Assembly: GCF_019649055.1 (NCBI RefSeq)
Contig: NW_026570503.1
Span: 1 to 64,000 of the forward strand
DNA: 64,000 nucleotides
Direction: 5' to 3'
From: Paramacrobiotus metropolitanus
Lineage: Eukaryota; Tardigrada; Eutardigrada; Parachela; Macrobiotidae
The position numbers and the translations under genes were made by a program. This document shows, in pieces, positions 1 through 64,000 of the stretch (positions are counted from its first letter, which is position 1; every line of letters starts with the position of its first letter). The notes beneath the pieces were generated by a model. That model was not told where the DNA came from, did not search any database, and worked only from the letters and a program-made list of their open reading frames with translations.

Positions 1-2620
1 TATAGAATATGACAGGAAAAAGGCGGTTGCTAATACATTATTCTGCGAATTTTTTAACAGCAGATATTTTGGGATTATTCAGCTGAGTGTTCGAGTTTGG
101 CTTGAACTCTTTTGTGATGCTGATGCGTTCTTCGCTCTACCGGCATCTCAAATCTAATGCCGCGTAAAACCAGAATATTGAGAATTCAGCTGTTGTACAA
201 CAGTGATCGGCCTGCAAATTGTAATTTAAAGCTAACAATTGCTGTGGTCCTCATGGGTTAAGAAGCCTCCTGATTCGTTAGGCCTAATACATCGTCCTGA
301 TAATCGGAAAAGATTCCGATGCGCACATAACGCTTCTGCTGGTATCCATTATTTTGTAAATAGGATATTAATTAATGCATGCATGAACTCTTGCTTTTAT
401 CGCAGTAGAGAAATACCGTATCATAAAAGCTCGGAAAATACGATTACTTAAGTTCGCACATTAAAGTAACTCCAACAAAATTTTGTCCATTAAAAACCTA
501 GTTTTTAATCGGCATCCGCCAGGACGCATAACAATACATTATCGCGAGTTTACGATAAGTAAAAGGGTAAGATAAAGAGATAAAAAGATTTAAACATTAG
601 ACAGTTTTAAACATTAAAGAAACATAAAAATAATTGCTTATTTGTATGTTCGGTGAAAGCCGTGAAGAACGCACTACGCACAACTTCGACATAAGTAACG
701 TGTTCCTTTACATTACCACCTACTGGAGCTACCACCAATAGCTGTTAGCTACACTGCTACAGTAACTGTATCGTCAACTTATGTGGGCGCTATTTTTAAC
801 AAAGAACCAGCTGTAGCGGGTAAACTCAGCCGGTAAAGCGCTATTCAGTGTTCACTGAATAGTCTGAAATAAGTTAACGGTAAGAGCGTAGTCTGCATTT
901 CACTGGACTGCATGAAAAATACTCGCATTAGTCGCGCGGTCTTTATATAGTGCTCTGTTAGTTACCTGCAAATGCACTGTTTGCATGGCCAGTTGAAGCT
1001 GCCCAAGCGTAATTTGGCATAATTTATGGTTAAGCAAAAAAAAAACAATCGAGGGAAGTACTTCACGTTCCAATGCTTCATAGTGCATAACCTTCGCAGT
1101 ACCTTACGTTTTATAAAAAGCCAACGAAAATTCGCAGCATACCAGCACCAACCCGGCACCAGCCACAAATTAACCGATCTCTAATCCGACGAAGCCGTAC
1201 GTACACCTTATATTCATAACTGTACTTTTTAAACGAAGAAAACAGATGAATGCAATACACAGTGCAGCATAAATCTTGAGTACGCCCGATTAAGCACCAA
1301 TAATTAGCATGCAGCTATTATCAAAAACTTCCGACTCCGCGAACATTATTAGCAATTGTAGGTTACTGCCAGCGGTGCCCCACGGCAGTTGCCTTCAGCG
1401 TTTTTATGAGATTGTTCACCGAAACTTCCATAAAAAGTAATGGTTTGCGCCACTTACCTATCCAGTATTCTGCGAAGTGATTTTTTCTTTGATTTGCTCG
1501 TGGTAATCTGCGAAACTTATTGCTGCTCTTCCGAAATTTTGGCTGTACTTAATTGATTTTCTAATTTTTTCCGTCTCAGCATCATGGCTCTCTCTCACCC
1601 CAAGAGCAAAATTTATTCATATGATTTTTCGAATAACTTTCATGACGATCTGGCGGTCATAATGCGGGAACAGCTACGGAAATGCAACCTAAAGGTAGGC
1701 AAATTTTGCCGTGTGAGTTTTCTAAACATTATTTTTGCAGTAAGAGTTTTGACCTTTGGCAGCAACACTCGGCATGTGCATGCAGTGCTCAGTTTCTAAC
1801 ATGCGACGGTACAACGATAGCATCTTACAAACCGGCATCCACCTGGAAATGTGCTGGAGAGAACAGCGATTGCAATGTCAAAGTTGGGTTCGAATTTGAC
1901 CAGAAAGAACCTCGAATGGAGGAGCCTCGGTAAAGAAAAATTCTGTATTTAAATCATAAAAATTGCGAATTCTGCCTCCTTTATGGAGAAACACACAGCT
2001 GTAGTCCCCACTCGAAGAGCTCCAGTATTTGTTTAAGAGCACCAAAGTCCCTGACATGACATGTTCTTTAGGTCACTAACATGACATGTGAGCACTAACA
2101 TGACATGTTCTTTAGGTTAGATTCTCTGACCGATTGTCCGCCGAACGAAGCAAGGCTTAACGGGATGACGGTGGACAGCTGCAGACCTCCTGCCGCGCCT
2201 GCAGCATGATTGTTTGCCTGATCTTAGCTGCTAGTAAACTACGTAGCCTAGAAGCGCTTTCATGTTATGGTATCCAGTTAATCCAAGGCAAATTATTGTG
2301 ATTATGTTTGGCTTACAATCTTTTGTGATGCCTAAAGCGTCATTCGATTTAGCGGGATGTTCTTCAGCTGCCGTACAGTTTCACAAAGCTTGTAATGTGC
2401 AAGCCGCTTAATAATTTTACGTCTTACAATCTCGTCGCAAAACTCGCAGACTAATGTAAGCGGGAATTTCCCTGAAAATTAGTGCTTGTGGTTCATACAA
2501 CCAGATATATGGCACCTATGCATGCTTCAGCTTAGAACAGGATTTCGTCCAAAAGTGACGGTGGACGTAAACATAAATTAATGAATTAGGCTAAAAAAAT
2601 TTCCAATTCCGCTGCTAAAG
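1..2620. other. Gene-poor region, no supported gene
   Basis: I see only short open frames here (under 90 codons), none with recognisable motifs or a consistent exon pattern. A short direct repetition of the phrase catgacatgt...tctttagg lies at about 2053-2118. The frame at 1584-1799 with ATG at 1584 is the best small candidate, but nothing supports it beyond length. Confidence 0.5.
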
Positions 2621-2629
2621 GGTAATGAC

Positions 2630-3310
2630 CCGGTACATGGTGTCAAAAATGGGTTACATACACTAAAACTTTCGGTTTCGCGAACTTTGAACCACTTTTT
2701 TGTAATACTTTATGTCATTCTAAAGCTAAATGATTTTTATGCATTGTGTTACAAACCCATTTGTGCGCACAACACCCGGTTGCCGAGATATGGCGCACTA
2801 AAATGGGCAAAAAATTCACATGCGGACTATGTGTACCAATAGTATAGGTTATTAGCCGATGTTCTTGAAACTTTGCTATGGCGTGGTACATGGTGTCAAA
2901 AATGGGATACATACACTAACACTTTCGCTTTCGCGCACTCCGATTAACTCTTTTGTAATACTTTATGTTATTCTAAAGCTAAAAGATTTGTATACATTGC
3001 TCTGAAAACCGTTTGCGCGCGCAACATCCGGCTAGCCAAATATGGCGTACAAAAATGGGTGAAAAGCTTAAGTTATGGTAAAGTGGTATGAGCCAGAAAC
3101 TGGTTCACTTTCGACTTTCTGGTCATGTGTCTTTTGCAGTAAAGTTTCAAGAACATTGGGAAAGAACCAATCATTTGGTACCACGAAGACCGCTTGTAAA
3201 CTTTTCGCCCATTTTAGTGCGCCATATCTCGGCAACCAGATGTTGGGCGCACAAACCGGTTTTTAACACAGTGATAAAAATGATTTAACTTTAGCATGAC
3301 ATAAAGTACA
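2630..3310. repeat. Foldback repeat cluster: two direct copies and one inverted copy
   Basis: A unit beginning near 'cggtacatggtgtcaaaaat' occurs at about 2633-2877 and again at about 2884-3066. Both share the internal order tacatacacta, ctttcg, tgtaatactttatg, a cgcgcaacatccgg-like phrase and an atatggcg phrase. An inverted, partial copy occupies about 3195-3310, where 'gcgccatatctcggcaacc' is the complement of the same block. Related arms recur at 35.0-35.6, 37.4-38.0 and 57.3-59.5 kb, so this is a dispersed non-autonomous foldback family. No coding capacity is visible. Confidence 0.7.
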
Positions 3311-3360
3311 GCCTGGCCACGCCAAGTTCGGACACTTTTTCCCAAAAATTCACACAAGTC
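3311..3360. repeat. Tc1/mariner-type terminal sequence, single end
   Basis: The stretch after a TA reads cagcctggccacgccaag followed by ttcggacactttttccc. This is typical of Tc1/mariner-like terminal repeats and resembles the ends of the element at 33.08-34.44 kb. I could not find the opposite end nearby, so it is an orphan or truncated copy. Confidence 0.4.
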
Positions 3361-4393
3361 ACCCGTCAAGAATTTAAATCGTATTACGTTTTTGTATGAT
3401 CAGCGTATGTGTCCAGCAACTTTTGCACTTAAAGTTTTTACGCTGAAAACATCCCTCCGGTTACAGTGAGATCGAAACTAGAACGGACGAGCTTCGAAAT
3501 GCGACTCGACCCATCTGTTCTGGGATGCAGCTTCCATTTCACAATTGGTTTAAAAATCCTAACTCTTTCCTAATCTAGACTAGTTAATTTCATGGTGTTT
3601 GGCAATCTTTTCTCTTGCGGATGATGCCTAACACAGCCCGATTTCTACCAAGACTACGTGACCTTTGCAGCCTTCCAGCGGACAACTCCAAAATGTTGGA
3701 TGACCTTTTTCGGGCGCTCGCCGTTCGGCCGTGAGCGGTAGTCGGTGTCTAATCTTGATGAAATCTTGTTTATAGATTACTATGCGTCTGCCTTAAGGTC
3801 TTCCATTCCCACAAAAAACCCGATCTGTTTCGTTCTAACGAATTAGGAAATCAGTCGCATATCTGGGCTCCCCTCTAGTTATAACGGCTACGAAACTGCA
3901 GGTAATAATGTAACCGCGCAAAAGATCGGTTGCGCACACTTCCGGCAGTATTGACAGCATGGGCAACCGTCCTCATGCGCGGTTGCATTAATACTTGCAA
4001 TTTTGCAACTGTTTTTACTTGGGGGGAGCCCGGATACGAGCCTGTACTCTAAAGGGAGCCCAGATAAGGCATCTGTCGAAGTAGTAATGGGACTTGGGAG
4101 CTGTCTGTGCAGATAGAAGTACTGTATTCTTACATGTACGAGTATCACAGCGCAAATCCACAGGCATACATCTACGTACGGCTCGTTTCATGCCGCTCCA
4201 AAAATTCGACTTATCATTTTTCGCTACGTACCGTAGCCGCGCGATGAGTCTGCACCACAGAGTCTGGTATACGGAAATTGTCACACACGCTGCAGCGCGT
4301 TCTACGTAACGTGTACGCTGTCCGATCGGGGCAGGCAGCGCCCGGATCTAAAAGTGATGCAATGTCATCGCGCGGCTACAGTATCCCATTCTT
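3361..4393. other. No supported gene
   Basis: Short frames on both strands overlap each other between 3888 and 4309 without domain motifs or splice logic. I see nothing convincing here. Confidence 0.4.
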
Positions 4394-4752
4394 TTAATTA
4401 TTTAACGACCGAGCTGGTAAAACATAATTTTCGATAAAATCGCGCTTCTCTTTTCCAGCTTGTGTGTCGTCCATATCGACGTTGATTTCGACCACATCTG
4501 CCTTTTCTTCTTCATCACTGTCATCGACTTCTTCTTTCCACAGCGCGTCATAGTAGTCTTCCAGCAACAAATTGTGTAGAACAATACCGCTCCGGTGTGG
4601 TCCAGCTTTTTTGTCATTAAAGTTCTTATTCCTTGTAGACTTTGAAAGCGTCCCTTCAGCATACCAATCGCCTGTTCAGTATTGCCGTGCGCACACGCGT
4701 GTAGATAGTTGTAAAATTCCAGATGACTCCACCGGACCGCACCTGCACCAGA
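4394..4752 (-). pseudogene. PIF/Harbinger transposase remnant (DDE_Tnp_4 / HARBI1-like C-terminus)
   Basis: On the minus strand, residues reading HLEFYNYLHAC, then TEQAIGMLKGRFQSL, then after one frame change IVLHNLLLEDYYDALW, followed by an acidic run and a stop at 4394-4396. This is the usual end of PIF/Harbinger transposases: the last acidic catalytic residue sits in the 'E(Q/R)xFGxLKGRF' segment, and a 'LHN' helix and acidic tail follow. The frame change lies at about 4595-4605, and no start or upstream catalytic aspartates are visible, so this is a dead 3' fragment of a cut-and-paste DNA transposon. The sequence on its 5' side (about 4760-5130) is rich in short inverted 'ggaatac/gtattcc' words, which may be element ends. 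Confidence 0.7.
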
Positions 4753-4759
4753 TGTTTTT

Positions 4760-5130
4760 TTATATACCGGAATTATTAGTATTCCCGCCTATTTCAGCGG
4801 TATTCTTGTGTGTTTGGCTTGTATGCCTTACTCTCCCCGTATCCTTTAGATGCCTCCTGCAGCGACCCTATGTTTCGCGTATTCCACCGGCATTATTGCG
4901 TTTTGTGCCTGTATTCTTCCATGTGTTCGTATGTTTTCCTATGTTTTTTTTATTCAATACCGGTGGAATACCGGCACGCGCAAGAATGCTGGTGGAGTAC
5001 GCGGAACACAGTACCGCCGCAGTGAGACACTAATAGATACGGAACGGATAAGGCGGAATACAGGCAGAACACGCATGGTTACTAGGAATACGTATCGAAA
5101 AATAATGGGAAGAATTTTTGGAATGGTACG
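4760..5130. repeat. Palindromic gtattcc/ggaatac-rich tract
   Basis: The words gtattcc or gtattcy and their complement ggaatac recur many times, in opposite orientation on either side of a T-rich centre at about 4940-4955. This gives the tract an overall foldback character. Long frames here (for example 4572-5033) are shadows of this low-complexity composition. It adjoins the Harbinger remnant and may be its terminal region. Confidence 0.4.
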
Positions 5131-5134
5131 TTAA

Positions 5135-8100
5135 CGTCCATATATCGAGATAGATAGGCAAATGGGCCGCCATGCTGCTGTTACTAATACAATAGTGTAC
5201 AGGAAACTACGTTATATTACGTACCTGTATAAGTATCTGTAGATTTGAAATCTACAAAAGCGGTTAGTTTTATGGCTGGATAAAAAGTATTTTGACATAC
5301 AGAGTAGTTGTACATGGTTTTTACTTGTGTTGCTCTTGCGAATTACCATATCGCCATCTATTTGAAGCACCTTTCTCGGTTAACCGTCTCTTTCTCTCTT
5401 CCTCTTAACTAAAATAAGAACGTCTCGAGGTGTCTCAAAATACAGCCGGGTAAATAACACATCCGGATACGTATCGGTAATTTACCACAGCAATTACTCG
5501 ACGGGCCAGTGAACTACATACAGTATCTAATTTGTTTTTAAATTCTGAGCAAAATTATATAACTGCAGTTGTATTTTCTCACATGAACGGGAATACTGTT
5601 TTTTGCGTTATACAGAGCATGACATCATTCCAGTCAATTACTGTACATTATCGATCAGGAAAAATGGATGGAATGCGGCTAGCCTGCCAAGTCATTCCGC
5701 TCCTGAATTCTTCTGTCTGATAAGCAATGCAATCTGACAAGAACGCCCACAGAATATAAGTGGCACCCGATCGATGAAAGCATCCAACTCAGTTTTAAAC
5801 ACTGAAATGGATTTCCTGGATTTGCTCTTTCATCAACCAGACAGCAGCGTTAGAAAACATTCCATTGAACTGACTTGCATGCTTTTGACTCTTGGAGAAT
5901 TAGACGTAAAAAAAAGTATACAGTACATATCGACACATGTTTCTATACACTATTGAACCGGATCAGGTTCTAAAGAATGGTCGTCTCCTCTACCCTGTAT
6001 TTGCCTTTTTCTCATGATGCTCATGAAGCTCATGTTTTACCGTGAACTTCTTACAGGGTCTATCTGTAACAATTTCATCTTCATTAGATACAGAAAGCAA
6101 AAACAAACTTATTCTTGGAAATTCAGAGACCCTGATTAGAAACAACGCTAATTATGGTCGTGAAAAAGTATTTGTATCCAAACGAGCAAAGCGTTCGGTA
6201 ATTTACTTTGCTTTAGGGCTTACATTTCCATTTTGATACTTGAACATTTTGATTAGTGCAAATTTGCGCTGGCGTATTATTATGTATAATCCTGATTGAT
6301 GCCGATTGAAAGTATCGGGAACTGCAATTGTATATTTTTAAATTTCCGAAATCGGGGTTTTGGGTTCAAGACACTTTCGCCTATTTTTGCAAACTATTTT
6401 TCAAAAAAACCCAATCAACCATTAAACGGGCATAATGTCCGTTAGTAAACTAGCCGGCGACTTCGTTTAGCGCGTTTTTTACCCGATTGATTGGTGCATG
6501 CAGATAGAAAACCATAGACAGGTAAATAAAAAGCAGCCATTATTTGTTGCCAATAAAAAAAGCAATTATTTTTAAAGTCATATACAATACTTTTTACCTG
6601 GTCTGGTCACTGATTTTCCTGTCGGGTCTGGGCTTGAGGCACAATTATTTATTCTTTCCTTTCATGCGTGTTGCTAGCGCCAACGCTGCTGCGGCGGCGC
6701 TCGCAATCGCCAACGATTACCACCGTCTCAAATTGATTGGTAAATTTGAAATGATCGCAATCGTTGGCGAATGACGTTCAATCAACGATGATATCAGTGT
6801 TGAATTTTGCTGCTCCAACAACATGGGACATCTTTGTCCATCGTATGGTTGATGTGCATCAAAAGGCTGCTGATCTTATTTAAATTTACCAGCGTACGCT
6901 CATTACAAGTGGAACAACTTGGTGACACTCTCATTACGAGTAATGACTAATCACAACTTCTTCACTCGCAATGACAGCGTCCAGTTTTCCACAGAGGCAG
7001 ATAGCGCAACAACAATTAATGACCAAAAAAGCACGTTTGCAAAATCGTTTCTTGGGAAAGCTGACGCAGTACGTTGCTTTAGGTCCATGGTGATGGAGAA
7101 TGTGTGGGTCTGCGCTTTGCAGTCCCGGCGCCGCTTTCGATCGGAATGAAAGTTAGGCATGCCACAGCAACGCATGTAGTGGGCGGGAAACTTGGATACT
7201 GTGTAGTACGCTTACCAGACCGCAAAAGGATCGATTAAGTGCAATGCGCTGCAATAGCGGCATTTGTCTGGCGGCAGTGACAAGGCTAATTGAGGATACG
7301 AAGGCACTGCGAAAAATTTAAATTCTTGAGTTTCGCCGACAACCATACCACGGCGCACTACGCCCCACTGATTACGCTGGTGCATGCCAACTATTTACAT
7401 ATTATATGGAGATAACTATCGTACGAAATTTTTCAGTATTTGAGTTATTGCAGTGCCTCTTATCTAAGGCACAAATTTTGGTACCCCTAATGTAAATAAT
7501 ATTATGTTTAAGGTGGCGGCTATGCGGTCCTTAAACGGGGCGCATAGAACTGATTTTGCGTCCCAAATTTCAGTGCGTTGAAAAAATTTTTATTTGTCCG
7601 ATGAGTTTTCACTTTATAATTGGCTTTTCTTACATACTGAAACTAAATTTCCAAAGGATGGCAAAATTAGTACGGGTACGCATGATACGAAAACTAACAC
7701 AAAAACTGCAAAATTTTACTAACAACGATTAAAGGTAGCAGTTTGTTTTATTCATCGTACTACAGATTCATCGTCTTACATATACGCGGTTCAATAGGAA
7801 AACAAAGAATTTCAGCAAGAAAAACTATAGATAAAATATAGTGCTTTGAAAAATAGCGGTTTGTCTGTTACACTATATTTCATCTATGAATAGTATGGAT
7901 TACACTTTACAGTATATACCAAGAAGTAGATCAAGCTGCCACACTGACACACACTAAGATATGAGTAACGCGAAGTGAAACTTCTTGTAATAATATTACA
8001 AATGGCGTGATGTTTTTAATTACGTACCCCAAAAGCACACTAAAACTCATATAAAAACTACTAACCCCCAAAACGTTCGTTGTCTTGAAAATTAATAATA

Positions 8101-8870
8101 AAGGAAGAAGGTTTAGCAAGAAATATGCGCAAATTGCAGTGTAGTTTAAGTTCTAAATGCTATAAAGTATAAAAGCATATAAATAATTATTTTTAAAATT
8201 TGTCTTTTTTCCCAAAGCAAAATCCCCCTCTCTACACTAGGTTGTATACAAATTTTGCCACGAGATTCCCTCTGATTAATAAATACTGTTAGCCATTAGC
8301 AGGCTCTCCGCTATTTCCGTATAAAACAGCATAAGACAGAGGCATGTCTGCAGCGAGTCTGATAATCGACCCATCTTCGGTTTATTTACGTAAAGGCAGA
8401 TGACTGATAAATACGAAACGTTCCATAATCCATAATATCATTTAGAACACCTGTAGAAGCCTACTTGTAGAGGAATGCTGAAGTACACTGAAGTACATAA
8501 ACCGGTTGGTGAGTTATCACGTTGTAGAAGTATTATAAACACTGCAACGGTAGCAGGATGCAGTGGCCCGTTGCACATGTGGGACATCTCCGTTGCATGC
8601 AGGTTTTTCACCCTACAGTCTACTCTGTACAAGAATCACAACCGTGCAACCCCGCGCATTGTTGATCGTGGTATTATTAATTTGCAGCAGCTATTATTTT
8701 CAAGATTTGCATGAGGTACGTTAATGTACCTATAGTAAATTTATAATAAACCGATGGAATAATTGATATAATATATTATTTTTATTTTGTTGACGTTGTC
8801 TAAGGGAAATTGTTGTTCTAACTGCATGAAACTGACTAATCGTGACCAAATGTTTTGGTAATATTCGTAA
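5135..8870. other. Gene-poor region, no supported gene
   Basis: This long AT-rich stretch has only short frames. None shows domain motifs or a coherent splice pattern. An alternating gc-rich patch at about 6665-6770 repeats the phrase atcgccaacgat in both orientations. I cannot support a gene. Confidence 0.4.
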
Positions 8871-8877
8871 AGTTGAT

Positions 8878-10693
8878 TGACAACATAAAACATCAGCAGC
8901 CAGCAGAAGTGAATTTTTGATATCACCACGCCATAGCATCTCCATTGGAACGTCAATTTGTTTCGACGCTACAATACAACATGGCGATTTTCCGTGGACA
9001 CTAACAGATTTACCGCTTCCTACGGAGTCGAAAGGGTTGCAGCTGTTGACGCCTGCCGAAGAAATACACCCGATTGAGGATGATGCAGAGTTGCAATCTT
9101 TTATAGAAGTCAACATGCTTATTCTCGGTAAGCGCTATAGTATAATGCGTGCATAACGCAGAGTCTGGTTGTTTTCTGCAATCAGGTATGGACATAATAT
9201 TCGGACATTGTAGGACTAAAAAAGTAACGAATACTGCGTAAAAAAAAGCGCGTTCGCATCCAGAGTTCTCTGTGCCTGTTGTCGATGCACATTATTTGTT
9301 GATTTTATTTGTTTCTGGCCGCGGAAGGACTAGCCGCATTCCGCATTATGGAATCTTACTCTTTAATCCTGTGTTCTTGAAGCTGATAATTCAGTGATCG
9401 CCTGATTATTGTGCAACAGGGGACGAAGTCGATGCGGGGAAATCCATTTGGATTAGCGGGTTCGCAAAGTCCTTTAGGTACTCATCCTTCGACGAAGCAT
9501 TGGTTAAACCTGGTATCCCCATCTCTTTGCATTTTGAGATACTGGATCACGATTTTCGCAAACATGTCGTATCTGCTCATTGCATTAGCGCTGGCGACGA
9601 TACGGTGTCGCCTGAGGACACGATTACCCTCACAAAATACCATGTAAATAAAGCCGGCCGATTTATACGCATGCTGAACGCACCCTCGGTTCACGACGGT
9701 ATCAATGCAGCAGAGATCCGTCAAATAGCGGAAGCCATCTGCAAATATTTGGTTGGATACAATGAGCTCCACGGCATCTGTATCCTGCTGAAATCTCGCA
9801 CTGGAATGACGCCGGCGTTGTATGAGTTGGTGAATACCTTACTGAGTCGCCTGCATTGTGATGTTATCTGTAATATCGTCTTCATCTTCACCGATGCCGG
9901 GTCGCCGCTAAATCTGCCGGTTGACACCTTAGCGAAACTACAGCAATGGAAAAATGCAGGCGTCGAAATCAACCAAGAAACATTGTACTGCTACGACAAC
10001 GACGTGTTCCGGTTTAGGCTAGCGGTGGAAAATGGGGTCCAGTTCTGTGCCGCTGTGACCAAACATATGTCAGGTTACTGGACGATCGCTGTACAGGAAG
10101 CCACACGGTTAGTCGCGCACATATTCGCGGTATTTCCGTACACGATACGAGCCACATTTCCGATATCTAAAGTTCGAAAACTGTTTGAATTACATGTATT
10201 TGTGGAGATTATCGCGGCCGAGGCGCGTTATAGTGATTACCGGGTGTGCCGTTTGCCGGAAGAGAAGGACAGTGAAACTGCCAATATGGAACGCTATTCT
10301 ACGCAATTTAAAGGGCTCAGCAATGACGATAGCCGGCATGGTGAAGGAAGACCGTGACTGTTTTTCGCGGCGGCAAAAGCTCGCTGCATCCGGAAAGTCA
10401 ACGCTGCGATGCCAGGCAAAGATATCATGGAAAAGCTGTTGATTAATCTAGTGGCTAAGCGAAGCAAAGAGAATGCTGATGGAGATGGTCGCCAAGCACT
10501 GTAGGCTCGCGAGAATGAATTACGCGGCTACCGGGGTTATAGAACATTGTTCATCAAAGTGTGGACTGGAGCCCTCCAAATTCCACTGAAATACGATGAG
10601 AAAAGATACCGATTAACACTAGAGGGTATTTTGGATGATGTTGAAGTGCTAAAAAAAGTGCCGGTTTATCATTCCTTCTTCCAGAACCTTTAA
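8878..10693 (+). CDS. Large GTPase-like protein (AIG1-like G-domain family), possibly a pseudogene
   Basis: Exon 1 is open from about 8878 and ends at 9127 (ATTCTCG|gtaagc). Exon 2 begins at 9420 after 'caacag', and the phase-1 join gives MLILGDEVDAGKSIWISGFA, a P-loop-like GKS motif with one residue more than the usual spacing. Further on, HGICILLKS, a beta-strand ending NIVFIFTDAG (a G4-like position), then FRFRLAVENGVQF and a helix AVQEATRLV follow the order I know from AIG1-like G-domain proteins of fish and arthropods. Downstream the same frame hits TGA at 10355-10357 and TAG at 10502-10504, yet resumes with coding-like sequence ending VPVYHSFFQNL at a TAA (10691-10693). Either two nonsense mutations made this a pseudogene, or a phase-0 intron (about 10247-10504, ending tgtag) removes both. 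No start methionine is visible, so an upstream exon is expected. Confidence 0.6.
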
Positions 10694-10699
10694 CTGAGT

Positions 10700-11359
10700 G
10701 CCTGGTACAGAATCTGCACTAAAATCTAGTTTTCTGGGTTTTTTCACGTATCTAAAAATTCTGAGCTCCTTGTGAGATTTCAAGAGAACTGCTGTTTATA
10801 TGGTTATGTTTTCTTCAAATTATAAAGTTACGGCGTGCTTTTTATCGCAACGTTCAGTAATGAGCGAGTAATAACCAGACTTCGGAACGCAGCACAGTGC
10901 TGCTTGAACTTTTTTATATTTTAATTTGTCTTATTTCATCAAAACTTTGGTTGCTCGAAACGACACAAACGGTTTTCGCGCCAATGCTCATGCAAATCTT
11001 TGCCTACAAACTGAATATTAAAAATTTGGAAGAAATGTTCGGAAGTGCGCGAAAGCGATTTAGTGGAATTTAGATACAAGAATAAGTTTATACGTTTAGT
11101 TGAGGGTACGGAGCATATCTTATGCGCAGTCGACAATTTGTTCGGCCGTTCGGCGAGTGCATCATTGAGCTGCCAGTTTGTCGATACGAATCACACGATA
11201 ACGCTGATTATGGGTATATAATTAATTACCTCTGCAGCAGCCGGCTGTGCGAAATCTGCAAAATACTGCGTTCCTTTTGCCAGTGAAATTGCAGTAGTTG
11301 TTCATTACACGTATACTGAATTACGCAAAATAATAAAACGGTCGAAGTATGTACAGTAT
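10700..11359. other. Intergenic, no supported gene
   Basis: AT-rich sequence between the convergent GTPase-like (+) and kinase (-) genes. Only a 65-codon minus-strand frame is present (10939-11136), without motifs. Confidence 0.5.
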
Positions 11360-11365
11360 TTTATT
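11360..11365 (-). promoter_or_regulatory. Polyadenylation signal AATAAA of the 11.4-kb kinase gene
   Basis: AATAAA on the minus strand lies about 27 nt beyond the kinase stop codon at 11392. If used, it gives a very short 3' UTR. It is the nearest canonical signal in the right orientation. Confidence 0.5.
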
Positions 11366-11391
11366 GACAATTGCGGCTGCAGTTGCATCTG

Positions 11392-12531
11392 TTATGGCTT
11401 GGATGCAGGGGAGCGAAGGGGCGGCCACGATAAAAATGGCGGGCACACAGCAACGCGCAGCTGCGGATACAAGATAAGCCAGATAATAACGACTAAGGCA
11501 ATAATTTTATACCTAGTGCTGGTGCCAGTTACAGGGACGTCACGAGCTGGGAAGTCAATCTCTGGCAGATGCAGGAGACCCTCAGCCGATATTCTGCTTT
11601 CCGGGTTTTGCTTTAAGCACCATCGGACGCAGGCCGCTAAATCCCACGGTATTTTATCACTGACAAAAGGCACGTAACCATCCATGATTAATGTGGCAAA
11701 TCGATTGTCAGAAGGGCTGCTTTCCAGACTGACTAAATCTCCATCTTTTTCCAGTAGCAGTTCCTTACCCGTTATACCTAACCAGCATTTCGAAATCTCC
11801 AGTATGATACAACCAAGACTCCAGATATCGGTTTTCCGTCCAGGAATTTCAGCGGTGGAACGAAAGAATCGTCTCAGCATTTCCGGTGACATGTAGCGGG
11901 TCGTTCCTCGGAGTTTGGTTATGTCGCCGGAGCGAGTGACGCTTTCCTGCATGCGGACTAAATCGTCCAGGTCGGCGATCAACATCCTCTTGCTACCATC
12001 AGCGAGGCATTTCACCAGGATGTTTCCGGGTTTTAAATCACCGTGTATCAAGTTCTCGCTGTGTAGGAAGGCTAGTCCTTTTATTATGTCTTTGCAGCAA
12101 CGCTCCACGCTTCCGTGTCCCCAGAAGAGGCGAGGAGTTCTCTTCGCTTCGTCCAAGAAAGATTTTAGGTCACCTAAAAAGATTACCACATAGGCGCTTC
12201 AGCTTGCATAACCAATTTAATTTGCACGACAACCTACTGCTGCATCGCTCCATCATAATTTGCACTGTCCTTCCGCCAGGCGATTTTGTGATGCAGATTT
12301 GGTGGCACGGCACAAGGTTTTTGTGTTTTAAATTCGGAAGCTGCCGCAATCTGGTCAACGTTTTGGCCCATTTTGCTGAATGTGCAGCAATTTTGGGCTT
12401 GGCATCGAGATGAATAACTTTGACAGCCACAATATCGTCTCCGATATACGTAGTCTCCGCGTTCCGTAATTGTGGCTTCGTAAACCACACCAAATGCTCC
12501 GCTTCCGATGAAGTCACTACTCACTAGTAGA
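11392..12531 (-). CDS. Protein kinase with C-terminal transmembrane segment, frame broken in the N-lobe
   Basis: Exon 1 is about 12531-12238 and exon 2 is 12173-11392. They are joined by a 64-nt intron (donor gtaggt, acceptor ctttttag) that is phase 1 at the kinase hinge, giving MMERCSS-DLKSFL. The glycine loop reads IGSGAFGVV and the VAIK lysine is in VAVKVI. The catalytic loop is HGDLKPGN, so the HRD aspartate and the asparagine are kept. DFG is replaced by DLD, and the activation segment ends RYMSPEM, followed by DIWSLGC. After the C-lobe, IIALVVIIWLILYP is a predicted membrane segment near the C-terminus. Between the glycine loop and VAVK the frame changes by one base (about 12440-12480), so this copy is a pseudogene or carries a sequence error. 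An acceptor just before exon 1 implies an upstream exon. The hinge intron matches those of the 19.6-30.1 kb polykinase, so the two are related. Confidence 0.75.
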
Positions 12532-14480
12532 TGAGTAACTGTACCGGCAACTACAGCCAGTTGTTTCCACTATGGATTTTTCTTCTCTCTTGGATCTTTT
12601 GGAATCCATTTCAGTTTCAGGCTTCTCAAGACTTACTGTACGTCAGACAAACGCAAGTGTTTGAAGACATTGGAACTCAGCTTTATTGAAATGGTAAAAG
12701 AATCATGGTTAAAAATGAGTCAGAACTTTCCACGTTTTTATACAGTAATTACAGCAAAGCATTGCGCTGAGAAGCATACCTTAGCGATAAGATAACATTA
12801 TTACTATGCACATGGAAATACCACTGCTTTGCGTTTTTATCACATTACTTAAATTAGTTGGATATGTGAATTACTTTGGCGAATACTTTACGAATAAAAT
12901 GGAAACTTCCCATCAACAATGATCCCATGGCTCACGTACTTGGTAGATTCAAGGCAGATTCCGCAAAAGACAACACGCAGCACCACTTCTCCGAGGATAT
13001 ACTGTACAATCGAGAGCTAAGCTGAAATATCGGCTTGATTCCAGACTTTCAGTTATGCTTTAACCTGTCCGGAACTCGCAGAACCAGTGAGCGTCCCCAC
13101 AAGTACAACAAATTTTTCCCTGACCTTCCCTCTTTTTAACGCTGATGTCCAAGAGTGAACAGCGGTTCTTTCACCCGACGGACTGGCCACCGGGCCGCTG
13201 CGCTGATCGGCGCAATGGTTTTAGGATACCGATGGTTGAATTTGCTTGAGAACACCACTACGGGTTGATACTGTCGTTGTACAAATAACCTCGGAAAGAG
13301 TAACACTGTCTAATATTTTCGGTATACAGATATATAGGCACAGCAGGATTTAAATACCTTTTTATGCCCAAAATATGAACACACTACAATTACGGTTATT
13401 ACCGTCAGGTTGTGAATTAGTCCACTGTAGCGTGGGCAGTATAAGTTCGCCAGTTTCGCTGATTAGATGCTATCACCTCGAAAATTACATCGGCAGATAT
13501 AAAAATTCGCTATTGATCAAACTTCGCTATCGATTACTGCACACAATTTGATTTTGATTGATTTTGAAAGTCTTTAAATTACGTAATACATTTCAAGCCT
13601 GTTTTCTCCGCAAAACTTGCGCAGAGTCTGTTAATCTGATAAGATAAGAAATTTACGATGTGCGGAACAGTCCAGATTCAGATTCCATATCATTTCCTGC
13701 AATCTTTCAACAGCGCACGCGTCGACTGTTTTTTTTTGCATAAGACGATAATGCTGGTACGGCGTGTGGATTGACAGCCGGTTGGAAAGCTTTAGGCTTC
13801 CGATCTTAAACACACTGTTAAGCCATGCACGGCTTGATTATAGTGTACATAGGGAGGCGTCCGATCCGAATTTCGGATCGGATACTGTGATCCGATACCC
13901 ATCTCTGGCTCTAAGTACCTCAATAAGCCACGAACGTGACGAGAACGTGCCGTTTAAATAAGCCATACTTCCTGTTGCCGAATTTTGGAAATTCCAAATA
14001 ACCGTACACTGGAAATTAGTAAGCAATAAATTGAGCACCAAAATGTCTGTCCAGTAGCCAAATTTTGACCGTTCTGGTCATAGGTGTCCGTGTATCGTAC
14101 TGAAAAAAAGTCAGTTTGCATCAGAACAGATAGACCATTTCCGGTTAGGGTGCCAGCCAACGGGCAGCCATTTTACATTCTATAGCATTTTAAACCTGGC
14201 TGGAAGCTTCGTGGTAAGCTACCGAATTTCATAATAAATCAGCTGCTAACTGTCGATAACATTAACAAATGATGTATTTCTTCCGATTTCTGAGTATGAT
14301 ATTCTGCTGAGAAATTCAAAATGCGAATACGCAAATTTATCGTTTGAATGGCTTCAAAATGGAGTTATAATGTTGTTATATCAGTATGCTTAATTTTCTG
14401 CTTTCATATGTAAATAATGACATTGTCTGCTAAATCGTGTTCTTGAATGACCTGTAATACCAGTCTACCCGATATATACG
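12532..14480. other. Intergenic, no supported gene
   Basis: No convincing coding sequence. A perfect 21-nt palindrome-like hairpin (10-bp arms around a single t) lies at 13861-13881. Frames at 13631-14160 overlap on opposite strands and lack motifs. Confidence 0.5.
13861..13881. repeat. Short perfect hairpin (ccgatccgaa / ttcggatcgg)
   Basis: Two 10-nt arms are exact reverse complements with one intervening t. It is isolated, with no gene within 500 nt, and its function is unknown. Confidence 0.6.
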
Positions 14481-14484
14481 AGTA

Positions 14485-15965
14485 TCATCCTTATTATGTA
14501 ATTTGTCTAAAGTGTTTGAAAAAGTCGCTCGGTCCCAAATCGCCAGATTTTTAAAACGTTGTGGCATCTTGTCTCCAAATCAGTCTGGTTTCCGTAACGG
14601 TCAATCGTGTGAAACGCTGCTTTTAAAAGTAACGGAAACATGGAAAAAGGCTGTGGACAACAAAAAAGCAGTTGCTTGCGTCTTTCTTGATTTAAAAAGT
14701 GCTTTTCCTTCAGTGTGTCATGATGTGTTGTTAAAGAAGTTGCGAGATTTGGGGTTCAACAAAGACGCACTTATGTGGATTCATTCGTATCTTACTGGCA
14801 GAATGCAGCGTGTGCGTATCGGTGAGCGGTGGTCAGAATGGGAACGCGTGTTTACAGGTGTACCCCAGGGTTCAATTCTTGGTCCTTTACTTTTTATTAT
14901 TTATTTAAACGAGCTGCTGAAAATCGATTTGCATTGCCCAGATGTGCAGTTAGAAAGTTTTGCTGATGACACGATCTGCTATGCGATAGCAAACACAAAG
15001 TCTGAAGCAGCAAACAAAATAACTGCAGCGCTTTCATTAATTTGTGAGTGGTTTCGTTTGAATCGCTTGGTTGTTAACGAAAAAAAGTCAAAATTGCTTA
15101 TGATAGCATCTGCGTACAGTCGGGATAAAAGTGTCGTTTCAGTTGATTTGAATGGGCATAAGCTTGAACCAGAAAAGTCAGTCAGACATTTGGGGGTGAT
15201 AATTGATGAGCATTTGAAATGGACTGATCAAATTAAAAAGGTCCAAAAAAGTGCTTACCATGGAGTCGCCCTCATAAACAGTGTGAAGAGCGGGCTGCCG
15301 GTGCCCCAACGCGTTGGACTTTATCACGCATTTGTCAGACTCATCTGGACCGTTGCTCCACTGTGTGGAGCGGTGCGCCTGTGTCCACGCTGGAGCCGCT
15401 GGCTGTCGCGCAAAGAAAAGCCATTCGAGCAATTGCCAACTATGCCGAAGTGTCCACCACCGACCTGATGAAGCAATACGAGATAACGCCACTGTTTAAG
15501 CGATGGAAACACCAGGAAGCAACATGGTTGTACAAAATTCTGCACCCGGAGAAGTTCCAAGTGCCGCACTACCTCAGCGAAATGATCGTCGTAAAGTAGC
15601 ATGCCAAACCGTACAGTCTTCGAAGCGGTAATAGGACCTTCATCGAAGGACAGGGTAGGACAAGGACGGGAAGTCCACGTTGGCATGGAGGCTGAACAAC
15701 GTTATGAGCCAGCTAACCGAGGCCGGAAACGACATTCTTAGTAGCAGTTCGCTTGCTGTTTTTCGTAATGCACTGAAACATGTTACCATAACTTGATTGC
15801 CTTACTTTTCTTAATACTTCTCTTTGCTTTAATGGCTGTTGCTCTAATTTCATCACGATGCCTGTTATTAAGTCAGGTTTAAATTCCCATGCTAGATTTC
15901 GATCCTAGCTTTTGATGGGTTACCTGCCTGCCGTTCAATAAACAATAAACAATCAGCCCCATTTG
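14485..15965 (+). mobile_element. 5'-truncated non-LTR retrotransposon (CR1/Jockey-like group)
   Basis: The element starts abruptly inside its reverse transcriptase domain and ends in repeated ataaacaat units at about 15940-15955. That is a short tandem 3' tail of the kind left by target-primed reverse transcription. It holds RT motifs and the usual post-RT segment but no endonuclease domain, so it is a dead-on-arrival insertion with a truncated 5' end. I did not identify target-site duplications. Confidence 0.85.
14503..15599 (+). pseudogene. Reverse transcriptase fragment of a non-LTR retrotransposon
   Basis: The first frame (14503-15468) reads SPNQSGFRNGQSCETLLL, then FLDLKSAFPSV (motif A, catalytic Asp), GVPQGSILGPLLFIIYLNEL (motif B), SFADDT (motif C, the FADD catalytic pair) and HLGVIID (motif D/E). 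These are in canonical order with good spacing. A one-base frame change at about 15345 moves the reading into the frame ending at 15599, which contains CSTVWSG, LAVAQRKAIRAI and LFKRWKHQEATWLYKI. These are typical of the segment after the RT in CR1/Jockey elements. The catalytic residues are intact, but the N-terminal fingers, the endonuclease and ORF1 are missing, so the copy cannot be autonomous. Confidence 0.92.
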
Positions 15966-15969
15966 GGGG

Positions 15970-16470
15970 CTATTCCCAAAAACTGAACAATGTGAGGATG
16001 AACTAGCCGGCTATTAGTAGTAATCGTAGCCTGCAAAAACCCGACAATGCCCGACAGGTACACGAACTCAGGCTGAGAACGGCCCATATGCAATATGCAA
16101 TGCGATAATTATTTGTTCACCTGTCCACTCGACAGCCAGCAGCAACCCACTGTGTTGGCGGCGCTACGCTGCGTGTCAGACATTTCCCCTGTCACCTGGT
16201 TGTGTCAAAATCGATAAGTACCCAGTCTGTAAGCTAGCGACTGTTCCCAGTAATGCTAGAACTTGGGAGTATGCGGACACTGGAATACGGCGGATATACT
16301 TCTTATATGCGACAAAATAGTGGCTTTTTCCTATGGTTTCAAAACGGGCTATCCTGTTGAAAACCAGTTAAATTGCTCTCACAAGAAGCGAGTGTAGGTA
16401 CGCTTTACGACCGAAACTTCCACGTTGAGAATCGCTTCTTGCTGTACTAACGGATGAGTACAGAGAGCTT
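15970..16470. other. No supported gene
   Basis: Sequence between the retrotransposon tail and the membrane-protein fragment. I see no open frame with motifs. Confidence 0.4.
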
Positions 16471-16473
16471 TAC

Positions 16474-16936
16474 TTGCAGTTGCAGTCACAGACCGATGGG
16501 AAATGCCAGCAACTAAATCTGGGTAAGGAATCCAAGTTCGCCAGCGCGTCAAGCCGAAGGAGGATAAAGAGCCACAGCCAGGATTTATCGGGAGGAGCAA
16601 CACCGTCTGGGCAATTTTGTTGCAGCTCTGCGACTGCTTTTTTCATCCGTATAGCAAACGCTCGAAAAGAGGCAGAATACTACGTCCTTTGGCGTTATTT
16701 CCCAAATATTCCCGCATCTTACACGCCGATGAGCGAATGGACAGTTCGCATCTTCGATGTACTGATTGATGTGACGAGATTCGTGCGGGAACTTTTGCTG
16801 TGTTTTCTGGTGGTCATTGCACTCTCATGCCGAGTTATTAGCAGACGGATCGTCCTTTCCATGCTGCACCAGCTAGCAAGCTGCCGAAATATTTCGGCGG
16901 AAGAGTATCTGGAGCACTTCCATCGTACAAGGTCTG
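16474..16936 (+). CDS. Possible exon of a multi-pass membrane protein (unrecognised)
   Basis: The 155-codon frame is one of the longer uninterrupted ones here. Its C-terminal half reads RYFPNIP, a helix VRIFDVLIDVTRFV, then a strongly hydrophobic segment LLLCFLVVIALSCRVI and EEYLEHFHRTR just before a possible donor (aag|gtctgg at about 16931-16936). A cag precedes the start of the plausible coding part at about 16474. The RYFP...W...R(I/Y) phrasing loosely resembles exon 1 of the 57-kb membrane gene (RFFPEW...W...RYLGWLGY). A chemoreceptor-like family is a possibility, not a finding. No partner exons were located. Confidence 0.35.
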
Positions 16937-17064
16937 GATAACTGCTTCACGATTATAGCCGGTGACCGCGCCATTGCTGCTGTAACAATCCTCATTTATC
17001 ATGCCTGGGCAAATATTCGTCGGACGGTGAACCACCCTCGGCCATGTCTCTGGCTGGGCCCGCG

Positions 17065-17490
17065 CTCAAGCTCTGACTCAGACTCTGACCGCTCAAACTC
17101 TGAGTACTCAAAGTCTGACTCTGACTGTCCAAATTCTGACTCTGACTGAATAACCTAAGCATAACCTAAGAAACCTAAAAAACAACCTAAGAAACCTGAG
17201 AAAACTAAGAAACCTAGAAACCTAGAAATCTAAGAAACCTAAGAAACCTAAGAAACCTAAGAAACCTAAGAAACCTAAGAAACCTAAGAAACCTAAGAAA
17301 CCTAAGAAACCTAAGAAACCTAAAGAAACCTAAGAAACCTAAGAAACCTAAGAAACCTGAGAAACCTAAGAAGCCTAAGAAACCTAAGAAACCTTCAGAA
17401 TCAGAGTCAGACTTTGAGCGGTCAGAGTCAGACTTTGAGTAGTCAGAGTCAGAGTTTGAGTGGTCAGAATCAGAGTCAGAGTTGGAGTCT
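17065..17490. repeat. Mirror-image minisatellite: inverted 'ctctgact' arms around an (aaacctaag)n core
   Basis: The core at about 17150-17398 is a 9-bp tandem array, aaacctaag, repeated more than twenty times with few variants. The left arm (17065-17150) is built of ctctgact/ctcaaa words and the right arm (17396-17490) of their reverse complements, agtcagag/tttgag. The whole is therefore an inverted repeat with a minisatellite loop. The long minus-strand frame here is an artefact of the array. The 51.04-51.78 kb repeat has the same design and the same core in the opposite orientation. Confidence 0.85.
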
Positions 17491-19557
17491 GGGCCATCTG
17501 GGGGGTTTGGTCGTGTAAGTACCGTGTGCATTTATGCGTCCTCGCCTGTGTTTGCGTATCATCCACAAATCAGTTCGGGTCGGGTCCAAATCCACAAAGA
17601 CGTCTGGGGAAAAAGTACTTGCTAAAAGAAGAGTGGAAGGCAGTGTACGTTGCCGGTCAGCGACGAAATCGTTACCCGAGAAAGTGTATTTCAGGTAAAA
17701 CGCTTAGGTCTATAAACATAAGTCAAACATTGTTGTTTCTCGTTCAGTGAACTCCGCGCATGAGTCTATAGCTGATAGGCACTTTTTTCCAGGTTTGTTT
17801 GAGCCGCACCAATAAAACAAAAAAATTATGTTGCAAATTGTCCCCACTATTTTGCACACGTCCGTCTAAATAATATGTAATTCCTTTAAAATAAACAATG
17901 CCTGCTTGTTGAAAAGTATATAATAAATGCAAAGACACCCGCATGTAGTATAGTACTCCTAAATCTGTACTAAATCTTAGATAGCACATGACCTGTAAAT
18001 CCGTAAAAACTTTAGTAAAAGAAGGCATCTGTGGTTTGTTTATTTCTGTCAGTAAGCCAAGGAGTGATCCAGTTCAAATGAATTTTACTAGGCGGGAAAT
18101 GGTGCTAATAGAAAGTCTGAATCGAACTGCAAATTAAACGCTGCGAGGGAACAGCCAAATCAAAATGTGCAAGCCGCAAAGGGCAGAAGGTCACCAAAAC
18201 AGCGTACACAAGAAAGAGATAATAATAAAACAGCGTGCACTAACCGAAAAGAAGATGGCCAGCTTTACATTAAGTGCAAGTACACCATTCGTGTGGAACT
18301 ATTTAGACAGTGACATCTGTATAGGTCTAAGCACTCCATTTTCTTCATTTGGTCCATTTTTCGAGTTAGCAAGCCGATACAGGTGTCGAACTTGCACAAG
18401 AGATACCACACGCTTAACAAGTTCGTGTGGATTCATTGGTGTAAAATTGACATTTCTTTGTTTGTGTTGGCGCTAGTCTAGTGTAGTGATTAGAGTTATG
18501 TGCACCGTGCATTTGTTTGTGTGAGTTCAAGCGACAAGCACGCGTGGGTGCGCCAGTTCATAAAGTTATGCGTGTATCCGTAACGATTACAATGGCCCGA
18601 TGTGTTTCATTGACATTTTCATTTTTTTTCTTTTATCATCCTGTCTACATTCTAGAAAAATCCGTTTTAGTAAACACAGAAAAATACAAAAATTACCAGA
18701 AATACAAGAATAACATAAAAATTGCCAAAAGATAAGAAACGTAAGAGTAAAAACCAGCAGGTATAAGATTAAACATAAGAAAACATAAGAAGTATACGCA
18801 AGAAAATATAGTAAAATCAGAAGAATAAAGTAAAAATTCCCAGAAACAGAAAATATTTGAGTAAAAATAGTAAAAATATAAAAAAAGCTCAAGAAAACAT
18901 AAGAAGACATACAAAAATAACTTCGAGTAATTTTCGCGTGTTTGGGGCGGTCCGGGAGGAAACCCTCACAAATTATACTGTCGCCGGGTCAACCGCTCTG
19001 AGAGTCGGTTTTGGGGTGAACCGAATTCAAAAATTCGGTTATAACCATGTTGTTTAGAATTTCACGAAGAGCTTATTCTTGTATTCCGAAAAAATGCAGG
19101 ATGAAAACTGTGGGAGGAGTAGATTTTTGAATGCTGTGAGGGGAGACACCGTAACACGAAGGTGTCGCATTGGCGACCGTCCGTTTTAGTCATTCATGGG
19201 GGAAATTCACATTTCAAAAATCGGCCTCAAACATGCTACTCAGAATTTTAACGGCGATCCAAATGTGGATTAGAAAAAATTATCGAAAAAAACTGTAGGA
19301 GTTCAATTTTGGAAATTTAACGGGGGTCTCGCTACGGGCCTAACTGTTAGCACTCGATGTACGGAATTCGAGATAACTGCCGGTCATGTTTTATGTTTTT
19401 GTAGTCCATTAGCGGTACAGAACTACAGGAAATTAGCTATCCAGTTGAATATTTTTTCGCGTAACTTCTCAATTGTCTCTGTTCAATATTTCTGTGCCAC
19501 CACTATGAATTCAGTTACTGCAACAGAAAGTATCTTTCTCCGGTTAAAATGCGGATC
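17491..19557. other. Repeat-rich intergenic region without supported gene
   Basis: About 18600-18920 is an A-rich low-complexity tract with repeated aaaataca/acataag words, whose long minus-strand frames are compositional. About 19020-19390 shares the phrase 'ctcagaattttaacggcga' with a similar stretch near 54.82 kb, suggesting another dispersed repeat. I see no gene. Confidence 0.4.
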
Positions 19558-20207
19558 TTAAAGGGCGGACCTGACAAATGGATGCCATTTTAACACTTCA
19601 CTACTCCGTCGCTCATCAGATGGCGCGAAGCAAAGGCGGACAAACTCTCGCGCTTTCTCTGCCATTTCGGGTTCCATAACGTCGGAAAGACAGCTGACAT
19701 CCGGCATAGCCTGGAGATTCCATAATGCACATGTATGCCTAACAAAATCCACTTCTCTATCATCACCCCCGCTAAAATGATACTGTCTCAGTTTCCCATC
19801 TTTCTCGTACACCCACACTGGTAGTTGTCGTGTATACATTTCAATGACCGTACAACCCAAACTGAACACATCCGTCGCCGGTCCCACGTCAGCCCGGCGG
19901 CCATTCAGATCAAAAGCCAGCAGTTCCTGCATTTCTTTGGAGGCAAACTGTGCTGATCCTTCTGGATATGTAATGGACGTTCCCAGATTGGAATCCCAAC
20001 GATGATAGGAAGCTTTCTCAAAGTGACATATTTTTACAATATTCTTGGTTTCATCCACGCGGATGTTAGAACAGCGGATATCTTTATGAACAATACCATA
20101 ATAATTTAATATCGTGAGTCCGCTCAGTATCTGTCCAGTGAATCCAGGAATCATGGTCTTTCTAAATCGTCGTGTCATTAACAAGCCCGACAATAGAGTG
20201 TATGCGT
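19558..20207 (-). CDS. Polykinase last exon: C-lobe of domain E
   Basis: The acceptor gtttcttag starts 20207 and gives TESE-DAYTLLSGLL. The text then runs GFTGQILSGLTILNYYG, IVHKDIRCSNIRV, KICHFEKASY (CHF at the DFG position), QFASKEM, and GPATDVFSLGCTVIEM, ending at WHPFVRSAL and TAA (19558-19560). Matching phrases in domain B (HKDIRC, HFEKASY, ATDVFSLGCTVIEM) show that the B and E modules arose by duplication. Confidence 0.78.
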
Positions 20208-23200
20208 CTAAGAAACACAGCGTTGACATATTAATCATTTCTGAAGGAAATTTTGAAAGAATGCTTTTTTGATTTACACCAATATTTTCACTATCAGAAC
20301 TGTGGATGTGTTACCTTCGCTTTCCGTAAAAATTCGTAACTCCGTAGTCGGATTTTCCGGTTTTACTGCATAATGCTGTATAATATTTTCCGTTTGCGGC
20401 GCAATTTCTTTGATAAGTAGTTGGAATACTTTCAGCTTATTTCCCAGCACCACTCTGTTTGGTCGTTTATCTTTCTCTGCCGATGATATGATTGATGCCC
20501 AATATGACTGACTGTTCTTTCCAGCCCTTTCAGGGAGCACAAGTTTCTTAAGCAGTTCGTCATTATTTGGTTCGGTTCCGGTAAGAGCGATTTTAAAACT
20601 TACAGGCCTGGTTTTCACATTTAAATATTTTGGCTGGGTTGATTGTTTTGTTTCCAGATTAAGCTGGTATCGCCGCACCATAAATCGCTGCATCTCCGCT
20701 TGCATAAAATGCAACCCTCTGTCTTCGGTGTCGAAGACATTAAAGCCCCAGATATCAGCCAGTTGCAGTGGGTGGTATCTTGGACTGCTGTCTGGTAGGC
20801 CATGTTCGGATAGCAGCCGCCGCAATATTTCTTCCCCGCCCAGTAACCGGTCCATCTGCATATTCGCCTCAGTAAGCGTACAAGGTAATACTTGCTTGTA
20901 ATAAGTCATATCAGCTGCAAAAAGGTCATCTACAGATTTTCCTAAATCTAAAAAAGGGTGAGCACGCAGCTGTTCCAAGCTCCATCGCTCAGCCGGATCA
21001 ACCTTCAGACAGTGGTGCAAGAAATCGTCGCAAGCATGTGGAACCGGTCTAATTGATTCGATATTTGGACCAGTTACAAGATCCTTCTGTTTTTCCGCTC
21101 CCGCATAGAATGCTTTTAATCTCGGAAGCAGTGGCTGCTTCATTTCAAACATCTCGACTACGGAAGCGCGTTTCATGTCGCGCACAACTAGTTGCAGCGG
21201 CTGATCGATGTTGATGAAGGAAATGGTCAGACATCCAAGCGCCCAGGAATCGGTTTTGCTAGTGTCCCCAGAGGAAGTCGGTAAGGCTGCAACACCTTCG
21301 GGAGGAATGTAAGCCACATTTTCCGAACCCTCATCTATCCACGTCATCCACAAGTTTTGTAAATCGGTTTCAGCTTTTGGGCGGTTTTGATGCGAACGTA
21401 AGCTCTGTGGGAAAATTCCTCCATGTAATTGCGGTGTCATGAATGCCACATCCAGGACTCTGCAAACATCCTGGCGAAAGGTGTGAAGATCGTCATGCGC
21501 GAACGAACGCAAGATCTCTGTTTGTTTCGTTGTTTTATCAGGCAGCACATCCAGATGTAGCACTTCCGCTTGGATAGGAATAATCCTGTCGTGCGGTTTT
21601 AACAGCTCAGCTACGAACTGTTTTACGGTTAACCTGTGTGTGCTGTCCTCGGCATATTGGATATGACTCGGCACAATGGGCACTTCCGCTTGGAAATGAC
21701 CCCTGTCCAGCAGTTTTGATAGTTCAGCTAGTAACTGCATCGCAGCAATCCTGTCTGCGCTGTTTTGTTCGAAACACTGGTGAATCCATTCGCTCAAAAA
21801 ATGATTTGGGTGCAAAAGTTGTACGTATTGATTCGTATTGATGCTCGCTACCCAATGTCTTCAAGATTTTCTTTTTCACTGATCCGCTTGAAAAGTCCGC
21901 TTCTTGATTCATGACAAACGATGGCCGTGAATCCGGCCACTGCTGAATACTTTCTTTCGATAAAAACGGGGTTTTGAGCAGTTCTCTTGCAGACGGCCGC
22001 AGCACCGGGTGTTGTTCGAAGCACCGCTGAATAAAATCTTGCAGTTCCTGTGGTAACGTGACTGGAACTGCTGGCTTTCCACCCCTTGCAACATAATCAA
22101 TCACTTCGTCCAGTTCTAAAATTTTAACGGTTTTGCCGCCTTCCGTTTTGGTAAATTTTGGTTTTTTGCTGATCATTTCTAACACGACACAACCCACACT
22201 CCAGATATCGATTTTGCACCATAGTTCATCTCTGTTCACACATGCTGAGCGGCCTAGCTTACACATTTCTGGTGACATGAAGCGAGTTCGACTGCTGTCA
22301 CTAAACACCGGCTCCATTCTCAGAGATGAACATAAATCAAGATCGGTAATTTTCAACACAGCCAAATCCCAGTCCGGACGATTTAGAACGATATTCGTAC
22401 CGTCAATGTATCCGTGGGCAATATTTTTGTTGTGGAGATATTCCAGGCCGTGAAGAATCTGACGAGTCCATTTCTGTACTAACGCCGATATGATCTTAAA
22501 TTGCGCAGCGTGGTGTAAGTTGCCACCTAAAAAGTAAAACGCCGGTAAAAGCTGTGCAGTCTGCTTGAAGACTGTATCTAGAGTAAATACGTAAGCGCCA
22601 TTATTTGTTATTTTTTTTTATTTGGCAACTGCCTCTACTCAATGACAAGAAGCCTGCGCAAATTTAAACTAATTAAAATGATTGAATTTTAAACATTGAA
22701 AAAACATCCAAAATCGTTAGTATCATTACGAGCGCGCAGCGTGCCCAAAACGGCCGCTGCATTTCCTCTGACTACTGCCAGGCTTAAACGTTGTCTCAAA
22801 AAGGCCGTAGATCGAGGTTCCCCGGTTAAAGTTTTACCAATAACCGGTCTTCAGTGGGTCAGTAAATTGTTTTAATAGGCAGAAGAAATCTAGTATTTAG
22901 AATAGGGAAGAACAGATGGAAATTTTATAAACTAGCACAAAAAAGTCTTGTTTTGCAGCAACAAATTTGTTGAAGCCTTGCTGGAAAAATGCTCATCTGA
23001 GAAAGTCAATACTGTATTGGGCTTTTCCGAAACTTTTAAGAAAACATTTTTACAGTTAATGATCAAAGGTGCCGCATCAACCATCCTGCCGGAATCCGGC
23101 GAAAGGTCGATGGCTTGATGCTCCGTGAACCTCTCTAACGATCTGCATCAACCTTTTTGCCGGCGGCAAGGCCAAATGACCAATAACAGAAAACGTGCAA

Positions 23201-26200
23201 GAATACGAACACTTGTTCCTGGCGCATTTCCTAACGAAAACCATCAAGCGATATCTCAAACGAAAGACAAAAAAATTCCAAGAATTTCGATACCTAACGG
23301 GTCATTCTTTATAAGGTCTAAGAGAAAATCGAGCCATTTTAGTTTGCCGTAGACAAAGCACACGATTTCTGTGTGAAAACTGAAACCAAACCGCGGATGC
23401 AAATCCTATGCTATATCTACGAGAAACTTTAGATGCCTCGATTATCTCTTAGATCTTATAAAAAACCACTTGTTTGGTATCAAAATTTTTGAAATTTAAT
23501 CCTCATTCGTTTGAGACCTTTGATGCTTCGGACTTCCTGCCGGCTTCCAGCAGAAAGATGTTGCGGCTTCCACTATGACACTAAGGCGAACATTCAGAAT
23601 GCGTCCGCGTTGCTGAATGAAGGACCTTCACTACCTTTAAGACTGGAAAATTAACGTAGATGGAGCACGGTTTATTGATTGATTAGGTAAACACTTTGAC
23701 CCGTGAACATTTCACGAGCACGAATAAAGATAAAATTACGTTTTGCAGGAAGGTGGCAGGCCTCTGTGAATTTTCTTCGTAACGAAACTGGAAAATTGTT
23801 TTTACGATCCATGATTTTGCTTTTATCTGAACAGATTCGGAGATTTACAGATTTGGAGTTAACGAAGATGTCTTATTCAGAAAAGACTTTTCAAAATAAA
23901 GAACGGAAAACGAAATGTCTGACTGCCTTACGGGCAGTAGGAATGACGTCGAAACCGGAAAATGCAACGAGAATTAAGACTAAACTTCGCGACGGCCTTC
24001 TGCAGCCGCGACCAGCTCGAGATAGAACTCAGTACAGTAACTACAATGGAAGGCGTGGAAGCTGCGGCAGCCACGACATTGCGCTAGCGCACACTGCCGG
24101 CTACACGAACTCAGGAAATGATTTATACTACGCCCGACCTCCCTAGAGTTTTCATATCTCGCTAACCAGAAAATTTCGAAAAGAACTGAAAGCACCATTT
24201 GGTAGATCGTGGTCGAGAACTGCCTCACAGGAATTTTTTTTAAAGCGTCCGTTCAGAAGCGTGCCGGCTCGATGCCGCAAACGATCTAACTCCCTTTCAA
24301 GGTGGCCTTGAAACCGTGAACAATTTTGCTTAGATACAATTCTTGAAACAAATTTTTTTTAAAAAGCTCGTTCACGTGTAAAATAGGATGCACTTGGTCA
24401 TGTGGACGCATGTGGAATTTAAATGTATCTCCATTTATTATACGTAATTATCTCTCCGTTACTCATAGTAGAATGTGGATCGAAAAGGGCCATGCTATTT
24501 TGCCACAGTATCTTCATCCTAACATTAAAAAGTATAAAGTGACCAAGTTTGCTCTGTGCTTATTCGCACGACTAAGGTTGTTATTGGCACGACCAAAGAA
24601 TGCAGGGCGCCGGCTCGCAAACTCCTTACCTTCACAATACTCCATTATAATACAGTCGCCACCAGTATTCGGCTCGGGTTGTACTCCAAAATAGCGTACT
24701 ATGTTAGGATGATTGAGCCTGATAAGCGATCTCAGATGTGAGCCCGGAGATTTAAAAGCTGTCGAGTCATCGAGGGAATTGATCAGTCTTTTTACTGCTA
24801 CGTTTTTCGGAAAGGCACCATCCAGGCGTTCGGCATAAAAATACCTCTGAGAATCCCCAATTGCTCGAATGAAACTAAGCGGAATAGTTTTGGGCATATT
24901 TCTGATGAAAGGGTGTGTTTTCAGGAGGTATTCGCAAGTTGGCCGTTTCATGGACCGGAGAAAACATTGGTCAACTAAACTGAGGGCATTCTTGTCAGTT
25001 AAACTTCCGGTGTCAGGCATGGCGCGTGCGTCTGCCAATCTGCGTAAATTATTTAGAAATTCGTCGAAAGAGTTTTCGGGCTTGAAGTCGAACGGTTCTT
25101 GGTCTTCACCTTTTTTGCTGTTCCATTTCGGTTGAGCACCTTCAAGCATTTCGATTACGGTACAACCCAAGCTGAAAACATCTGTTGCTGTTCCAACTTT
25201 GCTGGATGAAGTGCTTGCAAGTTGTTGCATTTCTGTCGAAGCAAATCGAGAAGACCCCTCCGGGACATCAACCAAATTGCGCAAGCTCGGATCAAGATAG
25301 GAGGCCTTTTCAAAGTGAGCAAGTTTTAAGACGTGTTCTTGGGAATCGGTATTTTGACTTCGACGCCCCACAAGGATATTCGCACAACGTATATCTTTGT
25401 GAATAATACTGCGATCATGCAAAAATAGCAGTCCATGCAAAATCTGTTTCGTAAAATTTGAAACAAGCGTGGTGTCAAAATCGTCGGACTCTGTTAATGC
25501 CGACAGTGGCTGCAGGTGACCTAAAGACACAATTGCATTATTATGACAAGGGCTAAGAATGCTTGTGTACATGCAACTGGCGCTAACGATTTGTCTGAAT
25601 GCAACTATGCAAGTAGTCGTTGTAGCAGGTGACCTAGTGGTCGCTTAGAACGGTGTAATTTAAAAATAAAATAATTATGTACCTTCGCTTTCTGTGAATA
25701 CAAAAAAGTCAAATGGTTCCCGAAGTACTACAAGGTGTTTGACGATATTTTCCAACTTCGCCTCTGGGTCTTTCGTTAATGTATTAAAAACCATTTCCTT
25801 GTTATCAAACAGCGATTTCCTTCCGGTGTCCCGGTCGTATACTGAAATAATGGAAACTGAACCAGGAGTTTGATCGTCTGCAAATCGGCCCGGAAGGAGA
25901 ATCTTTTTTTCCAACACTCTTTGCCCACCGGAATCTGAATCTTTAACCAAGTGTAATACCGTCTGATCCACACTTATCGCGATTTTGAAAACTTCTTCGC
26001 TTTCGACCTCTCTTAAAATATTTTCATCTGGCTTTAATTCGTATCGCCTGATTCGGAAACGCTGCTCTTCAGAGCTCCGTTTAACTGGGATGACATAGTA
26101 CGGTTTAACTTCATCGGACGTCTTTTCACATTCGAGATTTGACGAGGATTTAGGAGGTTCATTACCATCTGAAACCAAGGAATCCCGGTTGTAGTAACGT

Positions 26201-29200
26201 GCATGATGTAGTTGCTCAGGCTCTGTAGGATATTCGCCGCCGCTGCTGCTACTGCTGTTCGTTGGATTTGCCATTTCTGTGACTGTGAGCACCGTAGTGC
26301 TTTCGGCGGACGCAAACGGACGGTTGTGAGAGGGTATATCACTTGGAGTTACAAGTTTCACGCGATCAGTATCAATTTTGCTGGCGGGCTGCTCAATCAG
26401 CATCAGGAGGTCTCCAGCGGATAATCTAGTATGAGGAAGTGCACTCAAGCACCCATCCAGTAAACTGGTAAACCCCGTACTCATGGTTAATAACTGGCAA
26501 TGACCAAGGCTCCCATTCACACAGGTATTGTGACAACAAGTGTGCCCAGTCGGGAACATCGGTTTGTATCCATTTTCAAAATATCTGTGCATATCTTGCA
26601 ACGTTATTGTCGAGGGTTTTAAAAGCAAAACATCATTTTGACTCCCTTTTGTATAAAATGGAGGACGGCCATTTTGAAGCATTTGTATTAGCACGCACCC
26701 AAAGCTGAAAATATCTGTTTTCCGTCCAACACGTGGTTGCGCCCGCTGCGGTAGTGATGATAAAGCCGCCATTTCCGGAGATACAAATGGTATCGTGCCG
26801 GTTGCTGATTCCACTGATTTCGGCGGTGTGTCGACCCCGGTAAAATGCTTAATCGTGGTCAGCCCTGTAATCTTCAACAGTTTATCTTTAGATATAATGA
26901 TGTTAGCGCCTCGGATGTCACCGTGAATTATGCAGTTTGTGTGCAAAAACTCCAAGCCTTTCAGAATTTGTCTGGAGTACGAAGTAATATCGGTTGCAGT
27001 GCCTTGATTCGCGTCCAGCATCTCTTTGTACATATGGTAGTCCAGAGGAAAACCTGCGTCAAACAAACGGTTATATGACTATTTCTTGTAGATCTGGATG
27101 CGTGCAGCAAAAAAGCAACCATCAAGATTGGCGTATACAATGGACGCCAAAATTGTCTTACACTTACGTAATCACAAAACTCGCGCAACCAAGCAGTTTT
27201 CTGTACTCAAACAGCCAAATTTTTGACTGGTCATCCGCCTGCTGACATTTACACTTGCACCTTGCGCATTTCCCAACGAAAACCATCGACTGATATCTCA
27301 AACGAATGAGGATTAAATTTCAAAAATTTTGATACCAAACAAGTTGTTTTTCTATAAGATCTAAGAGATAATCGAGGCATCTAAAGTTTCTCGTAGACAT
27401 AGCATAGGATTTGCATCCGCGATTTGGTTTCAATTTTCACACAGAAATCGTGTGCTTTGTCTACGGCAAACTAAAATGGCTCGATTTTCTCTTAGACCTT
27501 ATAAAGAATGACCCGTTAGGTATCGGAATTCTTGAAATTTTTTTGTCTTTCGTTTGAGATATCGCTTGATGGTTTTCGTTAGGAAATGCGCCAGGAACAA
27601 GAGTTCGTATTCTTGCACGTTTTCTGTTATTGGTCATTTGGCCTTGCCATTTATTTTTATTGGTCATTCGGTCCCGGACCGAATGTAAGACAATTTTGGC
27701 TTCCATTGTATAACAACTACATACAAAGTACTATAAGCCGGCAACGTCAAAAGGATGTATCGATTCATTATGCCGTGAAAATAAGTACGAGTACTTGTAC
27801 ATTAGAAACGATGCAGCTGATAAGACGGGCAGGTGGCCAGTTTCCAATAAGAAATATATTACAATTCTTGCCACAATAGTTTATGGGAAATAAAAATTAA
27901 GGTAAATTTAAAAAGAACCGAAGTATTTTTCGTTTGGTCCTTTTGGATAGGATTGATGTTTTCTAAACCGATAGCCACTGTATGTATATTGTCACGCTTT
28001 ATAACAAGCAAGATTAATAAGCAAGCATGTTTTTAAAGTTTTTAAACTCATCACCTTACTCGAACAAGGATTCGGTTTAACTTCTTTGTAATTTATCGTT
28101 AATATTTATGTAAGTACATTTAAGTTTTAACTGTTGCGCACAAGAACGATCACCCAGCAGTGAATGAATGGTTCGTTCATTTCTCAAGATTGCTGTGAAA
28201 CGGGTGCCCGCCCTGGTTAACAGTGACGTATGAACAGATATCCCCGGCCGCAGATATCCACAGCCGGTGCTTTCGCGCGCTTTACTGCGAAAATAAGATG
28301 GTTTTTTTTAGAATTATTATTGGCGCATTCGTGGACTGTCACTCTTCTATGGACACATTAGTGTATAACATGTTTACGTCTTATGTAAACGTAAACTTTA
28401 TGTTTGGTTTCGAAAAATGGAAATCTCAGATTCTGTCGAAACTTTCGATAAAAATCTTGGCCAGTTGCGCAGTACATTAGTGGAAGCCAACAGAGTTTAC
28501 TGTATCTGTACTGTATGTGTTTTGGTCGTACGAGTACATTCACTACATTGCCGACGATTTGCCGTGTACTTCACCAGTGCTGTAATTGAATGAAGGATGA
28601 GACAGCAGGGTGGGGATCCGACTATGTCGCGCTATGAGCTCATAGGAATGACTTGGACAAAGATGAAAAAAAGTAGAAGATAATAACAGCCGAAATTTTA
28701 AAAAAGCTGCAATAATAACAGTCACAGTATTACTGTACTTGAACGCGCCCTAAGAAACAGCAAAGCAGTGGCATACGGGAACAATAAACAGTATGTACTG
28801 TGATCTGTGAACGAGTATCACTACTGCGACCTGTGCTTTTCCTTGGCAATATGTAACCGATACACAACCGTTTGCACTAAACATATGCGCCGGAAGTTTA
28901 GCTGTCATACATGTATACATTACCGGTGCAGGCGGTGCTGCTCGCAAATTAGGTTAAACGGATCTAATTATCCGATCCCTTCGGAAATGAACAGCAGAAA
29001 AATGGTTCCGCAAGCAAAAAAACACAAAGAAATCAATAAACCGTTTAGTATTCTTTACTAGTTTGTAACAACTCAACACTGCATATGCTATGTTCATTTG
29101 TCAGGAGTATAAATAGCGTATCAGGAATCACAGTGATCCCAGCTAGGGAGGCGTCCGTTAACCCCCAGCAGCGACCCCATATGTCCAGAATGACTGCCAC

Positions 29201-30102
29201 TCCCACTGAGCACTGGTCCTATCTGGTCTGTACATTAAACAGACGTCTGCAACGAAAAATTTGGGATCCGGAGGTGTGCGCTATACGTACTTTGTAGATT
29301 TTACTGTATTAATCTTCAAAAGGACCGGAAATCATTCTAAATCATAATAATTAAAGAAGAACCAAAAGACTCCCCCACTGTTCAGACAAACACGCTGGTT
29401 AAAAAAGTGAACTGAACAATATACTCAGAAACGTAAGCCGAAATTATGCTGCGTTTTTCTGTTTATTTTGTCGTAGCAGATTCGGTACGGTTACAGTAAT
29501 TTTTGGCCGTGGAATGTGGATCATGAATTATGTTATTGTATTACCATGGTAGACAATTCTGGCGGCCCGGCTGTTTTAATCTATGACGTGAGAAGCTCTG
29601 AAAATATTTATAAACTTATGGTTATTATTTGTAAGCTTGTTTATCAGCTTCTTTATAAGGTTAGTATTCATAAGCGCGAGTGAGCGTAAACGGTTAATAA
29701 TTTACCTTCGCATTCTTCTGTCAATATGTAGCACATTCTGGATACTCCGGGTTTGGGAAAGGTGTAATCGATGCCATAGTAACGCTGCACGTGAATACTG
29801 CTCTTGCCTTGAACAGAGATATTTATTAATGGTAGAAGCCTTCGCCGCAGTTGTTCCATTTCCGTCTTTGAATCTGCACGTTTGGCTGATTTCACTAACA
29901 GCTCATAAGTGGCGGATCCCGGAGATAACTGATTCAAATGATTAAATCCATTATTTTCAAAAGTGTTGCTGTTAGATAGCTGCAAGAAGCCTGTTTTCTG
30001 CGTTCCGGCAACGCACTCCTCAAGCACAACCTGGTAAACCAAGAACCCGTTCGAAGATTTCTCCCGAAAATTTTTAGCAAATATGTAACCTGTAGCCATG
30101 GC
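19558..30102 (-). CDS. Polykinase: tandem array of five degenerate protein-kinase domains
   Basis: I read one minus-strand gene with exons 30102-29706, 27053-25683, 25520-24630, 22526-20315 and 20207-19558 (about 1,840 residues). The internal exons each start with the C-lobe of one kinase-like domain and end with the N-lobe of the next. All four joins are phase-1 introns at the hinge (ECE-G, TESE-G, EYCE-G, TESE-D). The catalytic-loop versions in order are IIHGDIRGAN, IIHKDIRCAN, IAHGYIDGTN, LHGGIFPQSL and IVHKDIRCSN. The DFG positions are GLT, AHF, DLD, none visible, and CHF. APE-like ends and D(I/V)(F/W)S(L/F/V)GC helix-F motifs remain. The chain therefore looks like a scaffold or pseudokinase protein rather than an enzyme. 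Exon 4 needs a frame change at about 21780-21850 (see its entry). An acceptor before 30102 may mean more 5' exons. Confidence 0.75.
20315..22526 (-). CDS. Polykinase exon(s) 4: C-lobe of domain C, pseudokinase D and N-lobe of domain E
   Basis: The acceptor ctttttag starts 22526 and yields EG-GNLHHAAQFK, then ILHGLEYLHNKNIAHGYIDG. The HRD aspartate is replaced by tyrosine. ITDLDL, RFMSPEM, KIDIWSVGC and FIQRCFEQHPVLRPS follow. The reading then passes from the frame ending at 21724 to the frame open from 21815. This happens either by a single frame change at about 21780-21850 or by a roughly 97-nt phase-1 intron (donor ttgg|gtagcg, acceptor gcgcag). The intron would remove HFLSEWIHQCFEQNSADR, which looks like a duplicated C-lobe end. 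Domain D is barely recognisable (LHGGIFPQSL, YIPPEG, KTDSWALGC, LEQLRAHPFL). Domain E's N-lobe ends FTESEG at donor 20315. Confidence 0.7.
22527..24629 (-). other. Polykinase intron 3 (2.1 kb) with repeat copies
   Basis: Phase-1 hinge intron between exons 3 and 4. It contains one copy of the inverted-repeat element (about 23165-23515) and, at about 22725-22850, a short plus-strand coding-like fragment related to one at 46.37-46.48 kb. A 147-codon plus-strand frame at 23703-24146 has no motifs and I do not call it. Confidence 0.6.
23165..23515. repeat. MITE-like element copy (inverted relative to 27.29-27.65 kb)
   Basis: This stretch is the reverse complement of about 27289-27648 with few differences. 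Shared words include tctaagagaaaatcgagc, gacaaagcacacgatttct and ttagatgcctcgattatctc. The copy ends abruptly near 23515 and lacks the outermost part of one terminal repeat. Together the two copies form a 350-bp inverted pair about 3.7 kb apart, flanking polykinase exons 2 and 3. Confidence 0.8.
24630..25520 (-). CDS. Polykinase exon 3: C-lobe of domain B plus N-lobe of domain C
   Basis: The acceptor is tgtctttag, phase 1. Domain B reads LVSNFTKQILHGLLFLHDRS, then IIHKDIRCANILV, KLAHFEKAS where DFG should be, RFASTEM, and GTATDVFSLGCTVIEML. Domain C's N-lobe is the least degenerate of the array: KNVAVKRL keeps the beta-3 lysine, and LIRLNHPNIVRYFG and IIMEYCEG are textbook. The donor is gaag|gtaagg at 24630. 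Domain B is closely similar to domain E. Confidence 0.78.
25683..27053 (-). CDS. Polykinase exon 2: C-lobe of domain A plus N-lobe of domain B
   Basis: The acceptor is tttgacgcag. The phase-1 join gives EG-FPLDYHMYKEML, a normal alpha-D. Domain A then shows ILKGLEFLHTNCIIHGDIRG (catalytic Asp present), ITGLTTI in place of DFG, FVSPEM, and GRKTDIFSFGCVLIQML. A linker rich in Ser, Thr and Pro follows (about 26100-26400). Domain B's N-lobe starts near RFRIRRYELKPDE, with FKIAISVD at beta-3 (no clear VAIK lysine), KEMVFNTLTK for alpha-C, ENIVKHL, and FVFTESEG at the hinge. The donor is cgaag|gtacat at 25683. Confidence 0.75.
27264..27591. repeat. Foldback MITE with ~115-bp terminal inverted repeats
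   Basis: The left end reads gcgcatttcccaacgaaaac and the right end is its complement, gttttcgttaggaaatgcgc. The arms continue to match inward for about 115 bp through a tctcaaacga block, a gatacc block and a tctaagaga block. It has no coding capacity. It sits in intron 1 of the polykinase gene, and homology with the 23.2-kb copy extends about 57 bp beyond the right end. Confidence 0.8.
27592..29705 (-). other. Remainder of polykinase intron 1
   Basis: AT-rich intron sequence between exon 1 and exon 2. I see no exon-like frame with splice sites or kinase motifs, and no other gene. Confidence 0.5.
29706..30102 (-). CDS. Polykinase exon 1: N-lobe of domain A
   Basis: ATG at 30099 is preceded by 'tttccagcc', so the exon may start just upstream and the ATG may be internal. 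The frame runs 131 codons: a beta-rich start GYIFAKNF, a beta-3-like LLVKSAK, an alpha-C-like EMEQLRRRLLPL, then HVQRYYGI and ILTEECE at the hinge. The donor is gaag|gtaaat at 29706/29705, phase 1. No glycine-rich loop is recognisable. Confidence 0.65.
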
Positions 30103-31230
30103 TGGAAAGATAATTCTTCAATTTGAAATAAAAACTAATAAAGCTACGCCATTACAGCTTCATAATTAGAAGAAAAAATCGTTGCAACAAAATTCATGGA
30201 AATTCTGAGCAGTGGCAGTAGTCACTACACTGTTATGGTTTCTTCGCTTGTTGTCGTGGCTTGCTGACAGCCGTGTTCTCGTATGCCGGTCTTGTGCACA
30301 CTCGTTTACTAATATTATTGAGTCACGCGTTTTCTGTATGCACAAGTACAGTTTTTTTATTGAATGCGAGTACAGTCATTTGACAGTGCAAAATTAATCA
30401 CATTCATGTAAGTGTGTACACGTATGGGACCCACACACGAGCTATGAATTTAGCCGCGGGCTCCTAAAATTCCATGCTATCGTACAAGCTCGGCTTGTAC
30501 GTTCATTCCACATCAAGCTTGAAAAAGAATAGAATTAGGGTTCAACAGTTACTTATCCAGCAGCATTTGAGATGTATATCAGTGCATTAGATATTCAAAA
30601 AAATCTACAATTTAAGTTAATTTCTATGCATTTGTGTCCGGTTATTGCCGTAATAAATAAGAAATTTCTGTACTAATAAGTACTTTGTGTACTAATAATA
30701 CTTTCTGTATATATGTATTTCTGTGATTTCTGTATTTCTGTTTATGTATTTCTGTACTAATTTCCGTACTAATAATAATAAATAAGAAATTTTTGTAAAT
30801 TAGCGCAGCAGTAAATTATTGCCGCTTAGCAGTAGCAGTTTAAGTTAACACTTGATTTGGCCGGTGATTGTATCTGTATGTACCTAAGAAACTTATAAGG
30901 CGAACAATGAAACTAGGTACATGAATGCCGTAAGCGAGGCAAATAATTTAACGACGTGAAACATACGGTGTTGCGGATGTACAGCGTTTCTCATAAGACG
31001 CCGGGAACCTTAGTGGACTGAAAGAAATGTATGAATTTATACCAGACGAAGCATTTAAAACTCACACAGCTCGACGTTGCCGGCACTGCAAGCTGTACAT
31101 AAACCGTAATCAGTCCTGTTAGCTGTGTATGAGTTTCAGAACTCTAAAATTTTCCCGCTTCTACAGCACCTTCAATTTAAAATTTTTTCAATTTTTGTGG
31201 AATAATTTGCCGCGCGGATTAGTTTTTGTA
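30103..31230. other. Divergent intergenic region between polykinase (-) and Slo-like channel (+)
   Basis: The presumed 5' ends of the two large genes face away from each other here, so both promoters may lie in this 1.1 kb. A small hairpin (cgtacaag-ctcgg-cttgtacg) occurs at about 30481-30501. A tract of repeated tttctgta and actaata words occurs at about 30660-30800. No clear TATA box or initiator could be assigned. Confidence 0.45.
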
Positions 31231-32718
31231 ATGGAGACACACAGCTCTTCGCTCAACAGATCTTATATGGCAAATTATACCAACAATGAAACGGGGGAAT
31301 CGTGCGCCGAGATAAGGTAAGTCTGCGCAATTTTCCTAATTCTTTATTATAATTCCATGATTATTTACATATCAGGTAAACTGCACAAGTAAAGCAGTAC
31401 TAACAAGTAGACAGCAATGAGTAACCTCTCAGGAAGAATTTCTGATTGGTATATGTAAAAGGATATTTCCACTATTTGTCCAATATTATGCAAATTTGCT
31501 AGGTTAGTCAGGTTAGTCTTTTTTTTGCCACCATCGAACGCAATGAAGCTGCGCTTCCTGTTAGCATGCCGGTTATTGGGAATTAGCATATGCACTATCA
31601 TTTTTCACGCACTAGCATTTCTGCATACTCCCGCTATTTGCCACAAAGCGTTTCAACGCTTGAAGGTTGTATTTATCGCAATAAGATTTTGCCGTTTTTT
31701 TCCATACCAGATAGCAAATTGTTTTACATTTTTTAGCAACACAACGCTTGCTCAGCTACCATGGCTTTACCATTATATGGCCCCAATTTTGGCAGGAGGT
31801 TTGGTGTTGATTGTTTTTTTTGCTGATTTTCTGATTCGGCACTGTTCTGAAATTCAGAAACAGTTAGCAGCGTTTAAGAAGAAACAGTCCTGGTTCGTGA
31901 TTTTTCGTGGGGTTGTTGTGTTCATCGGAAACATGGTGTCTTTGGTCATAAACTTCTTCATCCCGTATTGGTACCACGACAGGTACGCTACTCGTCTGCG
32001 GGCACAGCGGTATCCAAAGCTCTTCGGTGCTTCAAAATTATTGTACAGTGGTGTGATAATAATTCAAAAAGTTATTGCGGTGTAACTTGCAGGAAAGTGA
32101 AAACCGGATGGTACGGCAAGCAGGACGATGAGTACTGGAAAATTACCTTCATGGATCTAATCATAAACAGTTTATTGTTAATCTTGCTGGTTTTAAAGAT
32201 TTTGCAGGTGTTTTTCGTTCCGAGTGCAATTTTGTTGGTTCCCAATAAAACGAGCATTTTGTTTGTTTCACAGAGTGTCACCTGCAGAAAACGTGTCGCC
32301 GGCACATCGTCGTCTTCCCTAAAGTCATGGAGAAAAACATGGGACTCGGTAAAAGCCGAAATGTCGCGATGGCTTCGAAACTGGGAGTTTGTGGTCAATG
32401 CGGTGAACGTCCTCTTGCTTATTTACGAAATCGATTATATTTTCGGTCGAAACAGAATTTCGAACTGGAACTGTTGGAATTTTACATGGCTAAGTGAGTT
32501 TTTCTTTTACTTTGCTGATGCTTGCATTTTTCCATAGAATTACGGAAAACGTTTGTGTACTTTCAGGTCTGCAGTTCTTGCGATTACTATGTATTGTATG
32601 GGCTGGCGACGAGCTGTTGGGTGTATTTACGGGTATTCCAATTGCGTATGCCATCGTCGTCAGGCGTGCAACGCGAATCGTATGTTCCTTTTTCTGTTTT
32701 GCTGCCTGGATACAGCTG
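31231..32718 (+). CDS. Slo-like gene exons 1-5: extracellular N-terminus, S0 to S5
   Basis: ATG at 31231 opens a 28-residue segment with three N-glycosylation sequons (NRS, NYT, NET), fitting the extracellular Slo N-terminus. The phase-2 join at 31316/31737 leads to S0 (YMAPILAGGLVLIVFFADF) and S1 (VIFRGVVVFIGNMVSLVINF). Exon 3 (32093-32207) carries S2 (DEYWKITFMDLIINSLLLIL). Exon 4 (32274-32493) carries S3 (WEFVVNAVNVLLLIYEIDY). The phase-1 join 32493/32567 creates WLSLQFLRLLCIVW, aligned with Slo1 WLGLRFLRALRL (S4). S5 is IVCSFFCFAAWIQL, ending at donor ctg|gttagt. All four introns here are 66-420 nt. Confidence 0.8.
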
Positions 32719-35700
32719 GTTAGTTGCTTAGACTTCGCAGTATTTCAACAAATCGTATTTTTGAGTCTTTATTCCTCGGAACGAAAGATAGAGGGACACT
32801 TTCTTGCTGCGCCAGTAAAGAAAATACTTCGAATTCCAGGCGGGGGGGGGGGGGGGGGAGGAGGAGGATGCGTGGAACAGCAGGCAGTAATGGTGACCCG
32901 TGCTCATACTAGCCCAAGTAGCCAGTGCTCTTACAGTTTACACTGACTACAACCGTTTTCGAACTTCGCTTTGACCATTTGACCATTAGAATCTCAACTC
33001 AGAAGGAAACTTTTTGCTAGGTAACTTTTGTTGCTACATTCTGCTTCCTTTCTTCTAGCTTTCTCACATTGTTTTAGTACAACCCTGCCGGGTCAAGTTG
33101 GGACAGTTGTATAAAATAAATTCTAGAAATACTTGTATTCGTCGCTTCACTTTTATCTTATAATATGTTTTGTTACCGGGCGCCGTATGGGCGCCACAGG
33201 TAGCCTCGACAGCGGAACAGCAGTGAACCCGGATAAGGCTTTGACGCCGAAATCTAATGCGCTCCGTGGCGCGGCAACACCAGACTAACAAGGAAGGATT
33301 CTGCAGCCAGTGCGACTGTGCTGCAGATCCGTCAAACAGCGCAGCAATGTGCGGGGTGGAAATCCCCAGAAACAGCGAATAGCTACTCAGGAGGGCGGAG
33401 CGTCCCGCTCTTACAGTTTAGTGTAACTTTTTATTAAAAATCCGGAACTGTCAAAACCGGTACGATTTAGCATACCGACAGCGAGCCAAGCGGTGATTTA
33501 GGGGATGGGGTGGTGGTCGGATTTGGGGCTCTTACAGCTGTCCCTCTAAAAACTTCACCGACAGATATTTTTCCCTGGGAGATTTTGCAAACTGTTGAGG
33601 GGCCCAGAAGGTGTCCGTTACAAGTTGGCAGAAAATTTGTCCTCCACCCGTGCCTGCGGTAGCCACTAAATAAGGTGTATTTCCCATAGACAGGTATGTT
33701 GTAACGCGCCTTCCCAACAATAGGATTGCCTAGCGCACAGAATGTGGTAACCTCGAATTATTATTTTTCATGGATGACCCATGGATAACATAATACGATT
33801 TTGACGGTTTTGACAGAAATATATTGCTCAAGCGGGGAGATCGTTGGGCTGAATAAGTGGAACAAAACACCGACAAAGCCAGGGATAAACGGTTGTAGCT
33901 GCTTTCCGAACAGTGGGTCCAGAATACCCCGGGCTTATTGTGCAAATAGTAAAACTTAGATTGACGCCCAGGACCTCCTGAACAAGATTTTTCAAAAACA
34001 TTTACATAAGGCACCGAACGACTGCACGGCGAGCATTCAGAGGAGGTCACTCACCAGTGTACTGGTGTCTGCACTCAAGCTGTAAAGGTCACAGACGCCT
34101 GATCGAAATGGGCAGGCACATAGACTAATTCGCAAAGAAATGGAAGGCAAGCAGTTTAAAGTTATTGCTTTTAGACCACGACATCCACAGAGCTTTTAAA
34201 CAAACTTTGAATAGGGCGAGGGTTAATAAGTTCGATGGGTCGAACAACTTATTTAAGCTAGTCTGTCCTAGTTTCTATTTCACCACAATCCAGAGAATGT
34301 TCTTAACATGGTATCCTGAAGTGCAAAAGATGTTGGACACCCACAACAGAAAACGTACATATTTGATAAGCTTTTGTTTGGTGACAGGTGGTTCATGCGA
34401 AATTTTTGAGAAAAACTGTCCCAACTTGGCTTCGCAGGGCTTTATTTATTTTTTTATTATTTCATCATATTCTCGGGTAGTCAGTTTTGCAGGCTGAAAA
34501 CTTTGTGACTTTCCCAAAAAAATGCCTATTACTATTTTTTTGAAATTGCTTTAAAAGTTTTTGCAGCAAGACTGTCTACAACAAGCATTTCTTGTGTTCT
34601 GATATACGTAGTAAAAGCAATGTCCAATCAGATACATATGCTCGCCAGATAAACTCCCGGAGCGTTGTTTATAAATTTCTTTCAAAAAGCCTGATTGAAG
34701 AATTCAGGAGAACCAAATCGACGCGCTCTCTCTTCTTCCTGTAGTCGACAAAACCTGGTCATTATGATATCGCAGTTCTTTACAGTAAGTACAAAAGACG
34801 AGAAACAACCCTCTACCAGAAACAGCAACGTGACCTACGGTCATTTAGTTTTAACAACAGCCTCTAATTAGAAATGGATAAATTCAGGTTATTCCTTTTT
34901 TCGGGTTTTTGCTTCCATCTCTTTTTTTGTTTTTGCATTTTTTTTATTTCTTACTTTGTTGCATGTGATACTGTTTGACTTACCACTAATAATAAGTTAC
35001 CAGTAAGGGATTTGGCCCGGTACACAGCAGCAAATTTCCATAAATTCGCGGAAACTTTCGCTTTCATGCACTTTCCAGACACTTTTTTGGATTATTTTTG
35101 GCATTGTGTACTCAAAAAATTTGTATACTGGTTTTCGCTTGCAACATCCGGTCGCGGAGTTATGAGGCTAAAAAAATTTGAAAAAAGTTTAAATGTATTC
35201 AGGTGTACCAAAAGTCTCATTATAGAATGTTCTCTCCTTCAAATTTACTAATTCACCACATTTTGCATGATCGTTCTTACACCGATTAACTGATATAGTC
35301 TGTTTTCCCCATTTCAAAAAGAATTTCGAAAAATTTAAAATAAATTAAAAATTTGAAAAACAAATCATGGAAATGGCTACGTGAATTACGTGCAAAATTA
35401 AAGAAAATCGGTTCTTAATAATACTTTTGATACACCTGATTGCCTTTAAACTTTTAGGAATTATGTTACCCTCATAAATCCGCCACCGGATGTAGAACGC
35501 AAAAACGCCTGTTTATACAAATTTCTGGCTTCACAATATCAGAAAGCAATCCAAAAGAGTATTCCAAAGGGCGCGAAAGCGCCCTTCGGAACAAGCGCCC
35601 CTCCAAGACACGTTCCCGTGGATGCACACAAATTTGGTCCTGTGCACACGAATTTTATTACTTTTCTTAAATAGCATCTTTAACACTGTACACATGAAAT

Positions 35701-38700
35701 TACAAGGCAGTTTCGGTGGAATGTAAGCAACATTTGTGGAAGGCGACTAGGTGAACGTATTAGCCGAAAGTAATGTGGTTGAGTGGCGGCGAAATTGTTC
35801 GGCGGCCGAAAAGATTTGCTCGTAATGAGGAAAGCCGATACCGTAGCTCGAAGTGATCGGTTGTCCTTAGGCTGTAGCCATAGGTATGTAAGATGTCAAG
35901 TGCCTGGTGGCTGAACAAAATGGCAGTGGGTCCGCTGGTCCGTCCAACACATGATGACGCTATCTTAGTTTCATTCGGAAGATCTATGTCTAACATGAAA
36001 AAGTTAAGTCAGTCAAAATTCATAAGGATAAATATTTTATGAAATGTTTTGGAAATCTGGCTGGTTTTGAACGATGCCGTGTAAGCGAAAATATGAAATT
36101 ACCCGTTTCTAATTTAAAAATTCTTGCTTTCAACTAACGACTTTAATGTATCTTGCTTTACTGTTTTGGGTAGAAGGGTTGTTTTTCGCTTTGTTACTGT
36201 AAGAAGCTGCAGTATTCTAGCTACCGTGCTTGGTCAGGACGCTGAATAACAGAGACTCCGCACGAGTAATTCTGGTGAAACCGGCAAACAGAGTTTTGGG
36301 AGCAAATTTCTAACCGACATTCTAAAAGCTTAACCGGTTCAATTTCTCAAAAGGGCAATGAACTAACAACATTTAAATGGTAAACCTGTATTTTTCGTGC
36401 AACCTGTCAAGAAGCCAAAATATTTAACGGAAAATACTTGAAAAACCTAAATAAAAAACCCGGCATTTTTGGGAAAAGTTACAATGTGTCCTGACTGCAT
36501 AACTCGTTCGGCCTATGCAGCATGTTTAACTTTTTTTTCTTAAAATAAAATGTATTACGCTTGATGAAACAGTTGGAAAAAACCCATTCAGGGAAGAAAT
36601 GGCACAAGATTTTATGTTTTACGCGCTGGGACACGAAAAATTTACACAGTTTCATTTTCATCATTGCAAACGCAGACGGCTTTATTTTTTCAGATACCTT
36701 TAAGTTTTGTACTTTAGCTAATAGAATTCTCTATCGAATAAAGTTTAACCGTTTACGATGCGACATAGGGCCTGCGAGAAACAAACCAACACAGGAGACG
36801 GCCCTTTTGTTCGGCCACCCGTTACTCGCGATATGTGCTCGCTGGTCGCTTGTGTGACCCCAGTATATTTCAAAATCCTGCGGTTATAAGTGCTTCAGAA
36901 AAAATTTAGCCCTGTTACTCTGGAAATGCAAAGACAGCAAAGTTAATTCTTACAGCTGAGTGCGTATAATCTCATTTTTGCGCTTTTAGATGGAAATAAT
37001 TGGTGACCCGTATTCTTCTGAAGGCAATGACGTACAAAGAAACCTGACTTATGGAAAGGTCGTAGCATTTCTATATGGGAAAATGGTATTAGTGGATGTA
37101 GTTTCAGTTCAGCTCGAGTCAACGTTCGCCAGAATATCCGTATATATTGTGCAAGCAGTCAACTGGGTAAGGCTGTCGTTGGAATTATTGAAAATAAGTT
37201 TGATGTTTTTCTTTTTCTTTGTTGCTAGCACTTTGTCAGCTGTGTATGAGTACAATTTTTTAGCACTTTTAAACTAACTGAGCCTTTCATCTCAATGTAC
37301 TGGATAGTTCACAGTCACACACTAGTTTTAAAGCAACAATCCAAAAATGATTGGTTTTATCACTGTTAGCACCTGTGTTAAGGGAAGTGTGCCGGTACAT
37401 CCATATTCATGTTGAGGTACTAAAATTTTCGCTTTCGCACGCTCATAAAATTAATACCATTTTGCATGGTTTATTACGTACATTCTGCAGCCAAATGATT
37501 TGTATACATGTGCGTGTAGCGCGCAACATGCGCTTGGAACGTTACTGAAGACATGAAATTCCAAAAGTTTAGATGCGAGAAGACATATGCTTCCCTACCC
37601 AATTAGGTTTCCACCATTCTTTCGAATTTCAAAATACCTTTTCAATTTAATTTTGTTTAAAGGTCAAAAATTTATGGTTTGGACCTGGTTCATGTTAAAA
37701 AGATATTCAAACCAGTGTATGTTTTCATGCAAAATTCGAAGATCATATATTGCTAACGAGACTTTCTGCTCTCTATGCTATTGACCTTTTGGAATTGTAT
37801 GTCCCCATTAATTCCCCAACCGGATGTTGCGGGCAAAAAGCCGTTTTTCACGCCCGTGTATTCAAATCATTTTCTTCCTGTACAATGTCATAAACCAATG
37901 CAAAAATTGTATTTCTGCATTGGTTTATGACATTCATCTGAAGTACGCAAAGTAAAAGTTTTCGTACATGTACACGAATTCGTTAATATATATCGGCACA
38001 CTTCCTCAAAACAATATGAATGTTTTGCAGTTTTTCATCGCACAACTTATTCCGGACATGTTCAAGAAGCTGCCGACCGTTCTGCGGATGCACTCATTTA
38101 GCAAAATTTACAGAAAAAAAGACGAAGCGTATGTACAATACAATCATGAGAGCTGCATATAGGGGGACAAACAAGTCTACTCGGCCCGGTTCCCTGTACT
38201 GCTGTCGTCACCCGCCTGGAGTATGGCGTTACGGCAATACATACGGTTAAATCAGGCGCGGTATATAAGCGCCATGTATAGCCACATCGCAAAACACCAG
38301 CCGGCTGACATCAGAAGTACAAGGGACTGGTTCGGCTAGACCCATTTTCGCCCCTCTACAGCAAACTGCATGCGATTAATTTATCAGAATCACCTTTGCT
38401 GGTTCAGGTTTGTGCTGATACTGGGATCGGTTAGTCCTACGGCTTTAGAGCACTTTGCCAAAGCCTTCCACGACTTCAACGTGGAAGGAAACATCATGGT
38501 TCTTTTAGAGTAAGCCGCCTTTACTGAGCAAATGCGCTTTTTTGTGTACCAATCTTCTTCCTAATACGGCTCGGTTTCATAGGTCCGCAGTACTATTAAG
38601 GGCAACAGAAGAGATGCACATTGTAGCACGAAAGCACAAGCGAACTTTGACCATTGTCTCTGGATCGGTGTTTAGCTACAAAGACATCGACAAAAATATC

Positions 38701-41700
38701 TCAGAAAATTGTCAGTGTGCCTTTGTCTTTGCCAACGAAAGTGCACCTAGCCCGCAAGAGGAAGATTATCACAACCACCTTAAAGTTCTCATGCTGAAAC
38801 AACACCGCCCGACACTCCGTGTAATCGTTCAAGTCCTTATGGTGAACAACAAGGTAAGGATAAGATGGTGCGATTATTGTTAATTGAGCGCGGGGGCACT
38901 ATAAAGGGTCCCCTCGGGAGAGCGCTTTCCTTCTCTTTTGCGCAACTGCGAAGGAATTTATTCAGCGCTTGGCAACCGAATTTGATTGCAGCCTTTGAAT
39001 GTAGAACAGAGAAAATGCATCACTTTATTTTGTGCCCATACGCTGGCCTTGCGCGCTCTTCTCCTCGTCTTAACCCATATTCCAAGGGACTTCAGATGTT
39101 CTACATCAGCAGGCGCTTTTACTGGCAGAGCCAGAATTATTAAGAAAAAGTTATAAGGAAATATTTTAAAATATTTGCCCTCATGCTCAGCCTGAACTGC
39201 CCTCATGCCACTTGATTAAACATTCTAATAAAAACTGTATTAACGTTATTGTATGGGAGAACCCGAACTCGAAGGGGCGAGATCCAAGAACAAGTTCCCT
39301 CTTCGAATACCCAGCAAATTAAAAAGCAACTCCCTGCTGCCATGGTGTTGGATGAGAATCAAAGACTGGAATTCAGCTTACGTTATTGGAAGCCCAAGTA
39401 CATACAGGGAATACCAAACCAGAACTTCAGAAGAATTACGAAGACACTGCTTTGGCAATGGAAACGAGCTCAACGCCAACAAAGCTTCCCAAGCGGCATC
39501 CTCCTCGGCCACAGTCGGAACAGTTCGATTAGCTCTTTCAACCCTCTTGGTTTCGATCGACCGTAGCGACGCCTGAAAGGGTGTTGAACCTCGAAGGTTT
39601 TCATCTTCTGGATGACACGCATGTCACAGGCATAAAGGTTTACGGATCCGGCAGGATGGTTTACGTATCGTAAACAGTTAACCCGTCCTTTCTGCCGACT
39701 ACACACGCACACTGGCACACACCAAGGAAATCGCCAGAAATCAAAGCGGTCCCTCCGTGCTTCGATAATACCGCAACCCTCTCTCCACCCCACACAAATT
39801 CGTCGAATGCTCCGGACTCCTGGCAAACTCCTGGCCATGTGAGATTTCAGACAAAACATGCTGATGCTGCCTCGTGACCGGTGCCGGAACTACTCCCCGG
39901 AACTAAATTTTTCCACTCATATTGTGCTCTGCCTGCTCCGCTACAAAGAATAAGCAGACGATCTCGCTCGCCAGCTGGAAGCGCTCCTTTTCTGTGCACA
40001 TGCTGCACCGCACGCATGCATCCGACAGGAGGATTGACGGGTTGTTGGTTGACGCTCAATGAAGATCATCAACCTTTCTGTCAAAGGTCATCAACCTTTT
40101 CCTAGAGACCATTTATTTTTTCGACAAACTTTTCTCTAAAGGCCATCGGCCTTTCTAGAAAGGCCGTCAATTTCTTTTGTAAAGGTCGTTCCTTAATTTT
40201 GCAAGTACTAATTAGATGAAGCCCCACACAAAAGTTTCCTGTCCGAGATATCAGTCAAGAGCGATAAAAACGATTAGAATAAAGGTCGACTGAGATTTCT
40301 TCCGAAGACCCATTAAGTTGTTACTAGTATCTTATTGCAGCTTATCTTAGTTTCACACTTTCAGCAACATTTAAAAATATTCGCATTCGCAACCGGCAGA
40401 AAGGTGGATCGGTGGATGGTGGATGTTCAATGATATTGCATCCACCAATCTGCCGAGCCAACCCGTCGGTGTCAAATGGCCTAGCGATGACACCATTGAG
40501 AGCATTTAGGCTCATTGTGACAATAAATGCACGCCGCCACTGACTCGGCAAAAAACTGGATGCGATTATGTACAAGCTTTTCTGGTAATTTCTATCGTAA
40601 AGCTACAGCTAGCGCGAAATTTGCGCTTAAAACGATGGCCACGACACTACGCTTATCGGATCGCCTAAATGCGCTTCGCAGTCAGATTGGCCATTACTAC
40701 ACCGACCGTTTTTTTAGCCACCTTCCGTCAGGCAGTTACTGTTATTCTCATTGAATTACTATCTGGCGTGCTCCAACCCACCTTCCAGCCAGTTGCAAGT
40801 TACGTATTCAAGAGTGTGGCGTGGCGCGTCGTAGCATGGAGTTTGGCGTAAAACGCAAATTTGTGTACAGTATTTCGCTGTATTGAACCGGCAGAAATTG
40901 CCGGACAAGCTTGTACAGTATGTATATTTATCGCTCTGCCTCAATGCCATCCTTTTTTAATCTTCCCAGTAAGTAATTTATTTTAATATATAATAGAGAC
41001 CTAGAGGTAGACGAGAAGCGAATCAAGTCACGGTGAAAATCAGCTGACTGTCTCCATAGCATATTGCCTTTTTTTTGTGCACGTCTTGATAAAACCTCAT
41101 GCCCAACATTGTAAAAGGTAGAGAAAACTTTTAGAAGCTTTTGGGTACCGAATATATGCCGCTGGAAGCATACAACGTGAATCAGAGTCATTGCTTATGA
41201 TAGGTTCTCTGCGTAGCATCCAAATTGTGTTTTTCTGTATTCAAAATGCCTTGATTTACGTCATCAGCAGCCAACAGTAGTTTATTGGGTACCAGAAAAC
41301 TTCTGAAAGACTTTCTTTCCACTTTTTGGAATGTTGATCGGAGGTTTTACAGAGACGTTAACGAGAGAAAAAAAACTGGCGTTTAACGCACGAGTCTATG
41401 GAGACAGCCACAATTTCCTCCATACCTCCACAATTTCTCAAAGGAATATTTCAGCGGAGAGACGAAAAATGTTGGATGACATGCCGACAGAGTGCCTTTT
41501 TTGCCGGATCACTAACGGCGTGCACTGACTGTCACAATGAATCTGAATGGGCTGAGTGGTGGCACTGATAGATCAAGTGACACCGACGGGTTGGCTCGGC
41601 AGATTGGTAGATGCGATTTCATTTAAAAACTCGCCAATCCAGCTTTCTGCAGGTTAAGCACCCAAATATTTTTAAATATTTCTTTAAAGAAAGGTTGTTG

Positions 41701-44700
41701 ACCTTTAGAGAAATGTTGAGAAGAAAGTTTTATGGCCTTTAACAGAAAGGTTGATGACCTTCATTGAACGTCAAGACCGTCAACCTTTCTGCCGGCTACA
41801 CACGCATACGAAACCGGAACTACTTTTGCCACTGCTCAAATACTTCGACCTAATTTCGCTGAGATGACAGATCCGGCTCGCGGCTTTAAATTGGAGCGCT
41901 TATTGGAATACGATATCGAGTTCCGTAACTCTGCCGCACAGTTGCCCGACGAGCCGCTAACTCTACATAGGAGCGGCCGCACCAGGTGCAATCGCTGTCA
42001 CAGAATCGGCCACATCGCTACGGACTGCCAGGAGCAGCGTAACTCGCAAGGATAACCATCGGAAACCACGAACGTCTGCCGCAAGTTCAGCCGTGGATTC
42101 TGCTTAATGACCTGCGTCAACGGCCGCAGGCATGCACGTGGCTCCAGCAGTCACGGCAAATGCAGCCACAGCAGAATCAGCAAGCCGCAAGAGGTCTACC
42201 CACGAAGTGACGCCGCCACCGAAGCCTAACTTCCGTCTCGACCAACACGCCTGTTTCTAACTGTCGCTCACGCAATAACTAAACATCGCGGACCGTAACC
42301 GGTTCCAGAAGCATGCTGGCTCCGCTGTCTGGGTTTTCAGAAGCAGGGAAATGGAACCGGTAAGAGCGCACGCACCGGTTGTGCTGCCGGAGCTCCTCTG
42401 CTCTCTAGCCGAGAACTTCCACATGCCCTTATGGCCTTATCTCTCCCCGCTTTGCCATTTGTACGAGTAGCTTGCACATTACCTAAAAATAGACGGAAAA
42501 AATCACATGCGCTGTACAAGAAATGCTATAATATTTTTCCAATAAAACTATGCCCTGTACTTGGCTTTTACAGGATCTGTTTTATGACATTCCCAACTGG
42601 AGAACCGAGCTGGATGGTACCAATGTCACTGCACCAGACAGAGCAATCTGCATTCCCGAAATACAGTTTGCTCTATTGGCACAACGGAATTTTGCTCCCG
42701 CATTAACTAACGTTGTGCACGACTGGTTCAACCCATCAGGATACCAAACAATTCGATCTTATTTCATAAAGCTCGTCGAACCGACCAAACCAGCCATTTC
42801 AAAACAAACCAGCAGTTTGACAACCGCAACCAAAAAGAATGAACATGTGGTTGTGATCATTGATCATTCTGCTTCCAGTAGTCATAACGCGATAGAAATG
42901 CAACCTCTTTCATCCACTCCAGCCGAAAACCCAGCAATCAATGAGGCACTTGTGCACAGGTCAACTGCAGTCGCTGCAAGCGATGGCGCTATGGCAGGTG
43001 GATCAGGGCTCCAGGCCCCGTCTGGGAACAAGAGTGGTGATTGTAGCTTGAGCAATTCAGCGAACAATGAAAGTTCTGAGACGCAACTGCTTCTACCACC
43101 TAGCGACACTTCCAAAGCTGACACCAATGCTCCTTCAAGAGAAAGCAGCAATTTGACAAGCACTGATACTTCAGGGAGTCAGCGAACTAGCGCCGCTTCC
43201 AAAAACGATGTCATCTACCAAGATATACAGGTATCCTAAAGAGCGTGCTGGTATTGTAATTCATACTGCCTCGGTGTCAATAAACTACGTCTATATTTCA
43301 GGAAATTTTTACCGAACTAAAGATTGGTACTCCGTTCGCATTACTACAAGAAGGGCAATATCATTTGTGTCCACGAGAAAATCTGATTCTCCAAACTGGA
43401 ACCCAGGTGTTTTGTGTTACGGATAACTGTGTAAAGCAATTCATCCACTGGCCCGCCAACTCCAACTGTAAAAGAGTATCGATTACGCCATTCTGTCCGA
43501 TAGAACGACAAGCTATCAACAAAAGGACGATTGGAGTTGAACTGTCGTAAGTCACGCTGTGCAGACATTATTCCGATTTTTACAATTGTCTCTTGTGTGA
43601 TTCAGGAAGGTTGGAAAAGAGGAAATATGCGATATTACGGGACAATATCAGCTAAGATCAACGGATTCGGACATAACGTATCTAGTTAGTGAAAATTCAA
43701 ATGGATTTTGCTTTGCCATTAACTTTTCAGTAATTATCGGTATTTTTGACGAATAAATTTCTCTGCAATAGGACCCGGACACAAATAACGAAAATCTAAA
43801 AAGCATTTGTGGCGACCATATCGTAATATGCGTCGTATCGGATGGAACCCCTTCTCCTATTGGGTTAATCAGCTTTATCAAACCTCTACGAGCTGCTCCC
43901 ATCGCAATTACAACAATTATAGTTTTGGCCGACGAAAACTTTTTGAACTTAGAAGCACCCTCAATGAAGAAGTTTCCTGACGTGCTTTTCGTAAAGGTAA
44001 GGTACTACAGAGGTTCGCATGTTCTGTGCTAAGTCGGATGACAATTTCTGGTTTGGCCCACAATTTAAAGGCGGCAGTTACTGTAGCGGCTCGATAAAGG
44101 GGCACCACAAAGTTGGTGTACGGGAAAACAGCATACACGCAGCGTGTGCTGCTCAGGCGTTCGCAAAAACGAGCAGTGCACACTTTGCAAATGCTGATTT
44201 CCCGTACACAAACTCTTTGATGCCACTTGATCGAGCCGCTACAGTATAACTTCTGGTTTTCGCTGCCCCGCCAAACGTTTTAACTAGAGCGTTTTAAAAA
44301 ATATTGTACCACAGCATGCGGACTGCGCAATTTTCCAGCACACTGCATCCATAAATCAACTTGGATTTTGCAGAACACGAGGCGGTATTCTAGCTCTGGC
44401 AATCAGTATAACCTTATGCGACAGCCGCGAACGGAAAAACGTGACGCGACTGCGCGTTAGGAGAATATTTATTCAATATATTCTGATTTTCAACACGAAT
44501 TCTGGATTCTGAAAACACAGCTTACCGTATTTTTCGAATTATAAGCCCTGGGCTTCTAAATTTTCGAAGGTGCCCGGGGTGAGGCTTATACGACAGAGGA
44601 GGCTTATATTGCGGAGGAGGCTTTTAAATTTTCGAAGCATTTAAACTAGCGTTATTGCTATACACCGTATATGGAGGGAGGCTTCTAATGCGGAGGAGGC

Positions 44701-47700
44701 TACTAAATTTTCGAACTAAAGTGGGGGGAGGCTTATATGATAGAGGAGGTTTCAATTTTGGAGGAGGCGTTAATTTCGAAAAATACGGTACTTGTTTACG
44801 TTAGTGTCGATAATGATTGCAAGACTAATAGTCTTGCAATCATTATCGACACAAACTACAGGTTTCACGAAACCTTCATGAAGCGTACCGCTTACTGCAT
44901 AGACACAGCAGCTGGCCTCTCCCATTAGCACTTGGTCGACTCTACCGACTGACGCGACATGTCATGCAAGAAAACCTCTTTTGAGATTGAATGAAATGGC
45001 ATATTTCGGGGTCATAATTTTTTTCATACCTAGTATTACTACTTACGGTTTTAGCAGATTCATGCAAAACATTTGGCTTTAGAATGAGATGAAGCAACTG
45101 ATCACATAATCCAATGTTTCAAGCGCGCGCAAGCAAAATTTGCAGGGGATTCAGATTAAACTGGAAGCAGTTATCGAATTTACCCTTTGAAACCATAACC
45201 ATGTGTTTCAGAAATCTCGGTTGTGAGGTGTGTTAGATAGTTCAGTCCCTCACTATGTAGCGCATATTCATTCTTTTCAGATTAGAGCTACTGACACTGT
45301 TTTCTTATGCTGCGTGCCACGGGACAGTTCTAATTAACGTCTTCCGAGCTTTTGCTCCCTGGAAACAACTGCAGCTTCAAGGTGCGTTTTATAAGAAGTG
45401 GTTGCAGCACACCGCACGTAAAGAGATTAACAGCGGATTTAAAGAAGAGATGGGCAAAAATTAATGTATTGCGGTGGTATCACGGTGCACAACTTTCGCT
45501 AGAGGCATCTCTCGTGAACTTACGAGTATTAGGCCTTTTCCCGTCTTTTCTTCCTCAGTGTTGTTATCGCTGGTATTGTGCTTTTCTCGCGGGGTTTACC
45601 TAAACAGACTCTGAATCTTCGCTTGCTACTACCAACAACAGATTTCAGGTGTTTAGAAATTTGTGAAATTTGGGAGGAATTATTTTCTGTGTTGGCTCAA
45701 CTTGGCGGAAACATTCTCCGTAGTGTGTGGCGCAGATGAGCTGGGGACCCGAGCATTCCTGAACAGTGAACATGTATACGGAAAATAGATTAAAACACTA
45801 TCTCTGTTGAAGTCTGTTCGGCAAACAATTTTGTTTCACATACCGTATTCCGTAAAATCCGCTATCAACGCCCTGGGCTTTTATTTTTTCGAGAGCTTCG
45901 GGAGTGGCGCTTAAAACCCTTAGGGGCGTTTATTGCGGATGAGCGTCTAATGTACTTATAAGGTAGCGCGCGTTTAACCGGAGCGGGGAACCGTGTGCAT
46001 ATTTAAATGAATAACTCGCTCACGTTATTTTACCTTTAACAAGAGTAATGTGCATGAAGATTACTGGAATAATTTAGTAGCCAAGATTTTTGTTAGGAAA
46101 TTCAAAATCATGACTTGTGAACAAGGGAAATATAACTAAATTAGCCCTATGCACAATTAAGACAGTCCCGACAACAGACTAAAAAACGCGACGTCGCAAC
46201 TTATTAGGCGCCCGGGCGATAATTTCGGGGGAGGGGGGCGGTTTACGGTAAATTAAGAAAAGTTTGGCGCTTGGGTGTGCCTTTAAAAAAGAAATCCCAA
46301 TTAAAATCATTTTTATGAGATTATATTGGATAAAGTTTCAAATTCAATCTTAGCGATCTTGAGCAATAGGCTAAGTCTACCCAAGGCAGCCGTTGAATTC
46401 CCACGGACTACCGCTAGACCTAAACGTTGCCTTGAAAAGGCCGTAGAACACGGATCCCTGGTGACTTCTTCGATCTTTCTGCTGACTGTTTCGGGCACAC
46501 TTAACGCACGACTTAAGATCGCTAGTAACTGTCACGATTTTGGATTGAAATTTTTGATCATTTAAAATTTTTTAAATCTAAAGCTTTTAATTGATATGAA
46601 TCTGCACACTTGAGTTCTTATGTGCACTGGCTGATAACGCTTAAAGAAAATTTAGTCCTATAAGAAATGACGTTACGTCTGTACAAAAACCCGTCGTCAT
46701 TTTTTTCTGCCCAACATTGGGTGATCTCTGCGGACTGCGGGCTGTAAAGTTTTTAGACAAAAATTTCTGGCTATGATTTTGGTTGCGATTTTGATTTGGT
46801 TACGATCGAACACCCTGCAGTTTTGTTTTGATGATCACTCGGCTCATTCGCATCTTGACCTTTTGTCAGAATGCGCTCTTGCTGCAGTCAGTAGTCTTTG
46901 TCGAAGTGGCACGGCCTGCCAAAGGCCATTTAAGCAAAGGTGTTAGATAATTAAAAGGAAACCCACTGATTCTATGGCCATCGTTTTGTTTTCCAGAATT
47001 CGCTGACCGATTCATTGCTGCAATTCACTACTCGCTCAACGGTATATCAATTACCGCCATTTAGCGTTTTGGCGCATTCGCTGACCAACGTTCTTCTGGC
47101 ACCGACTCGTTAGCCTTTACGGCTGGAGAGCTTAACAGCGTCTACTGGATTCATTAATCAGAGATAACAAAAAAAGAAGGTGGGCAGTGTTTAGAAGTGT
47201 TCGTCGGAAATATGATGTCGTTCAACAATTTGTCGTTTAAGCAAGACGCCGGTAAACATTTTGTCGGTCAGTGCAGATACAGAGTTGTGGGCAAAATATT
47301 GGTCCCCAATATAGTTAGGCTGTTTACCGGAATCGCTTGATGCACCGGACAGCAGAATTCATGGCAGATACCACTTTAAACGGGCAGAAGGTTAATTCCT
47401 TTGGATATTCCTGCCGATTATGTGTACAGCAAAATGGGCAACGGCAACTGCCGGGCCAGGCACAGAAAAAAAAACAAAAAAATGCTGCGTGGGTATCGGT
47501 AGAGTGGTGACCAGATTCGATTTAATTATACCTCGCCTACGGCCGCGTTACATTTTTACCCGGTATACGTTCACTTCGGCAGACAGACTAGCCCGATTAA
47601 GTCTGTGTGGAATGAGCAAAGGCAAAAAAATGCAAATGGCCCAAGTGATCGGTAGCCAAGTGTCACTTAGCTTTACATGTGTAACCAGCTTGTACTCTCT

Positions 47701-50700
47701 GTCTGCTGCACTGTTAACCCTATAGAACCGAACGTATCTCAGAGACGATTCTACCCGAACATGGGTCAATTGACCCAGGCACATCAATTGGCGATTTTGT
47801 CAGACAGATTTGCTTACGTAACCACATTGTTGATCGGTTGCGGATCTGATTTTTTTCTTCCCTAGAACAGCAATGTATTACAGCCGTAAAAATTTTGAGT
47901 GATAGTATACATCTTTCTGCTTGAGTGGGAATTATTTCATGTTCTTTGACTGAATGGTAAAGATATGTTCAAACATTTTGCAACCGGATGAACGTTAAAT
48001 CTGGGTCGCCACGACCCAGCGTAATCATACTGAACCAAATTTTTTTTCAAAAAATTAAACGGTCTAAATGTTGCCAGAAATGATACAGAAGAACAGCCCT
48101 TATGAATATCCCAATGCGTTGCCAACAAGAAACGATATCTAATGGTTTTACCAGTGCGTGGATCACCATGACCCACGCCGGTTCTACAGGGTTAAACGCA
48201 TTTTTGAATCGCTAACTTTTAGCTATTCTGAGAATAATATACTGGTATGGCACTCCGCCAGCCAGAGTGGGTTCTGCCGTCTAACGATCTCGTTTGCGGG
48301 AGATCTTACGTGAGATGTTTCTCATAACTTCGGCCAAAGCAATTTCTTTCAGATAGCTGAGGCAGTGCTTTTCTATTACAGGGTACTCCGTTTGATGACA
48401 GCCACCTCGCTGCTGTTAAGGTGGCATTGGCCAGATCCTGCATCGTCATCGACGCAAACGAGCCGCCAAGCGAACATTTGGACAGCTCCCATTCAGCCGG
48501 CGATGCTGTTTTTTCGACATTATCACAACATTTCTGCCGGCACCGCAACGCTGTTCGAGCAACCTCTGCTGTGACCGAGTTTGTTAAAAAGCACTGGGAA
48601 ACGACAATCAGCTTGACAAACGAACTTAAAATCGCTATAAACGAAATCAACTCTGGGAGGAACCGCAGCTCCACGTCACATATAAGCTACCGTGAGCCAA
48701 TTGAACCTTCGTTAAAGCACAATCTGCTGGAATTTCGCCGACGGGATGGCGAATATGCTAAAAAGGCTGTCAAAGAAGTAGGTGACATAATCAGCAAGTT
48801 GGACGGAAATCACGAGCGCGTTATAAGGTTCTTCAAAATACTGTACCAGACAGACGGCCGCGTATTCGAAGCGGAAGATTCAGTCATAAAAGCAAAAGAA
48901 GATTTGACCAGGATTTTTGAAACTGTTAAGGGCAAAGGAAATCCGGTCAATGATTTTCCAAAACCGGAAGATGTTACAAAAATCCTGAAAAGGTTTTCCG
49001 AAGCGAACACTGGGTTTCTTAAAACAATCACGTTGCGATTTCCCGCTTTGAAGACGGAAACTTCGACACTGCAAAGCCGGAATTTTGACAAAGGAGTCAA
49101 GCTTAACGATTTCCTACCAGTTTCTGAAATTCGCGATTATTTTTTCAATGCTGCAAGGAAACTTTTAGAACCTCGTACGTCTGACTCAGCGGGAGATGGC
49201 AAAACTGATGATGTAATTGAAAAGTATCAACAAGAAGCCGACAATATTCTGTTGAACTTCTGTGGAGAGCTCCTTAAAAACAACGAGCAGTTACTGGGAA
49301 ATCATAAAACTGATATTAAGCTAATTCTTCGAACGTTCCATTTAACGTGCGACCTTTCGCCAGATCCGGCTGCCATTATCATAAAAGAACTTGTACGGTT
49401 GATTGAAGGATTCGGAAACGGCTTACAAACAGAAACTGCCAACAAAGTCGAAAGAGCTCTCAAAATGTTTCGAGAAGACTGTAACAATTCATTAACTGAA
49501 TTCATGCACCGTACTGCAAAGGCGCTGGAACACGAGAATCCCGAAAAGTTTGAAAAGAACACGAGAGAGGATATTATATTAACAATCCTGAAAGCTTTTC
49601 GACAATCCGTTACTTCACCCAAAGAAATCCTCACTTGCATGAGTAAAGGAATAACTAGCGCGACTTTTAAGAAAGGACTTGAATTTCTTGAATTTTAGTT
49701 ATGGAAGTATCACAGTAGTTGATATGGTGTGTTTTGATTTGGAAAGTTACAAATCTGCTACATTAACGTCTAAAATGTTGGATTCGCTGAATTTTTATTA
49801 GCTACTGACTTACATAATTTCACGTTAGTGATGATATTGCGAATTTTATGTAGATCACGAAGCTGCAGGTCGGATATCGTGGAGCAATGATATAATAGGA
49901 AACCCGAAAGTGACTGCGAAATACACCACTCCTAATTTTATCAACGCGATGATGATAAGATGTTATGAAGACACGGAAGTATTTGACATTGTTCGTCTGC
50001 TATTAACTGGAGGCTATCAGAACACGTTCGAAGAGAACTGGAGTAAGGATATCTCAGGCTGCCAGTATACTGGAAATCAAGCCGTAATAAGCCAAATGGA
50101 TTGCGCATTCAGCAAAGATGGTAGAGTACGTGGGTTTTTTAAACCCAACACGGAAATCCCTTCAGAGCTTTACAGTGCAACGGACAGTGCACTAAATATT
50201 TTACCATGTTCTAAAGACCGTATTCCGGCAACCTGTGACCAGCCGACAACGAGCACCAGCATTCAACCTGGACATTCATACATATATACACACGACATAG
50301 ATGCAGCTGTAGACGCTACTGTTCAAAATGATGACGCGCAATCACGGACAGGGATCCAGCTGCCTATAGTTAACACCGACTCGTTTGATGACTTTTGTAA
50401 AAGTGCTACGAAAGCAGGATACACTGTTCTTGGAGCTGAATTTCCGGTGAGCAAAACAACAAAAATGGAAGATATACCAAAGGACTGCTGTTTAGTTATC
50501 TTGGAGAGGCCTTGGTACGTTAAAGCGCGCCAGCAGCTGATCCAAGCAGTGATGCAGTGGGTTGATAAACATGAACCGGATCAGCAAACCAATCAGCAAA
50601 CCAAGTAATGCGACTCCGCATTCAGTCGCTTGTGATTTTGATTCCTACAAAGGTTGTTCTTTTAGGTGGCTAAAATTTTACGAGGCATTTCCTTCTTATA

Positions 50701-53018
50701 TCCTCACCTTCACTGAAAATAATATACGGCGTAAATTAAACAGCCAATCTCTGGAACAAGACATTCCTGCGACCAATAAGCCACCAAAATGGATCCGCGC
50801 GTATTATGGCATCATGCAGGACTTGTACAGCAATAGCGAAAAAACAAAAATCACGGTATGAAAACGTCTTTGCGTCGAAAAGTTTGTGCTACATTGTATT
50901 AAAGGCCAGCTGCACATCAAAGGCAACCCAGTTAGAGTGGGTATCAGATTCTGAGCGAATCTAGTTATGATTTAGCAACCCCACCTCACGAGGAGGCTTT
51001 GCGTACGGTACAGGTAGGCGTGGCCACTGCATCGTGCCCACTCCGCACCCGGACAATTGGGAGTGTGACATTTCGCCGCACTCAAACTCGACGCGCGACT
51101 TTTCGCCGCGAAGACATTTCGCCGCCGGACCTTCGGACGCTGGGACACTTCGGTTTGGGACATTATGCTTTGAGACGTTTTACCTTTGCGAAATTTCGGC
51201 GCAAGACATCTGGTTGCGGAAAATTCGTCCTGGGACAATTCGAACGATGCGACTTATCGCCGCAAAGTAATTCACCGCGTTTAATTCTTACTACTTTTTC
51301 AGTTTTTTAAGCTTGTTCTAAGTTTTTCTTTGGCTTTCTTAGTCTTTCTTAGGTCTTCTTGTGCTTTTTTAGATGTTCTAAGATTTATTAGGTTTCTTAG
51401 GTTTCTTGGTTTTCTTAGATTTCTAGGCTTCTTAGCTTTCTAAAGTTTCTTAGGTGTCTTAGGTTTTTAGGTTTCTTGGGTTTCTTAGGTTGTTTGCTTG
51501 ATTTTGTTTTTTTATTGTTCCCTATACTGACTCTTGGAGTTAGCTTAGTAAATTATTTAGCGGTTAGTCGAAATGTCGCGTCGTCGAGATATCCTTGCGG
51601 CGAATCTCCTTGCGTCGAAACGTCCATGCGACGGAAAGTCCCGGGGCGTAAAGTCCTACCGACGGAATGTCCTGCGACGAAACGTCGCGAGGCGAAATGG
51701 CCTTGCGGCGAAATGTCTGCGACCGAAAGTCCTGCGACCAGTTGTCCGCGGCGAAATGTCGCGGTGCCAGCCCACTCGTGCGATTGAGCAGCCGTACCAT
51801 AGCGAGATGCGCTATGAATCATAGACCCACCCAAACAAAGTCCTGCTGTACTGCGGTTGTCACTACCTTGTGATGACCTGTCATGGCTCCCGATCGCTTC
51901 GGCTGTTTCTATTTTGGCTTTGCTCATTTCGGCCAAATTTTCGGTCGCCCTTTACTTCGGCCGCCGTTCACCTCGGACACGCTGCATTTCGGCTTTGCAC
52001 TTGTTTTTCCTAATTTTCACCGAAATCACGTATCTTATAATTTGATATTTGGATTTTTTTTAAACACGATTTTTTAAAAAAGTTTTTCTGTTTTTAAGTT
52101 TCAGCCTAAGGGCAACCTCACTGATAACAGCATCAACCGAGGCCCTAGCCGGTTAAGGTGTGACTTCAGTCGACAGATTCTGGCGCCTAAAAGTCTGCAC
52201 CTGTTATGACTAAATTAAGAAACCCAAAACAATAATGAACTTGTAAAATCAAAGAAAAAATAAGAAAGCGTAAGCGTAAGCTACTGCCACGCTGCAAAAT
52301 TCAGAAATTTTGCGCCCGTGCGAGCGTGCGCCGGTTTTGGGCACATATTTAATTCAAAAGTTGGCCCTAGGAGGGGTAGGCTAGGGCCAGTGCGCCTATA
52401 CCCTTCCTACGGCCCGGATTCTAGCCAACTAAGACAGTAGGCGCAGCAAATCCAGGGAACACCAGAACTTGTGCCGGAGGGAGAGTGCAATTACTCGTTT
52501 GTGAAGTAAGATGTGCCATACTGAAAATAAAGTTAAGTTGAATACTGCAATGTCGTCTCCAGAGTTAAATATGGCGGAAGCCTATCAGTATGTCTCAAAC
52601 GGTGCGGTAATGGTACACTGCACGACTCTTCAGGAGCCCAGCTCCTTTTGAGCCAGCAGCTACAGTATTTCCAATTCTGTTTAATTGATGGGACATATTT
52701 TTGATTTTACAGTATAATCGCGCAACATGGGAGCAATTTGACTTTGACGCCATCCCGTCCACAAGTGGCATGGCGTCGGCAACATACAAGAACCAGCATT
52801 TAAAAAAGCTGCCGATTGCTGTCCTGGATTTTATTGCATCCATTTACCCTAATAACCCTATGGAAGTCCTAATAAATCAGCAACAAGCGAGCGGCGTATA
52901 CGCACGTTACGAAGGGCACATACCAGTCGGAACGTACTTTTACGAGTGTACCAAAACCCCAAACGAACGTGAAGTGACTTGGATCAATTTAAGCGCGTTG
53001 TGTGGTGTGCTGTGGTAG
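31231..53018 (+). CDS. Slo-type (BK-like) potassium-channel relative, 17 exons, about 1,749 residues
   Basis: Exons: 31231-31316, 31737-31982, 32093-32207, 32274-32493, 32567-32718, 36990-37166, 38031-38132, 38388-38509, 38583-38853, 42574-43230, 43302-43546, 43606-43729, 43772-43996, 48382-49642, 49854-50604, 50666-50855, 52713-53018. Every junction is GT/AG, all phases agree, and the total is 5,250 nt. The order matches Slo1: glycosylatable N-terminus, S0, S1-S6, RCK1, linker, RCK2, tail. Known Slo channels are tetramers opened by voltage and intracellular Ca2+. Here the selectivity filter is lost (LVDVV at residues 307-311), S4 is nearly uncharged (LQFLRLLCIVW), there is no aspartate-rich calcium bowl, and exon 14 has a large insert. 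The protein is about 1.5 times the usual length. It may be a silent or regulatory subunit, or an altered pore. AATAAA lies 184 nt after the stop. Confidence 0.83.
33078..34440. mobile_element. Tc1/mariner-like element, non-autonomous
   Basis: The ends are inverted: the left reads ccctgccgggtcaagttggg followed by acagtt, and the right reads aactgtcccaacttggcttc followed by gcaggg. The 'caagttgggacag' core is typical of Tc1/mariner ends, and the element lies next to TA dinucleotides. The 1.36-kb interior has no transposase frame with a DDE/D signature, so it is a deletion derivative or MITE inside Slo-like intron 5. Confidence 0.6.
35005..35660. repeat. Foldback repeat element
   Basis: The left arm (about 35005-35230) begins aagggatttggcccggtaca and includes actttcgctttc and gcaacatccggt. 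The right arm (about 35440-35650) holds the reverse complements (for example ccaccggatgt and cccgtggatgcaca). It belongs to the same family as the elements at 2.63, 37.38 and 57.30 kb. Confidence 0.65.
36990..38132 (+). CDS. Slo-like gene exons 6-7: pore helix, altered filter, S6
   Basis: Exon 6 (36990-37166) reads MEIIGDPYSSEG...LTYGKVVAFLYGKM, matching Slo1 GDPW...LTYWECVYLL in the turret and pore helix. An ungapped alignment then puts LVDVV (37089-37103) where Slo1 has TVGYG, and STFARI opposite TTLGRL. Exon 7 (38031-38132) continues S6 as FFIAQLIPDMFKKLP, matching Slo1 MFASYVPEIIELI, and ends KKDEAY at donor tat|gtacaa. The frame is intact on both sides, so the filter change is not a frameshift artefact. 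Confidence 0.8.
37380..38006. repeat. Foldback repeat element with central hairpin, Slo-like intron 6
   Basis: The ends are inverted: ggaagtgtgccggta on the left (from 37383) and atcggcacacttcc on the right (ending 38005). Internal blocks (tttcgcacgctc; gcgcaacatgcg) recur inverted. Near the right side, 17-nt perfect arms tgtcataaaccaatgca (37886-37902) and their complement (37916-37932) form a hairpin. It fills most of the 864-nt intron and ends 25 nt before exon 7. Confidence 0.7.
38388..38853 (+). CDS. Slo-like gene exons 8-9: RCK1 domain
   Basis: Exon 8 (38388-38509) begins after 'tttatcag' with NHLCWFRFVLILGSVSPT, aligned with Slo1 HIVVCGHIT, and TALEHFAKAFHDFNVEG. Exon 9 (38583-38853) gives AVLLRATEEM, LTIVSGSVFSYKDI, CAFVFANESA (Slo1 ACLVLANKY), and a helix and strand ending PTLRVIVQVLMVNNK (Slo1 IRVIIQLMQYHNK). 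It ends in phase 0 at aag|gtaagg. The Rossmann-like alternation is preserved, but the Slo1 Ca2+/Mg2+-site residues cannot be judged by eye. Confidence 0.82.
38854..42573 (+). other. Slo-like gene intron 9 (3.7 kb) with nested retroelement-like debris
   Basis: Phase-0 intron between the RCK1 exons. Inverted blocks occur at 40020-40100 and 41690-41800 (the atcaacctttctg word and its complement), and at 40430-40560 and 41515-41630 (accaatctgccgagccaacc and its complement). This suggests a large palindromic insertion. A gag-like zinc knuckle lies at 41864-42055. Overlapping frames at 39249-39576 have no motifs. Confidence 0.5.
41864..42055 (+). pseudogene. Gag-like CCHC zinc-knuckle fragment
   Basis: The short frame ends with CNRCHRIGHIATDC, which fits the C-x2-C-x4-H-x4-C zinc knuckle of retroelement nucleocapsid proteins, after a helical segment (LERLLEYDIEF) and an RSGR linker. 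It stops at a TAA 11 residues later. No protease, RT or integrase motif is nearby. It is probably a gag remnant of a retrotransposon inside Slo-like intron 9. A cellular zinc-knuckle protein is a less likely alternative. Confidence 0.5.
42574..43996 (+). CDS. Slo-like gene exons 10-13: end of RCK1, linker, start of RCK2
   Basis: Exon 10 (42574-43230) starts DLFYDIPNW and RAICIPEIQFALLAQRNFAP, matching Slo1 LLNIPSW and [20 protein letters not shown]. It then carries a low-complexity Ser/Thr/Asn linker of about 150 residues. Exon 11 (43302-43546) has LKIGTPFALLQEGQYHLCP and NLILQTGTQVFCVTD, like Slo1 NPxNHxxLQEGTxGFFIA. Exon 12 is 43606-43729. Exon 13 (43772-43996) holds GDHIVICVVSDG and PIGLISFIKPLRAAP, matching Slo1 GHVVVCIFGD and LIGLRNLVMPLRAS, and ends FPDVLFVK. 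Confidence 0.85.
44076..44250. repeat. Small MITE with tactgtagcggctcga ends
   Basis: The left end gttactgtagcggctcgat and right end atcgagccgctacagtataac-type sequence are inverted, and matching continues inward (gtgtacggg against cccgtacac). It is about 175 bp with no coding capacity. Confidence 0.65.
44523..44790. repeat. MITE with TACCGTATTTTTCG terminal inverted repeats
   Basis: It starts taccgtatttttcgaatta and ends taatttcgaaaaatacggta. Inside, gaggaggctt and ctaaattttcg recur several times. It is 268 bp, non-coding and lies within Slo-like intron 13. The element at 45841-46250 has related but diverged ends. Confidence 0.75.
44803..44851. repeat. 49-nt perfect hairpin
   Basis: Two 24-nt arms beginning gtgtcgataatgattgc and ending with its complement are exact reverse complements around a single a. 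It is adjacent to the MITE ending at 44790. Such perfection implies a recent origin or active maintenance. Confidence 0.8.
45841..46250. repeat. Diverged MITE with TACCGTA ends
   Basis: The left end is taccgtattccgtaaaatcc and the right end is ggcggtttacggta. The interior shares gccctgggctt and gcggatga words with the 44.5-kb element. The terminal match is short (7-9 nt), so the boundaries are approximate. Confidence 0.5.
47718..48191. mobile_element. piggyBac-type MITE with TTAA target-site duplication
   Basis: The sequence reads TTAA-CCCTATAGAACCG at 47714-47730 and CGGTTCTACAGGG-TTAA at 48179-48195. This means 13-bp terminal inverted repeats with two mismatches, flanked on both sides by TTAA. 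CCC/GGG termini plus a TTAA duplication are the hallmark of piggyBac elements. Subterminal gggtcaattgaccca-like palindromes occur near 47763 and gggtcgccacgaccc near 48002. The 474-bp interior has no transposase. Confidence 0.8.
48382..49642 (+). CDS. Slo-like gene exon 14: RCK2 continuation plus large helical insert
   Basis: The acceptor 'ctattacag' joins FVK to GTPFDDSHLAAVKVALARSC and IVIDANE, matching Slo1 [20 protein letters not shown] and VILSANQ. After about 50 residues the sequence becomes a long lysine- and glutamate-rich helical stretch (roughly residues 965-1330) with heptad-like spacing. I do not recognise it in any Slo protein. No aspartate cluster equivalent to the calcium bowl appears. 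A phase-1 donor (catga|gtaaag) at 49642 precedes the frame's stop at 49696-49698. Splicing there gives a phase match to exon 15. Confidence 0.72.
49854..53018 (+). CDS. Slo-like gene exons 15-17: RCK2 end and C-terminal extension
   Basis: Exon 15 (49854-50604; a second phase-compatible acceptor is at 49868) contains FINAMMIRCYEDTEVFDIVRL and LLTGG, matching Slo1 NDNILTLIRTLVTGG. Later DDFCKSATKAGYTVLGAEF and DIPKDCCLVILER match Slo1 LFCKALKTYNMLCFGIY and VPTDLIFCLMQ. Donor ccaa|gtaatg avoids the stop just downstream and joins in phase 2 to exon 16 (50666-50855), then exon 17 (52713-53018), ending at TAG. Exons 16-17 add about 165 residues with no family I recognise. Alternatively the protein ends at the TAA at 50606-50608, and exons 16-17 belong to a separate small gene. 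Confidence 0.68.
50856..52712 (+). other. Slo-like gene intron 16 with mirror minisatellite
   Basis: Phase-0 intron between exons 16 and 17. It carries the 51.04-51.78 kb mirror minisatellite and a ttcggc-rich tract at about 51890-52000. Long frames on both strands (50972-51310, 51476-51936) come from these GC-rich repeats and are not genes. Confidence 0.55.
51040..51780. repeat. Mirror-image minisatellite: inverted 16-bp arms around a (cttaggttt)n core
   Basis: The left part (51070-51260) repeats gacatttcgccgcaag-type units. The right part (51565-51775) repeats the exact complement, cttgcggcgaaatgtc. Between them, about 51300-51495 is a degenerate 9-bp array cttaggttt/ttcttagg, the reverse complement of the 17.15-kb core. 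The two loci share architecture and core but have different arm units. Confidence 0.75.
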
Positions 53019-53201
53019 TCTTTGCTTTTACAATTGTCCGTCCTGGGAACATTCTAGAGAATTTTGCCGGTTGTTTTCAGCCATGCACTTTGTGTCTTGT
53101 TCAAGCAGAAGACCATAAATTTCTCAGGATTCGGGAATGCACGACTAGTTTGGTATTGATGATCACTTTTCCGTTTGTTAATTGTTGATCCAATGATCCT
53201 T

Positions 53202-53207
53202 AATAAA
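53202..53207 (+). promoter_or_regulatory. Polyadenylation signal AATAAA downstream of the Slo-like gene
   Basis: First canonical AATAAA after the TAG at 53016-53018, in the correct orientation, and followed by a GT-containing stretch (acattgtagt). It is consistent with transcript 3' end formation near 53220-53240. Confidence 0.5.
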
Positions 53208-53261
53208 GGTACATTGTAGTAGAGCAAACCAGCCACTATTATAACTTTTGCAACAAACGAA

Positions 53262-53690
53262 TGTTGGGCCAGTCGCTATGGCAGCCTACGAGTAGGCAGC
53301 CAGCGACAGTCCCGCTTCCGGTGTGCTGACTCACACCGAGTCGCACTTGCTGTCGAGCGCTAGATCGGCCTCGACTCAGGCAGCTTTCCGCCCAGCCTTA
53401 CGTCTCGGCCAATCATCGGCCTCGATGTAGGCGGAGCCACGCCTCCTTTCCACATCTCGGCCTATCAGCGTTCGTTCGCTCGTGTTGGATCTGCCCAGTG
53501 CCGCATTAGGCATTTTCCCATGTTACGGCTCGATGTGCCGTTCATTTTCATTCACTAGCTGACATTCGGTGATTTTCATGTTCCAGCTCACATCGAGCCT
53601 TTGTGTTTGGGTTTCCTGTACTTTATTGCTATTCACAATAAAGCCTTCTCTCACTATTGTGAGCCTTTGTTCGCCAGCTGTCACATGATA
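53262..53690 (+). repeat. Possible solo LTR
   Basis: The block starts tgttgggccag and ends gccagctgtcaca (TG...CA). It is GC-rich compared with its surroundings and contains an AATAAA signal near its 3' end, followed by a short hairpin (ctcactattgtgag). These are LTR-like features. I found no second copy or internal retroviral-type region in the window, so this is tentative. Confidence 0.3.
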
Positions 53691-56600
53691 GCATATCGTT
53701 GAGTTTTCCTTCAACGGACCCCTTTGAGACCACGGTGTAGACTTACTTCCGTAACGGCCGACGTGAAGACAGGGGAGAACCAACGGTTCCTATCCCCATC
53801 TGATCGCCGCCAGCCAGAACGGTCTGGTCTCTTCTCTCTCTCTTGCGGGCAGAAAGCCTCGGCAGACCCTCTTTTTGCGCGCGGACGGAACGTTCCTCGC
53901 GCGGACAACCCTTGGACGGACTTTGCCCGGGTTGATTAGCGGTTCCCGCGGATCCCCGGACAGAACGTACGGCACGGACCCAGCGGACCCTCGTAGCCTC
54001 ATAAATCGGGGTCGCCTTTGCCTTAAGTGGCACCCGCAAGGCCGCAACTATACTAGCGCGGGATTCACCGGATCAACAAGCGGACTCACGCGGATTTACC
54101 CGGTAAATAGGGTCGACTGACCCTCGGTAAGCCTCGTAGAGCCTCTAAAAACCCGATATAGCTGGGCAACTTTCCTTTTCACCGGACCAAAGTAGTTTTG
54201 GCTAAACTATTTTACCCGAGAAAACGGGCTTAAAAACATCTTTTTAGGGTAAAAATAGGGTTAGCCAGCCTTACTAGGCCGGACCCTCGAGCCTCGGTGT
54301 AGACCCTCTGAGCCTCGGTTAACAACCTTTCTAAATTTACGGAAAATTACAGGAGTTAATTTCCCCCGGCTAAATTAATTTTTGGTCGGCGAAAAATAAA
54401 TTTTCATAATTTTTCCGGAATTTTTGCCGATTTTCCCACGGCAAAAATAATTAATTCAAATTAAAAATTAATTGTGACGTAACGACGGCCGATTTACCAT
54501 ATTAAAATCCGACCAATCAGGATAACGGGGAGATTCCCTATGTTATAAGTCCGTAGTGAGTCAGTGTTTTTTGGAATTTTGCACTCGGCGCGCAGAATCG
54601 TGACGTAGGCAGTAATCTGCAAGACCACTTAACGGTGTGTGACGTCATACCGGTCAGTACTGTAGGTCAGGTCAGTACGATTTTGATTTGGTTCATCATA
54701 AATTATGTCAATAATAAGCGAGACTGTTTGGGTGCAACATCATGCAATATGGAGCTGCACATCGCGCGCAAATTGCGCATGATCTGTAGCTCGAAATCGG
54801 TCTCAATCATTTTGTTCAGAATTTTACGGCGAACCTTATGGTGTATTCCGAATAAATACGCGATGAAATATGTAAGATTAGTAGCGTTTTGAAAATTCGC
54901 GTCGGACCTGTGCGTAAATACTACCTTATAATACCCCAAGCGCATTTCTGCGCTTTTTAATAATTTTCAAGCACAAAATTCTTCGTAGATTAATGTTTCA
55001 ACATACGCTTATAATGTTGCTTGATACTGTATATATGCAAAACTTCGAAGCACATTGATCTGCGTATGTAGATTTTGCCGTTCACTGACCTTTACCGAAA
55101 GCTTCCTACTTTCACGGTACACAGTAGAACGGGATAATCGGCTTGAATTTTGGATGACTTTTAACCTAAGTACTTTAAGTTAATTAGAATTATAATTGTC
55201 TTTATTCCGCCGCTTTTGGCATGCCTTCAACCTGACCGGCAGATACCGATTACAACCGGATTGGCAGTTCGGGTGCTGTGGATTACTGCTACGTCTTCAC
55301 TTACATTTTTAAATTATCAGCTGTCATAATCTTTATGAACTACTGCATTACTTATAAGGCAAACGAACTCAGAATGCCTTGTAAAATCTGTACAAATATT
55401 ACTATGTAAATTTTTCTGTAATCAAAACCACATCTTGGTGCTCACAACTTTACTGCTTCAGAAGCAATCAACTGTTACGCGTGAATTCAAGTAAGTACGC
55501 GTGAATTCTTGGCTCTGCTGTATTAATTTGGAGAAATATTTTATTACTGCGTCACAGTACAATAAAATGTTTCTAATGAAATCTTATGCTGATTGCCAAT
55601 GTACGGTAGAATGCCCGTTAATTGGAGCAACTTCAGCATAATTTTACCATTCACCATTATGATCTTATTATCTGTCTCTGCGTCCATTATGAATGTACAA
55701 TACTGCGTACATGTACAATAGTAATAGTACCGCGTACATGTACAATTGTACCTGCCTGCATTGCGCTGGAAGTGCAGATTACTGAGTTACTGTACTTTCG
55801 AGCATTTACTGTAACTGGATTGTAAGAGAGCACGAAGTGGGTGGCGAAGTTGAACAATATAATATGCAGTGTTCGCTGAGCAGTAATAACTTTCGTAATT
55901 GTACTCGTATTTACAGCTGTGGAAATAATTCACCAACGATTTTATTGGTGGTTCGGCGGTTGGTTGAAAATAAGTGAATGCTTCGACAACATAAAACTGA
56001 TGGTATGTGAACTGCGAAGAAAATAGTTACTTTTATTGTGAGTCAGAAACCAGTACCATCCTATGTCATAATTTTTAGCGATAAAGCAGTTAGATAATGC
56101 AGCATTGGCGTAAAGGAAATGTACACAAAGCACGTCCGTCCGGCCGGCACCAAAACCACGTTACGTAATGTAAAACGTAGCATTCTGTACTGAGAAATTC
56201 TCTTTAGTTGTCCACATTCAATTCTGATTGCTGTTACCATCAAAACGTTTAAGTAACCAACGGGTTTTCCTATTTCCCTATACTGCACCGTTTTTATAAG
56301 TCGATTATCCACGGCTCATCGGTTACCTTACAAGGTCCGTATTCAATTTTTGATCACTCTACTAGAAAGATAGAGATGATTCCCAGAAGCGAAATAACCC
56401 AGCAGATGCAATGGTCCGGCAAGGTTCATTCTCAGGACATGTTGCATGCAATCCTTGATAGAAGCGACTGTGAATGCCATCGTGACCTTTAACAACCAAA
56501 AACAACGGATCACGCAGCATCTTCGGCTGGCCCCAGCGGAGTAAAATTAATCAGTGGAAAAGGCTGTAACGGACACTAATATGCTATAGAATTCCAGTTG

Positions 56601-57039
56601 ATTAAACTGTAACCAGAAAATCGCGGTAAATGCGTCAGCTTACCATCATGGCGTGGGGCATAGTAGCAGCCGTAACCACTCTTAACCTTGATTTTACGGA
56701 TCGAGCAGCAAGTTCTGTAAATAATTACGTTCGCGTGGGCGTATTGTTGCAGCGTATTATTGCATATGGTACCATTTTCTGCTACGTGCGTCACAGGAGA
56801 CGGCGCTGAATGCGCACTGTCCCGTATTTCACAGGACGCATCCATCCAGGCTCATGAACACTTCAAGGTGTAGAGCATATATCACTCGGTCGATATGACA
56901 GCCAGGCGATAGTTGTTGCTCATTTGCCGGTAAAGCGCGTTAGTTTCCCATTTCACCGGTCCTCTTGTTGGACATTTGTCAGTGCACGAGCTATTAGGCT
57001 TTATCCGGACTGCCGCAGCTGTTGAAGTCTTAATTTGCA
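53691..57039. other. Repeat-rich intergenic region, no supported gene
   Basis: About 53710-54320 is GC-rich with recurring gcctcgg/cggaccc words, and its frames on both strands are compositional. About 54800-54870 shares a phrase with 19.2 kb (agaattttacggcgaa). A 13-bp direct duplication (tacgcgtgaattc) is at about 55478-55510. I see no gene. Confidence 0.45.
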
Positions 57040-60000
57040 ATGGGAAAATATCGAAGAACGATTGGATGCCTGTTGGACCGTAATCAGGTATGGGCTTATC
57101 AAGAGATCTTGACGGAAGCCCTGGTGGTGCTGTGGATTGGACTGCATACCGCGCTGAAATTTGCAGCGCGTTTCTTTCCGGAATGGAAGAACACGCGCGT
57201 GGATCCCGATGCATGGACCACTATGGATCGGTATCTGGGATGGCTTGGATATGTGAGTTTGTTTGCAAAGTTATTCGTAAAAAATACTTGAGACTCTGAG
57301 AGATTTGACCCGGTATATAGCGTCAATTAAATTCGTGTACATCCACGGCCACTTACCGTGTTGCGCACTCACAGGCACTTTTCTGCATTGCTTTATATAA
57401 TTTTGTAGCCAAAGGATTTGTTACCTTAGGCGTGAAATCTATTTGCGCGCGCAGCATCCGGTTGGAAAGTTATGGGAACCAGAATCCCAAACAGTTAAAA
57501 TGCAATATGGTGTACCTAAACCCGCATTATGGACCGCATTATGGACCGATCTCCTTCTAATTTCGCATGTAAAACGACACAACCATGGAGATTACACCGA
57601 TCCAAATCATCCAGTGCTATGGCATGTCTTTTAGATTTTAAAAAGAATTTCAAAAATTAAATTAAATTTCATTAATTTTTAAAATTTTGAAAAAAACTGT
57701 GGATGTCTGGATCGGTGTAAGAGATCGCTTCATGGAAATATGCATTTACGGGCAAAATCTGAAGGAGATCGGTCCATAATGCGATTTGTGGTACACCGGA
57801 ATACATTTAAACGTTTTGACATTTTGTTGCCCTGATAATGTAGCACGGAAAAACGGATTTCACGCCTGCGTATACAAACCATTAGCCTACACATTGTCAA
57901 AAAGCAATCTACAAAAGTCTGTGAAAGTGCGTGACAGCGAAAGTTCGGGTACTAATAAACCCTGGGAATGGGAATTGGGAGTTGGTATTGGGAATCGGTA
58001 TTGGGAATGGTATTGGTAATGGGAAACACCCTAATAGATGGGAATGGTATTTCTAATGGGAATGGGAATGGGAAAATGAAAACTTTCGCAAGAAGAACGC
58101 AGACGAAGTCGAAGCACATTCTGGTATATATTACGCGTAGGCAGACTGCTATTACCGGGTGGGTTAAAAAAAATTCGGTCTGCTTTGCTGCGCTAGGTCC
58201 TGCCAAATACTAAATCGATATCATATAATCATACTAGTTTCAACTGAGAGCAATTTCAACAGTATAACAATACTGCGTGTTTGTTAACGATAATATTGTA
58301 ATATTGTAATTGTATTGCAATTGTCTAATAAGTTAACATGAGTAACCGAAAGAAAACCCGCATTTGGCAAATAGCAAAACGCCGGCCAAATTTTTTTAAT
58401 ATTTTAATTTGAATTATAGTCATAATTAAAAAATGGCATAGAATTGCGGCCGAGCAAGTTTAGCCAAAATGAACACGGCCGAAATGAAAACGGCCGACGC
58501 GATCGGTAGCCGTCACCACCTTTCTAATTTGCTTTTAGCCGCTTTTACAATTCTGTTACTGCCACCACCGGCAGGAAAGGCGCCAGACGAACCTTATCGT
58601 GACTTAACGCATCGCTGAATGCTGCCTTATCATTTTGACAATAAATTTAACATTTTCAGAATTTCAGTTCCGCAGCGAATGCGATTGCGAAATGTCCACC
58701 ATTATGCCATCCCTTTGCTGCTGTGCGCGCAGAAAAAATTCCAGTGTTCTCGCTTCCTTTGATCTCAGCATTTCCTTAATCAGTGGTGCACTGGTGCCGG
58801 CAGAGTTAGTATCGAGGTTTTCGTCGGCAGCGCCGCGTCATCAACATATTATTGCCCCTCTTTTTGCACTGACAGTGACTGCACCCAGTGGTCCCCGGCA
58901 GCTATCGTATCTTTCTGGTGGTTTAGCATCCGGATTTTTGTGTCTTATAAGAAATGACCAAGAGTGGCAAAATTCAAAAGGGGCGAGAAAGGTGGTAACA
59001 ATAACCATAGGGGGTGTTTGTTTTATTTGAATCTATACCAGCAGTCACCGAGGGTGGTTGCTTCATACATCAAGACACCGTGACACAATAGTCGCATCCA
59101 TTAGAATTTTGGATTCCATCCTCTAAGTGTACCCATTTTCACAAGACACTTCATAAAAAAACGCAACGATCTTATTTTAGCTTAGTTACTTTAGGTTGCA
59201 ATTGCTCTTCAAACGAAACCAGCCTGGTATCGATTTAGCATCTGTCAGGACCTAGCACAGTAAAGCATACCGCCATTTTGTTGAGCCACCAGGTAATTTT
59301 ACGCGTTATGTATACCAGAAAGTGCTTCGACTTCGTCTGCGTTCTTCTTGCGAAACTTTCGTTTTCCCATTCCCATTCCCATTACGAAATACCATTCCCA
59401 ATTATTAGGATGTTTCCCATTACCAATACCATTCCCAGCACCAATTCCCAATACCAACTCCCAATTCCCATTCCCAGGGTTTATTAGTACCCCGAAAGTT
59501 CCCGTGGATGTACACGTACATGGTGCTACATATGTACCGGTACAAATCCCTTAAGCTATAGGGTAACTGATGTTAATGGAACATTGATTGTTGCCAGTAA
59601 GGCCAAATAACATACAGTTGTTGTTGACGGGTAGCGGTGCAATGCTAATTACCGTAATTGAACGTGATAACGAAAGTAAAAGTTATTAATTATCACACAG
59701 CCTGCTGTAAACAATCCACGGTACAAGATTATCGAAATCGATAGACCAACCGTAGACCACGATGTCATCGATAACTTCACCTAAGAAATCTGTCATACAG
59801 TACTCCGCTTCTTTTAGCACTCTTAGCAGCAGATTCCATCAGAAAACCACGAATGCTTTCTTCTGACAGGATATGGACGGATGCCGCGCATGGGATGATA
59901 TTGTATCCGGATGGATGCCATCCGGCGACGACACCAAATCCAACGCCGACTCGATGCCGGTTTCCGCGGTTAGCGACATCCGCGGTCACTTCGGTTACGT

Positions 60001-60938
60001 GGCCACGATGGTCACCGTCTGCAACACGGTCATTCTGTGCGTGTCAGTAGGGTGTTCGTTATTTGTTAATCGGAACTGGAAATTCCCGCTGTGGACACAA
60101 CATCTGCGCGGCTGCCAACACTTACGGGCCCTTTCGAACCGCAAGCCGTGGAAACTGCTGGAGGGACACTTCGCCTTGCGTTCACTGATCGTGTGCGTGA
60201 TGTGCCCGGTTTTTGTCATTCTCAGCATGGTCGTCTGGATGATACTGGCGGTACTACCGGTTGTGATTGTGACCGGCAATATTGCTTGGATCGCGGCTAA
60301 GACATTCGGGCTTAAGGCTGTGTTTCCATGTTGCGTTCTGTGGGTGTGCGTGCTCAGCGTACACTGCACCGGGAGAATCTGGGGATTCTGGATGAAGGAG
60401 ACTTATTTCACATATATTAACAACTTTTTCAGGTTGGCGAATTTTATTATCACGAAATTAAGAAATGTTTTTTGTCCACGGTGGAAATGTTCACCTTATC
60501 TGTTAACAGCTGACGACAGAGAATTTTGAATTTCATTCATCGTAACGAACATTTCTTATAAAAAGCTGCTATGCGTGATAGGAGGAAATAAGTATCGGAA
60601 ATTTATTTGTGGGTTGTTTTATTTTTTTTAGGCGAGTATGCGGAGCTGCACTACTTCTCCATTCGTCAGAGGTCAAACTAGCTCCGCTTTCAGCGCAGTT
60701 TGTGAAAAACTATCCTAAGACTCAACTGATGATGCGAAAAATGTGGGGACGCTTAGTACCCTTGGTGAAGTGGGCGTTACTCGGCATATGTTGTCAGACT
60801 GTACAGATAAACGTGGACGGTATGAGGAGTGTGATGCTTGCGGCAAAACCCGTTGACGGTGCGTCGTCAAGCAAGGGACGATATAACGTGAATTACAACG
60901 TCACCGACTCCGACTGCTTCCAGTATTCCACGGTGAGC
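57040..60938 (+). CDS. Multi-pass membrane protein, family not recognised
   Basis: Exons: 57040-57252 (ATG start, phase-0 donor tat|gtgagt), 59870-60432 (acceptor ttctgacag, phase-2 donor tttcag|gttggc) and 60632 to about 60938 (acceptor tttttttag, donor ccacg|gtgagc). Frames agree across the joins. Hydrophobic segments are ILTEALVVLWIGLHTALKF in exon 1. Exon 2 has YVATMVTVCNTVILCVSVGC, then SLIVCVMCPVFVILSMVVW with MILAVLPVVIV, and FPCCVLWVCVLSV. Exon 3 has LVKWALLGICC. The layout resembles a seven-helix chemoreceptor-like protein, but I do not see a diagnostic motif. If the last donor is not used, the frame stops at 60966-60968. Further 3' exons were not found. Confidence 0.6.
57300..59552. 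mobile_element. 2.25-kb foldback element in intron 1 of the membrane-protein gene
   Basis: The outer ends are inverted (gatttgacccggtatatagc with gtgtacatccacgg on the left; their complements at about 59500-59552). A nested inverted pair lies at about 57940-58210 and 59226-59515. It includes a minisatellite of gggaatggtatt units on the left and aataccattccc units on the right, followed by the shared blocks gaacgcagacgaagtcgaag and taggtcctg. No transposase is seen. The ends belong to the foldback family at 35.0 and 37.4 kb, so this may be an expanded relative. Confidence 0.7.
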
Positions 60939-60968
60939 ACAACTCAGTGTGGAATCACTCAGCGCTAA

Positions 60969-61728
60969 GAATGATAATAAAATTACGATACTGGCACATA
61001 ATTTTCCAGCCATCTCGCTTTTCATGGCTAAAAACCAAAAAATCTTAAGGAAATGCTTCTGTAGATACTTAGTGTACGAACGTCTTGTTCCTGTACAGGA
61101 GCTATCGCTTTCGAGCACAGTAGTATGTCTGATGAGATACAGTAGCCATTGGCTAGCTATAGGAGGTATGACGCTGAAGAAAGCGTCAAAGGTCACCAGC
61201 GGAGATGTGAGAATAGCAGCCACTTTTTGGCTGTGGACCGGGTGGTAAATGAAGACCCGGGGGTATAATATACTGTATACGGGATGTACTGTATGTACTG
61301 TAAGATGTACTGTGTACTATATAAGATGTACTGTACAGTCACTGGGCAACATACATTGTTGACTGCAAGGACCGTTTGTTGTGGTTTTTGCGATCGCAAC
61401 GTAATACAAAAATGAAATAGAACCAGGGAAAAATGTTTGTTATATTCTCCAGCAATCGTAATCTATATGTTTGTATTACAAAAATAGGAAACTATCATAT
61501 TACTCTACGCTGTCACGTCGCAGCACAATAATCGAATATTTTGATATTTTTGCTTTCCAACGCAGACATAAGTCCCGGCAAGAGCGAAATGATAAAAAGA
61601 AAGAATAATAGCAAGGAACTAATATTATGAAAGTCCACCGCGAGGACCCAGAAAAAATAAAAAGTCATTGCAGAAAGAAAAACTTATTAAAAACCAAATG
61701 CCAAAACTCTGCTTACAGTTTCAAAACA
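60969..61728. other. Intergenic, no supported gene
   Basis: A 99-codon frame at 60949-61248 overlaps the end of the membrane-protein gene and has no motif. About 61260-61340 is a short tandem tract of gatgtactgta words. Nothing else is supported. Confidence 0.4.
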
Positions 61729-62410
61729 CTAATCAATCGTGATGACCTCTGGTACCGATTTTCCTGGTCCATCAAAGACAAAACCTTCATCATCTTCGGT
61801 ATCGGTATCCTCTTCATTCTCGTTATCCGCATCCATAGCTTCGTCTACAATGATGGTATTAATTAATAAGTTTGTACAAAGATAAAGCTATTGACTTACC
61901 GCTGAGAAACCAGGAAATGTCGTCGTTATCTTCTTCATCGCTGTCGACATCATAAGCCGTGATGATGAACCGTTTGACCCGAGGGAAGGTATCCACCATC
62001 CAGCGATCGTGACCGCGGATTTCGCACAGCTCGTTGCCTTCGACATCGAGTGCGCGCAGCTTTGGAAGACGCGTCAACGGTTCCAGTTCATCGCGATGCC
62101 CGAGCTTGTTCCCAACGATGGATAACTTCTCCAAGTTGGGGAAGCACGCGGGTATGAGGCTCAGGTCCTCTAGGTGGTTGTCGCCCAACATGAGTACACG
62201 AAGATTAGGCAGGCGTGGCATCCCCTCTAAGGACCAAAGGTTACAATCGATGAGGCTGAGCTTTTCCATTCCTTGGAACTTGGCAAACCCGGGAAGAACT
62301 GATGGTGGGACCTGTTTCCGTCGAACACCATTTGCGGAGTTTGGGGACTCAACTTACTAAACAAATTGCGGTAAGCTACCTCCTTGTTGGCAACGGAAGC
62401 TGCAGACATT
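61729..62410 (-). CDS. ANP32-like acidic leucine-rich nuclear protein
   Basis: Exons: 62410-62381 (ATG, donor aaggag|gtagct), 62311-61900 (acceptor gaaacag, donor agcg|gtaagt) and 61844-61729 (acceptor attgtag, TAG stop). This gives 185 residues with matching phases. The middle exon holds leucine-rich repeats: MEKLSLIDCNLWSLEGM, LPNLRVLMLGDNHLEDL, FPNLEKLSIVGNKL and LPKLRALDVEGNEL. A capping segment DTFPRVKRFIITAYDVDSDE follows, like the end of the ANP32 LRR domain (LLPQLTYLDGYD). The last exon is an acidic tail (DEAMDADNENEEDTDTEDDE). ANP32 proteins are histone chaperones and PP2A inhibitors of the nucleus. This one is shorter than usual (about 250 residues), and its N-terminal part is brief. 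Confidence 0.75.
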
Positions 62411-62481
62411 TTTCTTATCGACTTAAGAAAAGTAAATGATTTCAAGAAAAGAAAACTACGAGTAGGACAGTGCCAGTGCTG

Positions 62482-62491
62482 CCTTTATATA
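62482..62491 (-). promoter_or_regulatory. TATA box of the ANP32-like gene
   Basis: TATATAAAGG on the minus strand lies about 75 nt upstream of the ATG at 62410, in the right orientation. It predicts a start site near 62455. Confidence 0.6.
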
Positions 62492-62500
62492 CTAAACAGG

Positions 62501-62658
62501 GTAATCGTTTCAGATTACCTGTGGTGGGATGTAATCCTTTCTAATTACCTTAGACTCTATGGCAACTAGTACGGGTAATCGTTTTGGATTACCTTACGTA
62601 CGAGTTGAGGTAATCGATATTGATTGCCTCTTCGGAGGTAATCGATTTTGATTACACC
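62501..62658. promoter_or_regulatory. Array of five TAATC...GATTA palindromes upstream of the ANP32-like gene
   Basis: Twenty-nucleotide words of the form gtaatcNNNNNNNgattacc start at 62501, 62531, 62575, 62610 and 62639. Each is a hyphenated palindrome, the spacers differ in sequence, and the intervals are 29-44 nt. TAATC with GATTA is the core bound by Bicoid/Otx-type (K50) homeodomains. The array begins 10 nt upstream of the TATA box, as expected for a promoter-proximal enhancer. An alternative is a decayed tandem repeat. Confidence 0.6.
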
Positions 62659-62659
62659 A

Positions 62660-63045
62660 AACTAATATATAAATGAGCAAAACGATTCAGGAAAGTGTCA
62701 TTAGCGCTTTGTTTGTTCAAAAGTTGCAATAAGTTACTGTGCACATATAAACATGCCCATTCGGGATTGTCCTCTTACCTGTTTTTGTTTAGCCGTCACA
62801 CCGGTAAGTCACGATGTATCATTTCGTAAAGTTTTATTCCAGTAATCTGTCTGCAGAATTTTTCCGATTCCGTCCGTAACGACAAACGTAGCGAAGACGA
62901 TAAAAAACACCACGTACAAAATAATCAAAAGAACTTTTCACATTTTTTCTCAACGTTGCGCCCGAGGCACATCATAGACTGCAAATTAGCCATTTTAAAG
63001 GTGATAAAGCACCAGTACGATCGCTGTCCTTAAATAGACGTTTTT
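62660..63045. other. Intergenic / 5' region of the IAP locus
   Basis: AT-rich sequence between divergent genes. There is a possible acceptor (tttttgtgcag) just before the IAP reading frame, so part of this may be an intron. No coding motif is seen. Confidence 0.4.
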
Positions 63046-63060
63046 GTGCAGGAAGCCAGG

Positions 63061-63946
63061 ATGAGCTTGGAAGATCGGTTGAAAACTTTCGACAAATGGC
63101 CTTTGGCGTATGTTTCACCGCAGTCCCTGCGGAAGCAGGGTTCATCTACACGGGTGCAGGAGATGAAGTCAAGTGTGTTATGTAATATTGTGCACTTCAA
63201 CTGGATGATGGGTGACCAACCAAAGTTTGAGCACCGGCGAATCAACCCCGACTGCGCGTACGCGGCTATGGTGGCGGATGGCGAGCTGTATTTTCCAGCG
63301 ATGAAGGAATACCGCGACCGTTTTGCGACGTACGCTAATTGGCCAGGGCAAGTTGTTAGCCAACGTCCAATGGATATGGCTAACGCTGGATTTTTCTTCA
63401 ATGAGGAGTGTGGGATCAGGTCCAGTGTTTTGCTGTGGCCGCAAACTGGCGCAGTGGACCCGCGACGATGACCCGTGGATCGAGCACGCCAAGTATGAAC
63501 CTCAGTGCGCATATTTACTGGAGAAGAAGGGTCTGCGTTTTGTGCGAGAGGTTCGACGGCTTCACGATATGGACAAGCTGAAGTGGGCGGGTAGTTTGGC
63601 GAAAGAATCGAATGGATTTTTTGGTGGCGTTCGCAATGGAGCAGGGTGTACACTACACGTACCTGATAAAAGCTGTTCAACGGTATGGGCGCTTTGAGCG
63701 CATCATTGATCTAGTGAAAAGGCAAATGTCATCAAGGCCCGTACCATAGAAGCCCGCTTGGACGAAAACTGTCAACTGGAAAAAGAGTGCAGTGTATGTC
63801 TGAATAAAACGTATCCATATGCTTTGCACCATGTGGGCATGCCATTTGTTGTGTCGAATGTTCTGGTAAAGTGAGAGAATGCCCGCTGTGCCGTCAAGTG
63901 ATTTTGCAAAAAATTAAGCTTTTTTCGCCTAATCAGTCTATTTAAG
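63061..63946 (+). pseudogene. Inhibitor-of-apoptosis (BIR-BIR-RING) gene with about seven frame breaks
   Basis: ATG at 63061 starts MSLEDRLKTFDKWPLAYVSP, the R..TF..WP opening of a BIR domain. BIR1 continues in a second frame (AGFIYTGAGDEVKCV) and returns to the first (CNIVHFNWMMGDQPKFEHRR followed by INPDC), keeping C-x2-C-x16-H-x6-C. BIR2 is RFATYANWP...AGFFF, DQVQCF, then CGRKLAQWTRDDDPWIEHAK and YEPQC, again with all ligands but in three frames. A helical segment (FLVAFAMEQGVHYTYLIKAV) follows, then a RING: ECSVCLNKTYPYAL, and in another frame PCGHAICCVECSGKVRECPLC ending RQVI. Breaks lie near 63130, 63179, 63410, 63430, 63615, 63735 and 63826. IAPs bind caspases through BIR domains and act as RING E3 ligases. 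This copy cannot encode one protein as it stands. Confidence 0.85.
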
Positions 63947-64000
63947 CAGACTAGCATACTAAAATGATTTATTTTGCCATCGAAGAAAATGTTCGGTTTA

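Follow-up and report, generated by a model that had tools for sequence, protein, structure and literature searches.

Structure and Surroundings of the Slo-Like Locus

The DNA analysed here, a 64,000-nucleotide stretch of Paramacrobiotus metropolitanus contig NW_026570503.1 referred to as the window, carries a Slo-like gene on its plus strand at positions 31,231–53,018. Splice sites and reading phases gave a model of 17 exons with a coding length of 5226 nt, stop codon included. The 17 exons with consistent phases described in the initial annotation were thus reproduced, with GT/AG sites throughout, and the open frame it had given as 5250 nt was revised to 5226 nt. The top database protein match was LOC129601833 of P. 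metropolitanus (96% identity over query residues 1–1000), which corresponds to the RefSeq model for this same gene (protein P0001, 1058 aa). Both models are concordant across the pore and RCK1; the RefSeq protein translates the 66-nt intron 3 (32,208–32,273) as coding, stops exon 12 fifteen residues short of our model, and leaves exon 14 early, terminating in a different frame. Because of this early departure, the remainder of exon 14 and exons 15–17 rest on their likeness to the paralogue models P0004, P0005, and P0007, compared by eye.

Exon 1 (31,231–31,316) contains the start ATG and encodes residues identical to those of P0001. It is followed by exon 2 (31,737–31,982), encoding the N-terminal transmembrane region with S0/S1 assigned from position, exon 3 (32,093–32,207), which RefSeq extends through the adjoining intron, and exon 4 (32,274–32,493), whose position suggests the voltage-sensor region; exons 2 and 4 are also present in the RefSeq model. 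Exon 5 (32,567–32,718) encodes S4 (QFLRLLC) and S5, in agreement with RefSeq and the phmmer alignment. Its end was set at 32,718 because the C-terminal part of S5 would otherwise be missing; this yields QLMEIIGDP versus HLVENSGDP of Slo1, and RefSeq has the same end. The pore exon is exon 6 (36,990–37,166), placed by alignments and splice edges and comprising the GDP turret, the pore helix, a replaced filter, and the initial part of S6, which ends in exon 7 (38,031–38,128; LIPDMFKK) according to the phmmer alignment and paralogue comparison. RCK1 begins in exon 8 (38,408–38,509; splice model and alignment), continues in exon 9 (38,583–38,853; alignment and genome search with Slo-like_RCK), and ends, followed by a linker, in exon 10 (42,574–43,230; splice model and alignment). 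Exons 11 (43,302–43,546; also in RefSeq) and 12 (43,606–43,729) lead to exon 13 (43,772–43,996), assigned to RCK2 by alignment and Pfam (Slo-like_RCK). Exon 14 (48,382–49,642) encodes further RCK2 sequence and a long insert, found by eye at the same place in P0004, P0005, and P0007 and missing from P0002; a Pfam search of this insert returned no match. Exon 15 (49,854–50,604) corresponds, by eye, to the calcium-bowl region of Slo1, and exon 16 (50,666–50,855) precedes exon 17 (52,713–53,018), which includes the stop codon and encodes a C-terminus resembling that of P0004 by eye.

Intron 9 harbors long imperfect inverted repeats at 40,049–41,774, with arms of 130, 51, 50, and 36 nt that are 78–88% complementary, constituting a foldback-type element, and in intron 16, at 51,040–51,780, short phrases such as aaatgtcgcggcgaa recur as a degenerate repeat (by eye). 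Upstream of the Slo-like gene lies a protein kinase cluster on the minus strand (11,395–27,078), where six of ten scanned ORFs matched PF00069, some over a partial domain. A reverse transcriptase ORF (RVT_1, 104.6 bits), LINE-like and on the opposite strand to the kinase ORFs, is located at 14,458–15,465 on the plus strand.

Homology to Slo1/BK Channels

Sequence comparison indicates that the window gene is Slo1/BK-derived. The encoded protein matched the human Slo1 chain 7yo2 with a best E-value of 4.8e-31 (phmmer), and 27 distinct Slo1 chain sequences in the PDB were matched at E up to 0.001, in two stretches extending from S4 to RCK1 and over RCK2. A profile of seven family members matched the BK channel chain 9di8 with an E-value of 5e-53; S0–S3 gave no significant match even with this profile, being too divergent. 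Among the HMMs proposed in the initial annotation, Slo-like_RCK was found in the window protein (Pfam, 77.6 bits), and neither BK_channel_a nor Ion_trans_2 was matched by it in a Pfam search at E up to 10. The pore-exon boundaries (AG before, GT after) are identical in the eight closest genes, the window gene included, and in the canonical genes L012, L013, and L014. An AlphaFold2 prediction of P0001 from seven sequences reached a mean pLDDT of 43.9, with residues 255–395 below 50, so that its pore model is unusable; the highest pLDDT blocks of this poor model fall in the RCK parts.

Replacement of the Selectivity Filter

The K+ filter depends on backbone carbonyls positioned by TVGYG. At this position the window gene encodes LVDVV (37,089–37,103, plus strand), as originally annotated; the motif lies mid-exon, and the exon edges are AG/GT. 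The gapless correspondence of the pore exon to Slo1 was likewise recovered, both in the phmmer alignment and in that of the seven-member profile to 9di8. In the former, the window-gene pore sequence aligned with human Slo1 reads LTYGKVVAFLYGKMVLVDVVSVQLESTFAR. Residues T287–G291 of Slo1 face LVDVV, with Asp (codon 37,095–37,097) at G289, the first filter glycine (numbering counted on the aligned chain). Comparison of pore exons across the family delimits the replaced-filter motif as YGKMVLVDVVS (37,074–37,106, plus strand). Since the threonine and both glycines of the filter are lost, a K+-selective pore is very unlikely, and we consider that the protein is very probably made and does not form one. 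An alternative pore exon containing TVGYG, the case that would contradict the initial annotation, was rejected for the window, since a regular-expression search of its six frames found no TVGYG-like motif. No such exon was detected around the pores of the seven closest paralogues (L029–L035) either, in stretches of 2.7–3.0 kb screened for open stretches of at least 25 residues.

Other channel residues are altered as well. R207, R210, R213, E324, the glycine pair of S6, and D367 have functional roles in Slo1 gating or conduction. Throughout the window clade, which comprises eight genes (the window gene plus its seven closest paralogues), the positions of R207/R210/R213 are occupied by Gln/Arg/Cys (six genes by exon, P0006 and P0007 by protein), the E324 position by Lys, and the S6 glycine pair is absent, P320 of S6 and an acidic residue at E321 being retained. 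The position of D367, which we take to be the Ca2+-site Asp of RCK1 and which appears mutated in chain 7yo2, is Asn by profile alignment and, by eye, in all eight genes; single-sequence alignment of the window gene places Phe there, and the residue is non-acidic under either alignment. No acidic run was seen by eye in the calcium-bowl counterpart in exon 15, a region read outside any tool alignment. With two of three S4 arginines gone and a non-acidic residue at the RCK1 Ca2+-site position, classical gating looks altered in these genes, as judged from aligned residues.

Slo-Type Pore Exons in the P. metropolitanus Genome

The genome of P. metropolitanus has been reported as 170 Mbp (PMC11191345), a paper that also documents RNA-seq for the species, and the assembly searched here comprised 169.8 Mb in 533 contigs. 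Profile searches yielded 25 matches to BK_channel_a (E up to 0.001), 76 to Ion_trans_2, and 95 to Slo-like_RCK (the last two at E up to 10, with some matches scoring under the cut-off); since exons are counted singly, these totals are not gene numbers. Slo-type pore exons were read at 28 places, namely 27 of 28 selected genome stretches and the window gene. The remaining stretch (L019) had no pore exon and was excluded, L036 was counted as Slo-type from a partial pore exon alone, and at L024 and the C107 loci, where an intron lies at or just 5′ of the filter, two exon pieces were combined for reading. All family counts are lower bounds, as further matches exist beyond the stretches read, among them some on C14 near 1.12 Mb and on C18. 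Contig C107 carries at 80–135 kb a canonical Slo-type cluster with an intron just before STVG[YF]G, unlike L009–L016.

A canonical TVGYG/TVGFG filter was present in 14 of the 28 pore exons, 13 by direct match to TVG[YF]G (L009–L016, L018, L020–L022, and L036) and L024 by joining two exon pieces. This includes a second, canonical Slo1-like gene, as sought by the initial annotation: L013, located elsewhere in the genome, groups with human Slo1 (support 96/92 in the RCK1 tree and 84/81 in the pore plus RCK1 tree) and is by sequence the strongest candidate for this animal's ordinary Slo1. Half-changed filters occurred in 2 of the 28, TIGGS in L017 (G000:C3:422500-432000) and TIGSP in L023 (G000:C14:1303000-1312500); these genes grouped together on the pore plus RCK1 tree (97/98) and may be non-selective channels.

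The other 12 pore exons, including that of the window gene, share the motif YG[KR]xxxxD, or more fully Y-G-[KR]-x-[VT]-x-x-D-[LV], in which Asp occupies the first filter glycine position. Both this Asp and the Lys/Arg five residues before it are kept in all 12 of these genes (hereafter D genes). A replacement common to at least 12 genes with both residues invariant points to a new type of pore loop rather than to a loss in one gene. Eight D genes form the window clade (the window gene, L029–L032 on C105, L033 on C103, L034 on C46, and L035 on C295), with the loop FLYGK[LM]V[FLY][LV]D[VL], and four form a second subclade (L025 on C120 and L026–L028 on C11), with the loop YGR[LIV]T[LW][LI]DLSG. 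BK_channel_a scored above cut-off at all four loci of the second subclade and also, with 28.7 bits, at the L035 locus; protein P0007 fell short of the cut-off at 24.6 bits. The three second-subclade genes readable at the position of D367 (L025, L027, and L028) all retain Asp. Given this residue and the matches to BK_channel_a, the second subclade looks, by sequence, like an intermediate stage. Protein searches for relatives outside P. metropolitanus, which needed shared five-residue words, in part scored the best 8000 candidates, and were of limited sensitivity, found none among the matches listed.

Constraint on the New Pore Loop

Conservation was compared over 203 columns of the pore exon, S6 end, and RCK1 that were read in all eight window-clade genes, RCK2 and the insert lying outside this count. 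Invariant columns numbered 57 of 203. The stretch V-x-F-L-Y-G-K-x-V-x-x-D had eight invariant columns out of 12, a level seen in 1 of the 152 contiguous windows, and was the most conserved among the columns compared; as the 12-column window was chosen after the data were seen, the simple probability of 0.005 is only a guide. Codons vary for all eight invariant residues of the motif. Silent and replacing codon differences, summed over non-independent pairs, were 166:47 in the motif, where most changes are silent; the remainder of the pore exon gave 448:473 and RCK1 769:989.

The window gene compared with L033, its nearest paralogue, gave a dN/dS of about 0.20 over 207 codons (0.09–0.19 in the pore exon and 0.25–0.33 in RCK1), distinct from the value near 1 expected had the initial annotation been wrong about retention, the comparison being one of paralogues within a single genome. 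The pair L029 and L030 gave 0.09–0.14 (pore, 0.07–0.08) and the canonical pair L011 and L015 gave 0.13–0.20 over 74 RCK1 codons. Twelve pairs were tried, those with saturated dS or method failure being excluded, and the ratios are approximate because several dS values were near or above 1. These sequence comparisons indicate that the new pore loop is being retained, not decaying. The earlier proposal of a retained protein that lacks the canonical K+ filter is accordingly supported and strengthened by the open frame, the dN/dS of about 0.2, and the shared motif.

Origin of the Motif

The D motif probably arose once, judging from the trees. When the motif columns were removed, the 12 D genes occupied one side of a branch in the tree of pore exon plus RCK1 (99/95), and they did so as well in a pore-only tree (100/100), flagged for its few columns (32). 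The RCK1-only tree, flagged for long branches, split them into two unjoined groups (100/99 and 96/95) and counts weakly against a single origin; constraining the subclades together on RCK1 was not rejected (p-AU 0.284). The case for one origin thus comes from the pore exon. A tree constrained to unite the TIG pair (L017 and L023) with the D genes was neither rejected nor favoured (p-AU 0.144). L020 and L036, which had no RCK1 match and were not entered in the pore plus RCK1 tree, appear in neither tree, L016 is outside the RCK1-only tree, and L019 is outside the pore plus RCK1 tree. A YNGQ turret was considered as a mark of the D genes and rejected; since it also occurs in L017, it does not speak for their forming a group.

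Possible Functions of the Window Protein

Our leading interpretation, to which we assign a probability of roughly 0.45, draws on analogy with the plant channel CASTOR. The protein would still assemble as a Slo-like tetramer, whose pore loops would set a ring of four Asp into the filter region; this ring would pass cations other than K+ (Ca2+ or a mixture), and the RCK ring would open the pore. The retained fold, the gating-ring homology, the kept loop, and the CASTOR precedent place such an Asp-ring cation pore first and a regulatory partner second, with homology to Slo1 across the pore as well as RCK1 and RCK2. Conduction is most strongly opposed by two features, the invariant Lys/Arg of the loop and the Lys at the E324 position, whose positive charges lie close to the route that cations would be expected to take and could block it. 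The loss of the S6 glycine pair in the window clade and the splitting of the D subclades in the RCK1-only tree also tell against an Asp-ring pore, as read from the sequences.

It is possible, and we say so tentatively, that the protein is instead a non-conducting regulatory subunit that assembles with canonical Slo subunits, or with proteins of its own type, to modulate or silence them, the loop serving folding and assembly, perhaps through a Lys/Arg–Asp salt bridge. The genome offers 14 canonical Slo-type pore exons as a source of partners, [KR] and D are retained together in all 12 genes, and R207, R213, E324, the S6 glycine pair, and the RCK1 Asp are changed while the fold persists. However, 12 divergent copies are many for a silent subunit, the loop is more conserved than the other columns compared, and divergence from canonical Slo makes the putative co-assembly uncertain. 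A sealed pore in a non-channel sensor or scaffold, with the long exon 14 insert as its working part, would fit the presence of that insert in P0004, P0005, and P0007 (by eye) and the location of the highest-pLDDT blocks of the poor P0001 model in the RCK parts; we regard it as improbable, given that conservation peaks in the pore loop among the columns compared (RCK2 and the insert lie outside this count) and that P0002 has no insert. Highly improbable is a decaying pseudogene or splice artefact whose true transcript has another pore exon or none: the RefSeq model does end early at 1058 aa and the 17-exon transcript is predicted, yet 5226 nt are open, no frame of the window has a TVGYG-like motif, the same exon is found in seven close paralogues, and dN/dS is about 0.2.

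For the Asp-ring cation pore, a broader and rather unlikely extension would be that a tardigrade lineage converted a Slo K+ channel once into an RCK-gated Asp-ring class passing Ca2+ or mixed cations, an independent counterpart of CASTOR expanded to at least 12 genes.

Relation to Known Channel Systems

Few motifs in biology are as conserved as the K+ filter, and we know of no animal member of the Slo family without it. Among the matches listed in a literature search mostly without subscription journals, no earlier paper described a filter replacement in a Slo-family protein. In P. metropolitanus the substitute sequence is conserved in its own right, and one genome contains intact filters alongside half-changed and fully replaced ones, so that how a K+ pore changes its ion can be tested by swapping a single exon. 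There is also a connection with desiccation: Hypsibius and Ramazzottius are reported to have a duplicated calcium-activated K+ channel, one that has been implicated in anhydrobiotic signalling (PMC5531438).

Compared with Slo1/BK (KCNMA1, slowpoke), the window gene shares the homology of S4–S6, RCK1, and RCK2, the gapless pore exon, its boundaries, and P320. In contrast, it has LVDVV instead of the TVG[YF]G signature, a long RCK2 insert, and, by eye, no acidic run in the calcium-bowl region, and R207, R213, E324, and the RCK1 Ca2+-site Asp are changed throughout its clade. Nav and CatSper channels have acidic-ring filters (TLESWS and TxDxW), which may resemble the new loop in placing an acidic residue two positions after that of the TVGYG threonine; unlike in these channels, the spacing from filter to S6 in the window gene is that of Slo1, as the gapless alignment indicates. 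CNG channels have a K+-channel fold in which a filter change accompanies lost K+ selectivity. Bacterial NaK is described as non-selective with the filter TVGDGN (PMC9822992). CNG and NaK keep TxG, whereas the window gene has lost the threonine and both glycines; L017 (TIGGS) and L023 (TIGSP) look more like this class than the D genes do.

The closest parallel is provided by the plant RCK gating-ring channels CASTOR/POLLUX/DMI1, which are without TVGYG and have an Asp in the predicted filter (PMC6697748). The predicted CASTOR filter is AD265S(A)GNHA, Ca2+ selectivity was measured, and D265N abolished the current; the authors suspect, rather than conclude, that D265 takes part in selectivity (PMC6697748). 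An Asp in a non-TVGYG filter region alongside RCK domains is likewise found in all 12 D genes, as in CASTOR/DMI1. The loops themselves differ, AD(S/A)GNHA in CASTOR versus FLDVTS, LVDVVS, LLDLSG, and similar in the D genes, and whereas CASTOR is a plant channel of measured Ca2+ selectivity, the tardigrade genes are known from sequence; the likeness between the loops is one of analogy.
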